Shown here: in pieces, positions 1-49,467 of the stretch | Layout of the letters: the number at the start of each line of letters is the position of its first letter | How positions within the stretch are numbered: position 1 is the stretch's first letter | Source of the DNA: Chlorobiota bacterium | GTDB lineage: Bacteria > Bacteroidota > Ignavibacteria > Ignavibacteriales > Melioribacteraceae | DNA: 49,467 nucleotides | Reading direction: 5' to 3' | NCBI GenBank assembly: GCA_013151245.1 | Contig: JAADIR010000071.1 | Span: forward strand, 1-49,467 | Notes under the pieces: generated by a model | The model's input: only the letters and a program-made list of their open reading frames with translations | Told to the model about the DNA's origin: nothing | The model's database searches: none | Program-made: the position numbers and the translations under genes

Positions 1-364
1 ATTGCAAATCATCGGTAGCCGCGGGCTTCATGCCCGCGTGAATGCGCCGTGAAGAGCAACTAACAATTTATCGCGGCGAAGCGCAGACGGATGAATACTT
101 ATTAAGGATAGTTGTTCTTAGTGGAGATTGTTCTCATTGCGTTGTAACGTAGATTGTTTGCAATCTGCGCTTTCCCATCGCAACTCCGAACTTGCCTTGC
201 CGGTGGGTAGGTTCGGCAAGATGGACATTTTTTGGGACGCTGTTTTTAGCTGCCCCGATGCATCGGGATGTGTAATCTGCGATTGCAACAATGTACCATC
301 CGTGGTTCTTAGCTGCAGATTGCAAGCAATCTGCGCTACATTTTTTTTACGTGGATTGGCTTAA
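1..364. repeat. Gene-free stretch made of short hairpin repeats
   Basis: No credible gene. The stretch holds several perfect small inverted repeats: a 7-bp stem with loop TTCAT at 20-38; a 6-bp stem (AGATTG/CAATCT) at 151-166; a 14-bp palindrome CCCGATGCATCGGG at 254-267; and GCAGATTGC facing GCAATCTGC at 315-334. The 151 and 315 units share the core AGATTG...CAATCTGCGC, so they look like copies of one element. Similar hairpins occur at 8566-8586, 18331-18359 and 18434-18453. They read as dispersed intergenic repeats (REP/MITE-like); function unknown. Open frames in both strands here follow the repeats and have no family resemblance or ribosome binding site. Confidence 0.6.
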
Positions 365-1180
365 TTAAATATTTTCTCTTTCAATTCCAAACGGCGTAAA
401 TGCTTTGTTTTCTTTTTTTATTTTTTCGAAAAGGAGGAGATTTTCTTCCGGTCGCGGCTGAAGCTTGTGGTAAAGATGATACTGAACGGCAATATTGTTG
501 AGCGATTTTATTTCCACGCCGTTTAGTTCCAATCTGAATTGAACGTCGCTGTCTTCGCCGACCGAAGGCGCTTCGTAGCGTTTGTCGAATCCGTTTATTG
601 CGAGCATGTCTTCTTTGAAGAGGGAAAAATTGCATCCGAGAATTCCGCGCTTTTTCTTGTTGATTTCTTTGCGGAGAAATTCGTTCTTTAAATAGATTCC
701 TTTTTCCACGTCGAAAGATTTTCCGAAAACGCCGTCGATAATAAGCTTATAAAAATATTTTTCGATGAATTTATTTTTAATCTTTTCGGGAGTTAAAAGA
801 TTTGTAAATTCTTTTGAAAGATTGACGCGTCTTCCGGTTAGACAGACTTTTTTCCCCGCGTATTCCAAATGTTCCCGAACAAATGCGGGGTGAGGAACGC
901 AGTCTCCGTCGATAAAAATAAGATAGTCGCCGGAAGAAGCTTTAATCGCTTCGTTCAGAATTCTGTTTTTTCTGAATCCTCTATCTTCCTGCCGAACGTG
1001 TTTAACCGGAATTTTAATTTTGCGCGATAACGCTTCAATCTCGGAAACAGTTTCGAAGTTCGAACCGTCGTCGGCAAGGACAATTTCGAAATTCTTTTCA
1101 GTCTGTGTCTCGCATCCGGCAAGAACAATCTTCAAATATTCGATTTTGTCGTAAATTGATATGATTAGCGAAGTTTGCAT
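365..1180 (-). CDS. Family 2 glycosyltransferase (GT-A fold)
   Basis: This 271-residue protein is a nucleotide-sugar-dependent glycosyltransferase of family GT2, probably cytoplasmic and involved in surface polysaccharide or glycoprotein synthesis; the acceptor cannot be told. It opens with the typical SLIISIYDKIEYL strand, has the nucleotide-binding LADDGS motif (D37, D38), and the metal-binding DGD (residues 91-93) within DYLIFIDGDCVPHP. The C-terminal half carries GCNFSLFKED and GVEDS-like GEDSDVQFRLE, the pattern of the galactosyltransferase-type C-terminal domain. Length is normal for a single-domain GT2. No membrane segment is evident. It stands alone and is divergent from the kinase at 1243 across a 62-bp AT-rich gap. 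Family assignment is firm; substrate is not. Confidence 0.88.
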   Translation of the reverse strand: MQTSLIISIYDKIEYLKIVLAGCETQTEKNFEIVLADDGSNFETVSEIEALSRKIKIPVKHVRQEDRGFRKNRILNEAIKASSGDYLIFIDGDCVPHPAFVREHLEYAGKKVCLTGRRVNLSKEFTNLLTPEKIKNKFIEKYFYKLIIDGVFGKSFDVEKGIYLKNEFLRKEINKKKRGILGCNFSLFKEDMLAINGFDKRYEAPSVGEDSDVQFRLELNGVEIKSLNNIAVQYHLYHKLQPRPEENLLLFEKIKKENKAFTPFGIERENI

Positions 1181-1242
1181 ATTTTATAAGAAAATAATAA
1201 TATATATTTCAATATAAAAAATCTTAATTAAAGGTAATTATT

Positions 1243-2166
1243 ATGGCTTCTTTATTCGGAAAAAAAACCCATGTTGAGAATTCCGGCGATAACGGCAAAC
1301 TACAAACATTAATGACTCAAAACGAAGAACTTCAACATCAAATCAATTCTCTTTTAGGAAGAATAGATTCCCTTGAATCGCAAACGGACGAATTAAAACA
1401 GATAATTGCGGAACTTCAGAAAAAGAAAAAATTCCTTTCGGAGAGCCTCGTAAAATTGGAAAAATTGCAGAAAGAAAAAGACGACGCTATTTCAATGGCG
1501 ATGCACGATATTAAAAATCCCGCCGGCACAATTCAAAATTTAATCTCGCTTCTTGAAACATACGATTTGAACGCCGTTGAGCAAAGCGAAGTTCACAAAA
1601 GTTTAATTAAAATATCTACGCGCCTGGTTAAAATAGTTGACGAAATTGCAATTGCCGTCCATCGGACAAAAGTCGCGCTCAAAGTAGATTTTTCCGAATC
1701 GAACTTAAACGATATAGCGAAAAGCGTGGTTGACAGATATAAACTTGCGGCGAAGACAAAGAATATCGAAATCAAAACTGATTTTTCGACAAAACTTCCC
1801 AACGTTGAATTGGACGAAGGGAAAATTGACGAGGTAATTGAGAACTTAATTAATAACGCCGTCAAATTCTCGCCGAACGACGGCGAAGTAATTGTTAGAA
1901 CAAAAACGGATGAAAAATACGTTATCTTTGAAGTGATTGACAACGGACCGGGACTTTCGGAACCGGAGGTGAGAAAGGCTTTTGATAAGGGAAGTCAGCT
2001 AAGCGCCAAACCGACCGGCGGCGAAACCAGCACGGGCTTCGGTTTGTGGATTGTTCAGCGGATAATAAACGAACACAGCGGAAAAGTTTTTGTCAGAAGC
2101 AAAAAAGGAAGCGGATCAACCTTTTCTTTTCGCATCCCGATTAGACAATCAAAAGAAGATAATTAG
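1243..2166 (+). CDS. Soluble sensor histidine kinase with coiled-coil N-terminus
   Basis: This 307-residue cytoplasmic histidine kinase starts with a coiled coil (about residues 20-85, rich in Q, E, L and K), which probably drives dimerisation. It then has a HisKA segment with the phosphoacceptor in MAMHDIKNPAGTIQNL and a HATPase_c domain: N box NLINNAVKFSPNDG, G1 box DNGPGLSEPE, and G2 box TGFGLWIVQRI. There is no sensor domain, membrane helix or receiver domain, so the input must come through a partner or the coiled coil. AAAGGT lies 7-8 bases before the ATG and supports the start. It ends 17 bp before the xanthine dehydrogenase genes on the same strand and could be co-transcribed, although a functional link is only a guess. 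Confidence 0.88.
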   Translation: MASLFGKKTHVENSGDNGKLQTLMTQNEELQHQINSLLGRIDSLESQTDELKQIIAELQKKKKFLSESLVKLEKLQKEKDDAISMAMHDIKNPAGTIQNLISLLETYDLNAVEQSEVHKSLIKISTRLVKIVDEIAIAVHRTKVALKVDFSESNLNDIAKSVVDRYKLAAKTKNIEIKTDFSTKLPNVELDEGKIDEVIENLINNAVKFSPNDGEVIVRTKTDEKYVIFEVIDNGPGLSEPEVRKAFDKGSQLSAKPTGGETSTGFGLWIVQRIINEHSGKVFVRSKKGSGSTFSFRIPIRQSKEDN

Positions 2167-2183
2167 TTTTCGGTTTTTCCCAA

Positions 2184-3614
2184 ATGCCTAAGAATACTAT
2201 GCAAAAAATTACATTCATATTGAATAATGAAAATATTTTCGCCGACGTAAAGCCGAACTCGACTCTTCTTGATTTTATCAGAAAAAAAGAAAGATTAACC
2301 GGAACGAAGGAAGTCTGCAAAGAAGGCGATTGCGGCGCGTGTTCGGTTTTAATAGGAGAGTTGGAAAACGGGATTGTCCGTTACAAAAACGTAACCTCGT
2401 GTATCTATCCTATCGCCAATGCGGAAGGAAAACACGTTGTTACGATTGAAGGGTTGAATCAAAATTCGCTAAATAAAATTCAAGAGTTTTACGTCGGCGA
2501 AAACGCCGCGCAGTGCGGTTTCTGCACGCCGGGATTTATCGTTTCGACCGCGGAATATTTTTTGAACAACAATGAACGGAATGTAGAAAAAGTTTACGAT
2601 TCCATATCGGGAAATATCTGCCGCTGCACCGGTTACGGTTCAATCAAAAGAGCCGCCGAAAAATTGGTCGCCGACGTTCCCGAAGCTCCTGAGGATTACG
2701 GCGAACGTTTGAAATTTCTAATCGAAAAAAAAATCATCCCCGAATATTTCCTTTCGATAAAAGATAAATTGCAAAATATTTTACAAACAAAAAAGATTGA
2801 CGCCGACGGCGCGAAAGGGAAAACAATTGTTGCGGGCGGCACCGACCTTTTTGTTCAAAGAGCGGACGAGATGTTGAACGAAGAGGGTTACTTTGTAAAA
2901 AATTTCGCAAAGAAATTTATCTCTGAAGAAAACGGCTCCGTTATTTTAAGCGGCGCAACTACTTTTGAAGATTTTTTTAATTCCGAAATTATAAAAACGG
3001 CGATTCCCAATATTCATAAGGCTTTTAAGCTGATAGCCTCGCAAGCGGTTAGAAACAGCGCGACTTTGGCGGGGAATATTGTGAACGCTTCGCCGATAGG
3101 CGATATGACGATTATTCTTTTGGCGTTGAATGCAAAACTAATTCTCAAAGGAAAGAGGGAAAGAGAAATCGCTTTGAAAGATTTTTATCTCGATTACAAG
3201 AAGGTTGATAAAGCTAACGACGAAATAATTGAAAAGATAATTTTTGAAAAACCGGGAAGAGGTTTCCGGTTCAATTTTGAAAAAGTATCTAAAAGAACGC
3301 ATCTTGATATTGCAAGCGTGAATACGGCGTTTGCGGCGTTTGCCGACGACGGAATAATTAGAAGCGCGACGCTCTCCGCCGGAGGAATTGCTCCGATTCC
3401 GAAAGTTCTTGAAGAAGCGACGGAATTCCTTTCCGGCAAAGAAATCAACAACGCATTGTTGAACGAAGTCGTTGAAATTGCGAATTCTGTAATCTCTCCC
3501 ATTAGCGACGTTCGCGGAAGCGCCGATTATAAGAGACTTCTACTCGGTCAATTAATAAAGGCGCATTTTATCGAACTCTTTTCCGATCGGTTAAACGTCG
3601 GAGAGGCAATATGA
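2184..3614 (+). CDS. xdhA: Xanthine dehydrogenase small subunit (2x[2Fe-2S] + FAD)
   Basis: This 476-residue protein is the electron-transfer subunit of a molybdenum hydroxylase and passes electrons from the Mo site through two [2Fe-2S] clusters to FAD and then NAD+ or another acceptor. The plant-type ferredoxin domain has C45, C50, C53 and C73 (CKEGDCGACS). The second cluster domain has C111/C114 (AQCGFCTPG) and C146/C148 (NICRCTGYG). The FAD domain follows from about residue 200, with VAGGTDLFVQ and the ATLAGNIVNASPIGD motif. The ferredoxin and FAD modules are fused, as in bacterial XdhA. An internal ATG at codon 6 (MQKITF) is an alternative start; neither start has a strong ribosome site. 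It overlaps the next gene by 4 bp (ATGA), indicating translational coupling. Confidence 0.92.
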   Translation: MPKNTMQKITFILNNENIFADVKPNSTLLDFIRKKERLTGTKEVCKEGDCGACSVLIGELENGIVRYKNVTSCIYPIANAEGKHVVTIEGLNQNSLNKIQEFYVGENAAQCGFCTPGFIVSTAEYFLNNNERNVEKVYDSISGNICRCTGYGSIKRAAEKLVADVPEAPEDYGERLKFLIEKKIIPEYFLSIKDKLQNILQTKKIDADGAKGKTIVAGGTDLFVQRADEMLNEEGYFVKNFAKKFISEENGSVILSGATTFEDFFNSEIIKTAIPNIHKAFKLIASQAVRNSATLAGNIVNASPIGDMTIILLALNAKLILKGKREREIALKDFYLDYKKVDKANDEIIEKIIFEKPGRGFRFNFEKVSKRTHLDIASVNTAFAAFADDGIIRSATLSAGGIAPIPKVLEEATEFLSGKEINNALLNEVVEIANSVISPISDVRGSADYKRLLLGQLIKAHFIELFSDRLNVGEAI

Positions 3615-5869
3615 AAAACGCCGACGTTATAAACCACGTAAAAGGAACTTCTCTTTTTATAGATGATTTCCCGGCTCCGGAAGGAGTTTTGCATATTGCG
3701 GTTTTCGATTCTAAAATCGCCTGCGGTAAAATCACAAAACTCAATTATGATAAGGTTTTAAGCGTCCCGGGCGTAGCCGCGGTAATTACGGCAAAGGATA
3801 TTCCGGGAGAAAATCAAATCGGCAACATTGTCTCCGACGAAACAATTCTCGCCGACGGCGAGGTCGAATATATCGGCGAGCCGATTGCAATAGTCGCCGC
3901 AGATACGGTTGAAAACGCCAAAGCCGCGGCTAACTTAATTGAAATTGAATTTGACGAATTGCCCGCCGTTACCGACCCGCGCGAAGCGTATGAAAAAGGA
4001 AACTTAATCGCGCCGCCGCAAACTTTTTCAGACGGCGACGTTGAAAAAGGATTTGCCGAAAGCGACGTCGTTATTGATGGAAGAGTCGATATCGGCGGAC
4101 AGGAACATCTCTATCTCGAAACGCAGGGCGCGATGGCGGTTCCTTCGGAAGACGGAAAGATTAAAATTTATTCTTCTACGCAAAGCCCAACCGCAGTCCA
4201 ACGCGCGGCGGCGAAAGTCTTGGGCGTTCCGATGCACAAAATTGAAACGGACGTTCTTCGTCTCGGCGGCGGTTTCGGGGGAAAGGAAGACCAGGCGACT
4301 CCTTGGGCGGTTATGACCGCGCTTGTTTCCCGATTAACCGGCAAGCCCGCTAAATTGATTTTAAGCCGGCAAGACGATTTGCGAATGACGGGAAAGCGGC
4401 ATCCTTATTCGGCGGATTATAAAATAGGGCTTTCGCGCGACGGGGAAATCCTCGCTTACGAAGCGACTTATTATCAAAACGCGGGCGCGTGCGCCGACCT
4501 TTCGACGGCGATTTTGGAGCGAACTTTGTTTCACGCGACGAATTCGTATTTTATTCCGAACGTCAAAACGACGGGAATTTCGTGCAAAACAAATTTGCCG
4601 CCGAACACGGCTTTCCGTGGATTCGGCGGTCCGCAGGGAATGTTCGTGATGGAAACCGCAATCTACAAAGCCGCCGAGAAGCTGGGCGTTCCCGCTTATG
4701 AAATTCAAAAGAAAAATTTGCTGAAAGAAAACGACTCGTTATATTACGGACAAAAAGCCGAACGCGTTCAAGCCGAAAGATGCTGGAACGAAGCGGCTGA
4801 GGAATTTAATCTTCAAGAAAAATTTGCCGCGGTAAAAGAATTCAACGAGAAAAACAATCTGCGTAAAAAGGGAGTTGCTTTAATGCCTATCTGTTTCGGG
4901 ATTTCGTTCACAAGCAGTTTCCTCAATCAGGCTTCGGCGCTCGTTCACGTTTACACGGACGGCAGCGTGGGCGTCAGCACGGCGGCTGTTGAAATGGGGC
5001 AGGGCGTAAACGAAAAAATCAGAAGCGTCGTTTCGCAAACGTTTTCAATTTCTCAAGAAAAAGTGAAAATGGAAACGACGAATACTACGCGCGTGGCGAA
5101 CACTTCCCCGACCGCGGCAAGCTCCGGCGCGGATTTGAACGGCAACGCCGCGCTGCTTGCATGCAATAACATTCTCAACCGCTTGAAAAAATTCGCGGCG
5201 GAAAGCCTAAAGGAAGACGATCCCGCAAAAGTGGAAATTAAAAACGAAAAAATATTTTACGACGGCAAAGAAACCGGAATGAATTGGGAGTCGTTTATAA
5301 ACGACGCTTACTTCAACAGAATCAATCTCGCCTCTCATGCGTTTTACGCCACGCCGGAAGTTTATTTCGACAGAACGATTAACAAAGGACGCCCGTTTGC
5401 TTACCACGTCTATGGAACGGCAATTATAACCGCGGAAGTCGATATCCTGCGCGGGGTTTGCGAGATCGAGTCGGTTGACGTTGTGCACGATTTCGGCAAA
5501 AGCATAAATCGTCAAGTCGATTTGGGACAAGTGGAAGGCGCGGTTGTCCAGGGAATCGGTTGGCTTACAATGGAAGAACTCGTTCAAAACGACGAAGGAA
5601 AGCTCCTTTCAAATTCTCTTTCAACGTATAAAATTCCCGATATCTTTTCGGCGCCGAAAGAGATGAACGTGAAGTTTCTCGAAGATTCGGAAAATCCGTT
5701 CGGACCGTTGAATTCAAAAGCAATCGGCGAACCGCCGTTTATGTACGGTATAGGAGCTTATTTTGCTATAATGAACGCGATGAAAGAATACAACCCAAAC
5801 GCCGATAAAGAAATCCGCGCTCCCCTTACGCACGAAAGAGTTTTAATGAGTCTGAAAAATCTTAAGTAA
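3611..5869 (+). CDS. xdhB: Xanthine dehydrogenase large (molybdopterin) subunit
   Basis: This 752-residue protein is the molybdopterin-binding catalytic subunit, which hydroxylates hypoxanthine/xanthine or a related purine. Diagnostic stretches are GQEHLYLETQGAM, the Mo-cofactor loop RLGGGFGGKE, NTAFRGFGGPQGMF, VEMGQGVNEK, and IGEPP near the C-terminus, which carries the catalytic glutamate in this family. The first three agree with xanthine dehydrogenases better than with CO dehydrogenase or aldehyde oxidoreductases, but the substrate is inferred. Length is normal for bacterial XdhB. GGAGAGG lies just upstream of the ATG. No XdhC-like cofactor-insertion factor or molybdopterin synthesis gene is seen in the window, so these must lie elsewhere. 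Confidence 0.92.
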   Translation: MKNADVINHVKGTSLFIDDFPAPEGVLHIAVFDSKIACGKITKLNYDKVLSVPGVAAVITAKDIPGENQIGNIVSDETILADGEVEYIGEPIAIVAADTVENAKAAANLIEIEFDELPAVTDPREAYEKGNLIAPPQTFSDGDVEKGFAESDVVIDGRVDIGGQEHLYLETQGAMAVPSEDGKIKIYSSTQSPTAVQRAAAKVLGVPMHKIETDVLRLGGGFGGKEDQATPWAVMTALVSRLTGKPAKLILSRQDDLRMTGKRHPYSADYKIGLSRDGEILAYEATYYQNAGACADLSTAILERTLFHATNSYFIPNVKTTGISCKTNLPPNTAFRGFGGPQGMFVMETAIYKAAEKLGVPAYEIQKKNLLKENDSLYYGQKAERVQAERCWNEAAEEFNLQEKFAAVKEFNEKNNLRKKGVALMPICFGISFTSSFLNQASALVHVYTDGSVGVSTAAVEMGQGVNEKIRSVVSQTFSISQEKVKMETTNTTRVANTSPTAASSGADLNGNAALLACNNILNRLKKFAAESLKEDDPAKVEIKNEKIFYDGKETGMNWESFINDAYFNRINLASHAFYATPEVYFDRTINKGRPFAYHVYGTAIITAEVDILRGVCEIESVDVVHDFGKSINRQVDLGQVEGAVVQGIGWLTMEELVQNDEGKLLSNSLSTYKIPDIFSAPKEMNVKFLEDSENPFGPLNSKAIGEPPFMYGIGAYFAIMNAMKEYNPNADKEIRAPLTHERVLMSLKNLK

Positions 5870-5923
5870 CAATAGAGTTTCTGGAAAAAGGAAAATATTT
5901 TTAATATGCGTAATAATCTAAGG

Positions 5924-6010
5924 ATTTCTCGCCCAACGGCTGCCGGATGTGAAATCTCATTTTAACGCGCACAAAAAAATTTTCGCGTCGCTCCGCTCTT
6001 CAGAATGACA
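5924..6010 (-). repeat. Dispersed intergenic repeat (GTCATTCT...GAGAAATCC type)
   Basis: Read on the minus strand this starts GTCATTCTGAAGAGCGGAGC and ends GAGAAATCCTTAG. The same bounding words (GTCATTtc/ct ... GAGAAATC) frame the elements at 13872-13912 and, more loosely, 27833-27945. It lies between xdhB and the hydrolase gene and probably accounts for the poor ribosome binding region there. This resembles dispersed non-coding repeats common in Bacteroidota/Chlorobi genomes; no function can be read. Confidence 0.45.
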
Positions 6011-6067
6011 ATGTTTTTTCTTTTGGCACAGATGCTTAAGTTAGACTCAAAATCAAAATATGAAACG

Positions 6068-6739
6068 ATGAAAATCTTCACTTTAAAACTCGGCGTTACG
6101 AACTGCTATCTTTTACAAGAGAAAGGAACGGTTTTGATTGACGCCGGCGAATCGCGGAAATGCGGAAAGTTTTTAGCCGAACTGAAAAAACTCGGCGTCG
6201 CTCCGGAAGAGATTTCTTTAATTGTTGTTACGCATACGCATTGGGATCACATCGGGTGCGCGAAAAGGATTCAAGCGTTAACGAAGGCGAAGGTCGCCGT
6301 TCACGCGAACGAAAAAAGAATTCTTGAAAACGGAGAATTATCAATGCCGCCCGGCGCTACGCGCTGGGGAAAATTCTTATCGCCTATCTTTGCCAAATGG
6401 AGCGAGAAATTCAACATTGAGCCGGTTGGCGCGGATATCATTATTGAAAATGCGCTCTCCCTTGAAGAATACGGAATTGACGCGGAGGCGATTTTCACGC
6501 CGGGGCATTCTTCCGGTTCGGTTTCGGTTCTTCTTCCAACCGGCGAGGCGTTTGTGGGCGACGCGGCTATGAATATGTTTCCCCTTACCTTTAGACCGGG
6601 ACCGCCGATATTTGCCGAAGATTTGAACGGACTGAAAAAGAGCTGGCAAACCCTTATCAACAAAGGGGCAAAGAAAATCTTTCCCGCGCACGGAAAACCG
6701 TTTGACATTGAGCTAATTAAAAGACAACTTTTCGGCTGA
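6068..6739 (+). CDS. Metallo-beta-lactamase-fold hydrolase
   Basis: This is a 223-residue MBL-fold metal-dependent hydrolase (glyoxalase II-like group). It has the metal motif THTHWDHIG (H56, H58, D60, H61), then FTPGHSSGSVS, an FVGDAAM aspartate, and a terminal FPAHGKPF histidine, giving the full set of ligands for two metals. No signal peptide, so it is probably cytoplasmic. I place the start at the ATG beginning MKIFTLKLGV because the fold starts there; the frame stays open to an upstream ATG at 6005, but that segment overlaps a dispersed repeat. Substrate could be a thioester, lactone or phosphodiester; the sequence alone does not decide. Confidence 0.85.
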   Translation: MKIFTLKLGVTNCYLLQEKGTVLIDAGESRKCGKFLAELKKLGVAPEEISLIVVTHTHWDHIGCAKRIQALTKAKVAVHANEKRILENGELSMPPGATRWGKFLSPIFAKWSEKFNIEPVGADIIIENALSLEEYGIDAEAIFTPGHSSGSVSVLLPTGEAFVGDAAMNMFPLTFRPGPPIFAEDLNGLKKSWQTLINKGAKKIFPAHGKPFDIELIKRQLFG

Positions 6740-6827
6740 TATTTTTATCCGTGCAAATCCGCGTTTCATTGAATAAATTATGAAATTTAGTGTATCATAA
6801 TAAAACTTATCATCAATCGGAGAAGAA

Positions 6828-8555
6828 ATGAAAAACAAACTTTCACTTATTGCGTTCTTTATTTTACTGTCGATTTCAGCGGCTGTTTTCGCTCAAACAA
6901 AACCGGAGAGATTGGACGAACTTATGAACAAATATTCGGACTACGGTTTGTTCAACGGAGTCGTTCTCGTCGCTGAAAAAGGAGAAATTATATATCAAAA
7001 AGGATTCGGCTTTGCAGATTACGAATGGGACGTTTCAAATTCGCCCGAAACAAAATTCAGAATCGGTTCCATTTCAAAGAACTTTACCGCGGCTGTAATT
7101 ATGAAGCTCGTTGAAGAAGGAAAAATTAAGCTCGACGGAAAGCTTTCCGATTATCTTCCGTATTACAGAAAAGAGACGGGCGAAAAAGTTACGATTCGCC
7201 AACTTCTGAATCACACGTCGGGCATTCCGTCTTACACTTCTCTGCCCGGCGTTTGGAGCGATTCGCTTCGCAATCATTACGATAAAAAATATTTTATCGA
7301 ACATTTTCACAGCGGCGATTTGGAATTTGAACCCGGAACGCAATTCAAATACGACAACACGGGGTATTACCTGCTTGCCGCAATAATTGAGGAAGTAACG
7401 GGAAAAAGTTTCGAGGAAGTTCTTCAAGAAAAAATATTAACGCCCGCCGGATTAACAAACACAGGCGTGGAAACGGAAGAAGAATATCCGATTAAACATG
7501 AAGCATACGGTTATATGAAAGGCGTTTCAAAACTCCGCCGCGATTCTTATATTTTTATGCCTAACGCAATGGGAGCGGGAAGTATGTATTCCACCGTCGG
7601 CGATCTTTTTAAATGGGACAGAGTTTTATATACCGATAAAATTCTTTCCGCGGAAAGTAAAAAGAAAATGTTTACCCCTTATCTTGCCAATTACGGTTTC
7701 GGATGGATGATTGTCTCCATTCCCTTGCCGGGAGGCGACAGCGTTAAGGTTATCACTCATTCCGGCGGAATAAACGGATTTAACACCGTAATGACGCGGT
7801 TTCCGGATGACGATAATTTTATAGCCGTTTTCAGCAATGTTTCGCCGCCGCCTATAAAAGAAATCTTAAGAAATTTAATGGCGATTCTTTACGACAAAGA
7901 GTTTGAATATCCGAAAAAACCGATCAAGGATTATCTTTTGGAAATAATTAATGAAGAAGGCGCGGACGCCGCCGTTTCGCTGTATAAAAATTTGAAAAAG
8001 GAAGAAACGGAAACTTTCGACTTTTCCGAAAACGAGTTGAACTTGCTCGGCTATGAATTGCTTAATGAAAACCGGCTTGAAGACGCCGTGAAAATTTTCG
8101 CGCTGAACGTCGAAGAATACCCGAAATCTTCCAACGTTTACGACAGCTACGCCGAAGCGTTGATGAAAAAAGGAGAAAATGAAAAAGCCGTTGAAAATTA
8201 TAAAAAATCTTTGGACTTAAATCCCGCAAACAAAAACGCGATTGAACGACTGAAAAAATTAGGCGTCGAATATCAAAACGAAAAATTGGAAGTTTCCGCG
8301 GAAATATTAAAAAGTTACGAAGGAGTTTACGCGCTCGCTCCTAATTTTAATGTTACGATAAGAGCCGACGGAACCGCTCTTTTTGCAAAAGCCACCGGAC
8401 AAGGCGAATATGAAATATTCCCGAAATCGGAAACGAAATTCTTTTATAAAGTGGTTGACGCTCAAATAGAATTCTTCAAAGATGAAAACGGCAAAGTCGA
8501 TCGGCTTGTTCTTTATCAAAACGGAAGGGAATTGCCGGGGAAGAAAGTGGAATAA
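6828..8555 (+). CDS. Secreted serine beta-lactamase-family hydrolase with TPR domain
   Basis: This 575-residue protein belongs to the class C beta-lactamase/D-peptidase (AmpC/EstB) family. A Sec signal peptide (about 22 residues, cut after AVFA) sends it to the periplasm or outside. The catalytic SxxK is S81-I-S-K84, the Y-x-N element is Y175-D-N177, and the KTG-equivalent is H311-S-G. A linker then leads to TPR repeats at about 395-470 (LLNENRLEDAVKIF and KGENEKAVENYKKSL) and a C-terminal beta domain (about 490-575) like the DUF3471-type tails of this family. Probably an esterase or peptidase rather than a resistance enzyme. The ATG follows GGAGAAGAA. It is monocistronic; the antitoxin gene converges on it. 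Confidence 0.88.
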   Translation: MKNKLSLIAFFILLSISAAVFAQTKPERLDELMNKYSDYGLFNGVVLVAEKGEIIYQKGFGFADYEWDVSNSPETKFRIGSISKNFTAAVIMKLVEEGKIKLDGKLSDYLPYYRKETGEKVTIRQLLNHTSGIPSYTSLPGVWSDSLRNHYDKKYFIEHFHSGDLEFEPGTQFKYDNTGYYLLAAIIEEVTGKSFEEVLQEKILTPAGLTNTGVETEEEYPIKHEAYGYMKGVSKLRRDSYIFMPNAMGAGSMYSTVGDLFKWDRVLYTDKILSAESKKKMFTPYLANYGFGWMIVSIPLPGGDSVKVITHSGGINGFNTVMTRFPDDDNFIAVFSNVSPPPIKEILRNLMAILYDKEFEYPKKPIKDYLLEIINEEGADAAVSLYKNLKKEETETFDFSENELNLLGYELLNENRLEDAVKIFALNVEEYPKSSNVYDSYAEALMKKGENEKAVENYKKSLDLNPANKNAIERLKKLGVEYQNEKLEVSAEILKSYEGVYALAPNFNVTIRADGTALFAKATGQGEYEIFPKSETKFFYKVVDAQIEFFKDENGKVDRLVLYQNGRELPGKKVE

Positions 8556-8565
8556 AGTTATTCAG

Positions 8566-8586
8566 GCGCGGACTCTTCGTCCGCGC
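8566..8586. repeat. Small GC-rich hairpin between convergent genes
   Basis: GCGCGGAC and GTCCGCGC form an 8-bp perfect stem around the loop TCTTC, 11 bp after the hydrolase stop codon. It has the same design as the hairpins at 20-38 and 18331-18359 (GC stem, loop TTC-rich, stem sequence varying). It has no T-run, so it is a weak candidate for an intrinsic terminator and more likely a member of the dispersed hairpin family. Confidence 0.5.
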
Positions 8587-8616
8587 TAATTGGATTTGTT
8601 CAAACAAAATTGATTT

Positions 8617-8922
8617 TTATGCGTACCGTTTCTTTTTACGCAAAACCAATTTTTCAATATCTTTTAAGTTAATTCGTTTTTTGGCATGCCAAAGATTATA
8701 ATTATTTTGCATAATTAACCAACTTTCGGGAGACCTTCCGAGGGTTTTTGACAAGCGCAAAGCCATTTCGGAACTGATATTGCTTTGTCCTTTAATAAGA
8801 CGATTAAAAGTAGAAGGCGCCACTTTAAGTTTTGCCGCAACGGTTCTGTAACTTATACCGAAAGGTTCAAGATAAACTTCTTTAATAAATTCGCCCGGGT
8901 GGGGCGGGTTATGCATACTCAT
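8617..8922 (-). CDS. higA: HigA-family antitoxin
   Basis: This 101-residue helix-turn-helix antitoxin opens with HNPPHPGEFIKE, the family signature of HigA/VapA-type antidotes. The XRE helix-turn-helix follows at about 25-75 (YRTVAAKLKVAPSTFNRLI) and ends in the SPESWLIMQNNYNLW stretch typical of the family. It should bind and neutralise the toxin encoded upstream and repress the shared promoter. Start and stop codons overlap as TAATG with the toxin gene, so the two are translationally coupled, and the toxin-first order is the usual one for higBA. A second in-frame ATG two codons in is possible. Confidence 0.92.
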   Translation of the reverse strand: MSMHNPPHPGEFIKEVYLEPFGISYRTVAAKLKVAPSTFNRLIKGQSNISSEMALRLSKTLGRSPESWLIMQNNYNLWHAKKRINLKDIEKLVLRKKKRYA

Positions 8923-9200
8923 TAGTGATAATCCTCGTAATTTACAATAAAAACGTCGCCGTCTTTAAATTTAAATGTGATTCGCCAGTTTCCGCTTACG
9001 TCGATTGCCCAGATTCCTTTCAATTTTCCTTTTAACGAATGTAAGTTAAAACCCGGTAAATTCATGTCTTTTATAGTTGTTGCGGTGTCTAACGCCGCTA
9101 AACGCATCCTTAATTTATTCTTATGAGCCGGTTGTATGCCGGCGGTTTTTCCCGATGAGAAAAACTTTTCCAAACCTTTATGTTTGAATGATTTTATCAT
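8922..9200 (-). CDS. higB: HigB-family mRNA interferase toxin
   Basis: This 92-residue RelE/HigB-superfamily toxin cleaves mRNA on the ribosome. Diagnostic features are the N-terminal MIKSFKHKGLEKFF, the LPGFNLHSLKG stretch, the core strand GNWRITFKFKDGD and the C-terminal YEDYH. I start it at the ATG at 9200 because homologues start with MI(K/R)SF; the frame stays open upstream to 9248, but that part crosses the palindromic operator. It overlaps higA by 1 bp. No Shine-Dalgarno is visible, and a candidate -10 box ends only 8 bp before the ATG, so the transcript may be leaderless. Confidence 0.92.
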   Translation of the reverse strand: MIKSFKHKGLEKFFSSGKTAGIQPAHKNKLRMRLAALDTATTIKDMNLPGFNLHSLKGKLKGIWAIDVSGNWRITFKFKDGDVFIVNYEDYH

Positions 9201-9207
9201 CAAATGA

Positions 9208-9239
9208 AATATAAATATATGTTGCGCAACACGCAACAT
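9208..9239 (-). promoter_or_regulatory. higBA promoter with inverted-repeat operator
   Basis: On the minus strand a TTGCGT (-35; 9236-9231) is followed 17 bp later by TATATT (-10; 9213-9208). Between and over them lie arms ATGTTGCG (9219-9226) and CGCAACAT (9232-9239) around a 5-bp spacer, a perfect 8-bp inverted repeat. Placement over the promoter of a toxin-antitoxin operon makes HigA/HigBA binding the obvious reading. The match is by eye. Confidence 0.6.
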
Positions 9240-9360
9240 GCTTGTCAAAGAATTTTAGCTGTTTTTGCGTTTTAATCGTTCTTCATAAAAATATGTAATG
9301 GATTCGAATAATCTTTTTGAATTATATAAGAACCGAACTTAAATAATCTTATATGGTTAA

Positions 9361-9459
9361 ACATCCCTTACTTTTCGACAAATCTGCCCTAAAACATCCT
9401 TGACTTTTCGACAAAAACAAGCAAAAACATCCTTGACTTTTCGACAAAAATAATGTAAA
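9361..9459. repeat. Three tandem 33-bp direct repeats
   Basis: Units start at 9361, 9394 and 9427, an exact 33-bp period (three DNA helical turns). Each has a conserved core, ACATCCTTGACTTTTCGACA plus AA (22 bp; the first copy has CCTTA in place of CTTGA), and an 11-bp variable tail. The last unit supplies a -35 element for the ATPase gene. Regular helical phasing suggests repeated protein-binding sites such as operators or iterons. Confidence 0.75.
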
Positions 9460-9461
9460 AT
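9433..9461 (+). promoter_or_regulatory. Sigma-70-type promoter for the ATPase gene
   Basis: TTGACT at 9433-9438 and TAAAAT at 9456-9461 are separated by exactly 17 bp. The -35 lies inside the conserved core of the third 33-bp repeat; the other two copies have no -10 at the right distance. Predicted transcription would start near 9468, about 24 bp before the ATG at 9492. Confidence 0.6.
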
Positions 9462-9491
9462 CAGTATGAGAATTAAAATATCAGGCAAAAA

Positions 9492-10841
9492 ATGTTTTTA
9501 AGAGAGAAACTTGACGTATTAGATAACTGGGCGAAAAAAGAGGAAAGAAAGCCTCTGATATTACGCGGAGCAAGACAAGTCGGCAAAACAACGCTTATCA
9601 GAATGTTTGCCGAAAATTTTGAGCAGTATATAGAATTAAATCTCGAAAAACAGGATGACAGACGGTTTTTTGAAGGCGAAAACGATATAAAGGATATTGT
9701 AAAGGCAATATTCCTGTCAAGGGATAAGGTCGTAAATGGAAAAAAGACCTTGATTTTTATCGACGAGATACAAAATTCGCCTTACGCCGTAAAAATGTTG
9801 CGATATTTTTATGAAGATTACGGGCAACTGTTTGTTGTTGCCGCCGGTTCGCTTTTGGAATCGCTTTTAAAATTTAAAGAAAGTTTTCCCGTCGGAAGAA
9901 TCGAGTATATGTATTTGTATCCCTTTACTTTTAGGGAATTTTTATCGGCTAAAGGGAAAAACGGATTGATAGAGGCGTTAAATGAAATTCCTTTTGCGCG
10001 GCTTTTGCATGACGAACTGTTGAAAAACTTTTCCGAATATGCGCTGATTGGCGGTATGCCCGAAATAGTTAAATCATATTTAAAATTTGAAGACATAGTT
10101 GAAATATCTCCGATATACGAAACGCTTTTGGTTTCATATATGGAGGACGTGGAAAAATACGCTAAAAGCGAAAAGCAAAAAACGGTTTTAAGGTATGTTA
10201 TTCGTTCGTCTTTTAAGGAAGCGGGAAAGCGAATAAAGTTTGAAGGTTTCGGAGACTCAAAGTATAAATATAGAGAAGTTAAGGATGCGCTCGCGACGCT
10301 TGAGAAAGCGATGCTGATACAATTGCTTTTTCCAACTGTTTCAACTACGCCCCCTATTTCGGAAAAGTTTAGAAAATCGCCTAAAATCCACTTGCTCGAT
10401 ACGGGATTGGTAAATTATTTCGCCGGAGCGCAAAGGGAATTTATACTTAACAGATATCTTGAAGATATTTACTCGGGAACAATTGCCGAACATATTGTCG
10501 GGCAGGAACTCTTTGCGACGGAATATTCTCAATTTCGGAAGCCGACGTTTTGGGTAAAAGAAAAAAAACAATCCAATGCCGAAGTCGATTTTGTGTATCA
10601 ATTTATGGATATGATTATTCCCGTTGAAGTTAAAGCTGGAAAAACCGGCAAGCTGCGTTCCTTAATGCAATTTGTGGACGCCGCGCCGCACAATTTTGCC
10701 GTAAGAGTTTATTCGGGTAAGTTTAGCGTTGAAAACTCGAAAACAATTGCGGGGAAAAAATTTAAACTTCTGAATTTGCCGTTTTATCTTGTCGGAGAAA
10801 TCAATAAATATCTTGAACGATTAATAAATTATTCGGATTAG
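9492..10841 (+). CDS. AAA-family ATPase with DUF4143 domain
   Basis: This 449-residue protein has the N-terminal AAA_14-type ATPase module with Walker A RGARQVGKTTLI (about residues 27-38) and Walker B TLIFIDEIQNSP, followed by the DUF4143 C-terminal domain. The latter contains the KIHLLDTGLVNYF motif and a nuclease-like core: an upstream E, AEVDFVYQF, and IPVEVKAGK. The E-x-D/E-x-K pattern resembles PD-(D/E)XK enzymes. These proteins are widespread, often mobile, and of uncertain role. The sensor arginine-like segment GGMPEIVKSYL is present. It is flanked upstream by higBA and a phased repeat array, an accessory-DNA context. The stop codon is only 4 bp from the convergent TonB receptor stop. 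Confidence 0.88.
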   Translation: MFLREKLDVLDNWAKKEERKPLILRGARQVGKTTLIRMFAENFEQYIELNLEKQDDRRFFEGENDIKDIVKAIFLSRDKVVNGKKTLIFIDEIQNSPYAVKMLRYFYEDYGQLFVVAAGSLLESLLKFKESFPVGRIEYMYLYPFTFREFLSAKGKNGLIEALNEIPFARLLHDELLKNFSEYALIGGMPEIVKSYLKFEDIVEISPIYETLLVSYMEDVEKYAKSEKQKTVLRYVIRSSFKEAGKRIKFEGFGDSKYKYREVKDALATLEKAMLIQLLFPTVSTTPPISEKFRKSPKIHLLDTGLVNYFAGAQREFILNRYLEDIYSGTIAEHIVGQELFATEYSQFRKPTFWVKEKKQSNAEVDFVYQFMDMIIPVEVKAGKTGKLRSLMQFVDAAPHNFAVRVYSGKFSVENSKTIAGKKFKLLNLPFYLVGEINKYLERLINYSD

Positions 10842-10845
10842 TATT

Positions 10846-12807
10846 TTAAAACTTCACCGAAACTCCGCCGAAAAATTGCCTTCCCGCTTCCGGCAGACTC
10901 CACTGTCCGTAATATAATTTGTCGAAAAGATTATTTCCTCTGAAATAGATTTCCAATTTTGTTTCGCCGCTCAAATTAAAAGAATAGCCGACCCGAAAAT
11001 TTAAAAGGGCGTAACTCGGAAGCCTGCGGAAATATTCGTAACCTTCCTGAATGCCGAATTCTTCCCCGACAAAATTAAATTCCAGAATCGTGTTTAAACG
11101 TTCCGTTATATCGTAAATAAAATCTACTCCTCCGAGGTATTGAGGTTTGTATTCGAGCGTGTCGGCAAATTCGCCCGCCGCGTTTTTCGCGAAGGAATTC
11201 ATAAAAGTAAGATTGAAATTCATTCTGAATTTATTGTTCGGTATGTACGTCGTCGTCAGCTCCGCGCCCATTGTTCTAATTTGATCTTTGTTCACGCGCA
11301 TAAGCTGTCTTTCCGGCAACGAGACGCGGACAATTCCGTCTTTCAAATAGATGAGAAACAGACTCAATCCGCCGGTGAAATTATGAGACGCGTAATTTGC
11401 CGAAATTTCCGTCGTTACGGCGGATTCCGCTTTCAAATCGGGATTGGGAACAAAGCGCCCGAGCGCGCCGGAGAATAATTCCCGCAATGTTGGAAATCTC
11501 GTCTTTCTTCCGAAATCGACTTGGAAAGATAGTTTATCCGTTAAAAAATATACCAGCGAACTGTTGAATCCGTAATCGATTATCGGATCGGCGGAAGGTT
11601 TGTCGCCCGTTTTCGGAGTTGCGGAAGCGTCTAAACTAACTCCGCCGGTTATTGAAAAACGCTCGGTAAAATATTCGTATTCCGTTCCTACGCTTCCGAT
11701 GTTTTGGGCATAAGTAAGTTCGGCGTAATTGCCCGAAAGAAAACTTTCTTTGTGCGACGACGCCGTTCCGCTCGCCGCGATTTTCCAAATTGAATTTCCC
11801 CCGATTAATTTGGTAAAAATTATTCTTCCCAGAAAAACCAGATCGTCGCCCTTTTCAACGTCGTCAATCGTCGAATAAGCAATGTCTGCGTATTGGTCAA
11901 TCTGAGATTGCAAAGTCGTAAACCCAAGCGTGTAAACTAGAATCGAATTAGCGCTTTCCCCGAACTTGTTTGTGCCGTTGAAAGTTAAGCCCAATCTCCT
12001 CCAAACGGGATATTTCCAATAGCGCGGATTCGCTACGTCGTTTTCCGGCGGAACGCCTTTTGAAGCGTCGAGATAAGTTACTGAAAAATCCAGATTGGAA
12101 TCCGTTCCGTAAGAATACCCGAGTTTTCCGAAACCGGAAAAGTATCCGCTTTGACTGTTTGTACGCAGATAATCCGGATCGGTAGGCTCTTTGTAATTGT
12201 CGGGTAGAGTGTAGCCCTCCGTTTTGAAATAAGAAAACGCGGCGAGATAAGAAAGACTCCCTTTGTTTCCGTTCCAATAAGCGGAATATTTTTGGAAATT
12301 GTTTTCACCGAGAAGAACGTTGAACTTACGCTCGTCTCCTTGATAGGGCGGTTCCACGGTTGTTAAATTCACGACTCCCGCCAATGCGTTTGCTCCGTAG
12401 ATTACCGAAGGAACTCCGCGCGTTACCGTAATTCCGCCGATTGCGTTCACGGGAATAACGCTTAAATCTATCGTGTTGTCCCAAGGCGTGTTTAACTGCG
12501 CGCCGTCAAGAAAGAAGAGAAGCTGCCGTTTGTTGGAGCCGCGAAAATAAAACATGCTTTCTCCGCGGGAACTCGTCTGCATTTTCACCGAAGGAATGAA
12601 TTTCGCCAAACCTGCAACCGAAGAAACGTCGGCGTTTTCAAGCTGTTTTCCTTTGATTTGAATTACCGTTTGCGGTTCAAGGACAATTCCGCCTTGAATT
12701 GTAACTTCCCCGAGAGTGTAACTTTTTATTGAATCGGCTTCTTGAGCAAATAATGAAAAACTTAGAATTATAAAAACGGTAATAAAATGGTATGTTTTTT
12801 GAATCAT
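10846..12807 (-). CDS. TonB-dependent outer-membrane receptor
   Basis: This 653-residue outer-membrane protein has a signal peptide (residues 1-21, ending SLFAQ), a plug domain from about 35 to 150 (LGEVTIQGG, FFLDGAQLN, GGITVTRGVPSVIYGANALAGVVN), and a 22-stranded barrel ending in the canonical terminal aromatic residue (FFGGVSVKF). It imports a ligand such as a siderophore, heme or vitamin with energy from TonB-ExbBD, none of which is encoded here. No N-terminal carboxypeptidase-like domain, so it is a classic receptor rather than a SusC type. A Fur-like box about 140 bp upstream favours an iron-related ligand, but the ligand is not readable from sequence. Confidence 0.9.
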   Translation of the reverse strand: MIQKTYHFITVFIILSFSLFAQEADSIKSYTLGEVTIQGGIVLEPQTVIQIKGKQLENADVSSVAGLAKFIPSVKMQTSSRGESMFYFRGSNKRQLLFFLDGAQLNTPWDNTIDLSVIPVNAIGGITVTRGVPSVIYGANALAGVVNLTTVEPPYQGDERKFNVLLGENNFQKYSAYWNGNKGSLSYLAAFSYFKTEGYTLPDNYKEPTDPDYLRTNSQSGYFSGFGKLGYSYGTDSNLDFSVTYLDASKGVPPENDVANPRYWKYPVWRRLGLTFNGTNKFGESANSILVYTLGFTTLQSQIDQYADIAYSTIDDVEKGDDLVFLGRIIFTKLIGGNSIWKIAASGTASSHKESFLSGNYAELTYAQNIGSVGTEYEYFTERFSITGGVSLDASATPKTGDKPSADPIIDYGFNSSLVYFLTDKLSFQVDFGRKTRFPTLRELFSGALGRFVPNPDLKAESAVTTEISANYASHNFTGGLSLFLIYLKDGIVRVSLPERQLMRVNKDQIRTMGAELTTTYIPNNKFRMNFNLTFMNSFAKNAAGEFADTLEYKPQYLGGVDFIYDITERLNTILEFNFVGEEFGIQEGYEYFRRLPSYALLNFRVGYSFNLSGETKLEIYFRGNNLFDKLYYGQWSLPEAGRQFFGGVSVKF

Positions 12808-12941
12808 TTTAATTTCTTGTGCATCTTAATTGGTCTGTATTTGAAAATTGTTCTTTTTTCGGCTACATATAAATTGTGACAAAGGTCATAAATATAATAA
12901 ATTAAATGCAACATATTTGAACATTGTTTGTTTAAAATTCC

Positions 12942-12966
12942 TGATTATTATCGATAATGATAATAA
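12942..12966. promoter_or_regulatory. Fur-box-like operator
   Basis: The site contains GATAATGATAAT (12953-12964), identical to two of the three hexamer units of the classical Fur box. It is centred on a perfect 12-bp palindrome ATTATCGATAAT (12947-12958) with further matching flanks. It lies between the TonB receptor (start 12807, minus) and the small secreted protein (start 12987, plus), 20 bp ahead of the latter. Iron-dependent repression of one or both genes is the likely role; the match is visual. Confidence 0.7.
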
Positions 12967-12986
12967 CTGAATAACTTTTTTAGAAA

Positions 12987-13292
12987 ATGAAAATTATTTT
13001 AGTCAACATATTATTGGTTTCAACGTTTATGGGATTCTCCGTTGAGAAGAGTCATGTCGATTTTTCAACGAAAACTCAGGCGGTTGAAACTGTATCAAAT
13101 ATTCCGGCTGCATTGAATCGGGACACAAACGGCGAAGTTTCTTTTGAAGAAACCGATTTTGTTTTATCCGGTTTTAACTTTGAGTTTCCGCGAATATATA
13201 ACGAAACGAAAATAGAAAACTACAAATCCTCTTATCTTCATAAAGACAAACCAAACGCGCGCTCTCAAGCGTCGCACATTTTGAAAGTATAG
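12987..13292 (+). CDS. Small secreted protein of unknown function
   Basis: I do not recognise this 101-residue protein. It has a short Sec-type leader (MKIILVNILLVSTFMGFS) and a polar remainder without cysteines, repeats or membrane segments. It starts 20 bp after a Fur-like box and is divergent from a TonB-dependent receptor, so iron regulation is plausible. GAAAA just before the ATG is a weak ribosome site. The rlpA-like gene follows 52 bp later on the same strand. It could be a non-conserved small exported protein; confidence that it is a real gene is moderate. Confidence 0.5.
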   Translation: MKIILVNILLVSTFMGFSVEKSHVDFSTKTQAVETVSNIPAALNRDTNGEVSFEETDFVLSGFNFEFPRIYNETKIENYKSSYLHKDKPNARSQASHILKV

Positions 13293-13344
13293 TATCGACT
13301 ATATTCTTCAAATTTATTTCTATTAACAATCAAAAGGTTATCAA

Positions 13345-13836
13345 TTGAAAAACATAAAATACATATTTGTTATATTACTTATCGGCGGGCTGGTTCTTTC
13401 GATTAAAAACGAATCGGCGGCGGACGATATAAATAGCGCAAATATCGAAGGAATAAATTTATCGACGGTTAAAAACGAATCCGAAATTTCCAAGCCGGCT
13501 ATTAACGCCGCCGGAATGGGGTTTATGACGGCTTCGTGGTACGGACCTAAATTTCACGGCAAGCTTACCGCCAACGGCGAAGTTTACGATCAGATGGCTT
13601 TTACCGCCGCTCATAAATCTCTTCCGTTCGGAACGATGCTGAAATTAACAAATCTTGAAAACGGAAAATCGGTTGTCGTAAGAATAAACGACAGAGGTCC
13701 CTACATTAAAGGAAGAGATATCGATCTTTCAAAAGGGGCGGCAACGGCTCTCGGTTCAATTAAACCCGGAGTTATCAAAGTAAAAGTCGAACAACTCGTC
13801 GTCGTCAATCAATTTCACCCGTTTGAAAGTCTTTGA
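13345..13836 (+). CDS. RlpA-like double-psi beta-barrel protein
   Basis: This 163-residue exported protein consists of a signal sequence (MKNIKYIFVILLIGGLVLS), a low-complexity linker, and a double-psi beta-barrel domain at about 60-150: ASWYGPKFHGKLTANGE, the AAHKSLPFGT stretch, and the VRINDRGPYIKGRDIDLS signature of RlpA. The conserved aspartate of NDRGP, implicated in lytic transglycosylase activity, is present. RlpA acts on denuded peptidoglycan at the septum. The SPOR domain of E. coli RlpA is missing, as in many short homologues. The start is TTG with AAAAGG 8 bases upstream; no ATG lies between it and the domain in a sensible position. Confidence 0.85.
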   Translation: MKNIKYIFVILLIGGLVLSIKNESAADDINSANIEGINLSTVKNESEISKPAINAAGMGFMTASWYGPKFHGKLTANGEVYDQMAFTAAHKSLPFGTMLKLTNLENGKSVVVRINDRGPYIKGRDIDLSKGAATALGSIKPGVIKVKVEQLVVVNQFHPFESL

Positions 13837-13871
13837 CGTTAAATATTAGAGTTTCTGCGAAATAAGCGTTC

Positions 13872-13912
13872 TGTCATTTCTCATCCCGCAACAGCGGGAT
13901 GAGAAATCTTTG
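13872..13912. repeat. Perfect 14-bp-stem hairpin, dispersed repeat family
   Basis: ATTTCTCATCCCGC (13876-13889) and GCGGGATGAGAAAT (13894-13907) pair perfectly around the loop AACA. The outer words GTCATTTC and GAGAAATCTTTGGG match the frame of other intergenic elements in the window (5924-6010, 27833-27945). It lies 40 bp after the rlpA-like stop and has no T-run, so it is a poor terminator. The rest of 13837-14188 holds nothing I can assign; a 62-codon frame inside it runs through the repeat and is not credible. Confidence 0.6.
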
Positions 13913-14188
13913 GGATTGTGCGCTGATTAAAAAGCATTCTCCCTTTTCGCAGAATGCTGCGAACGGTCGAACTTGTCAGCCTCGTCTCTACGCCGATGTT
14001 ATGCGGCATGAATTTAAATTGAACTCTGCGTCAATGATCCGGAGTTTTTTTACGAAGCGCAGAAAAAAGAAAACAGATATCGGCTAAATTTTTATTGTTT
14101 CGGTTCGATTATAATTCAAGGCGCTAAATCAATCTTTTTTAATATATTTGTAGCCGATAAATTACTTTTTAATTAACGCAGTAGAATA

Positions 14189-14539
14189 ATGGAAACAGCA
14201 ATATTTTCAAAAGAAACCGTTGACGGCGTCGCTATAATCACAGTAAATTTGTCGAGGGCAACAATGAGCAGCGCTCCTCAATTCAGAGATTATGCTATGG
14301 AATTAATTGGAGAAGGCGAAAAGAAAATCATCGCCAATCTCAGTTACTGTGATTTTATGGATTCATCGTTTCTCGGCGCTTTGGTTGCCGTTCTTAAAAA
14401 GCTGAAATCCATTCAGGGGGATATGAAGGTTGTAATTTCTCACTCCACTCCGGAAGGAATACTTGCATTGACAAAAATGGATAAAGTTTTTTCCGTCTTT
14501 AAATCGTTGGAGGAAGCGCAAAAATCTTTTAATGGCTAA
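14189..14539 (+). CDS. STAS-domain anti-sigma-factor antagonist
   Basis: This 116-residue protein is a single STAS domain (SpoIIAA/RsbV-like). The phosphorylation site motif reads FMDSSFLGALVAVLKKL, with the second serine in the position phosphorylated by anti-sigma kinases. Such proteins act in partner-switching circuits or as general phospho-switches. No cognate kinase/anti-sigma factor or PP2C phosphatase lies nearby. A second STAS protein follows after 32 bp on the same strand, and the two STAS domains share the unusual DS(S/T)FLGALV signature (F in place of the common G), so they look like paralogues acting in one pathway. Confidence 0.85.
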   Translation: METAIFSKETVDGVAIITVNLSRATMSSAPQFRDYAMELIGEGEKKIIANLSYCDFMDSSFLGALVAVLKKLKSIQGDMKVVISHSTPEGILALTKMDKVFSVFKSLEEAQKSFNG

Positions 14540-14571
14540 AATATATTTAAACATACCGGTACGCAGATTCT

Positions 14572-15579
14572 ATGCATTCTGATCTGATTTCGACTCTGCA
14601 GAAAAGCAAATTATTCACGGGAATACCCTACGAAAACCTGTCTTTCATTTCGCTCAGCGCGGAACTTTTTTCGATAAGCGAAGGGAAAATTCTGTTCCGC
14701 AAAGGGGATTCGGTTGAGTTTGTATTTTTAATTCAGCACGGCGAGATAAATCATTTCATTGAAACGGAAAAAGGCGGCAGTCAAGTTGTATTATATCAGG
14801 ATAATGATTTTATAGTTCCGCCCGATTTCCAAAATGCAAAAACATATAATTCCACAACAGTTGCGGTAAGAGATACGATTTTATTGAAAATTCCTTTGAC
14901 CACATTTGATGAATTTCTCGAAGTGCACCCAATAATCAGCAGCACGCTTTATGAATATTTCAAAAACCGGGAAGGAATAAATTACGAACATCCTTCCTAC
15001 ACGACTACGGTTGCAGACGAACCGGAATCGCCCGCCGAAACAAAAAAAGAAATTGCGGTGGAAACAAAAGAAACGGGATTTGAAACGAACGCCGAAGCAG
15101 CCGGAGGAAACATTCCAAATCTTCCCGAACAGATTGAAATTGAAGGAAGTGAAAATCCGGAAGCAAATATTAAAGAAACTCCTTCGTCTCCGGCGGGAAA
15201 TATCGACGTTAGTCAAATTCCGGGGATACTTGAATTAACGACTGATTTATCGTTAGACTCTTTCGGAGGAACGGCGATTGTCACTGTAAATCTTGAAGAC
15301 GCTACGTTCACATCCGCGGCGGAAATCAAAAAGCTGCTTATATATTTAATAGACCATAAAATGACGAATATAATTGTCGATCTATCGACGGCGCAAATGA
15401 TTGATTCCACGTTCCTCGGCGCGCTTGTAGTTTCGCTGAAAAAATGCGCTACGGCAAAAGGCAGATTTGTCCTCGTCGGAAGCAATAAACCCGCGTGGAT
15501 GATTTTTGAAATGACCGGACTCGCCAGCGTTTTTACTTCTTACGAAACGTTGGAAGAAGCCAAAGCGTCATTCGGCTGA
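14572..15579 (+). CDS. Cyclic-nucleotide-binding-like domain fused to STAS domain
   Basis: This 335-residue protein has an N-terminal cNMP-binding-fold domain (about 1-125: LFTGIPYENLSFISLSAELF, GKILFRKGDSVEFVFLIQHGEI), an acidic, low-complexity linker (about 140-215, rich in E, T, P and N), and a C-terminal STAS domain (about 225-335). The phosphate-binding cassette normally containing GE...R is not recognisable (DNDFIVPPDFQN instead), so ligand binding may be lost or changed. The STAS switch reads MIDSTFLGALV, with threonine at the phosphosite. It probably works with the STAS protein just upstream. The 3' end overlaps the convergent U32 gene by 40 bp. Confidence 0.82.
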   Translation: MHSDLISTLQKSKLFTGIPYENLSFISLSAELFSISEGKILFRKGDSVEFVFLIQHGEINHFIETEKGGSQVVLYQDNDFIVPPDFQNAKTYNSTTVAVRDTILLKIPLTTFDEFLEVHPIISSTLYEYFKNREGINYEHPSYTTTVADEPESPAETKKEIAVETKETGFETNAEAAGGNIPNLPEQIEIEGSENPEANIKETPSSPAGNIDVSQIPGILELTTDLSLDSFGGTAIVTVNLEDATFTSAAEIKKLLIYLIDHKMTNIIVDLSTAQMIDSTFLGALVVSLKKCATAKGRFVLVGSNKPAWMIFEMTGLASVFTSYETLEEAKASFG

Positions 15580-16790
15580 CCGGCGGAATCGGTTGCGATA
15601 ATTTTATAAATCCTATCGTTTAGCCTCACCGTTTCTTGGCATGCAAAAGTAACCTCGTCCCCTTTATCCGCGCGGTTAACAAACGTTTCGTCTTTCATCA
15701 ACGACGCTACCGAAACCTCAACGGTTCCCGTTGAATTTCCGATAATGTAAATTTTTTCATCCGTTTCGAGCCTTTCCGCCTGCAATAACGCGTGAGCAAT
15801 TTTACTCTTTTTGAAGTAATTCAAAATCTTGCCGACGTAAACTTTTTTTGTCGTGGCTTGATTTCCGGAGCCTGCGGAATAATCTTCGCCGCTCGGAGTT
15901 CCGAAATAGAATCCCGACGAGAAACCGCGGTTGTAAACGGTTTCCAATTCAACGAACATTTCCTTTTTAATTTCGGGCGTTAATTTTCCTTCCGAATATA
16001 AATCAATCGCACGGCGGTAAACGGAAATTACAGTCGCGATATATTCCGGACTTCTTTTTCTTCCTTCAATTTTAAATGAATCGATTCCCGCTTCAATCAG
16101 CAAATCAATGAACTCGATTGTGTTCAAATCCTTCGGCGACATCACATAATCTTCGCCGATTAAAAAAGAAACGTCGCCGCGTTTGTCATATATCTCATAT
16201 TCGCGACGGCAGTTTTGAACGCACTCTCCGCGGTTGGCGCTTTGCCCGAAGGCGTGATGACTCATAAAACATCTTCCGCTTACGGCGACGCACATAGCGC
16301 CGTGAACAAAAGTTTCTATTTCAATATCAACTTTTTTCTTGATCGCTTTAATTTGCTCGAGCGTGCATTCGCGGGCAAGGACAATTCTTTCAGCCCCTAA
16401 ATCTTTGTAGAATTGAGCCGAGGCGGAATTCGCAATTGAAGCTTGAGTGCTGACGCAGAACGGAACGCCGTATTCTTTCAGAAGTTGAATAGCTCCCAAA
16501 TCCCACGCGATGAAGAGATCGACTCCCGCGGCTTTTCCGGTTTCAACTATTTCGCGAAGTTCGTCAAACTCGTTTTCGTAAACAATTGAGTTAACGGTTA
16601 AATGCGCGTCAACATTGTTTTCATGGCAATACTTTACAACTTCGCTCAATTCTTCAAGAGTGAAGTTCTTCGCTTTAGCGCGCATGTTCAGTTTGTCTAT
16701 TCCGAAATAGATTGCGTCGGCTCCGCTTTTAACGGCGGTTACAAGCATTTTTCGGTTGCCCACCGGGGCGAGTATTTCAGGTTTATTCAA
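15540..16790 (-). CDS. U32 peptidase-family protein (TrhP/YegQ-like)
   Basis: This 416-residue protein has the U32 signature ETFVHGAMCVAVSGRCFMS followed by NRGECVQNCRR, giving the conserved cysteine cluster. Members characterised in E. coli (TrhP/YegQ, RlhA/YdcP) act in prephenate-dependent hydroxylation of tRNA or 23S rRNA; older notes call the family collagenase-like protease. The length and a C-terminal beta-barrel domain (about 335-416) fit the YegQ size class. I start it at the TTG at 16790: AAAGGA lies 8 bases upstream and the product begins LNKPEILAPVGN, where homologues begin. The open frame upstream to 16907 has no similarity. Its last 40 bp overlap the end of the CNB-STAS gene on the other strand. 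Confidence 0.85.
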   Translation of the reverse strand: MNKPEILAPVGNRKMLVTAVKSGADAIYFGIDKLNMRAKAKNFTLEELSEVVKYCHENNVDAHLTVNSIVYENEFDELREIVETGKAAGVDLFIAWDLGAIQLLKEYGVPFCVSTQASIANSASAQFYKDLGAERIVLARECTLEQIKAIKKKVDIEIETFVHGAMCVAVSGRCFMSHHAFGQSANRGECVQNCRREYEIYDKRGDVSFLIGEDYVMSPKDLNTIEFIDLLIEAGIDSFKIEGRKRSPEYIATVISVYRRAIDLYSEGKLTPEIKKEMFVELETVYNRGFSSGFYFGTPSGEDYSAGSGNQATTKKVYVGKILNYFKKSKIAHALLQAERLETDEKIYIIGNSTGTVEVSVASLMKDETFVNRADKGDEVTFACQETVRLNDRIYKIIATDSAGQPNDALASSNVS

Positions 16791-17036
16791 AATAAAATCC
16801 TTTCGAAAAAATGGGTTACAAAGATAAGTATCGATTTGTAAAATAACGAATCGGAATTGAGAAGCAAATAATTGTTGTGCTTCTGTTTCATCCGCCCAAA
16901 ACGGCAACTAACGGCAATTGATTTATGACCGGACGCAAATATTGCAATTATATTCCATGTAGCGCGGCTGATGGTTTTTAGAAAATTCTTTTTCGTATTT
17001 TTAACAACCAAAATTTATGACATAACCGGATACGAA

Positions 17037-17645
17037 ATGAAATTTATCAAATTAATGATTTTTCCGCTTTTGCTTTTAGTTTTATTCGCCGGATGCGCGA
17101 CAACAAAACCCGTTAACGATTTTTTCGGAATCGAAATGTTTCCGAAAGATATGGACAATTTCAAAATTAAAGCTTACACGGTGGAAAGCGGAATATCTTA
17201 CGCGAGTTCTCCTTTTATGAACCCGAATCTTTTTGCGTGGGCGGAAGTGGAAACGCGATTTCTTCGGCTTAAACTTGTAAACAATACTTCAAACCCGATT
17301 CCCTTAGTGTATGATATGGATTCTTATACCCTTTTCCTGAAAAACGGCAAGCATGTTGAAATGCAGAAGGGAAACCGTTATACTTACAATCGGTTTAATC
17401 CTTTGGGTCCAGGTTCTTCGGTTGAATTCCTTTTGGAGTTCCCCGAAGATTATTGGTCGCGAATCGGAAAGAACGATCCGCAGCCGGATAATCCCAATTA
17501 TTTGGAAGATTTCTGGAAAGGAGAAAACTCTTTGAATTTTGCGAAAGAGCAAATTGAACATATTGAGGTGAATTTAGGCGGGATGACATATATCCTTTTG
17601 AAGCGGGTTCCCGAATTGCCGGAAGAACGGGAGAGCGGGAAATAG
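17037..17645 (+). CDS. Lipoprotein of unknown function
   Basis: This 202-residue lipoprotein has the signal MKFIKLMIFPLLLLVLFAGC, with lipobox LFAGC at residues 17-21 giving a lipidated cysteine and outer- or inner-membrane anchoring. The mature part has an immunoglobulin-like/transglutaminase-independent beta pattern (RFLRLKLVNNTSNPIPLVYD) but I cannot name a family. I place the start at 17037 because it gives a clean lipoprotein signal; the open frame extends upstream to 16971. The FmdE-like gene follows 76 bp downstream on the same strand. No clear link to neighbours. Confidence 0.7.
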   Translation: MKFIKLMIFPLLLLVLFAGCATTKPVNDFFGIEMFPKDMDNFKIKAYTVESGISYASSPFMNPNLFAWAEVETRFLRLKLVNNTSNPIPLVYDMDSYTLFLKNGKHVEMQKGNRYTYNRFNPLGPGSSVEFLLEFPEDYWSRIGKNDPQPDNPNYLEDFWKGENSLNFAKEQIEHIEVNLGGMTYILLKRVPELPEERESGK

Positions 17646-17721
17646 TTCGCGTTTTTCCGTCTTTGAATTTTAAAGTTGAATCGATTAAAATATTTTACGA
17701 ATTAATTAAACAGGAGTAATA

Positions 17722-18315
17722 ATGAAACACCCGGATTTTTTTGACAATATAGAACGGATAAAAGTTAAAGACGAATTGGCGCAATTCCTCGGCGCGGCGG
17801 AAGACGGCGTGATTGAGTTTAGCTATCTCGACGTCGTAAAAACGGCTGGACACAGCTGCGGCACGGTTTCCGGCGCGTATCTAACCGCGATGCGCGGATT
17901 GAAAGCGTTATACGGCGGCGATCTGCCCGTAAGAGGCGAAATAAAAATCGAAATAAAAAAAGCGCCCGAAGAACACAACGCGGGAGTTGTGGGATGCGTT
18001 CTTTCCAACATTACCGGAGCTACAACGAATTACGGTTTCGGAGGATTGCCGAACGGAAAGTTTAACAGAAGAGAACTTCTCTTTTTCGGCGCGGATATTG
18101 ACACGGACGTAAGATTTACAAGAATGGACACGGGAAAACAAATCGGCGTGAATTATCGTCCGGGCAAAATAGTAAACCCAAAAGAAATTATGATGGGATA
18201 TTTTGGTCCAAACGCGACGGAAGAAAGCAAAGCCGCGTTCCCCGGCAAATTCCAAAATATGGTAAACACAATTTTCGAGAATGCGGATACGGTTATTGAA
18301 ATTGTAGAAGGATAA
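17722..18315 (+). CDS. FmdE-like protein
   Basis: This 197-residue protein resembles the FmdE family (named after a gene in methanogen formylmethanofuran dehydrogenase operons). The family hallmark is the AGHSCGTVSGAYLTAMRGL stretch (H44, C46), with a conserved Gly-rich AGVVGCVLSNITGAT segment after it. Members are thought to bind a metal or Mo cofactor-related ligand but the biochemical role is open; a stand-alone bacterial protein need not have anything to do with methanogenesis. AGGAG lies 8 bases before the ATG. Cytoplasmic, no signal peptide. The preceding lipoprotein and the following convergent operon do not suggest a role. Confidence 0.72.
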   Translation: MKHPDFFDNIERIKVKDELAQFLGAAEDGVIEFSYLDVVKTAGHSCGTVSGAYLTAMRGLKALYGGDLPVRGEIKIEIKKAPEEHNAGVVGCVLSNITGATTNYGFGGLPNGKFNRRELLFFGADIDTDVRFTRMDTGKQIGVNYRPGKIVNPKEIMMGYFGPNATEESKAAFPGKFQNMVNTIFENADTVIEIVEG

Positions 18316-18330
18316 TACAACGAAAATTTT

Positions 18331-18359
18331 GTCTGCGCAGACTTCATGTCTGCGCAGAC
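18331..18359. repeat. 12-bp-stem hairpin with self-palindromic arms
   Basis: GTCTGCGCAGAC occurs twice (18331-18342 and 18348-18359) around loop TTCAT. As each arm is itself a palindrome, the repeat is both direct and inverted. It lies between convergent genes. A second hairpin follows at 18434-18453 (CGCGACC/GGTCGCG). The loop TTCAT is identical to that of the hairpin at 20-38 although the stem differs, which points to a structural family maintained by compensatory change. Confidence 0.6.
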
Positions 18360-18458
18360 CCCAATCATGTCGGGGAAATCCTAGCGCAAACAACGCTCCG
18401 AGAAATGAAAACATTTTCTCCCGCCGGGGCAAGCGCGACCCGTAAAGGTCGCGGCTGC

Positions 18459-19613
18459 TTATCCTCTTGTAAAAAATTCTTCTTTCAGCGTGTCCCATCC
18501 GAAATCGTCGAGCTTTTCCATTTCGCCGTAACTCAATCTTTGGCGCGGATCTTTTTCCCGGTCTTTAACCAGCTTCTTCAAAAGTTTTTCGCATTTTTCA
18601 ATGTCTTCTTCATAAAGAGTAACCGCGGTATTTCCGATTTTTAATTCTCCGAGTTCGGAATCGAGATTATCGGCGTCAATAGCGCAAATCCAATGCTTTT
18701 CATAGGGCGTTATTTTAAAAGCGTCAAAATCTTCCGGCAGTTCCTTATTTATTTTAGCTACTTTTCCTGAAACCGGCGCGGCAAAAGGAATTGAGCGGTT
18801 TCCCTGTTTAACGCTGAAAAGCGTCTGCCCCTTTTTGATTTCCATTCCTTTGTTCGGAAATTCAATGCCGTCAATTTGTCCGATAATTTTTTGAGCAAAA
18901 TCGTCAATGCCTACGCTGACAAGTCCGTCCTGATTAATGCTTGCCCAAACATGATTCTCGGAAATGAATACGCCGCCGGGAATTGCGAATTCGCCGGTTC
19001 CTAAAAACTCGGCGTCCGTTACGTGCGAAATATGAACTTTCGGCTTCAATTCCTTTTTAATTTTTTCTTCCCGTTTAATCAAACATTTTTGAGTGAACTC
19101 AAGAAGTTCGTCTTCGGTAAACGGTTTTTCAACGTAATCGAGCGCGCCGAATTTCATACAGTCAACCGCCGTTTGAACCGTTGCAAATCCGGTGATTATT
19201 ACTACGTCAATATCGGGACGAAGATGTTTGACCGCTTTGGTAACTTCAACGCCGTCCATTTCCGGCATTTTCAAATCGGTAAAAACAAAATCATAATGAT
19301 GCGTGCGGATAAGCGTAAGGGCTTCTTTTCCGCTTTCAACGGTGTCAACGCAATAGCCGTCGAGCACAAGAATTTTGCGAAAACTGCTCAAAATAACTTC
19401 CTCGTCGTCAACGCATAAAATGCGGGCTTTGGGGTTTTCAATTTCCGCTCTTTTGAGAGTTTTTGTTTCTTTGCTAAAATCAAGCTGCAAGCTTACTTGA
19501 AGAGCTTTCGCTCTTTCTTTACGTAAATGTTTTTCGCGGACTCTTTTTAATATTACTCTGATAGCTATATCGGCTATCACAAATATTATTACCGCAACTA
19601 CAAAAAGCGCCAT
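18459..19613 (-). CDS. Membrane-anchored response regulator with GcvH-like domain
   Basis: This 384-residue protein has an N-terminal membrane helix (residues 1-22), a receiver domain at about 62-185 (acidic pocket CVDDEE, phosphoacceptor D113 in FTDLKMPEMDG, KPF motif at 163-165), and a domain like glycine cleavage H protein at about 205-310 (HVWASINQDGLVSVGIDDFAQ ... APVSGKVAKINKEL). There is no DNA-binding or enzymatic output. In H proteins lipoate sits on the lysine of ESVK; here FSVK (K269) is followed by a short insertion, so lipoylation is doubtful. GAGGTGA precedes the ATG. It is the last gene of the cytochrome operon, after a sister regulator and a heme-containing kinase, so it probably receives phosphate from that kinase at the membrane. 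Confidence 0.82.
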   Translation of the reverse strand: MALFVVAVIIFVIADIAIRVILKRVREKHLRKERAKALQVSLQLDFSKETKTLKRAEIENPKARILCVDDEEVILSSFRKILVLDGYCVDTVESGKEALTLIRTHHYDFVFTDLKMPEMDGVEVTKAVKHLRPDIDVVIITGFATVQTAVDCMKFGALDYVEKPFTEDELLEFTQKCLIKREEKIKKELKPKVHISHVTDAEFLGTGEFAIPGGVFISENHVWASINQDGLVSVGIDDFAQKIIGQIDGIEFPNKGMEIKKGQTLFSVKQGNRSIPFAAPVSGKVAKINKELPEDFDAFKITPYEKHWICAIDADNLDSELGELKIGNTAVTLYEEDIEKCEKLLKKLVKDREKDPRQRLSYGEMEKLDDFGWDTLKEEFFTRG

Positions 19614-19637
19614 TTTTCACCTCGTTTTATTTAATGT

Positions 19638-20453
19638 TCAAATTCTATCGGAACTGCAAGAGACAAGATTCTTCAACTCAAAATCCAAATCCGAAGGAAT
19701 AATTCTGTAAAGCCATCCTTCGAAATAGGGGTCTTTTTCTATTAAAGTTATATCTTCTTTTAATTTATCATTCGGTTCTATTATCATTCCGCTTACGGGA
19801 GAAAGGAGATGATGGATTAATCCGTCTTCGGCTTCAAAGGTCGCGCAGATTGCGCCCTGAACAATGTTGTCTTCAAAATTGCGAAGGGTCAAGGATTTTA
19901 ACGTCTTTATTGTTTTCAAATACATATCGCTGACGCCGACAAAAACCGAGCCTTCGTTATCAATGTTTATCCAACTGTTGTAACCGAGTCGGTAGTATTT
20001 TGGCGGACAAGGAACATAAATAATCGACGCGTCCGTTACATTGAACTGTTCTTTGGCAATTTTTTTGTCAATTTTTTCAAACTCCAATCCTCTGTAAATT
20101 ATACTCAACAACTCATCGAGAGTGAACGGTTTGGGAATGTATCCGATTGCCCCTTTAGCCAAAGACTTAACCGCCATTTCCACGGTTGAATAACCGGTTG
20201 TAACTATTACGGGTATCTTCAATTTTCTTTTTTCCAATTCCTCCAATAATTGAAAGCCGTCCATTTCCGGCATCATTATGTCGGTGATAATTAATTTGTA
20301 TTCCGTTTCCAAAAGTTTGCCGAGAGCTTCTTTTGCGCTGAGCGAAGAATCGACTTTAAAACCTTCGCCGGTTGCAATTCTTTTTACAGCTTCGATGATT
20401 ACCGCTTCGTCGTCGATAACGAGTATGTCATATTTGTTTGTTTTATCAGCCAT
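19638..20453 (-). CDS. Response regulator with GcvH-like domain
   Basis: This 271-residue protein pairs a receiver domain (residues 8-125; VIDDEA, phosphoacceptor D58 in ITDIMMPEMDG, TGYS, and KPF near 113) with a glycine-cleavage-H-like domain (about 150-260; YNSWINIDNEGSVFVGVSD ... LLSPVSGMIIEPNDKL). The lysine that carries lipoate in true H proteins is absent (the segment reads ATFEAEDGLIHH), so it cannot serve as a lipoyl carrier. It shares architecture with the next gene but lacks the membrane helix. It starts 1 bp after the kinase stop codon, which strongly suggests co-translation with its cognate kinase. The H-like domain may be a protein-interaction module. Confidence 0.82.
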   Translation of the reverse strand: MADKTNKYDILVIDDEAVIIEAVKRIATGEGFKVDSSLSAKEALGKLLETEYKLIITDIMMPEMDGFQLLEELEKRKLKIPVIVTTGYSTVEMAVKSLAKGAIGYIPKPFTLDELLSIIYRGLEFEKIDKKIAKEQFNVTDASIIYVPCPPKYYRLGYNSWINIDNEGSVFVGVSDMYLKTIKTLKSLTLRNFEDNIVQGAICATFEAEDGLIHHLLSPVSGMIIEPNDKLKEDITLIEKDPYFEGWLYRIIPSDLDFELKNLVSCSSDRI

Positions 20454-20454
20454 T

Positions 20455-22326
20455 TTAAACCTGCGCGTTTACTGGTAACTGAACCGTGAAGGTCGTGCCT
20501 TCGTTAACTTTACTTTCAACGGAAATCTTTCCGTTGTGATTATCAATTATCCCCCAGATGATCGAAAGTCCGAGTCCCGTTCCTTTCTGTCCCTTCGTGC
20601 TGAAAAACGGCTCAAAAATTCTGTTGATATTTTCCTCGGATATTCCGCAGCCTGTATCGGAGATTTTTATTTTAATGTAGTCTTGTTTCCCTTTCGAGTC
20701 GATATAATCCCACTTCTGGCAATTGCACGCATATTTTGTGCACCCGACTAACGTTCCCTGATTTGGAATTATGATTTTATAAACGGGGGCGCCGCATTGT
20801 TCGCCGGTTTCTTTTTCGTCCACGACGGAAATGCCGCATACCGGACAAAAGAGTTTAACTATTTCATGTTCTTTAAATTGAATTCCGTAATGGTGCCGGT
20901 GTCTTCCGTAAATCGGGTCGAGATGAATGAAGCCTTCGTTTGTCGAAGATTTCGCTTTAAGTTTTATCGAAGGCATTCCGTCAATTTTGTGTTCTTCGTC
21001 CATTAAGTTATGACCCTTTGGGCAAGTCGCTTGTTTAATCTGTTTTACTCCATAGGGAACAAGACTAATTTTTTCGCTTGTGATAGTAAGCGTTCCGCCC
21101 TTTCCGCCCATCGCGTCGATTGAGTTTACGACTAAGTTCAAAACAACCTGCTGAATCTGGTTTGCATCTCCGGCGGCGTCGGGAATATCGTCGTCCAATT
21201 CTTTTTTTAGAGTAATGTTATGCAGCTTCAACTGATTTGAAATTACCGCGATAGCGTTAGAGATCACTTCGTTTACGTTCATCTTTCCTTCTTTGGGCGT
21301 CGATTGTCTGGAAAAATCCAATAATCCTTTAACAATTTCACGGCTTCTTTTCGTTTCGCGGACAATCACTTCGAGGTCTTTCTGCAATTCCGGATTGTCC
21401 TTTGCCCGTTTAAGAAGGAAGCTGCTGTATGTGAGAACGCCGGTAAGCGGATTGTTTATTTCGTGAGCCACTCCCGCAGCCAATCTTCCCAGCGACGCCA
21501 TTTTATCGGATTGGAAAAGCTGCACTCTCATTTCGGAAAGTTTCTTCATCATATTGTTGAATGATTTTGCCAAAATCCCAAGTTCGTCTTTCCCGTCATA
21601 TTTAATAGGTTGATTTAAATTCCCAATTGCAACTCGGTTAGTGGCTTCCACTAATTCGCGAACAGGTTTATCCACCCATCTCTCCACAAAAAAACCAATT
21701 AGCAAACTGAACGCTAAAATTGAAACGACGGCGAGAACTATATTTGTCAACCTGCTTTTTTCAATTGTCTCGTCGGCTATTTTTAAACAAAACGTAACGT
21801 CTAAAACGCCGAGCACTTTTTTTGATTTCGGATGAACATGGCAATCGGCTTCGTAACAGCTTTTCTCGTTATAAATAGGATTTATTATTCCCAGCATCCG
21901 CGAAGAGTCGGTTTCGGTTTTGAATATTCTTGTTCTGTTTAAAATCGGGAGCTTTTCCAGCGGTTTATTTTCGGCATGGCAAGCGTAACAATTCTCGTCT
22001 TTCATATCAACGGAAGACCCGATTTCATCGGCATTGGAAGAGTAAATCACTTCTCCCGATTTATTCAGAATTCTAATTTTCTTGACGCCTTCGCCGGAAT
22101 TTCCTATCCGGTTGATTACTTCATAAATCCGCTCCCTCTGATTTTGCAGCATGTGATTATGAAGACTCATCTTTATTATTTCGCTGAGTTGATTGCCGTT
22201 ATATTTGACAATATTAAAGAGGGCTTCTTTTTCGGAATTTGTTTGATAATAAGAAAAGACTCCAACTATTATCATAGCCGTTATGGCAATCACTCCTATT
22301 AATTTTGCTCTAATTTTCTGAAACAT
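20455..22326 (-). CDS. Membrane histidine kinase with c-heme periplasmic sensor and zinc-ribbon insert
   Basis: This 623-residue kinase has two membrane helices (about 8-27 and 194-213) around a periplasmic sensor domain. That domain has a CxxCH heme motif, C113-YA-C116-H117, and a second candidate, C157-x4-C162-H163, so it probably binds one or two c-type hemes. HAMP (about 213-268) and HisKA (H288 in VAHEINNPLTG) follow. The HATPase domain has N box LNLVVNSIDAMGG, G1 DTGCGIS (D557) and G2 GTGLGLS. Between N and G1, residues about 422-548 form an insertion with C435/H439, C494/C497, C511, C529, C534 and C536, a zinc-ribbon-like set. It follows the 13-heme cytochrome gene by 14 bp. Likely a redox or ligand (NO, O2) sensor for this operon. 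Confidence 0.85.
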   Translation of the reverse strand: MFQKIRAKLIGVIAITAMIIVGVFSYYQTNSEKEALFNIVKYNGNQLSEIIKMSLHNHMLQNQRERIYEVINRIGNSGEGVKKIRILNKSGEVIYSSNADEIGSSVDMKDENCYACHAENKPLEKLPILNRTRIFKTETDSSRMLGIINPIYNEKSCYEADCHVHPKSKKVLGVLDVTFCLKIADETIEKSRLTNIVLAVVSILAFSLLIGFFVERWVDKPVRELVEATNRVAIGNLNQPIKYDGKDELGILAKSFNNMMKKLSEMRVQLFQSDKMASLGRLAAGVAHEINNPLTGVLTYSSFLLKRAKDNPELQKDLEVIVRETKRSREIVKGLLDFSRQSTPKEGKMNVNEVISNAIAVISNQLKLHNITLKKELDDDIPDAAGDANQIQQVVLNLVVNSIDAMGGKGGTLTITSEKISLVPYGVKQIKQATCPKGHNLMDEEHKIDGMPSIKLKAKSSTNEGFIHLDPIYGRHRHHYGIQFKEHEIVKLFCPVCGISVVDEKETGEQCGAPVYKIIIPNQGTLVGCTKYACNCQKWDYIDSKGKQDYIKIKISDTGCGISEENINRIFEPFFSTKGQKGTGLGLSIIWGIIDNHNGKISVESKVNEGTTFTVQLPVNAQV

Positions 22327-22340
22327 TATTTTTATCCGTA

Positions 22341-23486
22341 TTATTTAATTTTCCGTTTAATATATTTACCGGGCAAATTATTCGGGAATGAAATATCATT
22401 ATCATGGCATTCCGCGCAATTTGGTTTCCCTGCAAAATTTCTATTAATATGACAATTCTCGCAGTAAAATTCGTCGTGAGGTTCGCTCAATTCAAAGCCG
22501 GTAACGCTGTGGTTAAAATTATCGTCATTCCATTTGCCGTGGCATGAGTTACAACTTTTTGATGGTTTCTTAAATTCCTTTCCTTTTCCGTGGCAAACTT
22601 CGCAAGAAATATTTTTATGAAATTTGCCGAGCGCAAATCCCGTTTTCTTCAAATGGTTAAAAGATTTTTCTTCTTTTGTTGAATGACAGAATCCGCAGTT
22701 GTCGTCCGTATCGTGGCACGAGGAGCATTTGTCGTGCGGATCGTCGCTATTCATAGAAGCCAAACCCTTCTTACTTTTAGCGGCGTTGTGGCAATCCGCG
22801 CATGTTGTTTCTTTATGGCAGTCTCCGCATTGCAGCCCGAACATTTTTGTGTGATCGGAATGAAAAAATGTTACAATGGGTTCGTCGTCGTTATCCGTAT
22901 GAAACACAATTTTTCCGGGCGTCTTTATATTCGATTGAAATTTTTCGGGGGCGGGTTTTATTTTTACAATTCCATTTTTCTCCGCCGAGCTTTTTGAAGT
23001 ATGGCATGAATTACAATTGTTGGAACCGCTCCATTCCCTGTGGCAGCCCAAACATTCCCGATGATACGCCGCTTTTAAATCGGGTCTGCTAATGCTCGAA
23101 GTTTCTCTGTCGAGCGTATGGCAATCATTGCACGGCGTGATTTTTCCGTTCGGCGTGTAATGATGGCACGACGAACAGCCGCCGTCCATTTCCGACATTT
23201 CGGCGTGAGCTTTGTGAGGGAAGTTCACCGGTCCGAATAAATCGGAAACGCCTTTAAACTGATCAATAATAATAATCTCCGGAGCGTCTTTCGGCGAGTT
23301 GTGCGTAGTGACGATTAAATTTCTCGGACATTTAACCAAGCAAGGATTTGATTTTGTAGGCGTATCGCAAGTGTGACAAACTTTGCAGTTGAGTTTTGAT
23401 TCTGCATGGTCAATATTCACTTTATCTTGTCCGCAAATATTTCCGGCTAAAAAAAGAAGGAACGATATCAGAATAAACTTTTTCAT
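22341..23486 (-). CDS. Periplasmic multiheme cytochrome c with 13 CxxCH motifs
   Basis: This 381-residue protein has a signal peptide (about 19 residues) and 13 CxxCH heme-binding motifs, from CKVCH near residue 34 to CAECH near 358, in about 360 mature residues. The heme density (one per 28 residues) matches electron-wire cytochromes. Extra histidines (FPHKAH, FFHSDH, FNHLKK, FNHSVT) are likely distal ligands. It overlaps the NrfD gene by 4 bp (ATGA) with GGGAGG as ribosome site. Together with the ferredoxin and NrfD subunits it makes a quinone-cytochrome oxidoreductase of the Hmc/Ohc/Nhc (complex iron-sulfur molybdoenzyme-related) type. Direction, electron donor and acceptor cannot be decided from sequence. 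Confidence 0.92.
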   Translation of the reverse strand: MKKFILISFLLFLAGNICGQDKVNIDHAESKLNCKVCHTCDTPTKSNPCLVKCPRNLIVTTHNSPKDAPEIIIIDQFKGVSDLFGPVNFPHKAHAEMSEMDGGCSSCHHYTPNGKITPCNDCHTLDRETSSISRPDLKAAYHRECLGCHREWSGSNNCNSCHTSKSSAEKNGIVKIKPAPEKFQSNIKTPGKIVFHTDNDDEPIVTFFHSDHTKMFGLQCGDCHKETTCADCHNAAKSKKGLASMNSDDPHDKCSSCHDTDDNCGFCHSTKEEKSFNHLKKTGFALGKFHKNISCEVCHGKGKEFKKPSKSCNSCHGKWNDDNFNHSVTGFELSEPHDEFYCENCHINRNFAGKPNCAECHDNDISFPNNLPGKYIKRKIK

Positions 23487-24727
23487 TTTGAACCTCCCTT
23501 GATTTCGAATTTTGCGGAAGCGGCGGCGCCGTAATTAGGCTGACTTATTACGGGAAAAATTCTAACAAGCAATCTGTAGAGAAGAATTTCTATTGCAATA
23601 AAACCGAGCGTGACGGAAATTTCGCCGAACGACGGGATGTAAACGTCCAATATATACGGCGGTTTATAAGCGATTACAAAGTTGTTGAATCTATTCAGAA
23701 AAACGCCGAATATAACCAGAAACGAAGCGATGAACAATCCCGTAGTCGATTCGCGCACCGCTTTCGACATAAACATTCTAAAAGGAATAATAAACCCCAC
23801 AACGACTTCGATTGTAAACATCACGCTTTGAAGATTAAACTCCGTCAGATATTTGAAGGTGTCTCTTATTGCCATATCTCCGATTTTAAAAGCAAGATAA
23901 ACGCCCAACAGCGGAGCGACGTAACCGGCTAGTCCCGATAATACTTCCTTTTCGGGTTTAAGCCCGAAAGAACGGGAAGCCGCAATCGATTCCATTATTA
24001 CCATTGGGAAGCCGACGGAAAATGCCGAGAGAAGAAACAGCAAAGGCAATATCGGCGTTTCCCACAAAGGGTGCATTTTTGAATGGGCGATAACCATCAG
24101 CGTTCCGAGCGAAGATTGATGCAAACACGAAAGAACAACGCCGGCTATGATAAAAATAAACATTGTCTTATCGAGCCCTCTGTCCAAAGCCCGCAGCAGT
24201 TTGTCAACCGGTCGGTTTAATCTTTTCAGCGCTCCCGGAAGTTTTACATTACCGATAAACCGTTCGGTAACAACGGGCAGAAACTCGATATATAAAACCG
24301 TTAGGTAAAACATTACGCAAATACCGACTTCAAAAAGAGGGGAAGAATGATTCCAGAAAACAAGCGGATGCCAAATATAATACCAGCGTCCGATATCCGT
24401 AAAAACTCCCATAGCTACAAATGTGTAGCCGAGCATTGCGGTTAGAAGAGCCGGACGGGTTATAACCTCATATTTATCTTTGTGGAAAATGTGTCCCAGC
24501 GCCGCCGTTGTAAATCCGCCCGCGGCAAGCGCAACTCCGGCTCCCACGTCGAGTCCAATCCAAATTCCCCATGGATATTGATTATTTAAATTTGTTACGG
24601 CTCCTATTCCGAAAATAAACCTGCCCAAAAGAAAAATAATTCCGTTCAGAGCAATTAAACTAATGAAGATAACTCCCGGCGTAAAATATTTTATTTTAAC
24701 GGGCGCGGGTTCCATATAATGCTGCAT
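23483..24727 (-). CDS. NrfD/HybB-type quinone-reactive membrane subunit
   Basis: This 414-residue protein is an NrfD (polysulfide reductase C) family integral membrane protein with about 9-10 membrane helices (for example GVIFISLIALNGIIFLLGR near the N-terminus and VMFTIEVVVGFIIPF late). NrfD proteins bind menaquinone near the periplasmic side and pass electrons to or from the attached four-cluster ferredoxin. The length and the NNQYPWGIWIGLDVGAGVAL stretch fit the HybB/Hmc-type branch. GGAGG inside the end of the preceding gene positions the ATG. The genes for ferredoxin, NrfD and cytochrome are so tightly packed (3-bp gap and 4-bp overlap) that they must make one complex. Confidence 0.92.
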   Translation of the reverse strand: MQHYMEPAPVKIKYFTPGVIFISLIALNGIIFLLGRFIFGIGAVTNLNNQYPWGIWIGLDVGAGVALAAGGFTTAALGHIFHKDKYEVITRPALLTAMLGYTFVAMGVFTDIGRWYYIWHPLVFWNHSSPLFEVGICVMFYLTVLYIEFLPVVTERFIGNVKLPGALKRLNRPVDKLLRALDRGLDKTMFIFIIAGVVLSCLHQSSLGTLMVIAHSKMHPLWETPILPLLFLLSAFSVGFPMVIMESIAASRSFGLKPEKEVLSGLAGYVAPLLGVYLAFKIGDMAIRDTFKYLTEFNLQSVMFTIEVVVGFIIPFRMFMSKAVRESTTGLFIASFLVIFGVFLNRFNNFVIAYKPPYILDVYIPSFGEISVTLGFIAIEILLYRLLVRIFPVISQPNYGAAASAKFEIKGGSK

Positions 24728-24730
24728 ATA

Positions 24731-25630
24731 TTAATCCTCCTCTTCATTTTTCTTCGTTAAATACATTATTCCGCCGAGTAAGGCATAAAGCGCAACGGGG
24801 GGAACGAAATAAGCAAACAATCCGTGCTGAATTGATTCCGTAACGCCCGGAGCCGTTTCGGTTCCTAATTTCGGAAATACTTTTCCGCTTAAATTTTCGG
24901 AACCGATGTAAAGCCACGACGTTCCGCCTACTTCATATTCGCCGTAAACATGATTGAAATATTTATCGGGATAGTTTTTTAATCGTCTGTGCGCTTCTTC
25001 CAGCAAGTCAACCCGTTTCCCAAAAACCAAAGCTTCAACGGGACATATTTCTACGCAGGCGGGGAGTTTGCCTTCTTTTTGTCTGTCAAAACAAAAATCG
25101 CATTTCATAATTTTGGGATCGAGAGCTTTTTGATATTCAAAAGCGGGAACTTGAAACGGACAGGCGACCATGCAATAGCGGCAGCCGATACATTTATCGG
25201 TATCCCATATAACCGCGCCGTTTTCCTCTTTGCTCAGCGCGCCGACGATACATGCGGAAACGCACGCCGGATGTTCGCAGTGCATACATTGAATTTTTAC
25301 GTCGAAATCCGGGTCTCCAAGGTTGTTAGGCTTATATTCGTTTACAATTGTCAAAGCCGTGTCGTCGGGGCGGCGCATCTTTTTAAAAACCGAACGGTCT
25401 TCATACGAATCGAAATCTCCCTGCGGCAAACCATGCGCGCCTTTGCACGCCCATTCGCATTTACGGCAGCCTATGCACAAGGTCGAATCGACTAAAACTC
25501 CCATGTGTTCGGCGGGCGCGGCGGATTCGGGAGACGCGGCTTTTAATTTTGAGTTTGAAACGGCGCTTACTCCCATTGTAGCCGCGCCGATTAAAGCCGA
25601 AGTTTTTAAAAATTCTCTTCTACTCTGCAT
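24731..25630 (-). CDS. Tat-exported four-[4Fe-4S] ferredoxin subunit (HybA-like)
   Basis: This 299-residue protein has a twin-arginine leader (SRREFLK at residues 3-9), four cysteine clusters (CIGCRKCEWACKG; CMHCEHPACVSAC; CIGCRYCMVACPF; CDFC with CVEICPVEAL) and a C-terminal membrane helix (about 270-292, YFVPPVALYALLGGIMYL). That is the layout of HybA/HmcB: exported, anchored in the inner membrane and facing the periplasm. It should carry electrons between NrfD-bound quinol and the 13-heme cytochrome. AAAAGGA lies 7 bases before the ATG. A 214-bp gap with a dispersed repeat separates it from the NifX-like gene upstream. Confidence 0.92.
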   Translation of the reverse strand: MQSRREFLKTSALIGAATMGVSAVSNSKLKAASPESAAPAEHMGVLVDSTLCIGCRKCEWACKGAHGLPQGDFDSYEDRSVFKKMRRPDDTALTIVNEYKPNNLGDPDFDVKIQCMHCEHPACVSACIVGALSKEENGAVIWDTDKCIGCRYCMVACPFQVPAFEYQKALDPKIMKCDFCFDRQKEGKLPACVEICPVEALVFGKRVDLLEEAHRRLKNYPDKYFNHVYGEYEVGGTSWLYIGSENLSGKVFPKLGTETAPGVTESIQHGLFAYFVPPVALYALLGGIMYLTKKNEEED

Positions 25631-25689
25631 ATCAATCCTTTTTGTTATGATTTACTTTCAGTTTTTTCACGTCTTTATATTTCAATTTT

Positions 25690-25800
25690 GCTTGTCGTTC
25701 CCGCGTGTTTTTGCGCGGCAATCTGCAAATAGCGGGAATCCAAGACGCCGCAAGAGATTCCCGGCTTTAAGCATACCGGAACGACGGCGTTTTTATAATC
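25690..25800. repeat. Dispersed repeat within the operon gap
   Basis: The gap between the NifX-like and ferredoxin genes carries TTCCCGC (about 25698) facing GCGGGAATCC (about 25732), then GATTCCCGG and CCGGAACGACGG. It looks like an imperfect inverted-repeat element of the GTCGTTCCCGC...GCGGGAATC kind common between genes. No coding content. Its place inside a likely operon could tune or split transcription of the two parts. Confidence 0.4.
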
Positions 25801-25844
25801 GTTCCCAATCGGAAAAAGCGCGGACAAGCGTTTGTTTAATGCAA

Positions 25845-26177
25845 TCATAAACGTTTCTTCAGTTTGTTTTTAATTTTTCTGCGATAAATGTATTTATCCA
25901 ATATCTCGTTTGCGTTTCCGTGAATCCAAGAAAGAACGCGGACATTTTTTTTCTTTAACTTTTCTCCGTAAACGTCCGTAAGTCCGTCGCAGATTATTAG
26001 GTCCGGTTTTAATTCAATTAATGTATTCAATTTTTGAAGCCGGTTTTTTGTAAGTAGTTTTATTGTTTCTTTATTGATTAGTTTTCTCCCTTCAATTTCC
26101 GCAATGAGAAAACTTTCGGCGTAATCAAGCCTGGGAGAAATTCTGTTTTCAAAAACCGGTATTACGATTTTTTCCAT
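25845..26177 (-). CDS. NifX/NafY-like cofactor-binding-fold protein
   Basis: This 110-residue protein is a dinitrogenase iron-molybdenum-cofactor biosynthesis-type domain (NifX/NafY/ NifB C-terminal fold). It starts KIVIPVFENRISPRLDYAES, the standard first strand and loop, and has LKPDLIICDGLTDVYGEKL in the middle, then a Lys/Arg-rich tail (RRKIKNKLKKRL). No nitrogenase gene is nearby. In anaerobes such stand-alone domains often occur beside redox or metalloprotein operons and may bind a metal cluster or act as an adaptor. It is first after the sigma-54-type promoter and is followed by the ferredoxin gene. Function in this operon is inferred from position only. Confidence 0.78.
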   Translation of the reverse strand: MEKIVIPVFENRISPRLDYAESFLIAEIEGRKLINKETIKLLTKNRLQKLNTLIELKPDLIICDGLTDVYGEKLKKKNVRVLSWIHGNANEILDKYIYRRKIKNKLKKRL

Positions 26178-26181
26178 CTCG

Positions 26182-26209
26182 CTAATCTTTTATGATTATA
26201 AAAGATTAG
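26182..26209. promoter_or_regulatory. Perfect 12-bp inverted repeat at the operon start
   Basis: CTAATCTTTTAT (26182-26193) and ATAAAAGATTAG (26198-26209) pair perfectly around GATT. On the minus strand it spans from the -11 region to just before the ATG at 26177, so it covers the predicted transcription start. It could be a repressor operator or a 5' leader hairpin in the transcript. Its edge touches the -12 element of the sigma-54 promoter. Confidence 0.65.
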
Positions 26210-26225
26210 GCAATTTGCATACCAA
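26209..26225 (-). promoter_or_regulatory. Candidate sigma-54 (-24/-12) promoter
   Basis: On the minus strand the sequence reads TTGGTATGCAAATTGCC. The GG at the -24 position and the GC at the -12 position are separated by exactly 10 bases, and the -12 half TTGC and the -24 half TGG match the consensus TGGCACG-N4-TTGC. It lies 33 bp upstream of the NifX-like gene and just after a gene for a sigma-54-dependent activator, so sigma-54 control of the cytochrome operon is a coherent reading. Confidence 0.7.
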
Positions 26226-26323
26226 AGAATCGGTTTCGTTTTAATGTGAGTTTAAGAGGTTTTAAAAAATTTTATCGTCGGAGAGCGTCGCAGGGCTGCA
26301 ACTGTAGGAATGCAACAGTAGCG

Positions 26324-27727
26324 TTAACGCAACGCGGACGCGTTTATTTCTTCGAGAAGATTATATTTTTTTATTTTGCGCCAAAGAGTAGAGCGGTGCA
26401 TTTCCAATTCTTCCGCCGTTTTTTCCTTATTCCAGTCGTTCCTTTTTAAGGCTTCTAGAATAATTTTACACTCGCTCTTTTGAAGAGGATTTTCAATTTT
26501 TCTTTTTTTACATTCGTAATATTTTAACTGCTGAAGTTCAACCGGCAGATGCTCGACTAAAATTTCTTCGTCGCGGCACATAACAAAAGCGTGCTCAATA
26601 ATATTTTCAAGTTCGCGCACGTTGCCCGGGAAGCCGTAAACCATTAAGATTTCCATAACGGCGTCGTCAACGCGCATAATATTTTTATCCATCTTATGGT
26701 TAAATTTCCGCACGAAATGTTCTACTAAAAGAGGGATATCGTCGCGCCGTTCGGCAAGAGTGGGGAGTTTCAATTTTACAACGTCGAGCCTAAAATAAAG
26801 ATCGTCGCGGAATTTATCTTCATTAACTAACTTTAATAAATTATTTTTTGTAGCCGAAATAATACGAACGTTAGATTTGATTGTCGCCGTAGAACCGAGC
26901 GGTTCAAATTCCTTTTCCTGAAGAACGCGGAGAAGTTTTACCTGCGTTGCCAAAGAAAGGCTGTCGATTTCGTCGAGGAAAATAGTTCCTCCTTCGGCGA
27001 GCTTGAATTTACCGGGCTTATCTTTTTTTGCGTCTGTAAACGCGCCTTTTACGTAACCGAATAGTTCCGATTCCAAAAGCGCGTCGGGCAAAGCTCCGCA
27101 GTTAACCGGAATAAACGGTTTCTCTTTTCTGAAACTTAAGTTGTGAAGCGCCCGCGCAAAAAGCTCTTTCCCCGAGCCGCTTGGACCTTCAATCAGCACG
27201 GCGCTGTCGCTTTCGGCAATGTTCGGTAGAATTGAAAATATATCGAGTATTTTGTGATTCTTTGAGATAATATCTTCGAAAGTATATTTGCCTTCTATCT
27301 CTTTCCGCAGCGATTCAATAGTGGAAAGGTCGCGGAAAGATTCAACGCCGCCGATGATTTTTCCGTTTTCGTCTTTTAATGAAGAAGCGCTTATTTTTAC
27401 GGGAATTAATTTTTGATCATTCCGGAGAATTGTAACTTGTTTTGTGAGGTTTGTTTTTGAACCCGATATCGATTCTCTAATCAGACATCCGTTTTCGCAA
27501 ATATTAGATCTGAGAACTTCAAAACAGTATTGTCCTATCGCTTTATCGGCAGCTGTGCCGGTAATTTGTTCAGCCGCTTTATTAAAGAAAGTAATTTTTA
27601 AATTTTCATCGACCGTAAAAACGCCGTCGGCTATACTATTTAAAATAAAAGTGGAATGTGTTTCCGCAATTTTGATTTTGCGTTCTTCTTGTAAGGCAAC
27701 TTCCGTATTCATAAAGAGTTGTTCCAT
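26324..27727 (-). CDS. PAS-domain sigma-54-dependent transcriptional activator
   Basis: This 467-residue enhancer-binding protein has a PAS domain (about 24-135), an AAA+ module (Walker A GPSGSGKE at 181-188, Walker B TIFLDEID ending at 255) and a Fis-type helix-turn-helix at the end (about 420-460; TAEELEMHRSTLWRKIKKY). The sigma-54-contact loop reads GAFTDA (228-233) instead of GAFTGA, a variant found in some family members. The PAS has C68-x8-C77-x3-C81, a cysteine set that could hold a metal or Fe-S cluster. No receiver domain, so it senses directly. A -24/-12 promoter lies directly downstream in front of the cytochrome operon, its probable target. Confidence 0.9.
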   Translation of the reverse strand: MEQLFMNTEVALQEERKIKIAETHSTFILNSIADGVFTVDENLKITFFNKAAEQITGTAADKAIGQYCFEVLRSNICENGCLIRESISGSKTNLTKQVTILRNDQKLIPVKISASSLKDENGKIIGGVESFRDLSTIESLRKEIEGKYTFEDIISKNHKILDIFSILPNIAESDSAVLIEGPSGSGKELFARALHNLSFRKEKPFIPVNCGALPDALLESELFGYVKGAFTDAKKDKPGKFKLAEGGTIFLDEIDSLSLATQVKLLRVLQEKEFEPLGSTATIKSNVRIISATKNNLLKLVNEDKFRDDLYFRLDVVKLKLPTLAERRDDIPLLVEHFVRKFNHKMDKNIMRVDDAVMEILMVYGFPGNVRELENIIEHAFVMCRDEEILVEHLPVELQQLKYYECKKRKIENPLQKSECKIILEALKRNDWNKEKTAEELEMHRSTLWRKIKKYNLLEEINASALR

Positions 27728-27832
27728 TTATGCAACAACTAAAATATTTACACTATAAACATAAAAAATATTTTAACGTGTTCATATCAAATAATTATAC
27801 GGGAATCAAAATGGTTTTCAGATTATATAATT

Positions 27833-27945
27833 TGTCATTTCGAATTCCAACTCAGCCGCGGCGGATTGTTGGGCGACAAATCTCTATCCTATAATAAAAC
27901 CAATGGATTTCTCTTTAGCTAAGAAACGCCGGAATTGAAATGGCA
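27833..27945. repeat. Imperfect terminal-inverted-repeat element (MITE-like)
   Basis: TGTCATTTCGAATTCC at 27833-27848 faces GGAATTGAAATGGCA at 27931-27945, 14 of 16 positions pairing, with AAATCTC and GGATTTCTC words inside. The element is about 113 bp and non-coding. The remainder of 27728-28059 holds an imperfect hairpin at 28004-28023 (AACCGTC/GGCGGTT) and the AT-rich upstream region of the sigma-54 activator gene; no gene is seen. Confidence 0.5.
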
Positions 27946-28059
27946 TTCTTTTATCCCGAATGGCGGGACCAAAAAGTTATTTGTATAAAAAGATCGTAGA
28001 TTCAACCGTCGAGCGAGGCGGTTAATGAAAATTATAAGCGCTTTTTCTTTGCGGAAATT

Positions 28060-30783
28060 TTATTGCGAAGAAAGAAAAACGACTTTAAAAGTTGAACCTT
28101 TTCCTTTGACGCTTTCGATTTCAACTGTCGCCTTATTCAAATCGCAATAGCTTTTAACCAGAGCAAGCCCGATTCCGTTGCCTTCATATTTTCTAGTGTA
28201 CCCCATTTCCTCTTGAGAAAACGGTTCAAAGAGTTCCGTCAGATATTCACCTTTAATTCCAATGCCCGTATCGGAAACCTCAACAATCAGTTGTTCTTGA
28301 TTATTCCGATAAATTTTAATTGTAACCTCTCCTTGATTTGTGTACTTTATTGCATTGTCAACTAATTGAGTAAATATTTGTTCAACCGTGTAAACGTCTG
28401 CAAGAATTTCCGTCTCGTTGGTATTGATTTCAATTCCTATTTTTATTCCCTTATCTTTTGCTTGTTTCTTATAGTTGACAATTATCTTTCCGAGAATGTC
28501 GGCATAAATATCAATTCTCTCATATATCGGTTCATAGGTGCCTGCTTGTATTTCGGAAAGGTTAAGGAGGAGATCGACGGTTCGGATAATTCTTATGCCG
28601 GCTCTGCCGATCAACTCGAAACTCAATTTAGTATCCTCGTCAACTTGGTCTTCCAAATCGTCTTTCAACAACGACGACAAGCTGAGCATCGCATTTATCG
28701 GCGTGCGTATTTCGTGCGACATTTGGGCTAAAAAGATCGATTTCATTTTGTTTGCGCTTTCCGCCTTTACTTTTGAGGCGATCAGCTCGTCCAGCATTTT
28801 TTTCTTCTCGGTTATATCCTCTTTTACGGCTACAAAATGAGTTATTTTACCGGCGTCGTTTTTTATCGGCGATATGTTTGCGGATTCCCAATAAAGTTCT
28901 CCGTTTTTTTTCTTATTCCTAAACTCGCCGGACCAAACGTTGCCGGAGAGAAGCGTTCTCCATAAATTTTCGTAAAACTCGTTTGAATGATAACCGGATT
29001 TTAATACTCTGGGAGTTTTGTTCTTAACTTCATTTAACGTATATCCCGTTATTTCCGTAAATTTCGGATTAACGTATTCAATATCTCCTATCATATCGGT
29101 TATAAAAACAATAACCGGACTTTGGACAATTGCCTGCGAAAGTTTCTGAAGTTCTTTTTCGGCATGTTTGCGGTCTGTTATATCTCTCCAAACTGTGTGT
29201 AAAATGTTTTTCCCGTCGTCGGTAGAAATTTTTGTCAATAAAACTTCCACCGGAAAGACATAGCCGTCGGCTCTTTTATGAAGCCATTCAAAACGATGAC
29301 TTCCTTTCTCCAGCGCGGTCCGCATCATCTCGTCGGCTTTTATTAAAGAATTTTTCCCGTCAGGCTGGAATACCGGAGATAATTCGGCGGGATGCAGGTT
29401 AAGCAATTCGTCTTTATTTTTATAATTGAGCATTTTTACTGCGGCTTCATTGCAAAGAACAAATTTTTTATCCTCAATTATTAATGTAGCGTCTTCGGTT
29501 TTTTCGAAAAGTTCTCTATATCTTTTTTCGCTCTCGTGCAGTTTTTGATATAACTTTTTGCGAACGGTAATATCTCTTACCGCCGTAACCCTAAGCTTTT
29601 CTTTCCCTTCGATAAAAACGTTTCTCGATTCAAGTTCTATCGGGAAAATTGCGCCGTCTTTTTTCATTCCTTCCACTTCATAAGGCTCCGTGTATTCCGC
29701 CGATATTTTTTCGGCGACGATTTTTTTGTATTTCTCAAGTAGAAAAAGCTTAATTAAATCCTTTCCGATGAGTTCTTCTCTGGAATAGCCGGTCATTTTT
29801 GTTAACGCATAGTTTACGTCAACGGCTATTCCGTTTTTATGAATTAATATTCCTTCGAAAGTTAGGTTGGAAAGATTTTTAAAATTCTCTTCGCTCTTTT
29901 TAAGTTTCCATTCCATCAAACTGTTTTTGGTTATATCTATTCCCAATGAAATAAGCAGATGGTTCTCTTCGTTTTCATCGTCGTAAATTCCCGTTGTTTG
30001 CCACGAGATGATTTTTTTTTCGCCCTCTTTCGTTAAAATCGGATTAATGTAGGAATGATGTTTGACGCCCCACGCGTCGCGCCAAACCTTTTCCATATCT
30101 TCCTCAATAAATCCGGGTATAAAAATTTCAAACCAGTCTTTTCCTAACACTTCTCGTTTACTGAAACCCGTTGTTTTTTCGGCGCCTTTGTTAAAAATTC
30201 TTATAACATGATTCTTATCGAGTCCGACAATAATAAGAGCGCTGGTTTCAATTATTCTTTTTGAAAATTCTTTTTCATGCAATAGAACTTTTTGGGTCTC
30301 TTTATCGGCGCTTAAATTTTTAATGAGAGAAACGGCTATCTCTCGTTTGGCAATCTTGAAAATTTTGAAGCGTACTTCGATGGGAATTTTGACGCCCGAT
30401 TTAATAATCTGAACCGTTTCAAAAGAATTCCAATCGTTCTCTTTAAGAATTCCTTTTCGTTTTTCTTCCGCAAGCCGTACAATTTTTGGGGGACATACAT
30501 TCTTAATAGGAAGATTAAGCAACTCGTTTTTTTTATAGCCGAACATAGCGCATGCGGCTTCGTTAACTTCCAAAAGCGAATCAATGCCGTCGTCGGTTAA
30601 CGAAAAAATAAATACCGCTTCATTGCTGCCTTCCAGAAGGGAAAGATATTTTTGTTCTAATTCTTCGGCGGCGTTTGACAGCGCGCTTATTTTTTGATCA
30701 GCCTCGGAAAGTTTTGTTTCTAATGATGCAATTTGGGATCTTAATTTTTCAGACTCGTTTTCCGAATTGCTTTTGCTTTTCAT
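28060..30783 (-). CDS. Five-PAS soluble sensor histidine kinase
   Basis: This 907-residue cytoplasmic kinase begins with a coiled coil (residues 1-50), then five PAS domains in series (about 50-165, 175-290, 300-410, 420-535 and 545-660; for example KFTEITGYTLNEVKNKTPRV in the fifth), HisKA (H in FLAQMSHEIRTPINAML) and HATPase_c with N box QLVDNAIKYTNQG, G1 DTGIGI and G2 GNGIGLALV. No membrane helix and no receiver domain. The multiple PAS domains suggest internal redox, oxygen or metabolite sensing. It lies 332 bp upstream of the sigma-54 activator on the same strand. Its partner regulator cannot be named; the two H-like regulators downstream are possible. Confidence 0.9.
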   Translation of the reverse strand: MKSKSNSENESEKLRSQIASLETKLSEADQKISALSNAAEELEQKYLSLLEGSNEAVFIFSLTDDGIDSLLEVNEAACAMFGYKKNELLNLPIKNVCPPKIVRLAEEKRKGILKENDWNSFETVQIIKSGVKIPIEVRFKIFKIAKREIAVSLIKNLSADKETQKVLLHEKEFSKRIIETSALIIVGLDKNHVIRIFNKGAEKTTGFSKREVLGKDWFEIFIPGFIEEDMEKVWRDAWGVKHHSYINPILTKEGEKKIISWQTTGIYDDENEENHLLISLGIDITKNSLMEWKLKKSEENFKNLSNLTFEGILIHKNGIAVDVNYALTKMTGYSREELIGKDLIKLFLLEKYKKIVAEKISAEYTEPYEVEGMKKDGAIFPIELESRNVFIEGKEKLRVTAVRDITVRKKLYQKLHESEKRYRELFEKTEDATLIIEDKKFVLCNEAAVKMLNYKNKDELLNLHPAELSPVFQPDGKNSLIKADEMMRTALEKGSHRFEWLHKRADGYVFPVEVLLTKISTDDGKNILHTVWRDITDRKHAEKELQKLSQAIVQSPVIVFITDMIGDIEYVNPKFTEITGYTLNEVKNKTPRVLKSGYHSNEFYENLWRTLLSGNVWSGEFRNKKKNGELYWESANISPIKNDAGKITHFVAVKEDITEKKKMLDELIASKVKAESANKMKSIFLAQMSHEIRTPINAMLSLSSLLKDDLEDQVDEDTKLSFELIGRAGIRIIRTVDLLLNLSEIQAGTYEPIYERIDIYADILGKIIVNYKKQAKDKGIKIGIEINTNETEILADVYTVEQIFTQLVDNAIKYTNQGEVTIKIYRNNQEQLIVEVSDTGIGIKGEYLTELFEPFSQEEMGYTRKYEGNGIGLALVKSYCDLNKATVEIESVKGKGSTFKVVFLSSQ

Positions 30784-31179
30784 GGTATTGCTCCGTACTA
30801 TTTACTATTTGTATTCCGTTACAGGCAAATCAATGACAGATAGTTTTACATTGATCGGAGTTATGTTTTCAAAGTCAACAAAAGTGCGGCTGTTGCAAAG
30901 AACTTTTATTATTATTATCCTTTGGACGTTTGCTTTTTTAAAATAAAAAAAATATCGTTATTTTGAAAGGAATTAAATCACAAATCATTCGGAAATTTGA
31001 GACAATCGATTACGGTGAAAATTCTTGCTTTGAGGAAATGGAAATAGAACAAAAAATTCTTTTTTCATTATGATTTTTAAAAAAAAATAAAGATATTGTA
31101 TCTGAATTTGTAATAAATTATACCGTTTATCTTTTTACCTCTTAAGATTACAAAAAAAAATTAAAATAAATTTTTAAAA
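30784..31179. other. Divergent AT-rich regulatory region, kinase / ccoI
   Basis: 396 bp without a gene between two divergent genes. It contains ATCAATG (30829-30835) facing CATTGAT (30849-30855), spacer 13 bp, 46 bp upstream of the PAS kinase start; a single FNR-type half site TTGAT is included, but not the TTGAT-N4-ATCAA full site. Long A/T runs lie near the ccoI end. I see no clear promoter match for either gene. Confidence 0.4.
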
Positions 31180-33597
31180 TTGATAGAAGTTCAGGAATAT
31201 AAGAAACCGACAGACGAACTGAAATGTTATCATTGCGGGGAGGACTGTCCGAACGATAACATCCGCATCGGCGATAAACTGTTTTGCTGTAATGGCTGCA
31301 AAACGGTTTATGAACTGCTCGAACAAAACAATTTGTGCGGTTATTATGATTTTGAAGAAAATCCCGGAGTTTCCAAAAAGCTTGAACTGAAAAGAAATTA
31401 CGATTTCCTCGACGACGAACAACTTCAATCCGAACTGATAGATTTCACCGACGGCAGCGTTACAAAAGTTACTTTTTCAATTCCGCAAATGCACTGCAGC
31501 TCTTGCATCTGGATTTTGGAAAACCTTACAAAATTAAATGAAGGCGTCGTATATTCCGAAGTAGATTTTCTTAAAAAGATTTGCGTCGTTCAATATTCCA
31601 ACGAAAAAACCTCCCTGAAAGAAGTTGTTGAATTGCTCGATTCACTCGGCTATCAGCCGGATTTGAGTCTCGATGGGAAAAAAGAAGAAAAATCTAATCA
31701 AGAGAGCAAGCGGCTTCTTTACAAAATAGGCGTCGCCGGTTTTGCGTTCGGCAATGTTATGCTTTTCAGTTTCCCCGAATATCTTTCCGTAACCGATATT
31801 GATTATGAAAATATCAGGTATATTTTCAGCTATCTGAATATTCTGTTCGCTCTTCCCGTTTTCTTTTACAGCGCGTCGGAATACTTTATTTCCGCTTACA
31901 AAGGATTGAAAAATAAAATTTTTAATATTGACGTTCCCGTTTCGCTCGGAATATTTGTCCTCTTTTCCCGTTCGATGTATGAAATTCTCTCGCAAACAGG
32001 TCCCGGATATTTTGATTCGATGAGCGCTCTCGTATTTCTTCTGCTTGTCGGGAGACTCTTCCAGAATAAAACTTACGACGCGCTTAATTTCGAAAGAAAT
32101 TATAAATCATATTTTCCAATTGCCGTAACAATATTGAAAGAAGGAAAAGAAACTACAAAACCCGTAGGCAGGCTTACGGTTGGCGACCGCATCATTGTTA
32201 AAAACGGCGAGCTGATTCCCGCCGACGCAATTCTGATTAAAGGAAAAGGATATATCGACTACAGTTTCGTTACCGGCGAAGCGACGCCCGTTCAGCGGGA
32301 AAACGGAGAAATGATTTACGCGGGCGGACGACAGCAGGGAAGCGCGATTGAAATAGAAATTATTAAAGAAGTTTCCCAAAGTTACCTAACGCAGCTTTGG
32401 AACAATAAAGCGTTTGATAAAAATTACGAAAGCCGTCTCGATACTCTGGTAAACGCAATAAGCAAATATTTTACGTTCGCAATTTTGGCAATTGCAACGG
32501 GAGCGGCAATTTATTGGCACGGAAATTCCGCGCTTATGTTTAACGCATTTACGGCGGTATTAATTATTGCGTGTCCGTGCGCGCTTGCGTTATCAACGCC
32601 CTTTACTTTAGGAAATACGCTCAGAATTTTCGGCAAAAATAAATTCTATTTAAAAAACACGAATATCATTGAACGCTTGACAAAAGCTACCGATATCATT
32701 TTCGATAAGACCGGAACAATAACCGAATCAGGTTCGACGGTTTTACACTTTGACGGCGCTCCGCTGAACGATTACGAAAAAAGCCTGGTTAAAACATTAG
32801 TCCGCAGTTCGGCGCATCCGCTGAGCAGACTGCTGGAAAACCTTTATAGCGGAGCTGCGGTTTATGATATGGACTCGTTCGAAGAGATCCCCGGCAAAGG
32901 CATTCATGGAACAATTGACGGGCGCAGCGTAAAAATAGGCTCCAGTCTGTTCGTAATGAAAACGGACGAAGAAAATTCGATAAACTTAAACACAAAAGTT
33001 TATTTATCTATTGACGGACAGATTAAAGGATTTTTCAACGTAAGCAATGTTTACAGAAAGCATCTTAAAGAAATAATTGATAACTTGCAATCGGACTATA
33101 ATTTATCTCTGCTTTCGGGCGACAACGACGGGGAAAAGAAAGAGTTGGGCAAATATTTCCCCAAAACAACGACGATGCTGTTTAAACAGTCGCCGCAGGA
33201 TAAGTTAAATTTTATCGGCGGTTTGCAAGGCGATAATAAAATTACTTTGATGATTGGCGACGGTCTGAACGACGCGGGAGCTCTTAAACAAAGCGACGTC
33301 GGAATCTCGATTTCGGACGACGCAAATAACTTTACTCCCGCCTGCGATGGAATTCTTTCTTCCGAATCGTTTGAAAAGCTTTCCAAATTCATTCGCTTTT
33401 CAACAACAAGCAAGCGAATCATCCTGATCAGTTTTATTATTTCTTTTCTATATAATATTATCGGGATCGGATTTGCCGTTCAGGGAACATTGTCGCCGGT
33501 TATCTCCGCAATACTAATGCCGGTAAGTTCAATCTCCGTTGTCGTTTTTACTACGCTGGCGACAAACTATTTTGCTTGGCGGAAAGGATTATTATAA
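31180..33597 (+). CDS. ccoI: cbb3 oxidase copper-transporting P1B-type ATPase (CcoI)
   Basis: This 805-residue inner-membrane copper pump delivers Cu for cbb3 oxidase assembly. An N-terminal cysteine-rich zinc-ribbon-like part (CYHCGEDC ... FCCNGCKTVYELL) is followed by a heavy-metal-associated domain with MHCSSC, eight membrane helices, the ion-path motif CPCALALSTP, phosphorylation site DKTGTITESG, the HP loop SAHPLSRLL and the hinge GDGLNDAGALKQSDVGIS. This domain order and the ccoS neighbour identify CcoI/FixI rather than CopA. The start is TTG at 31180 with only A-rich sequence before it; no ATG precedes the cysteine region in frame. It ends 1 bp before ccoS. Confidence 0.9.
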   Translation: MIEVQEYKKPTDELKCYHCGEDCPNDNIRIGDKLFCCNGCKTVYELLEQNNLCGYYDFEENPGVSKKLELKRNYDFLDDEQLQSELIDFTDGSVTKVTFSIPQMHCSSCIWILENLTKLNEGVVYSEVDFLKKICVVQYSNEKTSLKEVVELLDSLGYQPDLSLDGKKEEKSNQESKRLLYKIGVAGFAFGNVMLFSFPEYLSVTDIDYENIRYIFSYLNILFALPVFFYSASEYFISAYKGLKNKIFNIDVPVSLGIFVLFSRSMYEILSQTGPGYFDSMSALVFLLLVGRLFQNKTYDALNFERNYKSYFPIAVTILKEGKETTKPVGRLTVGDRIIVKNGELIPADAILIKGKGYIDYSFVTGEATPVQRENGEMIYAGGRQQGSAIEIEIIKEVSQSYLTQLWNNKAFDKNYESRLDTLVNAISKYFTFAILAIATGAAIYWHGNSALMFNAFTAVLIIACPCALALSTPFTLGNTLRIFGKNKFYLKNTNIIERLTKATDIIFDKTGTITESGSTVLHFDGAPLNDYEKSLVKTLVRSSAHPLSRLLENLYSGAAVYDMDSFEEIPGKGIHGTIDGRSVKIGSSLFVMKTDEENSINLNTKVYLSIDGQIKGFFNVSNVYRKHLKEIIDNLQSDYNLSLLSGDNDGEKKELGKYFPKTTTMLFKQSPQDKLNFIGGLQGDNKITLMIGDGLNDAGALKQSDVGISISDDANNFTPACDGILSSESFEKLSKFIRFSTTSKRIILISFIISFLYNIIGIGFAVQGTLSPVISAILMPVSSISVVVFTTLATNYFAWRKGLL

Positions 33598-33598
33598 T

Positions 33599-33784
33599 AT
33601 GTCTGTAATTATTGTGCTTATTGCGTTTAGCTCGACTGTGGCGCTGGCTTTTTTGATTGCCTATTTATGGGCGATTAAAAGCGGTCAGTACGACGATAAA
33701 TATACGCCTTCGATTCGAATTCTATTCGATGATAAGGTTACAACAAAAGAAGATAAAAATAAATCTGAAGAAAATCTGAAATAA
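33599..33784 (+). CDS. ccoS: cbb3 oxidase assembly protein CcoS
   Basis: This 61-residue single-pass membrane protein has one helix (about 2-24, VIIVLIAFSSTVALAFLIAY) and the CcoS tail WAIKSGQYDDKY, conserved in the family. CcoS is needed for insertion of heme b and copper into CcoN. The correct start is the ATG 1 bp after the ccoI stop; a longer reading from 33539 would overlap ccoI by 59 bp. It lies between ccoI and ccoNO, the standard context. Confidence 0.93.
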   Translation: MSVIIVLIAFSSTVALAFLIAYLWAIKSGQYDDKYTPSIRILFDDKVTTKEDKNKSEENLK

Positions 33785-33799
33785 ACTAAGGAGAGCTGT

Positions 33800-35932
33800 A
33801 TGAATGTAGAAAAATTCTACTACGATAATGAAACTCCGAAATTGTTTGCCTATGCGACAGTATTTTGGGGCGTTATCGCGCTTCTGGTCGGACTGATTGT
33901 AGCATTCGATATCTACAATCCCAGTTGGAGCCTTGGGATACCGTATCTTACGTTCGGTAGAATTCGCCCGCTCCATACTAACGCTGCAATTTTCGCTTTT
34001 GTCGGAAACGCTATCTTTGCGGGAGTTTATTATTCTCTGCAAAGAATTTCCAAAGCGCGAATGTTCAGCGATGTTCTAAGCAAAATAAACTTTTGGGGTT
34101 GGCAGCTGATTATTATTGCAGCCGCAATTACTCTTCCTCTCGGAATCACAACTTCAAAAGAATACGCGGAACTTGAATGGCCTATCGATATTGCAATTGC
34201 GGTTGTTTGGGTCGCTTTTGGAATCAACATGATTGGAACGCTGGTTAAAAGAAGAGAAAAACACATTTACGTTGCCGCATGGTTTTACATTGCCACTTTT
34301 GTTACGGTAGCCGTGCTTCACATTGGCAACTCAATTGAATTGCCGGTTTCTTTCTGGAAAAGTTATCCGGTTTACGCAGGCGTTCAAGACGCTCTAGTTC
34401 AATGGTGGTACGGGCATAACGCGGTGGCGTTCTTTTTAACCACGCCGTTTCTGGGGCTGATGTATTACTTTTTGCCAAAAGCCGCGAACCGTCCCATATT
34501 TTCATACCGGTTATCAATTCTTCACTTTTGGTCGTTGATATTTATTTACATTTGGGCGGGACCGCATCACCTGCTTTATACCGCATTGCCTAACTGGGCG
34601 CAATCTTTGGGAACGGTATTTTCTATTATGTTATGGATGCCTTCCTGGGGCGGTATGTTTAACGGTCTATTTACGCTGCGCGGAGCTTGGGACAGAGTGC
34701 GCGACGATCCGATTCTTAAATTTATGGTTGTAGCCGTTACCGCATACGGTATGTCCACTTTCGAAGGTCCGATGCTCGCGCTTAAAAACGTTAACGCTTT
34801 AGCGCATTATACGGATTGGATTCCCGCGCACGTGCACGTTGGAACTTTAGGATGGAACGGATTTATGACTTTCGGAATGCTGTATTGGATGCTTCCGAAA
34901 CTTTTCAGAACAAATCTTTATTCAAAGAAATTGGCAAACGCCCATTTTTGGATTGGAACGCTCGGCATTGTTATGTGGGTTATCCCGATGTGGTGGGCTG
35001 GAATTACACAGTCATTGATGTGGAAAGAATTCACCGAAATAGGATTATTAAAGTATCCCAACTTCCTGGAAACGGTTTTGCAAATTGTTCCGATGTATGT
35101 TATTCGTTCAATTGGCGGAACCCTCTATTTTACGGGACTTTTGATATTAGTTTATAATTTATATAAAACGGTAAGAGTCGGCTCGTTTGAAAAAAATGAA
35201 GCCGTTGAAGCTCCTCCCAGAGATAAAACAAAAGAAGTATTAAAATGGGGAATGATTCACAGATATCTGGAATCAAAAGCAATTTTATTTACTATGCTGA
35301 CTTTGTTTGCAATTTTAATAGGCGGGTTTGTTGAAGTAGTTCCCACCTATTTGATAAAATCAAATATTCCTACAATTGAATCGGTCAAGCCTTATACGCC
35401 GCTTGAACTTCAGGGACGCGATATTTACATTAGAGAAGCGTGCAACAGCTGCCATTCGCAGATGGTAAGACCGTTCCGTTCCGAAGTGGAAAGATACGGC
35501 GAATATTCCAAAGCGGGAGAATTTGTTTACGATCATCCTTTCCTATGGGGATCAAAAAGAACGGGACCCGATTTACACAGAGTAGGAGGCAAGTACGCCA
35601 ATATGTGGCACTACCTCCATTTCCAAGATCCAAACCAGATGTCTCCGGGCTCTTTAATGCCGAGATATACTTGGCTGCTTGAGTGGGATATAGACGTTGA
35701 ATCGACGCCGGCAAAAATTTCGGCGATGCGTACTCTCGGCGTTCCTTATCCCGAAGGGTATGAAGATCAGTGTATTGCGGATCTCGAAGCTCAGGCTCAA
35801 GAGATTTCCGAAGACTTGTTAGACAGCGGTATTCTTACGGAACCGAACAAAGACGTAATTGCTTTAATTGCTTACCTTCAGCGGTTAGGCACAGATATAA
35901 AAGCTAATAAATCTGACGAAACCCAAAAGTAA
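33800..35932 (+). CDS. ccoNO: Fused cbb3-type oxidase subunits I and II (CcoN-CcoO)
   Basis: This 710-residue protein fuses the catalytic heme-copper subunit CcoN (about 1-470, 12 or more helices) with the monoheme cytochrome CcoO (about 500-710). CcoN motifs are IRPLHTNAAIFAF (heme b ligand), WWYGHNAVAFFL (Cu-B region), WAGPHHLLYTALPNW (Cu-B histidines) and HVHVGTLGWNG (heme ligands). The CcoO part has one heme site C548-NS-C551-H552, with the following QMVRPFRSEVERYGEYSKAG stretch typical of CcoO. This single chain reduces O2 to water with high affinity and pumps protons. AAGGAGAG lies 8 bases upstream. The fusion is known in Bacteroidota and relatives and fits the suggested lineage. Confidence 0.93.
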   Translation: MNVEKFYYDNETPKLFAYATVFWGVIALLVGLIVAFDIYNPSWSLGIPYLTFGRIRPLHTNAAIFAFVGNAIFAGVYYSLQRISKARMFSDVLSKINFWGWQLIIIAAAITLPLGITTSKEYAELEWPIDIAIAVVWVAFGINMIGTLVKRREKHIYVAAWFYIATFVTVAVLHIGNSIELPVSFWKSYPVYAGVQDALVQWWYGHNAVAFFLTTPFLGLMYYFLPKAANRPIFSYRLSILHFWSLIFIYIWAGPHHLLYTALPNWAQSLGTVFSIMLWMPSWGGMFNGLFTLRGAWDRVRDDPILKFMVVAVTAYGMSTFEGPMLALKNVNALAHYTDWIPAHVHVGTLGWNGFMTFGMLYWMLPKLFRTNLYSKKLANAHFWIGTLGIVMWVIPMWWAGITQSLMWKEFTEIGLLKYPNFLETVLQIVPMYVIRSIGGTLYFTGLLILVYNLYKTVRVGSFEKNEAVEAPPRDKTKEVLKWGMIHRYLESKAILFTMLTLFAILIGGFVEVVPTYLIKSNIPTIESVKPYTPLELQGRDIYIREACNSCHSQMVRPFRSEVERYGEYSKAGEFVYDHPFLWGSKRTGPDLHRVGGKYANMWHYLHFQDPNQMSPGSLMPRYTWLLEWDIDVESTPAKISAMRTLGVPYPEGYEDQCIADLEAQAQEISEDLLDSGILTEPNKDVIALIAYLQRLGTDIKANKSDETQK

Positions 35933-35941
35933 GCGAGGTAA

Positions 35942-36139
35942 ATGATGTTTTCAAGTTATTTAAGTGCAATTGACGGAATAGAGGTTTTTCCAATTATCTC
36001 TTTAATTATTTTCGTAACAGTCTTTTTAATAGTTTTGATTAGAGTGTTCGCGATGGATAAAAAGAGCGCTGTTGAAGCCGCCAATATTCCATTAAAAGAT
36101 GAAATTTTAACAACAAAATCTGAGAGTAAAAATGGATAA
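35942..36139 (+). CDS. ccoQ: cbb3 oxidase small subunit CcoQ
   Basis: This 65-residue (or 64 from the second ATG) protein has a single helix (about 17-38, IISLIIFVTVFLIVLIRVF) and a short charged tail, as in CcoQ, which stabilises the oxidase complex. GAGG at 35935-35938 is only 3 bases from the first ATG and 6 from the second (35945), so the second may be the real start. It overlaps ccoP by 8 bp. Assignment rests on position and size because CcoQ sequences are poorly conserved. Confidence 0.85.
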   Translation: MMFSSYLSAIDGIEVFPIISLIIFVTVFLIVLIRVFAMDKKSAVEAANIPLKDEILTTKSESKNG

Positions 36140-37316
36140 ATTAAAGAAAATTTTATTTACTCTGGTTTTCGTTTCTTTTCTTTCGTCTCCTTTGTTCGCG
36201 CAAACCGGCGGAGGCGGAGGGGATTTTGAAACGATCATTAAAGCGGTAATTGCAATATTCGCGGCGTTAACCGCTCTGGTTCTTTGGCTTGTTTTTGCGG
36301 TTGCCGAAAAAGAAGAACTGGAAGACGAAAACGCCGTTTCTCCGCTCCAGGGATTTTGGAATTTAATTAATAAAAGAACTCCTATTGAAGATGAAAATAA
36401 AATTCTTCTCGAACACGATTTCGACGGCATACGGGAACTTGACAACAAGATTCCGCCATGGTTCAACGCAATTTTGTGGGGAACGGTAGTGTTCGCAATT
36501 GTTTATATGGTAAATTACCACATAATCGGTTCCGGCAACGTTCAGGAAGAAGAATACGCGGAAGAGATGCGCGCGGCAAAAATGCAGCGTGAATTACTCT
36601 CTGAAAGCGGCGCGCTGGTTTCGGCGGAAACCGTAACGGCTCTAACCGATCCGGCGGATTTGGAAAGGGGTAAAAAAATATTCCTAAAAAACTGCGCCGC
36701 GTGCCACGGTCAAAACGGCGAAGGATTGGTCGGTCCGAATTTTACGGATGAGTATTGGATACACGGCGGAGGCATCAAAAACGTTTTCCATACAATTTCC
36801 GAAGGCGTTCCCGCAAAAGGAATGATTAGCTGGAAATCACAATTATCCCCCGGCGAAATTCAAACGGTGGGCAGTTACGTATTAAGTCTTAGAGGGACGA
36901 GTCCGCCGAATCAAAAAGGTCCCGAAGGGAAAAAATGGGATTCTTCCGAAGAAGACGTCGGAGGCGGTTCTTCCATGGCGGACAAGGGAATCGGTCCGAT
37001 TAAAAATGTTGAAATCGGCGCAATCGATCTTCAATTAGCGAAAACCGGCGAAGAAGTGTTTGTCGCCAAATGTTCCGCTTGCCACAAAATAGAAAAGCGT
37101 TTTGTCGGTCCCGCGCTAAAGGACGTCACAAAAAAACAATCGCCGGAGTGGATTATGAATATGATTCTTAATCCCGCGCAGATGATTAAGGAAAATGCAA
37201 CCGCAAAAAAACTGTTAGCCGAATATCTGACGCAAATGGCAAACCAAAATCTTACGCAAGACGAAGCAAGATCCGTTCTGGAATATCTCCGAACGCAGAC
37301 GTCCGATAAAAAATAA
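36132..37316 (+). CDS. ccoP: cbb3 oxidase diheme cytochrome subunit CcoP
   Basis: This 394-residue membrane-anchored diheme cytochrome c brings electrons to CcoNO. It has three hydrophobic segments (a cleaved or uncleaved leader at 1-24, helix about 33-58, helix about 108-130) and two periplasmic heme domains: C188-AA-C191-H192 and C314-SA-C317-H318. The N-terminal part with two extra helices is longer than in Proteobacteria (about 290-310 residues) and typical of Bacteroidota-type CcoP. The sequence between the hemes is low in complexity. It overlaps ccoQ by 8 bp and is followed after 13 bp by a strong terminator, so it is the last gene of the ccoI-P operon. Confidence 0.92.
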   Translation: MDKLKKILFTLVFVSFLSSPLFAQTGGGGGDFETIIKAVIAIFAALTALVLWLVFAVAEKEELEDENAVSPLQGFWNLINKRTPIEDENKILLEHDFDGIRELDNKIPPWFNAILWGTVVFAIVYMVNYHIIGSGNVQEEEYAEEMRAAKMQRELLSESGALVSAETVTALTDPADLERGKKIFLKNCAACHGQNGEGLVGPNFTDEYWIHGGGIKNVFHTISEGVPAKGMISWKSQLSPGEIQTVGSYVLSLRGTSPPNQKGPEGKKWDSSEEDVGGGSSMADKGIGPIKNVEIGAIDLQLAKTGEEVFVAKCSACHKIEKRFVGPALKDVTKKQSPEWIMNMILNPAQMIKENATAKKLLAEYLTQMANQNLTQDEARSVLEYLRTQTSDKK

Positions 37317-37329
37317 CGCATTCTTACGG

Positions 37330-37365
37330 CGAGCATAACTTTTTGAGTTATGCTCGTTTTTTTTT
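37330..37365 (+). terminator. Intrinsic terminator after ccoP
   Basis: CGAGCATAACT (37330-37340) and AGTTATGCTCG (37346-37356) form an 11-bp perfect stem with loop TTTTG, followed by nine T (37357-37365). It separates the cbb3 operon from the fasciclin-nos operon. Confidence 0.93.
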
Positions 37366-37420
37366 ACGAATCGCAAATAATTTTCCTAAAAGTATTTGTA
37401 TTCAGATAAAAAAATCTTAT

Positions 37421-37434
37421 TTTACATTTGTAAA
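37421..37434. promoter_or_regulatory. TTTACA-TT-TGTAAA palindrome (cop-box-like)
   Basis: Arms TTTACA and TGTAAA surround TT. The core TACATTTGTA (37423-37432) fits the TACANNTGTA operator of CopY/BlaI/MecI-family repressors, some of which respond to copper. It lies 90 bp before the fasciclin-nosZ unit, a copper-enzyme operon. A -10/-35 pair is not clear nearby (a TTGAGG and TAAAAT pair further down has a 15-bp spacer), so its role is inferred. Confidence 0.45.
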
Positions 37435-37523
37435 GAACAGCGTTTTCTTGAGGGCAAACTGAAGCTGTTAAAATTTATTAATGAAGGTTTTTTATCTAAT
37501 TTTTAACTAAACAAGGGTGAAAC

Positions 37524-38102
37524 ATGAGGATTAAAATATTTGTTTTTTTTGTAATAACGCTGCTGATAAGCGCTTGTAATTCGGGAGACGAAGGAAAAGT
37601 CTCAAACCAAAGCGCGTCCAATTCGTTTGAACAAAACACTCCTAAAGGACAAGCGTCGTATTCAGACGACGTTTCGGCAAAAAATATTTTGCAGGTTGCC
37701 GAAGGATCAAAAGATCATACTACATTAGTGGCTGCCGTGCAAGCCGCGGGAATAGAGCATGTGCTTGTTAACGCCGGACCGTTAACGGTTTTCGCCCCCA
37801 CTAACGCGGCTTTCGACGCGCTGCCCGAGGGAACTGTGGAAACATTGCTGAAACCTGAAAACAAATCAAAACTAGCTTTTATCTTGACTAACCACGCGGC
37901 GCCGGGCTCCTTTAATTTAAAAGCCTTAAAAAAAGAAGCTAAAAAGGGAAGAAAAATTTACACGGCTGCGGGCGATTATCTGGAAGTTAAAGTTGACGGA
38001 GACGATGTTTATGTCGGCGGAGCAAAAGTTTTAGCTTCAATTCAAACAAGCAACGGCGTTATTGACGTTGTGGATAAAGTTATTTTACCAAAAGAAAAAT
38101 AA
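37524..38102 (+). CDS. Fasciclin-domain lipoprotein
   Basis: This 192-residue protein is a lipoprotein (lipobox LISAC, C18) with one FAS1 domain (about 50-190). Its signatures are LTVFAPTNAAFDALPEGTVE and SNGVIDVVDKVILP. FAS1 domains mediate protein-protein contact and adhesion. Here it starts a transcription unit of its own (terminator behind, ATG after AAGGGTGAA) and nosZ follows after 31 bp, so it probably belongs to the N2O reductase operon and could be an anchor or accessory to the lipid-bound reductase. No enzymatic motif or metal ligand set is visible. Confidence 0.88.
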   Translation: MRIKIFVFFVITLLISACNSGDEGKVSNQSASNSFEQNTPKGQASYSDDVSAKNILQVAEGSKDHTTLVAAVQAAGIEHVLVNAGPLTVFAPTNAAFDALPEGTVETLLKPENKSKLAFILTNHAAPGSFNLKALKKEAKKGRKIYTAAGDYLEVKVDGDDVYVGGAKVLASIQTSNGVIDVVDKVILPKEK

Positions 38103-38133
38103 ATCTTAACTTAAAACAAAATAGAGGAAAAGT

Positions 38134-40101
38134 ATGAAATTACTTAGCAAAACAGTTTTACTTTCCGCGGCTATCGGATTTTTATTCATTTTAGCAAGCT
38201 GCGGACAAAATGGAAACAGTTCTAAAAGCGGCGCATTATCAAAAAGCGCAGCGGAAAGAGTGTTTGTTCCGCCGGGAGAATACGACGAGTTCTACGCTTT
38301 TATTTCCGGCGGTTTCAGCGGGCAATTGACGATTTACGGATTGCCCTCCGGAAGATTATTCAAAATAATTCCCGTCTTCTCGCTTGACGCTGAAAAAGCT
38401 TACGGCTTTAACGAAGAAACAAAACCAATGCTGGAAACTTCCTATGGGTTTATTCCTTGGGACGACGCTCACCATCCCGATCTTTCGCAAACAAACGGGG
38501 AGATTGACGGAAGATGGTTGTTTATCAACGCCAACAACACTCCGCGTATTGCTCGTATCAGTTTAAGAACTTTTGAAACGGAAGAAATTATCGAAATCCC
38601 CAACAGCGCGGGAAATCACAGCTCCTCTTTTGTTACGGAAAATACCGAATACGTTATTGCCGGAACAAGATTCAGCATTCCGATACCTCAGAAAGATATT
38701 TCCATCGAAGAATATAAAGGAAATTTCAAAGGAACTCTTTCCTTCTTAAAAGTCGATCCCGAAACCGGAGAAATGGATATTGCATTTCAAATTCTTATGC
38801 CCGGCTTTGATTATGACCTTACTCACCCGGGAAGAGGCAAATCGCACGGATGGATGTTCTTTTCGACTTATAACACTGAAGAAGCAAACACTCTCTTAGA
38901 AGTTAACGCTTCGCAAAATGATAAGGATTTTATTGCGGCAATTAACTGGAAAAAAGCCGAAGAGTTTATTAAAGAAGGAAAATATAAAACAATGCCTTCC
39001 AAATACGCTCATAATGTTTACGACGAAACATCTCATACGGCTACTTCTACTATGAAGAAAGGCGTAAAAGTACTGGACGCTTCGCAGCTTCCCGGCTTGG
39101 TATATTTTCTGCCTACTCCCAAGTCGCCTCACGGGTGCGACGTTGACCCGACGGGCGAATACATCGTAGGCAGCGGTAAATTAGCCGCGGCGTTAACCGT
39201 TCATTCATTCACAAAAATGCTTAAAGCTATTGAAGATAAAAAGTTTGACGGCGAAGCTTACGGCATCCCGATACTTAACTTTGACGCCGTAAACGCCGGC
39301 ACGGTTGTGCAACCCGGCTTAGGTCCGTTGCACACGGAATTTGACGGAAAAGGATTTGCCTACACAACATTCTTCATCTCGTCGGAAGTCGTTAAATGGC
39401 AATTGGGAACTTGGAAAGTTATCGACAGAAAACCAACTTACTATTCGGTAGGTCACTTGATGATTCCGGGCGGAAACTCGCGTAAACCGTTTGGAAAATA
39501 TATGGTGGCGATGAACAAAATAACGAAAGACCGTTATTTGCCGACGGGACCCGAAGTTTGTCAATCGGCGCAATTGTATGATATCACCGGCGATAAGATG
39601 GAACTGTTGTTAGACTTTCCCACTATCGGCGAGCCTCACTATGCCGCCGCAATTCCGGCTTCCTTAATAAAGGATAAATCGCAAAAGATTTATAAATTGG
39701 AAGATAACAAACATCCTTACGCCACTAAGAGCGAAAAGGAAACAAAGGTTGTAAGAAATGGCAAGGACGTTCATATTTATATGACGATGATCAGAAGTCA
39801 CTTTGCTCCGGATAACATTGAAGGCGTTAAGGTTGGCGACAGAGTTTATTTCCATGTGACTAATCTTGAGCAGGACTACGACGTTCCTCACGGTATCGCA
39901 ATGATTGGAGCGAGAACTTCAGAGCTGTTAATTATGCCGGGACAAACCGAAACATTCGTTTGGGAACCGAGACAAGTGGGCGTCTGGCCGTTTTATTGCA
40001 CGGATTTCTGTTCGGCGCTTCACCAGGAAATGCAGGGATATATTCGCGTATCGCCGAGAGGCTCGAATACGCCGCTTAAATGGTCCCTTGACGGAGAGTA
40101 G
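38134..40101 (+). CDS. nosZ: Nitrous oxide reductase, clade II Sec/lipoprotein type (NosZ)
   Basis: This 655-residue copper enzyme reduces N2O to N2. A lipobox (FILASC, C23) after a Sec signal replaces the Tat leader, a mark of clade II (atypical) NosZ. The beta-propeller domain has Cu-Z histidine-bearing stretches DDAHHPDL, GKSHGWMFFST, SPHGCDVDPTGEY, GPLHTEFDGKG and SVGHLMIPGG. The C-terminal cupredoxin domain has the Cu-A ligands C622-TDF-C626-SAL-H630 and M633, plus the upstream DVPHGIAMIG. All expected ligands appear present. AGAGGAAAAG precedes the ATG. No denitrification genes for nitrate, nitrite or NO reduction are in this window, so the organism may be an N2O consumer only, though that cannot be judged from here. 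Confidence 0.96.
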   Translation: MKLLSKTVLLSAAIGFLFILASCGQNGNSSKSGALSKSAAERVFVPPGEYDEFYAFISGGFSGQLTIYGLPSGRLFKIIPVFSLDAEKAYGFNEETKPMLETSYGFIPWDDAHHPDLSQTNGEIDGRWLFINANNTPRIARISLRTFETEEIIEIPNSAGNHSSSFVTENTEYVIAGTRFSIPIPQKDISIEEYKGNFKGTLSFLKVDPETGEMDIAFQILMPGFDYDLTHPGRGKSHGWMFFSTYNTEEANTLLEVNASQNDKDFIAAINWKKAEEFIKEGKYKTMPSKYAHNVYDETSHTATSTMKKGVKVLDASQLPGLVYFLPTPKSPHGCDVDPTGEYIVGSGKLAAALTVHSFTKMLKAIEDKKFDGEAYGIPILNFDAVNAGTVVQPGLGPLHTEFDGKGFAYTTFFISSEVVKWQLGTWKVIDRKPTYYSVGHLMIPGGNSRKPFGKYMVAMNKITKDRYLPTGPEVCQSAQLYDITGDKMELLLDFPTIGEPHYAAAIPASLIKDKSQKIYKLEDNKHPYATKSEKETKVVRNGKDVHIYMTMIRSHFAPDNIEGVKVGDRVYFHVTNLEQDYDVPHGIAMIGARTSELLIMPGQTETFVWEPRQVGVWPFYCTDFCSALHQEMQGYIRVSPRGSNTPLKWSLDGE

Positions 40102-40138
40102 TTTTTAAATTTAAGATGTAATCACTTTATTTTTTCAT

Positions 40139-40172
40139 AGGGATATGGTAAGTTTACAGATACTATATCCCT
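40139..40172 (+). terminator. Hairpin after nosZ, weak terminator or processing site
   Basis: AGGGATATGGTA (40139-40150) pairs with TACTATATCCCT (40161-40172) through 12 positions including one G-T, loop of 10 bases, followed by TTTTCTTATTT. It lies 38 bp after nosZ and before the rest of the nos genes. An attenuator or mRNA-processing hairpin that makes nosZ more abundant than the assembly proteins is possible. Confidence 0.45.
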
Positions 40173-40192
40173 TTTCTTATTTAAGGCAGGTC

Positions 40193-40762
40193 ATGAAATT
40201 ATCAAAAATTTTAATGCTAACTGCGGCAATTTTACCGCTGTTTCTTTTTATTCTTCCTATGTGGAGCATTTCGCTGCAGGCTCCTCAATACCCGATTCCG
40301 CTGCAAATTAATATTTTTATCACCCATCTTGAGGGAGAACAGGAAGGCGATATCCAAAATTTCGATTTAATGAATCATTACGTAGGTATGAGAAAACTTC
40401 CAACGGAAATGGTTGAGTTCGATATATTCCCCTTTGTTATCGGCGCAATGTCGCTTATGGGAATTATTTTTGCTTTAGTGGGCAATAAAAAATTATACTT
40501 AACATGGTTTATAATTATGGCGCTTTTAGGCGTCGCGGGAATTTATGATTTTTATCTGTGGTTATATGATTACGGACATAATCTGGATCCGCGCGCGGCA
40601 ATTCAATTATTAGACGCTTACCAGCCGCCGGTCTTCGGAACAAAACAAATTCTTAATTTCACCGTGCGTTCCTATCCGTCGTTGGGCGCGGTTTTTCTTG
40701 GAATCGGAATTCTGTTATCGCCGGTCGCCTATTACATAGAAAAGAAAAAGGAAAGAGGATAA
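40193..40762 (+). CDS. nos-cluster integral membrane protein
   Basis: This 189-residue protein has about four membrane helices (ILMLTAAILPLFLFILPMW at the N-terminus; FPFVIGAMSLMGIIFALV; YLTWFIIMALLGVAGIYDF; LGAVFLGIGILLSPVAYYI) and no cysteine. I do not recognise a family with confidence. Its position between nosZ and nosL is that of the membrane proteins (NosB-like) found in clade II nos clusters, where they are thought to help the reductase work in vivo; I do not assign the symbol. AAGGCAGG upstream fixes the start at 40193; a longer reading from 40145 includes the hairpin. nosL follows after 2 bp. Confidence 0.7.
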   Translation: MKLSKILMLTAAILPLFLFILPMWSISLQAPQYPIPLQINIFITHLEGEQEGDIQNFDLMNHYVGMRKLPTEMVEFDIFPFVIGAMSLMGIIFALVGNKKLYLTWFIIMALLGVAGIYDFYLWLYDYGHNLDPRAAIQLLDAYQPPVFGTKQILNFTVRSYPSLGAVFLGIGILLSPVAYYIEKKKERG

Positions 40763-40764
40763 AC

Positions 40765-41202
40765 ATGTATTCACCTAAGCTATTACTGAGCTTTTTCGCA
40801 TTTTTATTTCTTGTTTCTTGCTCGATTGAAAAAAGTCCGATTAACTATGGAAAAGACGCGTGCCATTTTTGTAAGATGACTATTGTTGACAGACAACACG
40901 CGGCGGAAGTCGTTACCGACAAAGGGAAAGCTTACAAATATGACGCAATTGAGTGTATGCTAAACGACCTTCAAGGAAACAAAGAAAGAAAGATTGCTTT
41001 GTTTTTAATAGACGATTATTCGTCGCCCGGAGAACTGATAGACGCCAAAGAAGCTACGTATCTTATAAGCGAAAATTTACCCAGCCCGATGGGCGCTAAT
41101 CTTACCGGCTTTGGAAGTAAAGAAAAAGCAATGGAAACCCAAAAAGAAAAAGGCGGAACTATTTATTCATGGAATGACTTAAAACGATTGTTTAAAAAAT
41201 GA
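40765..41202 (+). CDS. nosL: Copper chaperone NosL
   Basis: This 145-residue periplasmic lipoprotein (lipobox LFLVSC, C19) has the NosL copper motif C33-HF-C36-K-M38. NosL binds Cu(I) and supplies it for the Cu-Z and Cu-A centres of NosZ. It starts 2 bp after the membrane protein gene, with AGAGGA upstream of the ATG. The central IECMLNDL stretch (a conserved cysteine/methionine in the family) is present. Length normal. Confidence 0.92.
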   Translation: MYSPKLLLSFFAFLFLVSCSIEKSPINYGKDACHFCKMTIVDRQHAAEVVTDKGKAYKYDAIECMLNDLQGNKERKIALFLIDDYSSPGELIDAKEATYLISENLPSPMGANLTGFGSKEKAMETQKEKGGTIYSWNDLKRLFKK

Positions 41203-41270
41203 TACGATTTTCAATCTGTTCGAAATATGTTGATTTTTCATTCCGGTTTTAAATCTCCGGAAAGACTTCG

Positions 41271-42500
41271 ATGATACTAAAAGTTTTTTTTCTTATACTG
41301 ATTCTAAGCTTCTGTTGTAAAACTTTGTTGTTGGGGCAAATTTATGTCGAATCTCCAGACTCAATTCAACACGCTATTAACTCGGCGCAGTCCGGAGATA
41401 CAATAATTGTCAGGCAAGGCGTTTACAAAGAAGCGAACATAAAAGTTAACAAACCTTTAACAATGTTGGGCGAGAATTTTCCGATTATTGACGCGCAGGG
41501 AAAAGGATACGTTTTAGAAATCCTTTCCGACAGCGTTACGGTGTCCGGATTTAAATTTATCAACGTTGAGCAAAGCTATACAAAAGATTTTTCCGCCGTT
41601 CACGTCTATGGGGTAAAAAACTTTGCAATTGTAAATAATGTTTTTGAAAACCCCTATTTCGCAATCCATATTGAAAAATCAAAATGGGGCGTTATCGCCG
41701 AGAACATTATTATCGGCAACGCGGAGAAAGAGCACAATTCCGGCAACGGAATTCACATGTGGCACTGTTCGAGAATTGAAGTGACGGACAATAGAATTGA
41801 AAAGATGCGCGACGGAATTTATTTTGAGTTTGTAAAGCACAGTTCCGTTAAACGCAATAAGAGTAAAAACAACATAAGATACGGTTTGCACTTTATGTTT
41901 TCAAACGACGACGTTTATGAAGGCAACCTGTTTGAAAATAACGGCGCCGGAGTTGCCGTTATGTTTTCAAAAAAAATTATCATGCGTAAAAATACTTTCA
42001 GATTAAACTGGGGCTCGGCTTCTTACGGGCTTTTATTAAAAGAGATTTACGACGCCGATATTATTGACAACACGTTTGAAAAAAACACAATCGGCGTAAA
42101 CGCCGACGGGTCGAACCGCGTGATGTTTGAGAGAAATAATTTTAACGGCAACGGATGGGCAATAAAATTTTTAGGCGCCTGCTACGGAAATAAACTCCTT
42201 CAAAATAATTTTATGAATAATGCTTTCGATATTTCATACAACGGCTCGCTTAACGGCAACGTATTTGATAAAAACTATTGGAGCGATTACACCGGTTACG
42301 ACTTGGATAAAAACGGAATTGGCGACGTGCCGTACAGACCAATCAAACTGTTTTCATACATTGTAAACAGAACGCCGGAGACGATAGTTCTATTAAGAAG
42401 CTTGTTTGTCGATATAATTAATTTCTCGGAAAAAGTTTCTCCGATTTTCACACCGGATAATTTAAAAGATTTTCATCCACTAATGAAACCTGTAAAATGA
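41271..42500 (+). CDS. nosD: NosD, periplasmic copper-site maturation protein
   Basis: This 409-residue protein has a signal peptide (about 22 residues) and a right-handed parallel beta-helix built of CASH repeats: N-rich turns recur as GNGIHMW, YEGNLFENNGAG, IDNTFEKN, FERNNFNGNGWA and LQNNFMNNA. It ends with the typical NosD stretch NYWSDYTGYDLDKNGIGD, DVPYRPIKLF. NosD works with NosF and NosY to build the Cu-Z site. It overlaps nosF by 4 bp (ATGA). Confidence 0.93.
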   Translation: MILKVFFLILILSFCCKTLLLGQIYVESPDSIQHAINSAQSGDTIIVRQGVYKEANIKVNKPLTMLGENFPIIDAQGKGYVLEILSDSVTVSGFKFINVEQSYTKDFSAVHVYGVKNFAIVNNVFENPYFAIHIEKSKWGVIAENIIIGNAEKEHNSGNGIHMWHCSRIEVTDNRIEKMRDGIYFEFVKHSSVKRNKSKNNIRYGLHFMFSNDDVYEGNLFENNGAGVAVMFSKKIIMRKNTFRLNWGSASYGLLLKEIYDADIIDNTFEKNTIGVNADGSNRVMFERNNFNGNGWAIKFLGACYGNKLLQNNFMNNAFDISYNGSLNGNVFDKNYWSDYTGYDLDKNGIGDVPYRPIKLFSYIVNRTPETIVLLRSLFVDIINFSEKVSPIFTPDNLKDFHPLMKPVK

Positions 42501-43204
42501 TAACCATTAAAAATTTATATAAGGATTATGGTAAAGTAAAAGTGCTTAGAGGGCTTGATTTAACCTTTAAAAAAGGAGGCATTCATACTATACTCGGTCC
42601 CAACGGTTCCGGGAAAACCACTCTGATCAAATCAATTCTCGGAATGGTAATTCCGAATAAAGGAACTATTGAGTTTAACGGCGAAATGATTATCGGTAAG
42701 TGGCTCTATCGCAACGACATATCTTACTTGCCGCAGATAGCCAACTTTCCGCAGAATTTGAAAGTGAAAGAACTGTTCAAAATGATAGACGATCTGCGAC
42801 CCGGAGCAAAAAATGAAGCCGAGTTAATTTCCGCGTTTCAATTGGAGCCGTATCTAAATAAAAAACTCGGAAATCTTTCCGGCGGAACGGCGCAAAAAGT
42901 AAATATTGTAATTACGTTCATGTTTGATTCTCCTTTAATAATTTTGGACGAACCGACGGTCGGTTTGGACCCCGTGGCGCTTATCAGATTGAAAAAACTT
43001 ATTCGCGCTGAAAAAGAAAAAGGGAAAACGATCTTAATTACAACGCACATAATGAGTTTAGTGGAAGAGATATCGGACGAAATTGTTTTTCTTCTCGACG
43101 GTAAAATTTATTTTAAAGGGACAATTGAAAAATTAAAACGGCAGACAAATCAGAATAATCTGGAAAACGCCATCGCAAATATTTTGGAGGGATCGTATGC
43201 TTAA
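42497..43204 (+). CDS. nosF: NosF, ABC transporter ATPase
   Basis: This 235-residue ATPase has Walker A GPNGSGKTT, the Q-loop, signature LSGGTAQKV, Walker B LIILDEPTVGLDP and an H-loop (TTHIMS). With NosY it forms the ABC transporter that powers maturation of NosZ, probably exporting a sulfur species. It overlaps nosD by 4 bp and nosY by 8 bp. Confidence 0.93.
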   Translation: MITIKNLYKDYGKVKVLRGLDLTFKKGGIHTILGPNGSGKTTLIKSILGMVIPNKGTIEFNGEMIIGKWLYRNDISYLPQIANFPQNLKVKELFKMIDDLRPGAKNEAELISAFQLEPYLNKKLGNLSGGTAQKVNIVITFMFDSPLIILDEPTVGLDPVALIRLKKLIRAEKEKGKTILITTHIMSLVEEISDEIVFLLDGKIYFKGTIEKLKRQTNQNNLENAIANILEGSYA

Positions 43205-43979
43205 AATATTAAAATATGGTTTTTTCGATTTAATGCGGAGCAGATGGAGTTATATTTATTTTCTGTTTTATCTCTCTCTGGGCTTTATACTTCTCTTTCT
43301 GAATCAGGACGTTTCCAAAGCGGTGATTACGCTGCTGAATATTATTCTAATTTTAACTCCTCTGATCGGAACGCTTTTCGGAGTTATGTATTATTATAAT
43401 TCACGGGAATTTACTTCTCTCCTCTTAGCGCAGCCGATAAAAAGAAGCAATATTTTTTTAGGACAATTTCTCGGTATCGGCTTATCTCTTTCTCTCAGTT
43501 TGGTTCTCGGACTCGGGATACCGTTTTTAGCTTACGGACTTTTTCAATCGACCGAAATATTTAACTTTTTCACTCTGCTGCTGATCGGGTCGTTTCTTAC
43601 TTTGATTTTTCTCGCCCTCGCTTTCAATCTGGCTTTAATCTTTGACGATAAAATCAAAGGTTTCGGATTGGCGATTTTAACATGGCTGTTCTTTGCGGTT
43701 ATTTATGACGGGATATTTTTAATCTTTATGCTAATGTTCGACGAATATCCTCTGGATAAATTCGCATTGGGCGCAACCATTTTTAACCCTATTGACCTTT
43801 CTAGAATTTTGATAATCTTAAAGTTGGATGTTTCTGCGCTGTTGGGTTATACCGGAGCGGTTTTTCAAAACTTTTTCGGAACGAGTTTCGGAATGTTTTT
43901 CTCTTTGGGCTTACTCCTGTTATGGGTAATTGTTCCGGTAATTGCGATAGTTGTAAAATCTAAAAAGAAAGATTTTTAA
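43197..43979 (+). CDS. nosY: NosY, ABC transporter permease
   Basis: This 260-residue permease has about six membrane helices (SYIYFLFYLSLGFILLFLN; VITLLNIILILTPLIGTLFG; FFTLLLIGSFLTLIFLALAF; and a terminal LGLLLLWVIVPVIAIVV). It is an ABC-2 type partner of NosF. GGAGG eight bases upstream supports the ATG at 43197, inside the nosF end. Last gene of the nos cluster. Confidence 0.9.
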   Translation: MLKILKYGFFDLMRSRWSYIYFLFYLSLGFILLFLNQDVSKAVITLLNIILILTPLIGTLFGVMYYYNSREFTSLLLAQPIKRSNIFLGQFLGIGLSLSLSLVLGLGIPFLAYGLFQSTEIFNFFTLLLIGSFLTLIFLALAFNLALIFDDKIKGFGLAILTWLFFAVIYDGIFLIFMLMFDEYPLDKFALGATIFNPIDLSRILIILKLDVSALLGYTGAVFQNFFGTSFGMFFSLGLLLLWVIVPVIAIVVKSKKKDF

Positions 43980-44039
43980 ATTCGGCTGGAAATTAAACCA
44001 ATATTTCTCTCTTCAAAGTTTTTCTATCTGCGGCGTTTT

Positions 44040-44064
44040 TTATATTTTAGTGACTAAAATATAA
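44040..44064. promoter_or_regulatory. Perfect 12-1-12 palindrome upstream of ccoG
   Basis: Arms TTATATTTTAGT (44040-44051) and ACTAAAATATAA (44053-44064) flank a single G. It lies 38 bp before the ccoG ATG. It is too long and symmetric for chance and has no T-run as a terminator needs. An 11-1-11 inverted repeat is the geometry of NsrR (NO-sensing Rrf2) sites, and 7-1-7 that of Fur-family sites; both are inferences from shape only. Confidence 0.65.
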
Positions 44065-44102
44065 TAATAATATATGATGTCTTAAAAACTTATGAGTTTT
44101 TT

Positions 44103-45536
44103 ATGAACGAGTCTGAGAAACAAATCAACGACGAATCTTTTCGCGATAGGCTGGGAACCGTAACGGAAGAAGGGGAAAGGATTTGGGTATATCCCCAAAA
44201 ACCGAAAGGAAAATTTTATAACGCGCGAACCATTGTATCGATAATACTTTTAGCCGTTTTGTTCGGCGTCCCTTTTATTTCATACAACGGTCATCCCTTT
44301 ATGCTTTTCAATATCCTTAACAGAGAATTCATCATATTCGGTATGGCGTTTGGACCTCAGGACTTTCATCTCTTTGTTATTTCAATAATTATCGGCATTA
44401 TCGGAATATTTCTATTCACTGTTGTTTGGGGAAGAATATTCTGCGGCTGGGTCTGTCCTCAAACAATTTTCATGGAAATGGTTTTTAGGAAAATTGAATA
44501 CCTTATTGAGGGAGGCGCGGCTAAACAGAGGGCGTTGAATAAAGCCCCGTGGAACGGCGAAAAGATTTTTAAGAAAGCATTAAAACATGCCGTCTTTTTC
44601 GGACTTGCTTTTTTGATAGCCAACGCTCTTTTAGCTTGGATTATTGGAATTGAGGGAGTAAAAGAACTTGCCTCCGCGCCAATTGCAAGCGTTTCCGGAC
44701 CCTTTATCGCAATGATAATATTTACGGCTATTACTTATTTTTTCGGCGCATATTTCCGCGAACAGGTTTGTACTGTTATCTGTCCCTATGGAAGACTTCA
44801 AGGAGTAATGCTGGATCAGAATTCGATTGTAATCGCTTATGACTACAAACGCGGGGAACCGAGAGGGAATAGAAAAAAGAACGAAGAAACGGATTTAGGA
44901 GATTGCATTGACTGTAATCAATGCGTGGTCGTTTGCCCGACGGGAATTGATATCCGAAACGGCACTCAGCTTGAGTGCGTCAATTGCACGGCGTGTATCG
45001 ACGCTTGCGACGACGTTATGACAAAAATTAATAAGCCGAAAGGATTGATACGCTACGCTTCAAAAGAAGAAATTGAAACGGGAGTAAGAAAAATATTTAC
45101 GCCGAAATCAATCGGCTATTCCGTTGTTCTTTTTTTGCTTTTCGGACTTTTAACGTTTCTTCTGGCGACGCGGACGGAAGTGGAACTTTCCATACTTCGC
45201 ACCGCAGGCTTAATGGCTCAAGAACAACCGGACGGACGAATTAGCAACTTATACGACGTGAAAATAACTAACAAAACTTTTACTAAATTATATACTAAAT
45301 TAGAACTAATTGACGTTGACGGCGATATTAATATTGTAGGAGGTAATGTTGATGAAAACGGACGTTTAATTGTGCCGCCGCATCAAGTTGCCGACGCCAA
45401 ATTTTTTGTCGTTCTGCCGAAAGAAGAAATCAAGTCGATTACAATTCCAATAAAAATAGGAGTTGCGGCAAACGGAAAAGTGATTGACGTAATTAAAACA
45501 TCCTTTTTAGGAAAGGTACAGGGGCATAAAAAATGA
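44103..45536 (+). CDS. ccoG: cbb3 oxidase accessory iron-sulfur protein CcoG
   Basis: This 477-residue membrane protein (FixG/RdxA) reduces Cu for the oxidase. It has membrane helices around 42-60, 85-110, 165-185 and 195-215, a third at 338-355, the conserved CGWVCPQ and CTVICPYGRLQ motifs, and a two-[4Fe-4S] ferredoxin part (CIDCNQCVVVCPTGIDIRNG ... CVNCTACIDACDD). The C-terminal Ig-like domain (about 360-477) faces the periplasm. It starts a segment separated from nosY by the 25-bp palindrome and overlaps ccoH by 4 bp. Confidence 0.93.
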   Translation: MNESEKQINDESFRDRLGTVTEEGERIWVYPQKPKGKFYNARTIVSIILLAVLFGVPFISYNGHPFMLFNILNREFIIFGMAFGPQDFHLFVISIIIGIIGIFLFTVVWGRIFCGWVCPQTIFMEMVFRKIEYLIEGGAAKQRALNKAPWNGEKIFKKALKHAVFFGLAFLIANALLAWIIGIEGVKELASAPIASVSGPFIAMIIFTAITYFFGAYFREQVCTVICPYGRLQGVMLDQNSIVIAYDYKRGEPRGNRKKNEETDLGDCIDCNQCVVVCPTGIDIRNGTQLECVNCTACIDACDDVMTKINKPKGLIRYASKEEIETGVRKIFTPKSIGYSVVLFLLFGLLTFLLATRTEVELSILRTAGLMAQEQPDGRISNLYDVKITNKTFTKLYTKLELIDVDGDINIVGGNVDENGRLIVPPHQVADAKFFVVLPKEEIKSITIPIKIGVAANGKVIDVIKTSFLGKVQGHKK

Positions 45537-45979
45537 AGAGAATATCATGGGGAACGGGAATAGCATTAACAATCATAATTTTTATGCTTACGTCTTTCGG
45601 GTTTATTTATTTTTCTTTTTCGCAGGACGTAAATCTTGTTGAAGATAATTATTATGAAAAAGAAATGAAGTATCAGGAGCAAATTGAAAGGATCAATCGG
45701 GCAAACGCGCTCCCTGAAAAACTTGCAATTAAAATTGCCGATAGTATGCTGGACGTTACTTTCCCGACAATCTTTTCTCCGGAAAGGATCTCCGGAAAAG
45801 TTCATCTTTACAGACCTTCGGCTGAGAAATCGGATGTGTTCTATGAAATAAAACTGAACAATAAAAATAAACTTTTCATTCCTACCGATAACCTTAGCTT
45901 GGGAATGTGGAAAGTGAAAGTCAGCTGGGCTGCTGAGGGTTTAGATTATTATAATGAAAAAATTATTATGATACGGTAA
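45533..45979 (+). CDS. ccoH: FixH/CcoH family protein
   Basis: This 148-residue protein has one N-terminal helix (about 5-28, WGTGIALTIIIFMLTSFGF) and a periplasmic beta domain, with the DVNLVEDNYYEKEMKYQEQI stretch typical of FixH. It assists cbb3 oxidase maturation with CcoG. It overlaps ccoG by 4 bp and is followed after 6 bp by a TauE/SafE protein, the normal order. Confidence 0.9.
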   Translation: MKRISWGTGIALTIIIFMLTSFGFIYFSFSQDVNLVEDNYYEKEMKYQEQIERINRANALPEKLAIKIADSMLDVTFPTIFSPERISGKVHLYRPSAEKSDVFYEIKLNNKNKLFIPTDNLSLGMWKVKVSWAAEGLDYYNEKIIMIR

Positions 45980-45985
45980 TGCCGA

Positions 45986-46717
45986 ATGGATATCTGGACC
46001 GGTTTTTTAATAGGATTTTTAGGAAGTTTTCATTGCGTAGGAATGTGCGGTCCAATTGTTCTCGCTCTGCCGGTCGGAAATTCCTCCAACTTTCAGCTTG
46101 TAGTCAGCCGCGTATTTTATAACTTCGGACGCATTGTAACATATTCGTTTTTCGGTTTGATATTCGGTTTTTTCGGAAAAGGAATACAAGTTGCCGGACT
46201 TCAAAAATATGCTTCGATTGCGTTAGGCGTTGTTATTTTATTTTATTATTTGACGCCGTCAAAATTTAAAGGAAAGTTATCAGTAACCGCGCCTTACCGG
46301 GCGGCAAATAATTTTGTTAAAAAAGGGTTTTCTAAATTAACAAAAAACAACTCTCCGCTTTCCCTTTTTGTTTTTGGAATTGTAAACGGATTTCTTCCGT
46401 GCGGCTTTGTTTACGTCGCGCTTGCCGGAGCCATTACGACCGGCGGAGCGTTAAGCGGAGCGGCTTATATGGCTTTGTTCGGCTTGGGCACTACTCCGAT
46501 AATGTTGACTACCGCCCTGTTCGGCGCGTTCCTCGGCGCTAAACTGAAACACAGAATGAACAAACTGATTCCTGTTTTTGCAGTCGCTCTTGCAATTATA
46601 TTTATTCTGCGCGGATTGTCTTTGGGAATTCCGTATTTAAGTCCTCCGGAGAAAATGCTCGAACCGCACAATAAAATGATGATGCACGGAGAAAGCGGCG
46701 CTCGGCATAAAATGTAA
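45986..46717 (+). CDS. Sulfite exporter TauE/SafE-family membrane protein (cbb3 cluster type)
   Basis: This 243-residue protein has six or seven membrane helices and belongs to the TauE/SafE group that lies beside ccoGH in many genomes. Motifs: FIGFLGSFHCVGMCGPIV (with the conserved Cys-Gly pair) near the N-terminus and GIVNGFLPCGFVYVALAGAI in the middle, each with a membrane-buried cysteine. The C-terminal tail is rich in His and Met (HNKMMMHGESGARHKM), which suggests copper contact. A role in copper supply to oxidase and NosZ is the reasonable inference. Confidence 0.85.
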   Translation: MDIWTGFLIGFLGSFHCVGMCGPIVLALPVGNSSNFQLVVSRVFYNFGRIVTYSFFGLIFGFFGKGIQVAGLQKYASIALGVVILFYYLTPSKFKGKLSVTAPYRAANNFVKKGFSKLTKNNSPLSLFVFGIVNGFLPCGFVYVALAGAITTGGALSGAAYMALFGLGTTPIMLTTALFGAFLGAKLKHRMNKLIPVFAVALAIIFILRGLSLGIPYLSPPEKMLEPHNKMMMHGESGARHKM

Positions 46718-46760
46718 ATTTTGTATATTTATTTTTGTAAAATAATTATTAAGGAGCGAT

Positions 46761-47498
46761 ATGAAAAACAAATTATTTATTGCAGCGTTAATCCTTTTGG
46801 GAATGGTCTTCGTTGCATGTAGCGAAGATAGTACGGAACCCGTTGTAAACGAAGGAGAAATAGCCCTATTCACAACGCCTGCCGGAGCCGACATAACAAT
46901 AGACGGCATTGTAAAAGGCGTTACGCCCGATACTATAACAACCGACGTCGGAGTGATAGACATTCTTTTCAGTCTTGAAAATTATGTTGACACAACCGTA
47001 TCGGTTTCCGTTTCGGCGGATAATATGGGAATCTTAAGCGTTACGCTGCAGCCGGAACGCGTTAAATACGGCTTGATCAAAGTTTGGGAAACCGGCAACA
47101 ATTCTACCGTTGACCAACCGAGCGGAATTGATTTATCGGCGGGTTCGACAATTGCAATTTCGGGCGCAGATAGCTTAATGGCTGATATGTATTATACCGG
47201 TTTTAATTTCACAATTCGCAGCGCAAGTTATTTGGGCGGTAATTACAGAATAACCGCTTTCAAAGAAGGCGCCGCTTCTAACATTGACGACGAAGTCGAT
47301 TCGCCGACTCACGATGCGTCTTGGGCGGATAGTATGCCGGACGATATTAACGGTAATTATTATTTCCTTTATGACGCCGACGGCAACTATTCGAAATTCA
47401 GAGTCGTAAACACAGGCGGAACGGCAACTTGGAACGACCCCAAATGGGTTGAAGTTGAATGGATTTATGTAAAAGCTTCGGGAGTTACTTCGTTTTAG
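46761..47498 (+). CDS. PEGA-domain lipoprotein
   Basis: This 245-residue lipoprotein (lipobox MVFVAC, C20) has a PEGA-type domain at about 35-105 (LFTTPAGADITIDGIVKGVTPDT) and a C-terminal beta-rich part with many aromatics. PEGA domains are thought to bind surface or cell-wall structures. AAGGAG precedes the ATG at the standard distance. It is last before a strong terminator, and not obviously linked to the cco genes 43 bp upstream. Exact role unknown. Confidence 0.82.
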   Translation: MKNKLFIAALILLGMVFVACSEDSTEPVVNEGEIALFTTPAGADITIDGIVKGVTPDTITTDVGVIDILFSLENYVDTTVSVSVSADNMGILSVTLQPERVKYGLIKVWETGNNSTVDQPSGIDLSAGSTIAISGADSLMADMYYTGFNFTIRSASYLGGNYRITAFKEGAASNIDDEVDSPTHDASWADSMPDDINGNYYFLYDADGNYSKFRVVNTGGTATWNDPKWVEVEWIYVKASGVTSF

Positions 47499-47521
47499 TT
47501 GAATGAACGTTTGATAATAAT

Positions 47522-47548
47522 AAAGCCCGGTTTTGCCGGGCTTTTTTT
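47522..47548. terminator. Bidirectional intrinsic terminator
   Basis: AAAGCCCGG (47522-47530) and CCGGGCTTT (47536-47544) form a 9-bp perfect stem with loop TTTTG and a T-run to 47548. A-runs on the other side (AATAATAAAG) make it usable for the convergent helicase gene as well. Confidence 0.92.
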
Positions 47549-47582
47549 ATGCTATAAAACATTCCGAACGCGCCGGAAAATA

Positions 47583-49247
47583 TTAACGGCGTTTTTTACG
47601 CCTGTCCTTTTTCTTTTTGTTTCCGCCGCCGGATTTTTCCGTTGCGCGGGTAATAAGCATCCTTTTGCCTCTTCCTTTCTTTTTGAAGCTGCTGATTATC
47701 TGTTCGGCTTTATCAAAAGGAACGTTTATAAAAGAGAAGTTTTCCATAATTTGAATATCTCTGACGTCTTTTCCTTTGATTGCGACTTCACTCATAATGA
47801 GATCGATAAGTTTGTGAGGCGTGATTTTGTCTCTTTTCCCAAGCGCAACAAATAGTCTGGCTTTTCCCTGCATGTCAAGTTCGCGTTTCTGTTTCTTAAC
47901 GGCAATCTCGTTTATCTCGCCGTAAGCGTCTGGATTCAGTTCATCCTCAAAACAATAGTTAAGCAGCGCGGCAACTAATTGGGCCGGATTTTTGTCGGCG
48001 AGCAAATCTTCAGCCCATGAAAAATATTTTTCATCCAAGTCGTCAAGCAGAATAGCATTTAAATCATCGTATATTTTTTTTCTTTTTACTTTAATGATAT
48101 CTTGAACGCGCGGAACTTTTGATTTTTTAATGTCTGTTTTCGCAATACGTTGTATGAACATCAAGCGTTTATATTCGCTCGGCGTGATGAAGGTGATTGC
48201 GGTTCCTTCTTGCCCCGCGCGACCGGTTCTGCCGATGCGATGGACATACGATTCGGGATCCTGCGGAAGAGAATAATTTATTACATGAGTAAGATTGACT
48301 ACGTCAATTCCGCGCGCGGCAACATCGGTCGCCACAAGAATATTTACCCGCTGATGCTTAAATTTATCAAGCGTTCTTTCGCGCTGCGATTGAGATATAT
48401 CGCCGTGGATTGATTCCGCGTCGTAGCCTCTGTCAATCAAATGTCTCGCCACCGAATCGACGTCGCTTTTTGTCCGGCAGAAAATCAAACCGTAAAATTT
48501 TTCTTCTATATCGATAATTCTGCAAAGCGCTTCAAATTTATCCGACGCTTTAACTTCAAAATATATTTGTTCGGTGAGGTTTGTTATCAACCGTTCTTTT
48601 TTAACTTTGAGAAGTTCATAACCGTTCATATATTTTTTTGCAAGGTCTTTTATTCTTGAAGGAATCGTAGCGGAAAATAGCAGCGTTCTTTTATCGAGAT
48701 TTGTGTGTTTCATTATTTCTTCCATATCCTCGATAAATCCCATGTTCAGCATTTCGTCGGCTTCGTCTAAAATTAAATGCTCAATATTTTCAAGTTTAAG
48801 CGTCTTTCTATGAAGATGATCAATCACTCTTCCGGGCGTTCCAACAATAATGTGAACGCCTTTCTTCAGTCTTCGCAGCTGCTGGTCGATAGATTGTCCG
48901 CCGTATATCGGCGCGATTGTAATATTCTTTTTCCCTCGCAGCGAAAGGATTTCCTCCGATACTTGAATAGCAAGTTCGCGCGTAGGAACTAAGATTAACG
49001 CCTGCACCGATCTGGCGCGCGTTTCAATCATTTCAATCAGCGGCAATCCGAATGCCGCCGTTTTTCCGGTTCCGGTTTGCGCCTGCGCAATAATATTCGT
49101 CTCGTCCCTTAGCATTAGCGGGATTGTCATTATTTGGATAGGCGTCGGTTCCTCAAATCCTTTCTGGCTAATAGCCGCAAGCATTTCAGGCGATAGTCCT
49201 AAATCTTTAAAACCTATTTTTTCATTCATTTTTTGCTCTTCGTTCAA
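47583..49247 (-). CDS. DEAD-box ATP-dependent RNA helicase (DeaD/CsdA-like)
   Basis: This 554-residue helicase has all core motifs: Q motif FEEPTPIQIM, Walker A AQTGTGKTAA, PTRELAIQ, VLDEADEM-type LILDEADEML, SAT, and HRIGRTGRAGQ. A DbpA-type RNA-binding domain follows near 470-535 (LFVALGKRDKITPHKLIDLI), then a basic tail (KKKKDRRKKRR). It unwinds RNA duplexes in ribosome assembly or cold response. The start is TTG at 49247 with AAAGGT at 8 bases; an in-frame ATG at 49229 lies 26 bases from that site. A perfect 8-bp inverted repeat lies in the leader, 20 bp upstream. Confidence 0.93.
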   Translation of the reverse strand: MNEEQKMNEKIGFKDLGLSPEMLAAISQKGFEEPTPIQIMTIPLMLRDETNIIAQAQTGTGKTAAFGLPLIEMIETRARSVQALILVPTRELAIQVSEEILSLRGKKNITIAPIYGGQSIDQQLRRLKKGVHIIVGTPGRVIDHLHRKTLKLENIEHLILDEADEMLNMGFIEDMEEIMKHTNLDKRTLLFSATIPSRIKDLAKKYMNGYELLKVKKERLITNLTEQIYFEVKASDKFEALCRIIDIEEKFYGLIFCRTKSDVDSVARHLIDRGYDAESIHGDISQSQRERTLDKFKHQRVNILVATDVAARGIDVVNLTHVINYSLPQDPESYVHRIGRTGRAGQEGTAITFITPSEYKRLMFIQRIAKTDIKKSKVPRVQDIIKVKRKKIYDDLNAILLDDLDEKYFSWAEDLLADKNPAQLVAALLNYCFEDELNPDAYGEINEIAVKKQKRELDMQGKARLFVALGKRDKITPHKLIDLIMSEVAIKGKDVRDIQIMENFSFINVPFDKAEQIISSFKKKGRGKRMLITRATEKSGGGNKKKKDRRKKRR

Positions 49248-49467
49248 TTTATTACCTTTAAATCTAATTTAACTTAATAAGTTAAACTATTATTCGATTA
49301 AAAGATAGGTAAACTTTTTGGTCCGGCGATTCAGAGTCTAATTTAAAATTAGCAAAACAAGAGATTATAGAGAAACAAAAAAATATTTTTCCGGTTAAAT
49401 TTCTTATAAAAACCGTTGTCGCAGACCCGTATTGGGAAACGATTAATGATTTTTTGTCGTTTACATT
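49248..49467. other. Right-edge intergenic region
   Basis: TTTAACTT (49268-49275) and AAGTTAAA (49279-49286) form a perfect inverted repeat with spacer AAT, upstream of the helicase gene and next to its ribosome site. From 49313 to the window end a plus-strand frame is open (51 codons, reading ...PVKFLIKTVVADPYWETIND...) without ATG, GTG or TTG near its start. It could be a truncated gene or chance. Confidence 0.45.

Follow-up and report, generated by a model that had tools for sequence, protein, structure and literature searches.

Most response regulators exert their effect through DNA or through small-molecule enzymes, and the question raised by the present locus is what two receiver domains might control when each is joined to a domain resembling the H protein of glycine cleavage. 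The two genes lie side by side on contig JAADIR010000071.1 of a Chlorobiota bacterium from the family Melioribacteraceae, and have been analysed with their surroundings in a stretch of 49,467 nucleotides, hereafter the window. We refer to the longer fusion of a receiver and a GCV_H domain as RRH_L and to the shorter one as RRH_S. The features of both proteins and of the four genes beside them are collected in Table 1.

Table 1. Positions in the window of the two fusion proteins, their domains and the adjoining genes
Feature	Position	Strand	Size or evidence
RRH_L: membrane helix, receiver, H domain, C-terminal helical tail	18459..19613	(-)	384 aa
RRH_L N-terminal membrane helix, residues 2-22	19548..19610	(-)	Hydrophobicity, invariance, model
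RRH_L receiver, residues 65-172	19098..19421	(-)	Pfam Response_reg (PF00072) 3.5e-30
RRH_L phospho-acceptor Asp113	19275..19277	(-)	60/60 homologues
RRH_L H domain, residues 218-328	18630..18962	(-)	GCV_H 6.5e-20; Foldseek GcvH TMt 0.91
RRH_L Asn272, lipoyl-lysine position	18798..18800	(-)	Ungapped alignments
RRH_S: receiver and H domain, without membrane helix	19638..20453	(-)	271 aa
RRH_S receiver, residues 10-119, acceptor Asp58	20097..20426	(-)	Pfam Response_reg 5.9e-28
RRH_S H domain, residues 157-265	19659..19985	(-)	GCV_H 2.3e-16; Foldseek GcvH TMt 0.87
Sensor histidine kinase	20455..22326	(-)	623 aa; CxxCH and Cx4CH before HAMP; Cys-rich insert
13-heme cytochrome c	22341..23486	(-)	Cytochrom_CIII 3.5e-17; 13 CxxCH in ORF; 13 hemes also in homologues
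NrfD/HybB/HmcC-like integral membrane subunit	23483..24727	(-)	Family-profile matches
HmcB/HybA-like 4Fe-4S subunit with Tat signal	24731..25630	(-)	Family-profile matches

Domain make-up of the fusion proteins

The GCV_H family (PF01597) is matched with 71.7 bits by RRH_L and 60.3 bits by RRH_S against a Pfam cut-off of 22.2, and family-profile scans of both reading frames returned no DNA-binding or enzyme family. AlphaFold2 models, built on alignments of 60 (RRH_L) and 52 (RRH_S) homologues, reach a mean pLDDT of 85.6 and 93.0, and their best PDB matches in Foldseek are crystal structures of GcvH, 3a8j_E for RRH_L and 3a8i_E for RRH_S, with receivers ranking after these in both cases. With E. 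coli GcvH as the reference for the TM values of 0.91 and 0.87, the models place both H domains in the true H-protein fold and not in a different one. Residues 4-22 of RRH_L have a Kyte-Doolittle mean of 2.9 and the model has a helix over residues 2-39; Asp15 and Arg19 within the membrane helix are invariant among the 60 homologues. The original prediction of two receivers fused to H-like domains, neither with a DNA-binding or enzymatic output and only one on a membrane helix, is upheld on all these points.

Judged by their residues, both receivers are intact. D69, D70, D113, T141 and K163 of RRH_L are each found in 60/60 homologues, and D14, D15, D58 and K108 of RRH_S in 52/52; over both sets of homologues the only departure from the full catalytic set (acidic pair, Asp, Thr/Ser, Lys) is one Thr/Ser exchange, seen in two. 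The fusions thereby resemble other response regulators (PF00072) in which a canonical receiver keeps every catalytic residue and a DNA-binding domain is absent; they differ in their H-fold output, their one membrane-anchored copy and the operon that they share with a respiratory complex.

The lipoyl lysine had been predicted to be missing in the shorter regulator and shifted by an insertion, as K269, in the longer one. The first half of this claim stands and the second does not. A phmmer alignment of RRH_L with solved GcvH runs through the hairpin ungapped and puts Asn272 at the lipoyl position, and a profile-profile alignment with 20 canonical GcvH proteins from the genome of the window and its relatives agrees, pairing K269 with the Glu of the canonical E-A-V-K, three residues before the lipoyl Lys; with no gap through the hairpin in either alignment, the idea of an insertion was discarded. 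The lipoyl column holds Lys in 20/20 canonical GcvH, in 5/60 RRH_L, where Asn is found in 27/60, and in 0/52 RRH_S, where the residue is mostly Glu, Gly or Asp. By these alignments the attachment site has been lost in both fusion proteins, and a canonical, lipoylatable GcvH (EAVKTVSD) is encoded elsewhere in the same genome. It is therefore very improbable that the H domains are lipoylated, for instance at K269, and act as a redox-active swinging arm: canonical H proteins do carry lipoate and 51/60 homologues have Lys or Arg in the K269 column, but in 11/60 the residue is Arg, which is unable to carry lipoate, and the column pairs with the canonical Glu in a family whose true lipoyl column is seldom Lys. 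The hairpin is not merely decaying and seems to have been rebuilt for another use around a conserved Q-G-N-R motif, because Q270 (51/60), R/K273 (53/60) and F277 (56/60) are conserved in RRH_L and His214 (51/52) in RRH_S.

The likeness to GcvH is thus one of fold and of a profile identity of about 25% across some 105 residues, whereas the absent lipoyl lysine, the fused receivers, the membrane helix of RRH_L and a separate clade in the tree set the fusions apart; the NCBIfam GcvH cut-off of 117 bits is missed by both (73.1 for RRH_L, 58.8 for RRH_S). Lipoate-free domains of the H-fold or barrel-sandwich kind are contained in NqrA and RnfC, and the matches of RRH_L to these domains are weak and below cut-off. 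LbpA of the sHdr pathway is a lipoylated GcvH-like protein that, as proposed here for the fusions, serves a redox system other than glycine cleavage; LbpA keeps and needs its lipoate, in contrast to RRH_L and RRH_S, which have no such lysine and have receivers instead (PMC6067878). No hdr-type match was found among the scanned genes of the window.

Operon context and distribution

Looking for the same fusion near other NrfD complexes, as the original prediction had proposed, revealed a conserved FeS-NrfD operon context in relatives. The gene order of these neighbourhoods is fixed, running from the 4Fe-4S subunit through NrfD, the 13-heme cytochrome and the histidine kinase to RRH_S and RRH_L, so that the fusion pair forms the end of an operon in which fusions, kinase and NrfD module are linked, as gene order shows. 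RRH_L was found in 28/58 sampled relatives of the order and in 3/150 sampled genomes of the Elusimicrobia-labelled phylum, and a scan of 84,980 species genomes gave 293 related loci. The best 80 of these 293, which are biased to close relatives, come mostly from Ignavibacteria, with further ones in MAGs labelled Calditrichota, Elusimicrobia and Gemmatimonadetes, the phylum labels being those of the records, and in Stygiobacter electus 09-Me. The last of these (L124) is named as a strain and not as a MAG, so that experiments are imaginable.

Among the best 80 of 293 loci, where contigs reach far enough, RRH_S is present in 76/78, the kinase in 70/71 and the FeS gene in 55/59. The kinase that accounts for the single absence turned up in a further search, and the loci that lack this FeS gene have a related FeS-NrfD pair, accompanied by a pentaheme gene and one more RRH_L. 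At one locus (L105) the kinase and RRH_L are present and RRH_S is absent, from which it follows that RRH_L alone can sit below the kinase.

Several other origins of the signal have been set aside. A chance match to GCV_H is ruled out by the E values, the fold and the number of related loci, and an annotation or frame artefact by the recurrence of RRH_L in the sampled relatives. Matches to viral contigs are weak only (28-33% identity, mostly to the receiver part), and in no plasmid record does a match reach 80% coverage of RRH_L.

The electron transfer genes recall the Hmc and Hyb modules (HmcBC, HybAB), in which HmcB/HybA-like and HmcC/HybB-like subunits likewise occur with a multiheme cytochrome c, but the operon here has a 13-heme cytochrome unlike HmcA and a built-in two-component system with H proteins. 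The NCBIfam cut-offs are missed for HmcB (321.6 of 420 bits), HmcC (268.2 of 550), HybA (250.1 of 263) and HybB (342.9 of 450), and the cytochrome, with 13 hemes, scores 45.6 of the 400 bits asked of the hexadecaheme HmcA. No NiFe hydrogenase genes were found among the ORFs of the operon or in their family-profile scan. At five loci (L050, L106, L127, L153, L159) the operon is a variant: an additional RRH_L and a gene for a pentaheme cytochrome come first, and the FeS-NrfD pair is another one, nearer to HmcB/HmcC. Multiheme cytochrome genes follow the operon in many Melioribacteraceae, some with a cytochrome b561 domain, as in an 814-aa protein (L042:1938-4382) that combines this domain with a 16-heme cytochrome c region.

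The kinase gene adjoins that of RRH_S, which makes its product the putative cognate kinase. Its two heme motifs, CxxCH and Cx4CH in the presumed periplasmic part, are present in 64/64 homologues, and in 62/64 the ATPase domain holds an insert of about 110 residues rich in Cys (CxxC), which may be a metal-binding second input.

Receiver-free relatives and a kinase-less lineage

Genomes that carry the fusions, and genomes of other orders, have further operons in which a membrane-anchored H-like protein, here H1, is encoded with FeS and NrfD subunits, a different kinase, a regulator of the NtrC type and, in most cases, one more H-like protein. The H1 proteins are mostly 215-250 aa long (for example L038:3906-4577 and L166:8735-9445), have an acidic residue in the helix near the place of Asp15 in RRH_L (Asp in 20/25) and have no conserved lipoyl lysine (Lys in 3/35). 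They resemble RRH_L in their homologous helix, H domain and tail and in their FeS-NrfD neighbours, and differ in having no receiver and a DNA-binding protein as cognate regulator. Because this helix-H-tail plan is shared, and the profile alignment spans 178 columns and takes in the tail (E 1e-44), RRH_L looks like an H1-type protein that has gained a receiver after the membrane helix and before the H domain.

In a tree of H domains all non-canonical ones split from canonical GcvH (support 98), RRH_L grouping with the H1 proteins and RRH_S joining another receiver-free H-like clade. These placements hint at two separate fusion events, though with supports of only 80-87; the receiver tree, on the question of shared ancestry, has long branches and one outlying row. 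A Cys-rich second H-like protein (H2), encoded beside NrfD and a kinase at L162-L167 and L172-L175 (for example L166:11509-12357), was considered as the counterpart of RRH_S and rejected, as RRH_S fits H1 better in profile alignment. In the H2 proteins a Cys motif at the N terminus, of the type CIWMDAGVVxYKLCDRNFECExCPFD, precedes the H domain. At one locus an M54 (archaemetzincin-type) peptidase (L064:15527-16069) ends the receiver-free operon of H1, FeS, NrfD, kinase and NtrC-type regulator, and ORFs of similar size recur at the same place in other H1 loci, the family being assigned for L064 only.

A small lineage has lost the kinase. In two genomes of one genus (G324 and G505, 90% identity) and one of another (G512, 49%, on a contig that starts at NrfD) RRH_L directly follows the cytochrome gene of the FeS-NrfD-13-heme cytochrome operon (loci L170, L203 and L204), and neither the kinase nor RRH_S is found in that operon. 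The kinase was found nowhere in the three genomes by a search that detects it in two other genomes at E < 1e-200, and RRH_S was not found in the whole genome of G324, the one searched for it, G505 and G512 being less complete. In all three the acidic pair of RRH_L is broken (EK or DK) and Asp113, invariant in the other 60 RRH_L, is replaced by Gly or Ser, while helix, receiver shell and H domain persist. Kinase and phospho-site have thus been lost jointly, as far as gene content and residues tell. The simple reading is that the RRH_L receiver would answer to this kinase and that its H part would still serve the complex in its absence, a reading of limited weight because the three genomes form one clade only.

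Proposed control of the electron transfer module

We consider that the operon combines a FeS-NrfD-multiheme module with a two-component system that acts on the module itself, through phospho-gated docking of the H domains, and give this a probability of roughly one half (about 0.52). The module would be a quinone-linked FeS-NrfD-multiheme cytochrome c system, and the kinase, with two periplasmic hemes, would sense how reduced or oxidised the cytochrome pool of the periplasm is and pass phosphate to the soluble RRH_S and the membrane-anchored RRH_L. Their lipoate-free H fold would be a docking module; phosphorylation would alter how it docks on the NrfD complex from the cytoplasmic side and would thereby gate or tune the exchange of electrons between quinone and cytochromes in the periplasm or outside the cell, no transcription factor taking part. 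Put as a heme-sensing kinase that acts by phosphorylating lipoate-free H-fold proteins, including a membrane-anchored partner of the complex, and so gates NrfD-type electron exchange without transcription, the proposal falls somewhat short of even odds. The near-constant placement beside an electron transfer complex and a heme kinase suggests that the kinase probably controls the complex directly and not a gene. Comparative genomics strongly suggests an association of RRH_L and RRH_S with the NrfD complex, operon linkage not being proof of contact; that this particular kinase phosphorylates them, that they dock physically on NrfD and that electron flow is gated are steps that we infer, and a phospho-controlled interaction module is, as a hypothesis, the best reading of the H domains.

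Fold and domains, the invariant receivers, the fixed operon order, the di-heme kinase, the homology of RRH_L with H1 and the kinase-less genomes all count for gating. Against it counts that an NtrC-type regulator accompanies the H1 proteins, which makes the signal route there transcriptional. The fusions could be signalling connectors, phosphate sinks or sequesterers of a transcription factor such as the PAS-sigma54 activator at 26324-27727, with expression of the operon as the output. Receiver proteins without DNA-binding output do often work through other regulators, and this activator precedes the operon in the window, as it does in several relatives, but it is missing beside most copies of the operon; moreover RRH_L is membrane-anchored, is homologous to proteins encoded beside FeS-NrfD and remains with the complex genes after kinase loss, and we regard a connector role as unlikely. 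Slightly less probable still is that both fusions help to assemble or stabilise the NrfD complex, with a structural H domain and a receiver that sets amount or turnover in place of gating. This would suit an RRH_L kept with NrfD-cytochrome genes despite a dead receiver and no kinase, as well as receiver-free H1 proteins that follow the same job plan, but the receiver residues are invariant wherever the kinase is present, which argues that phosphorylation matters.

Here a phospho-switch is fused to proteins homologous to the membrane H-like ones that accompany FeS-NrfD modules, and the operon is conserved under several phylum labels. It would offer a testable case in which the redox control of anaerobic respiration is direct and post-translational, and the H-protein fold would have found a second career, its lipoyl hairpin apparently rebuilt. 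No paper joining GcvH with NrfD, or describing a receiver-H fusion, was found in the open-access literature, which most subscription journals lie outside, and domain-architecture databases may list the combination; the text of a multi-omics paper on Melioribacter mentions neither NrfD nor Hmc nor glycine cleavage (PMC5492636).

Around the operon, the window holds further genes of respiration and signalling. A small Nitro_FeMo-Co-like protein, below the Pfam cut-off, and the PAS-sigma54 activator, which has no receiver, precede the operon (25845-27727), and the same pair is upstream in a few relatives (for example L036, L043, L080, L099 and L109). Between these two genes lies a sigma54-type -24/-12-like site, TGGTATGCAAATTGC (26210-26224), one plausible site in a window where matches of this type do not exceed chance. 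A cyclic-nucleotide-binding domain is fused to a STAS domain at 14572-15579, next to a separate STAS protein, and positions 33800-45536 hold cbb3 oxidase genes, with a fused CcoN-CcoO, followed by a cluster of the nitrous-oxide-reductase type (nos propeller, NosD).
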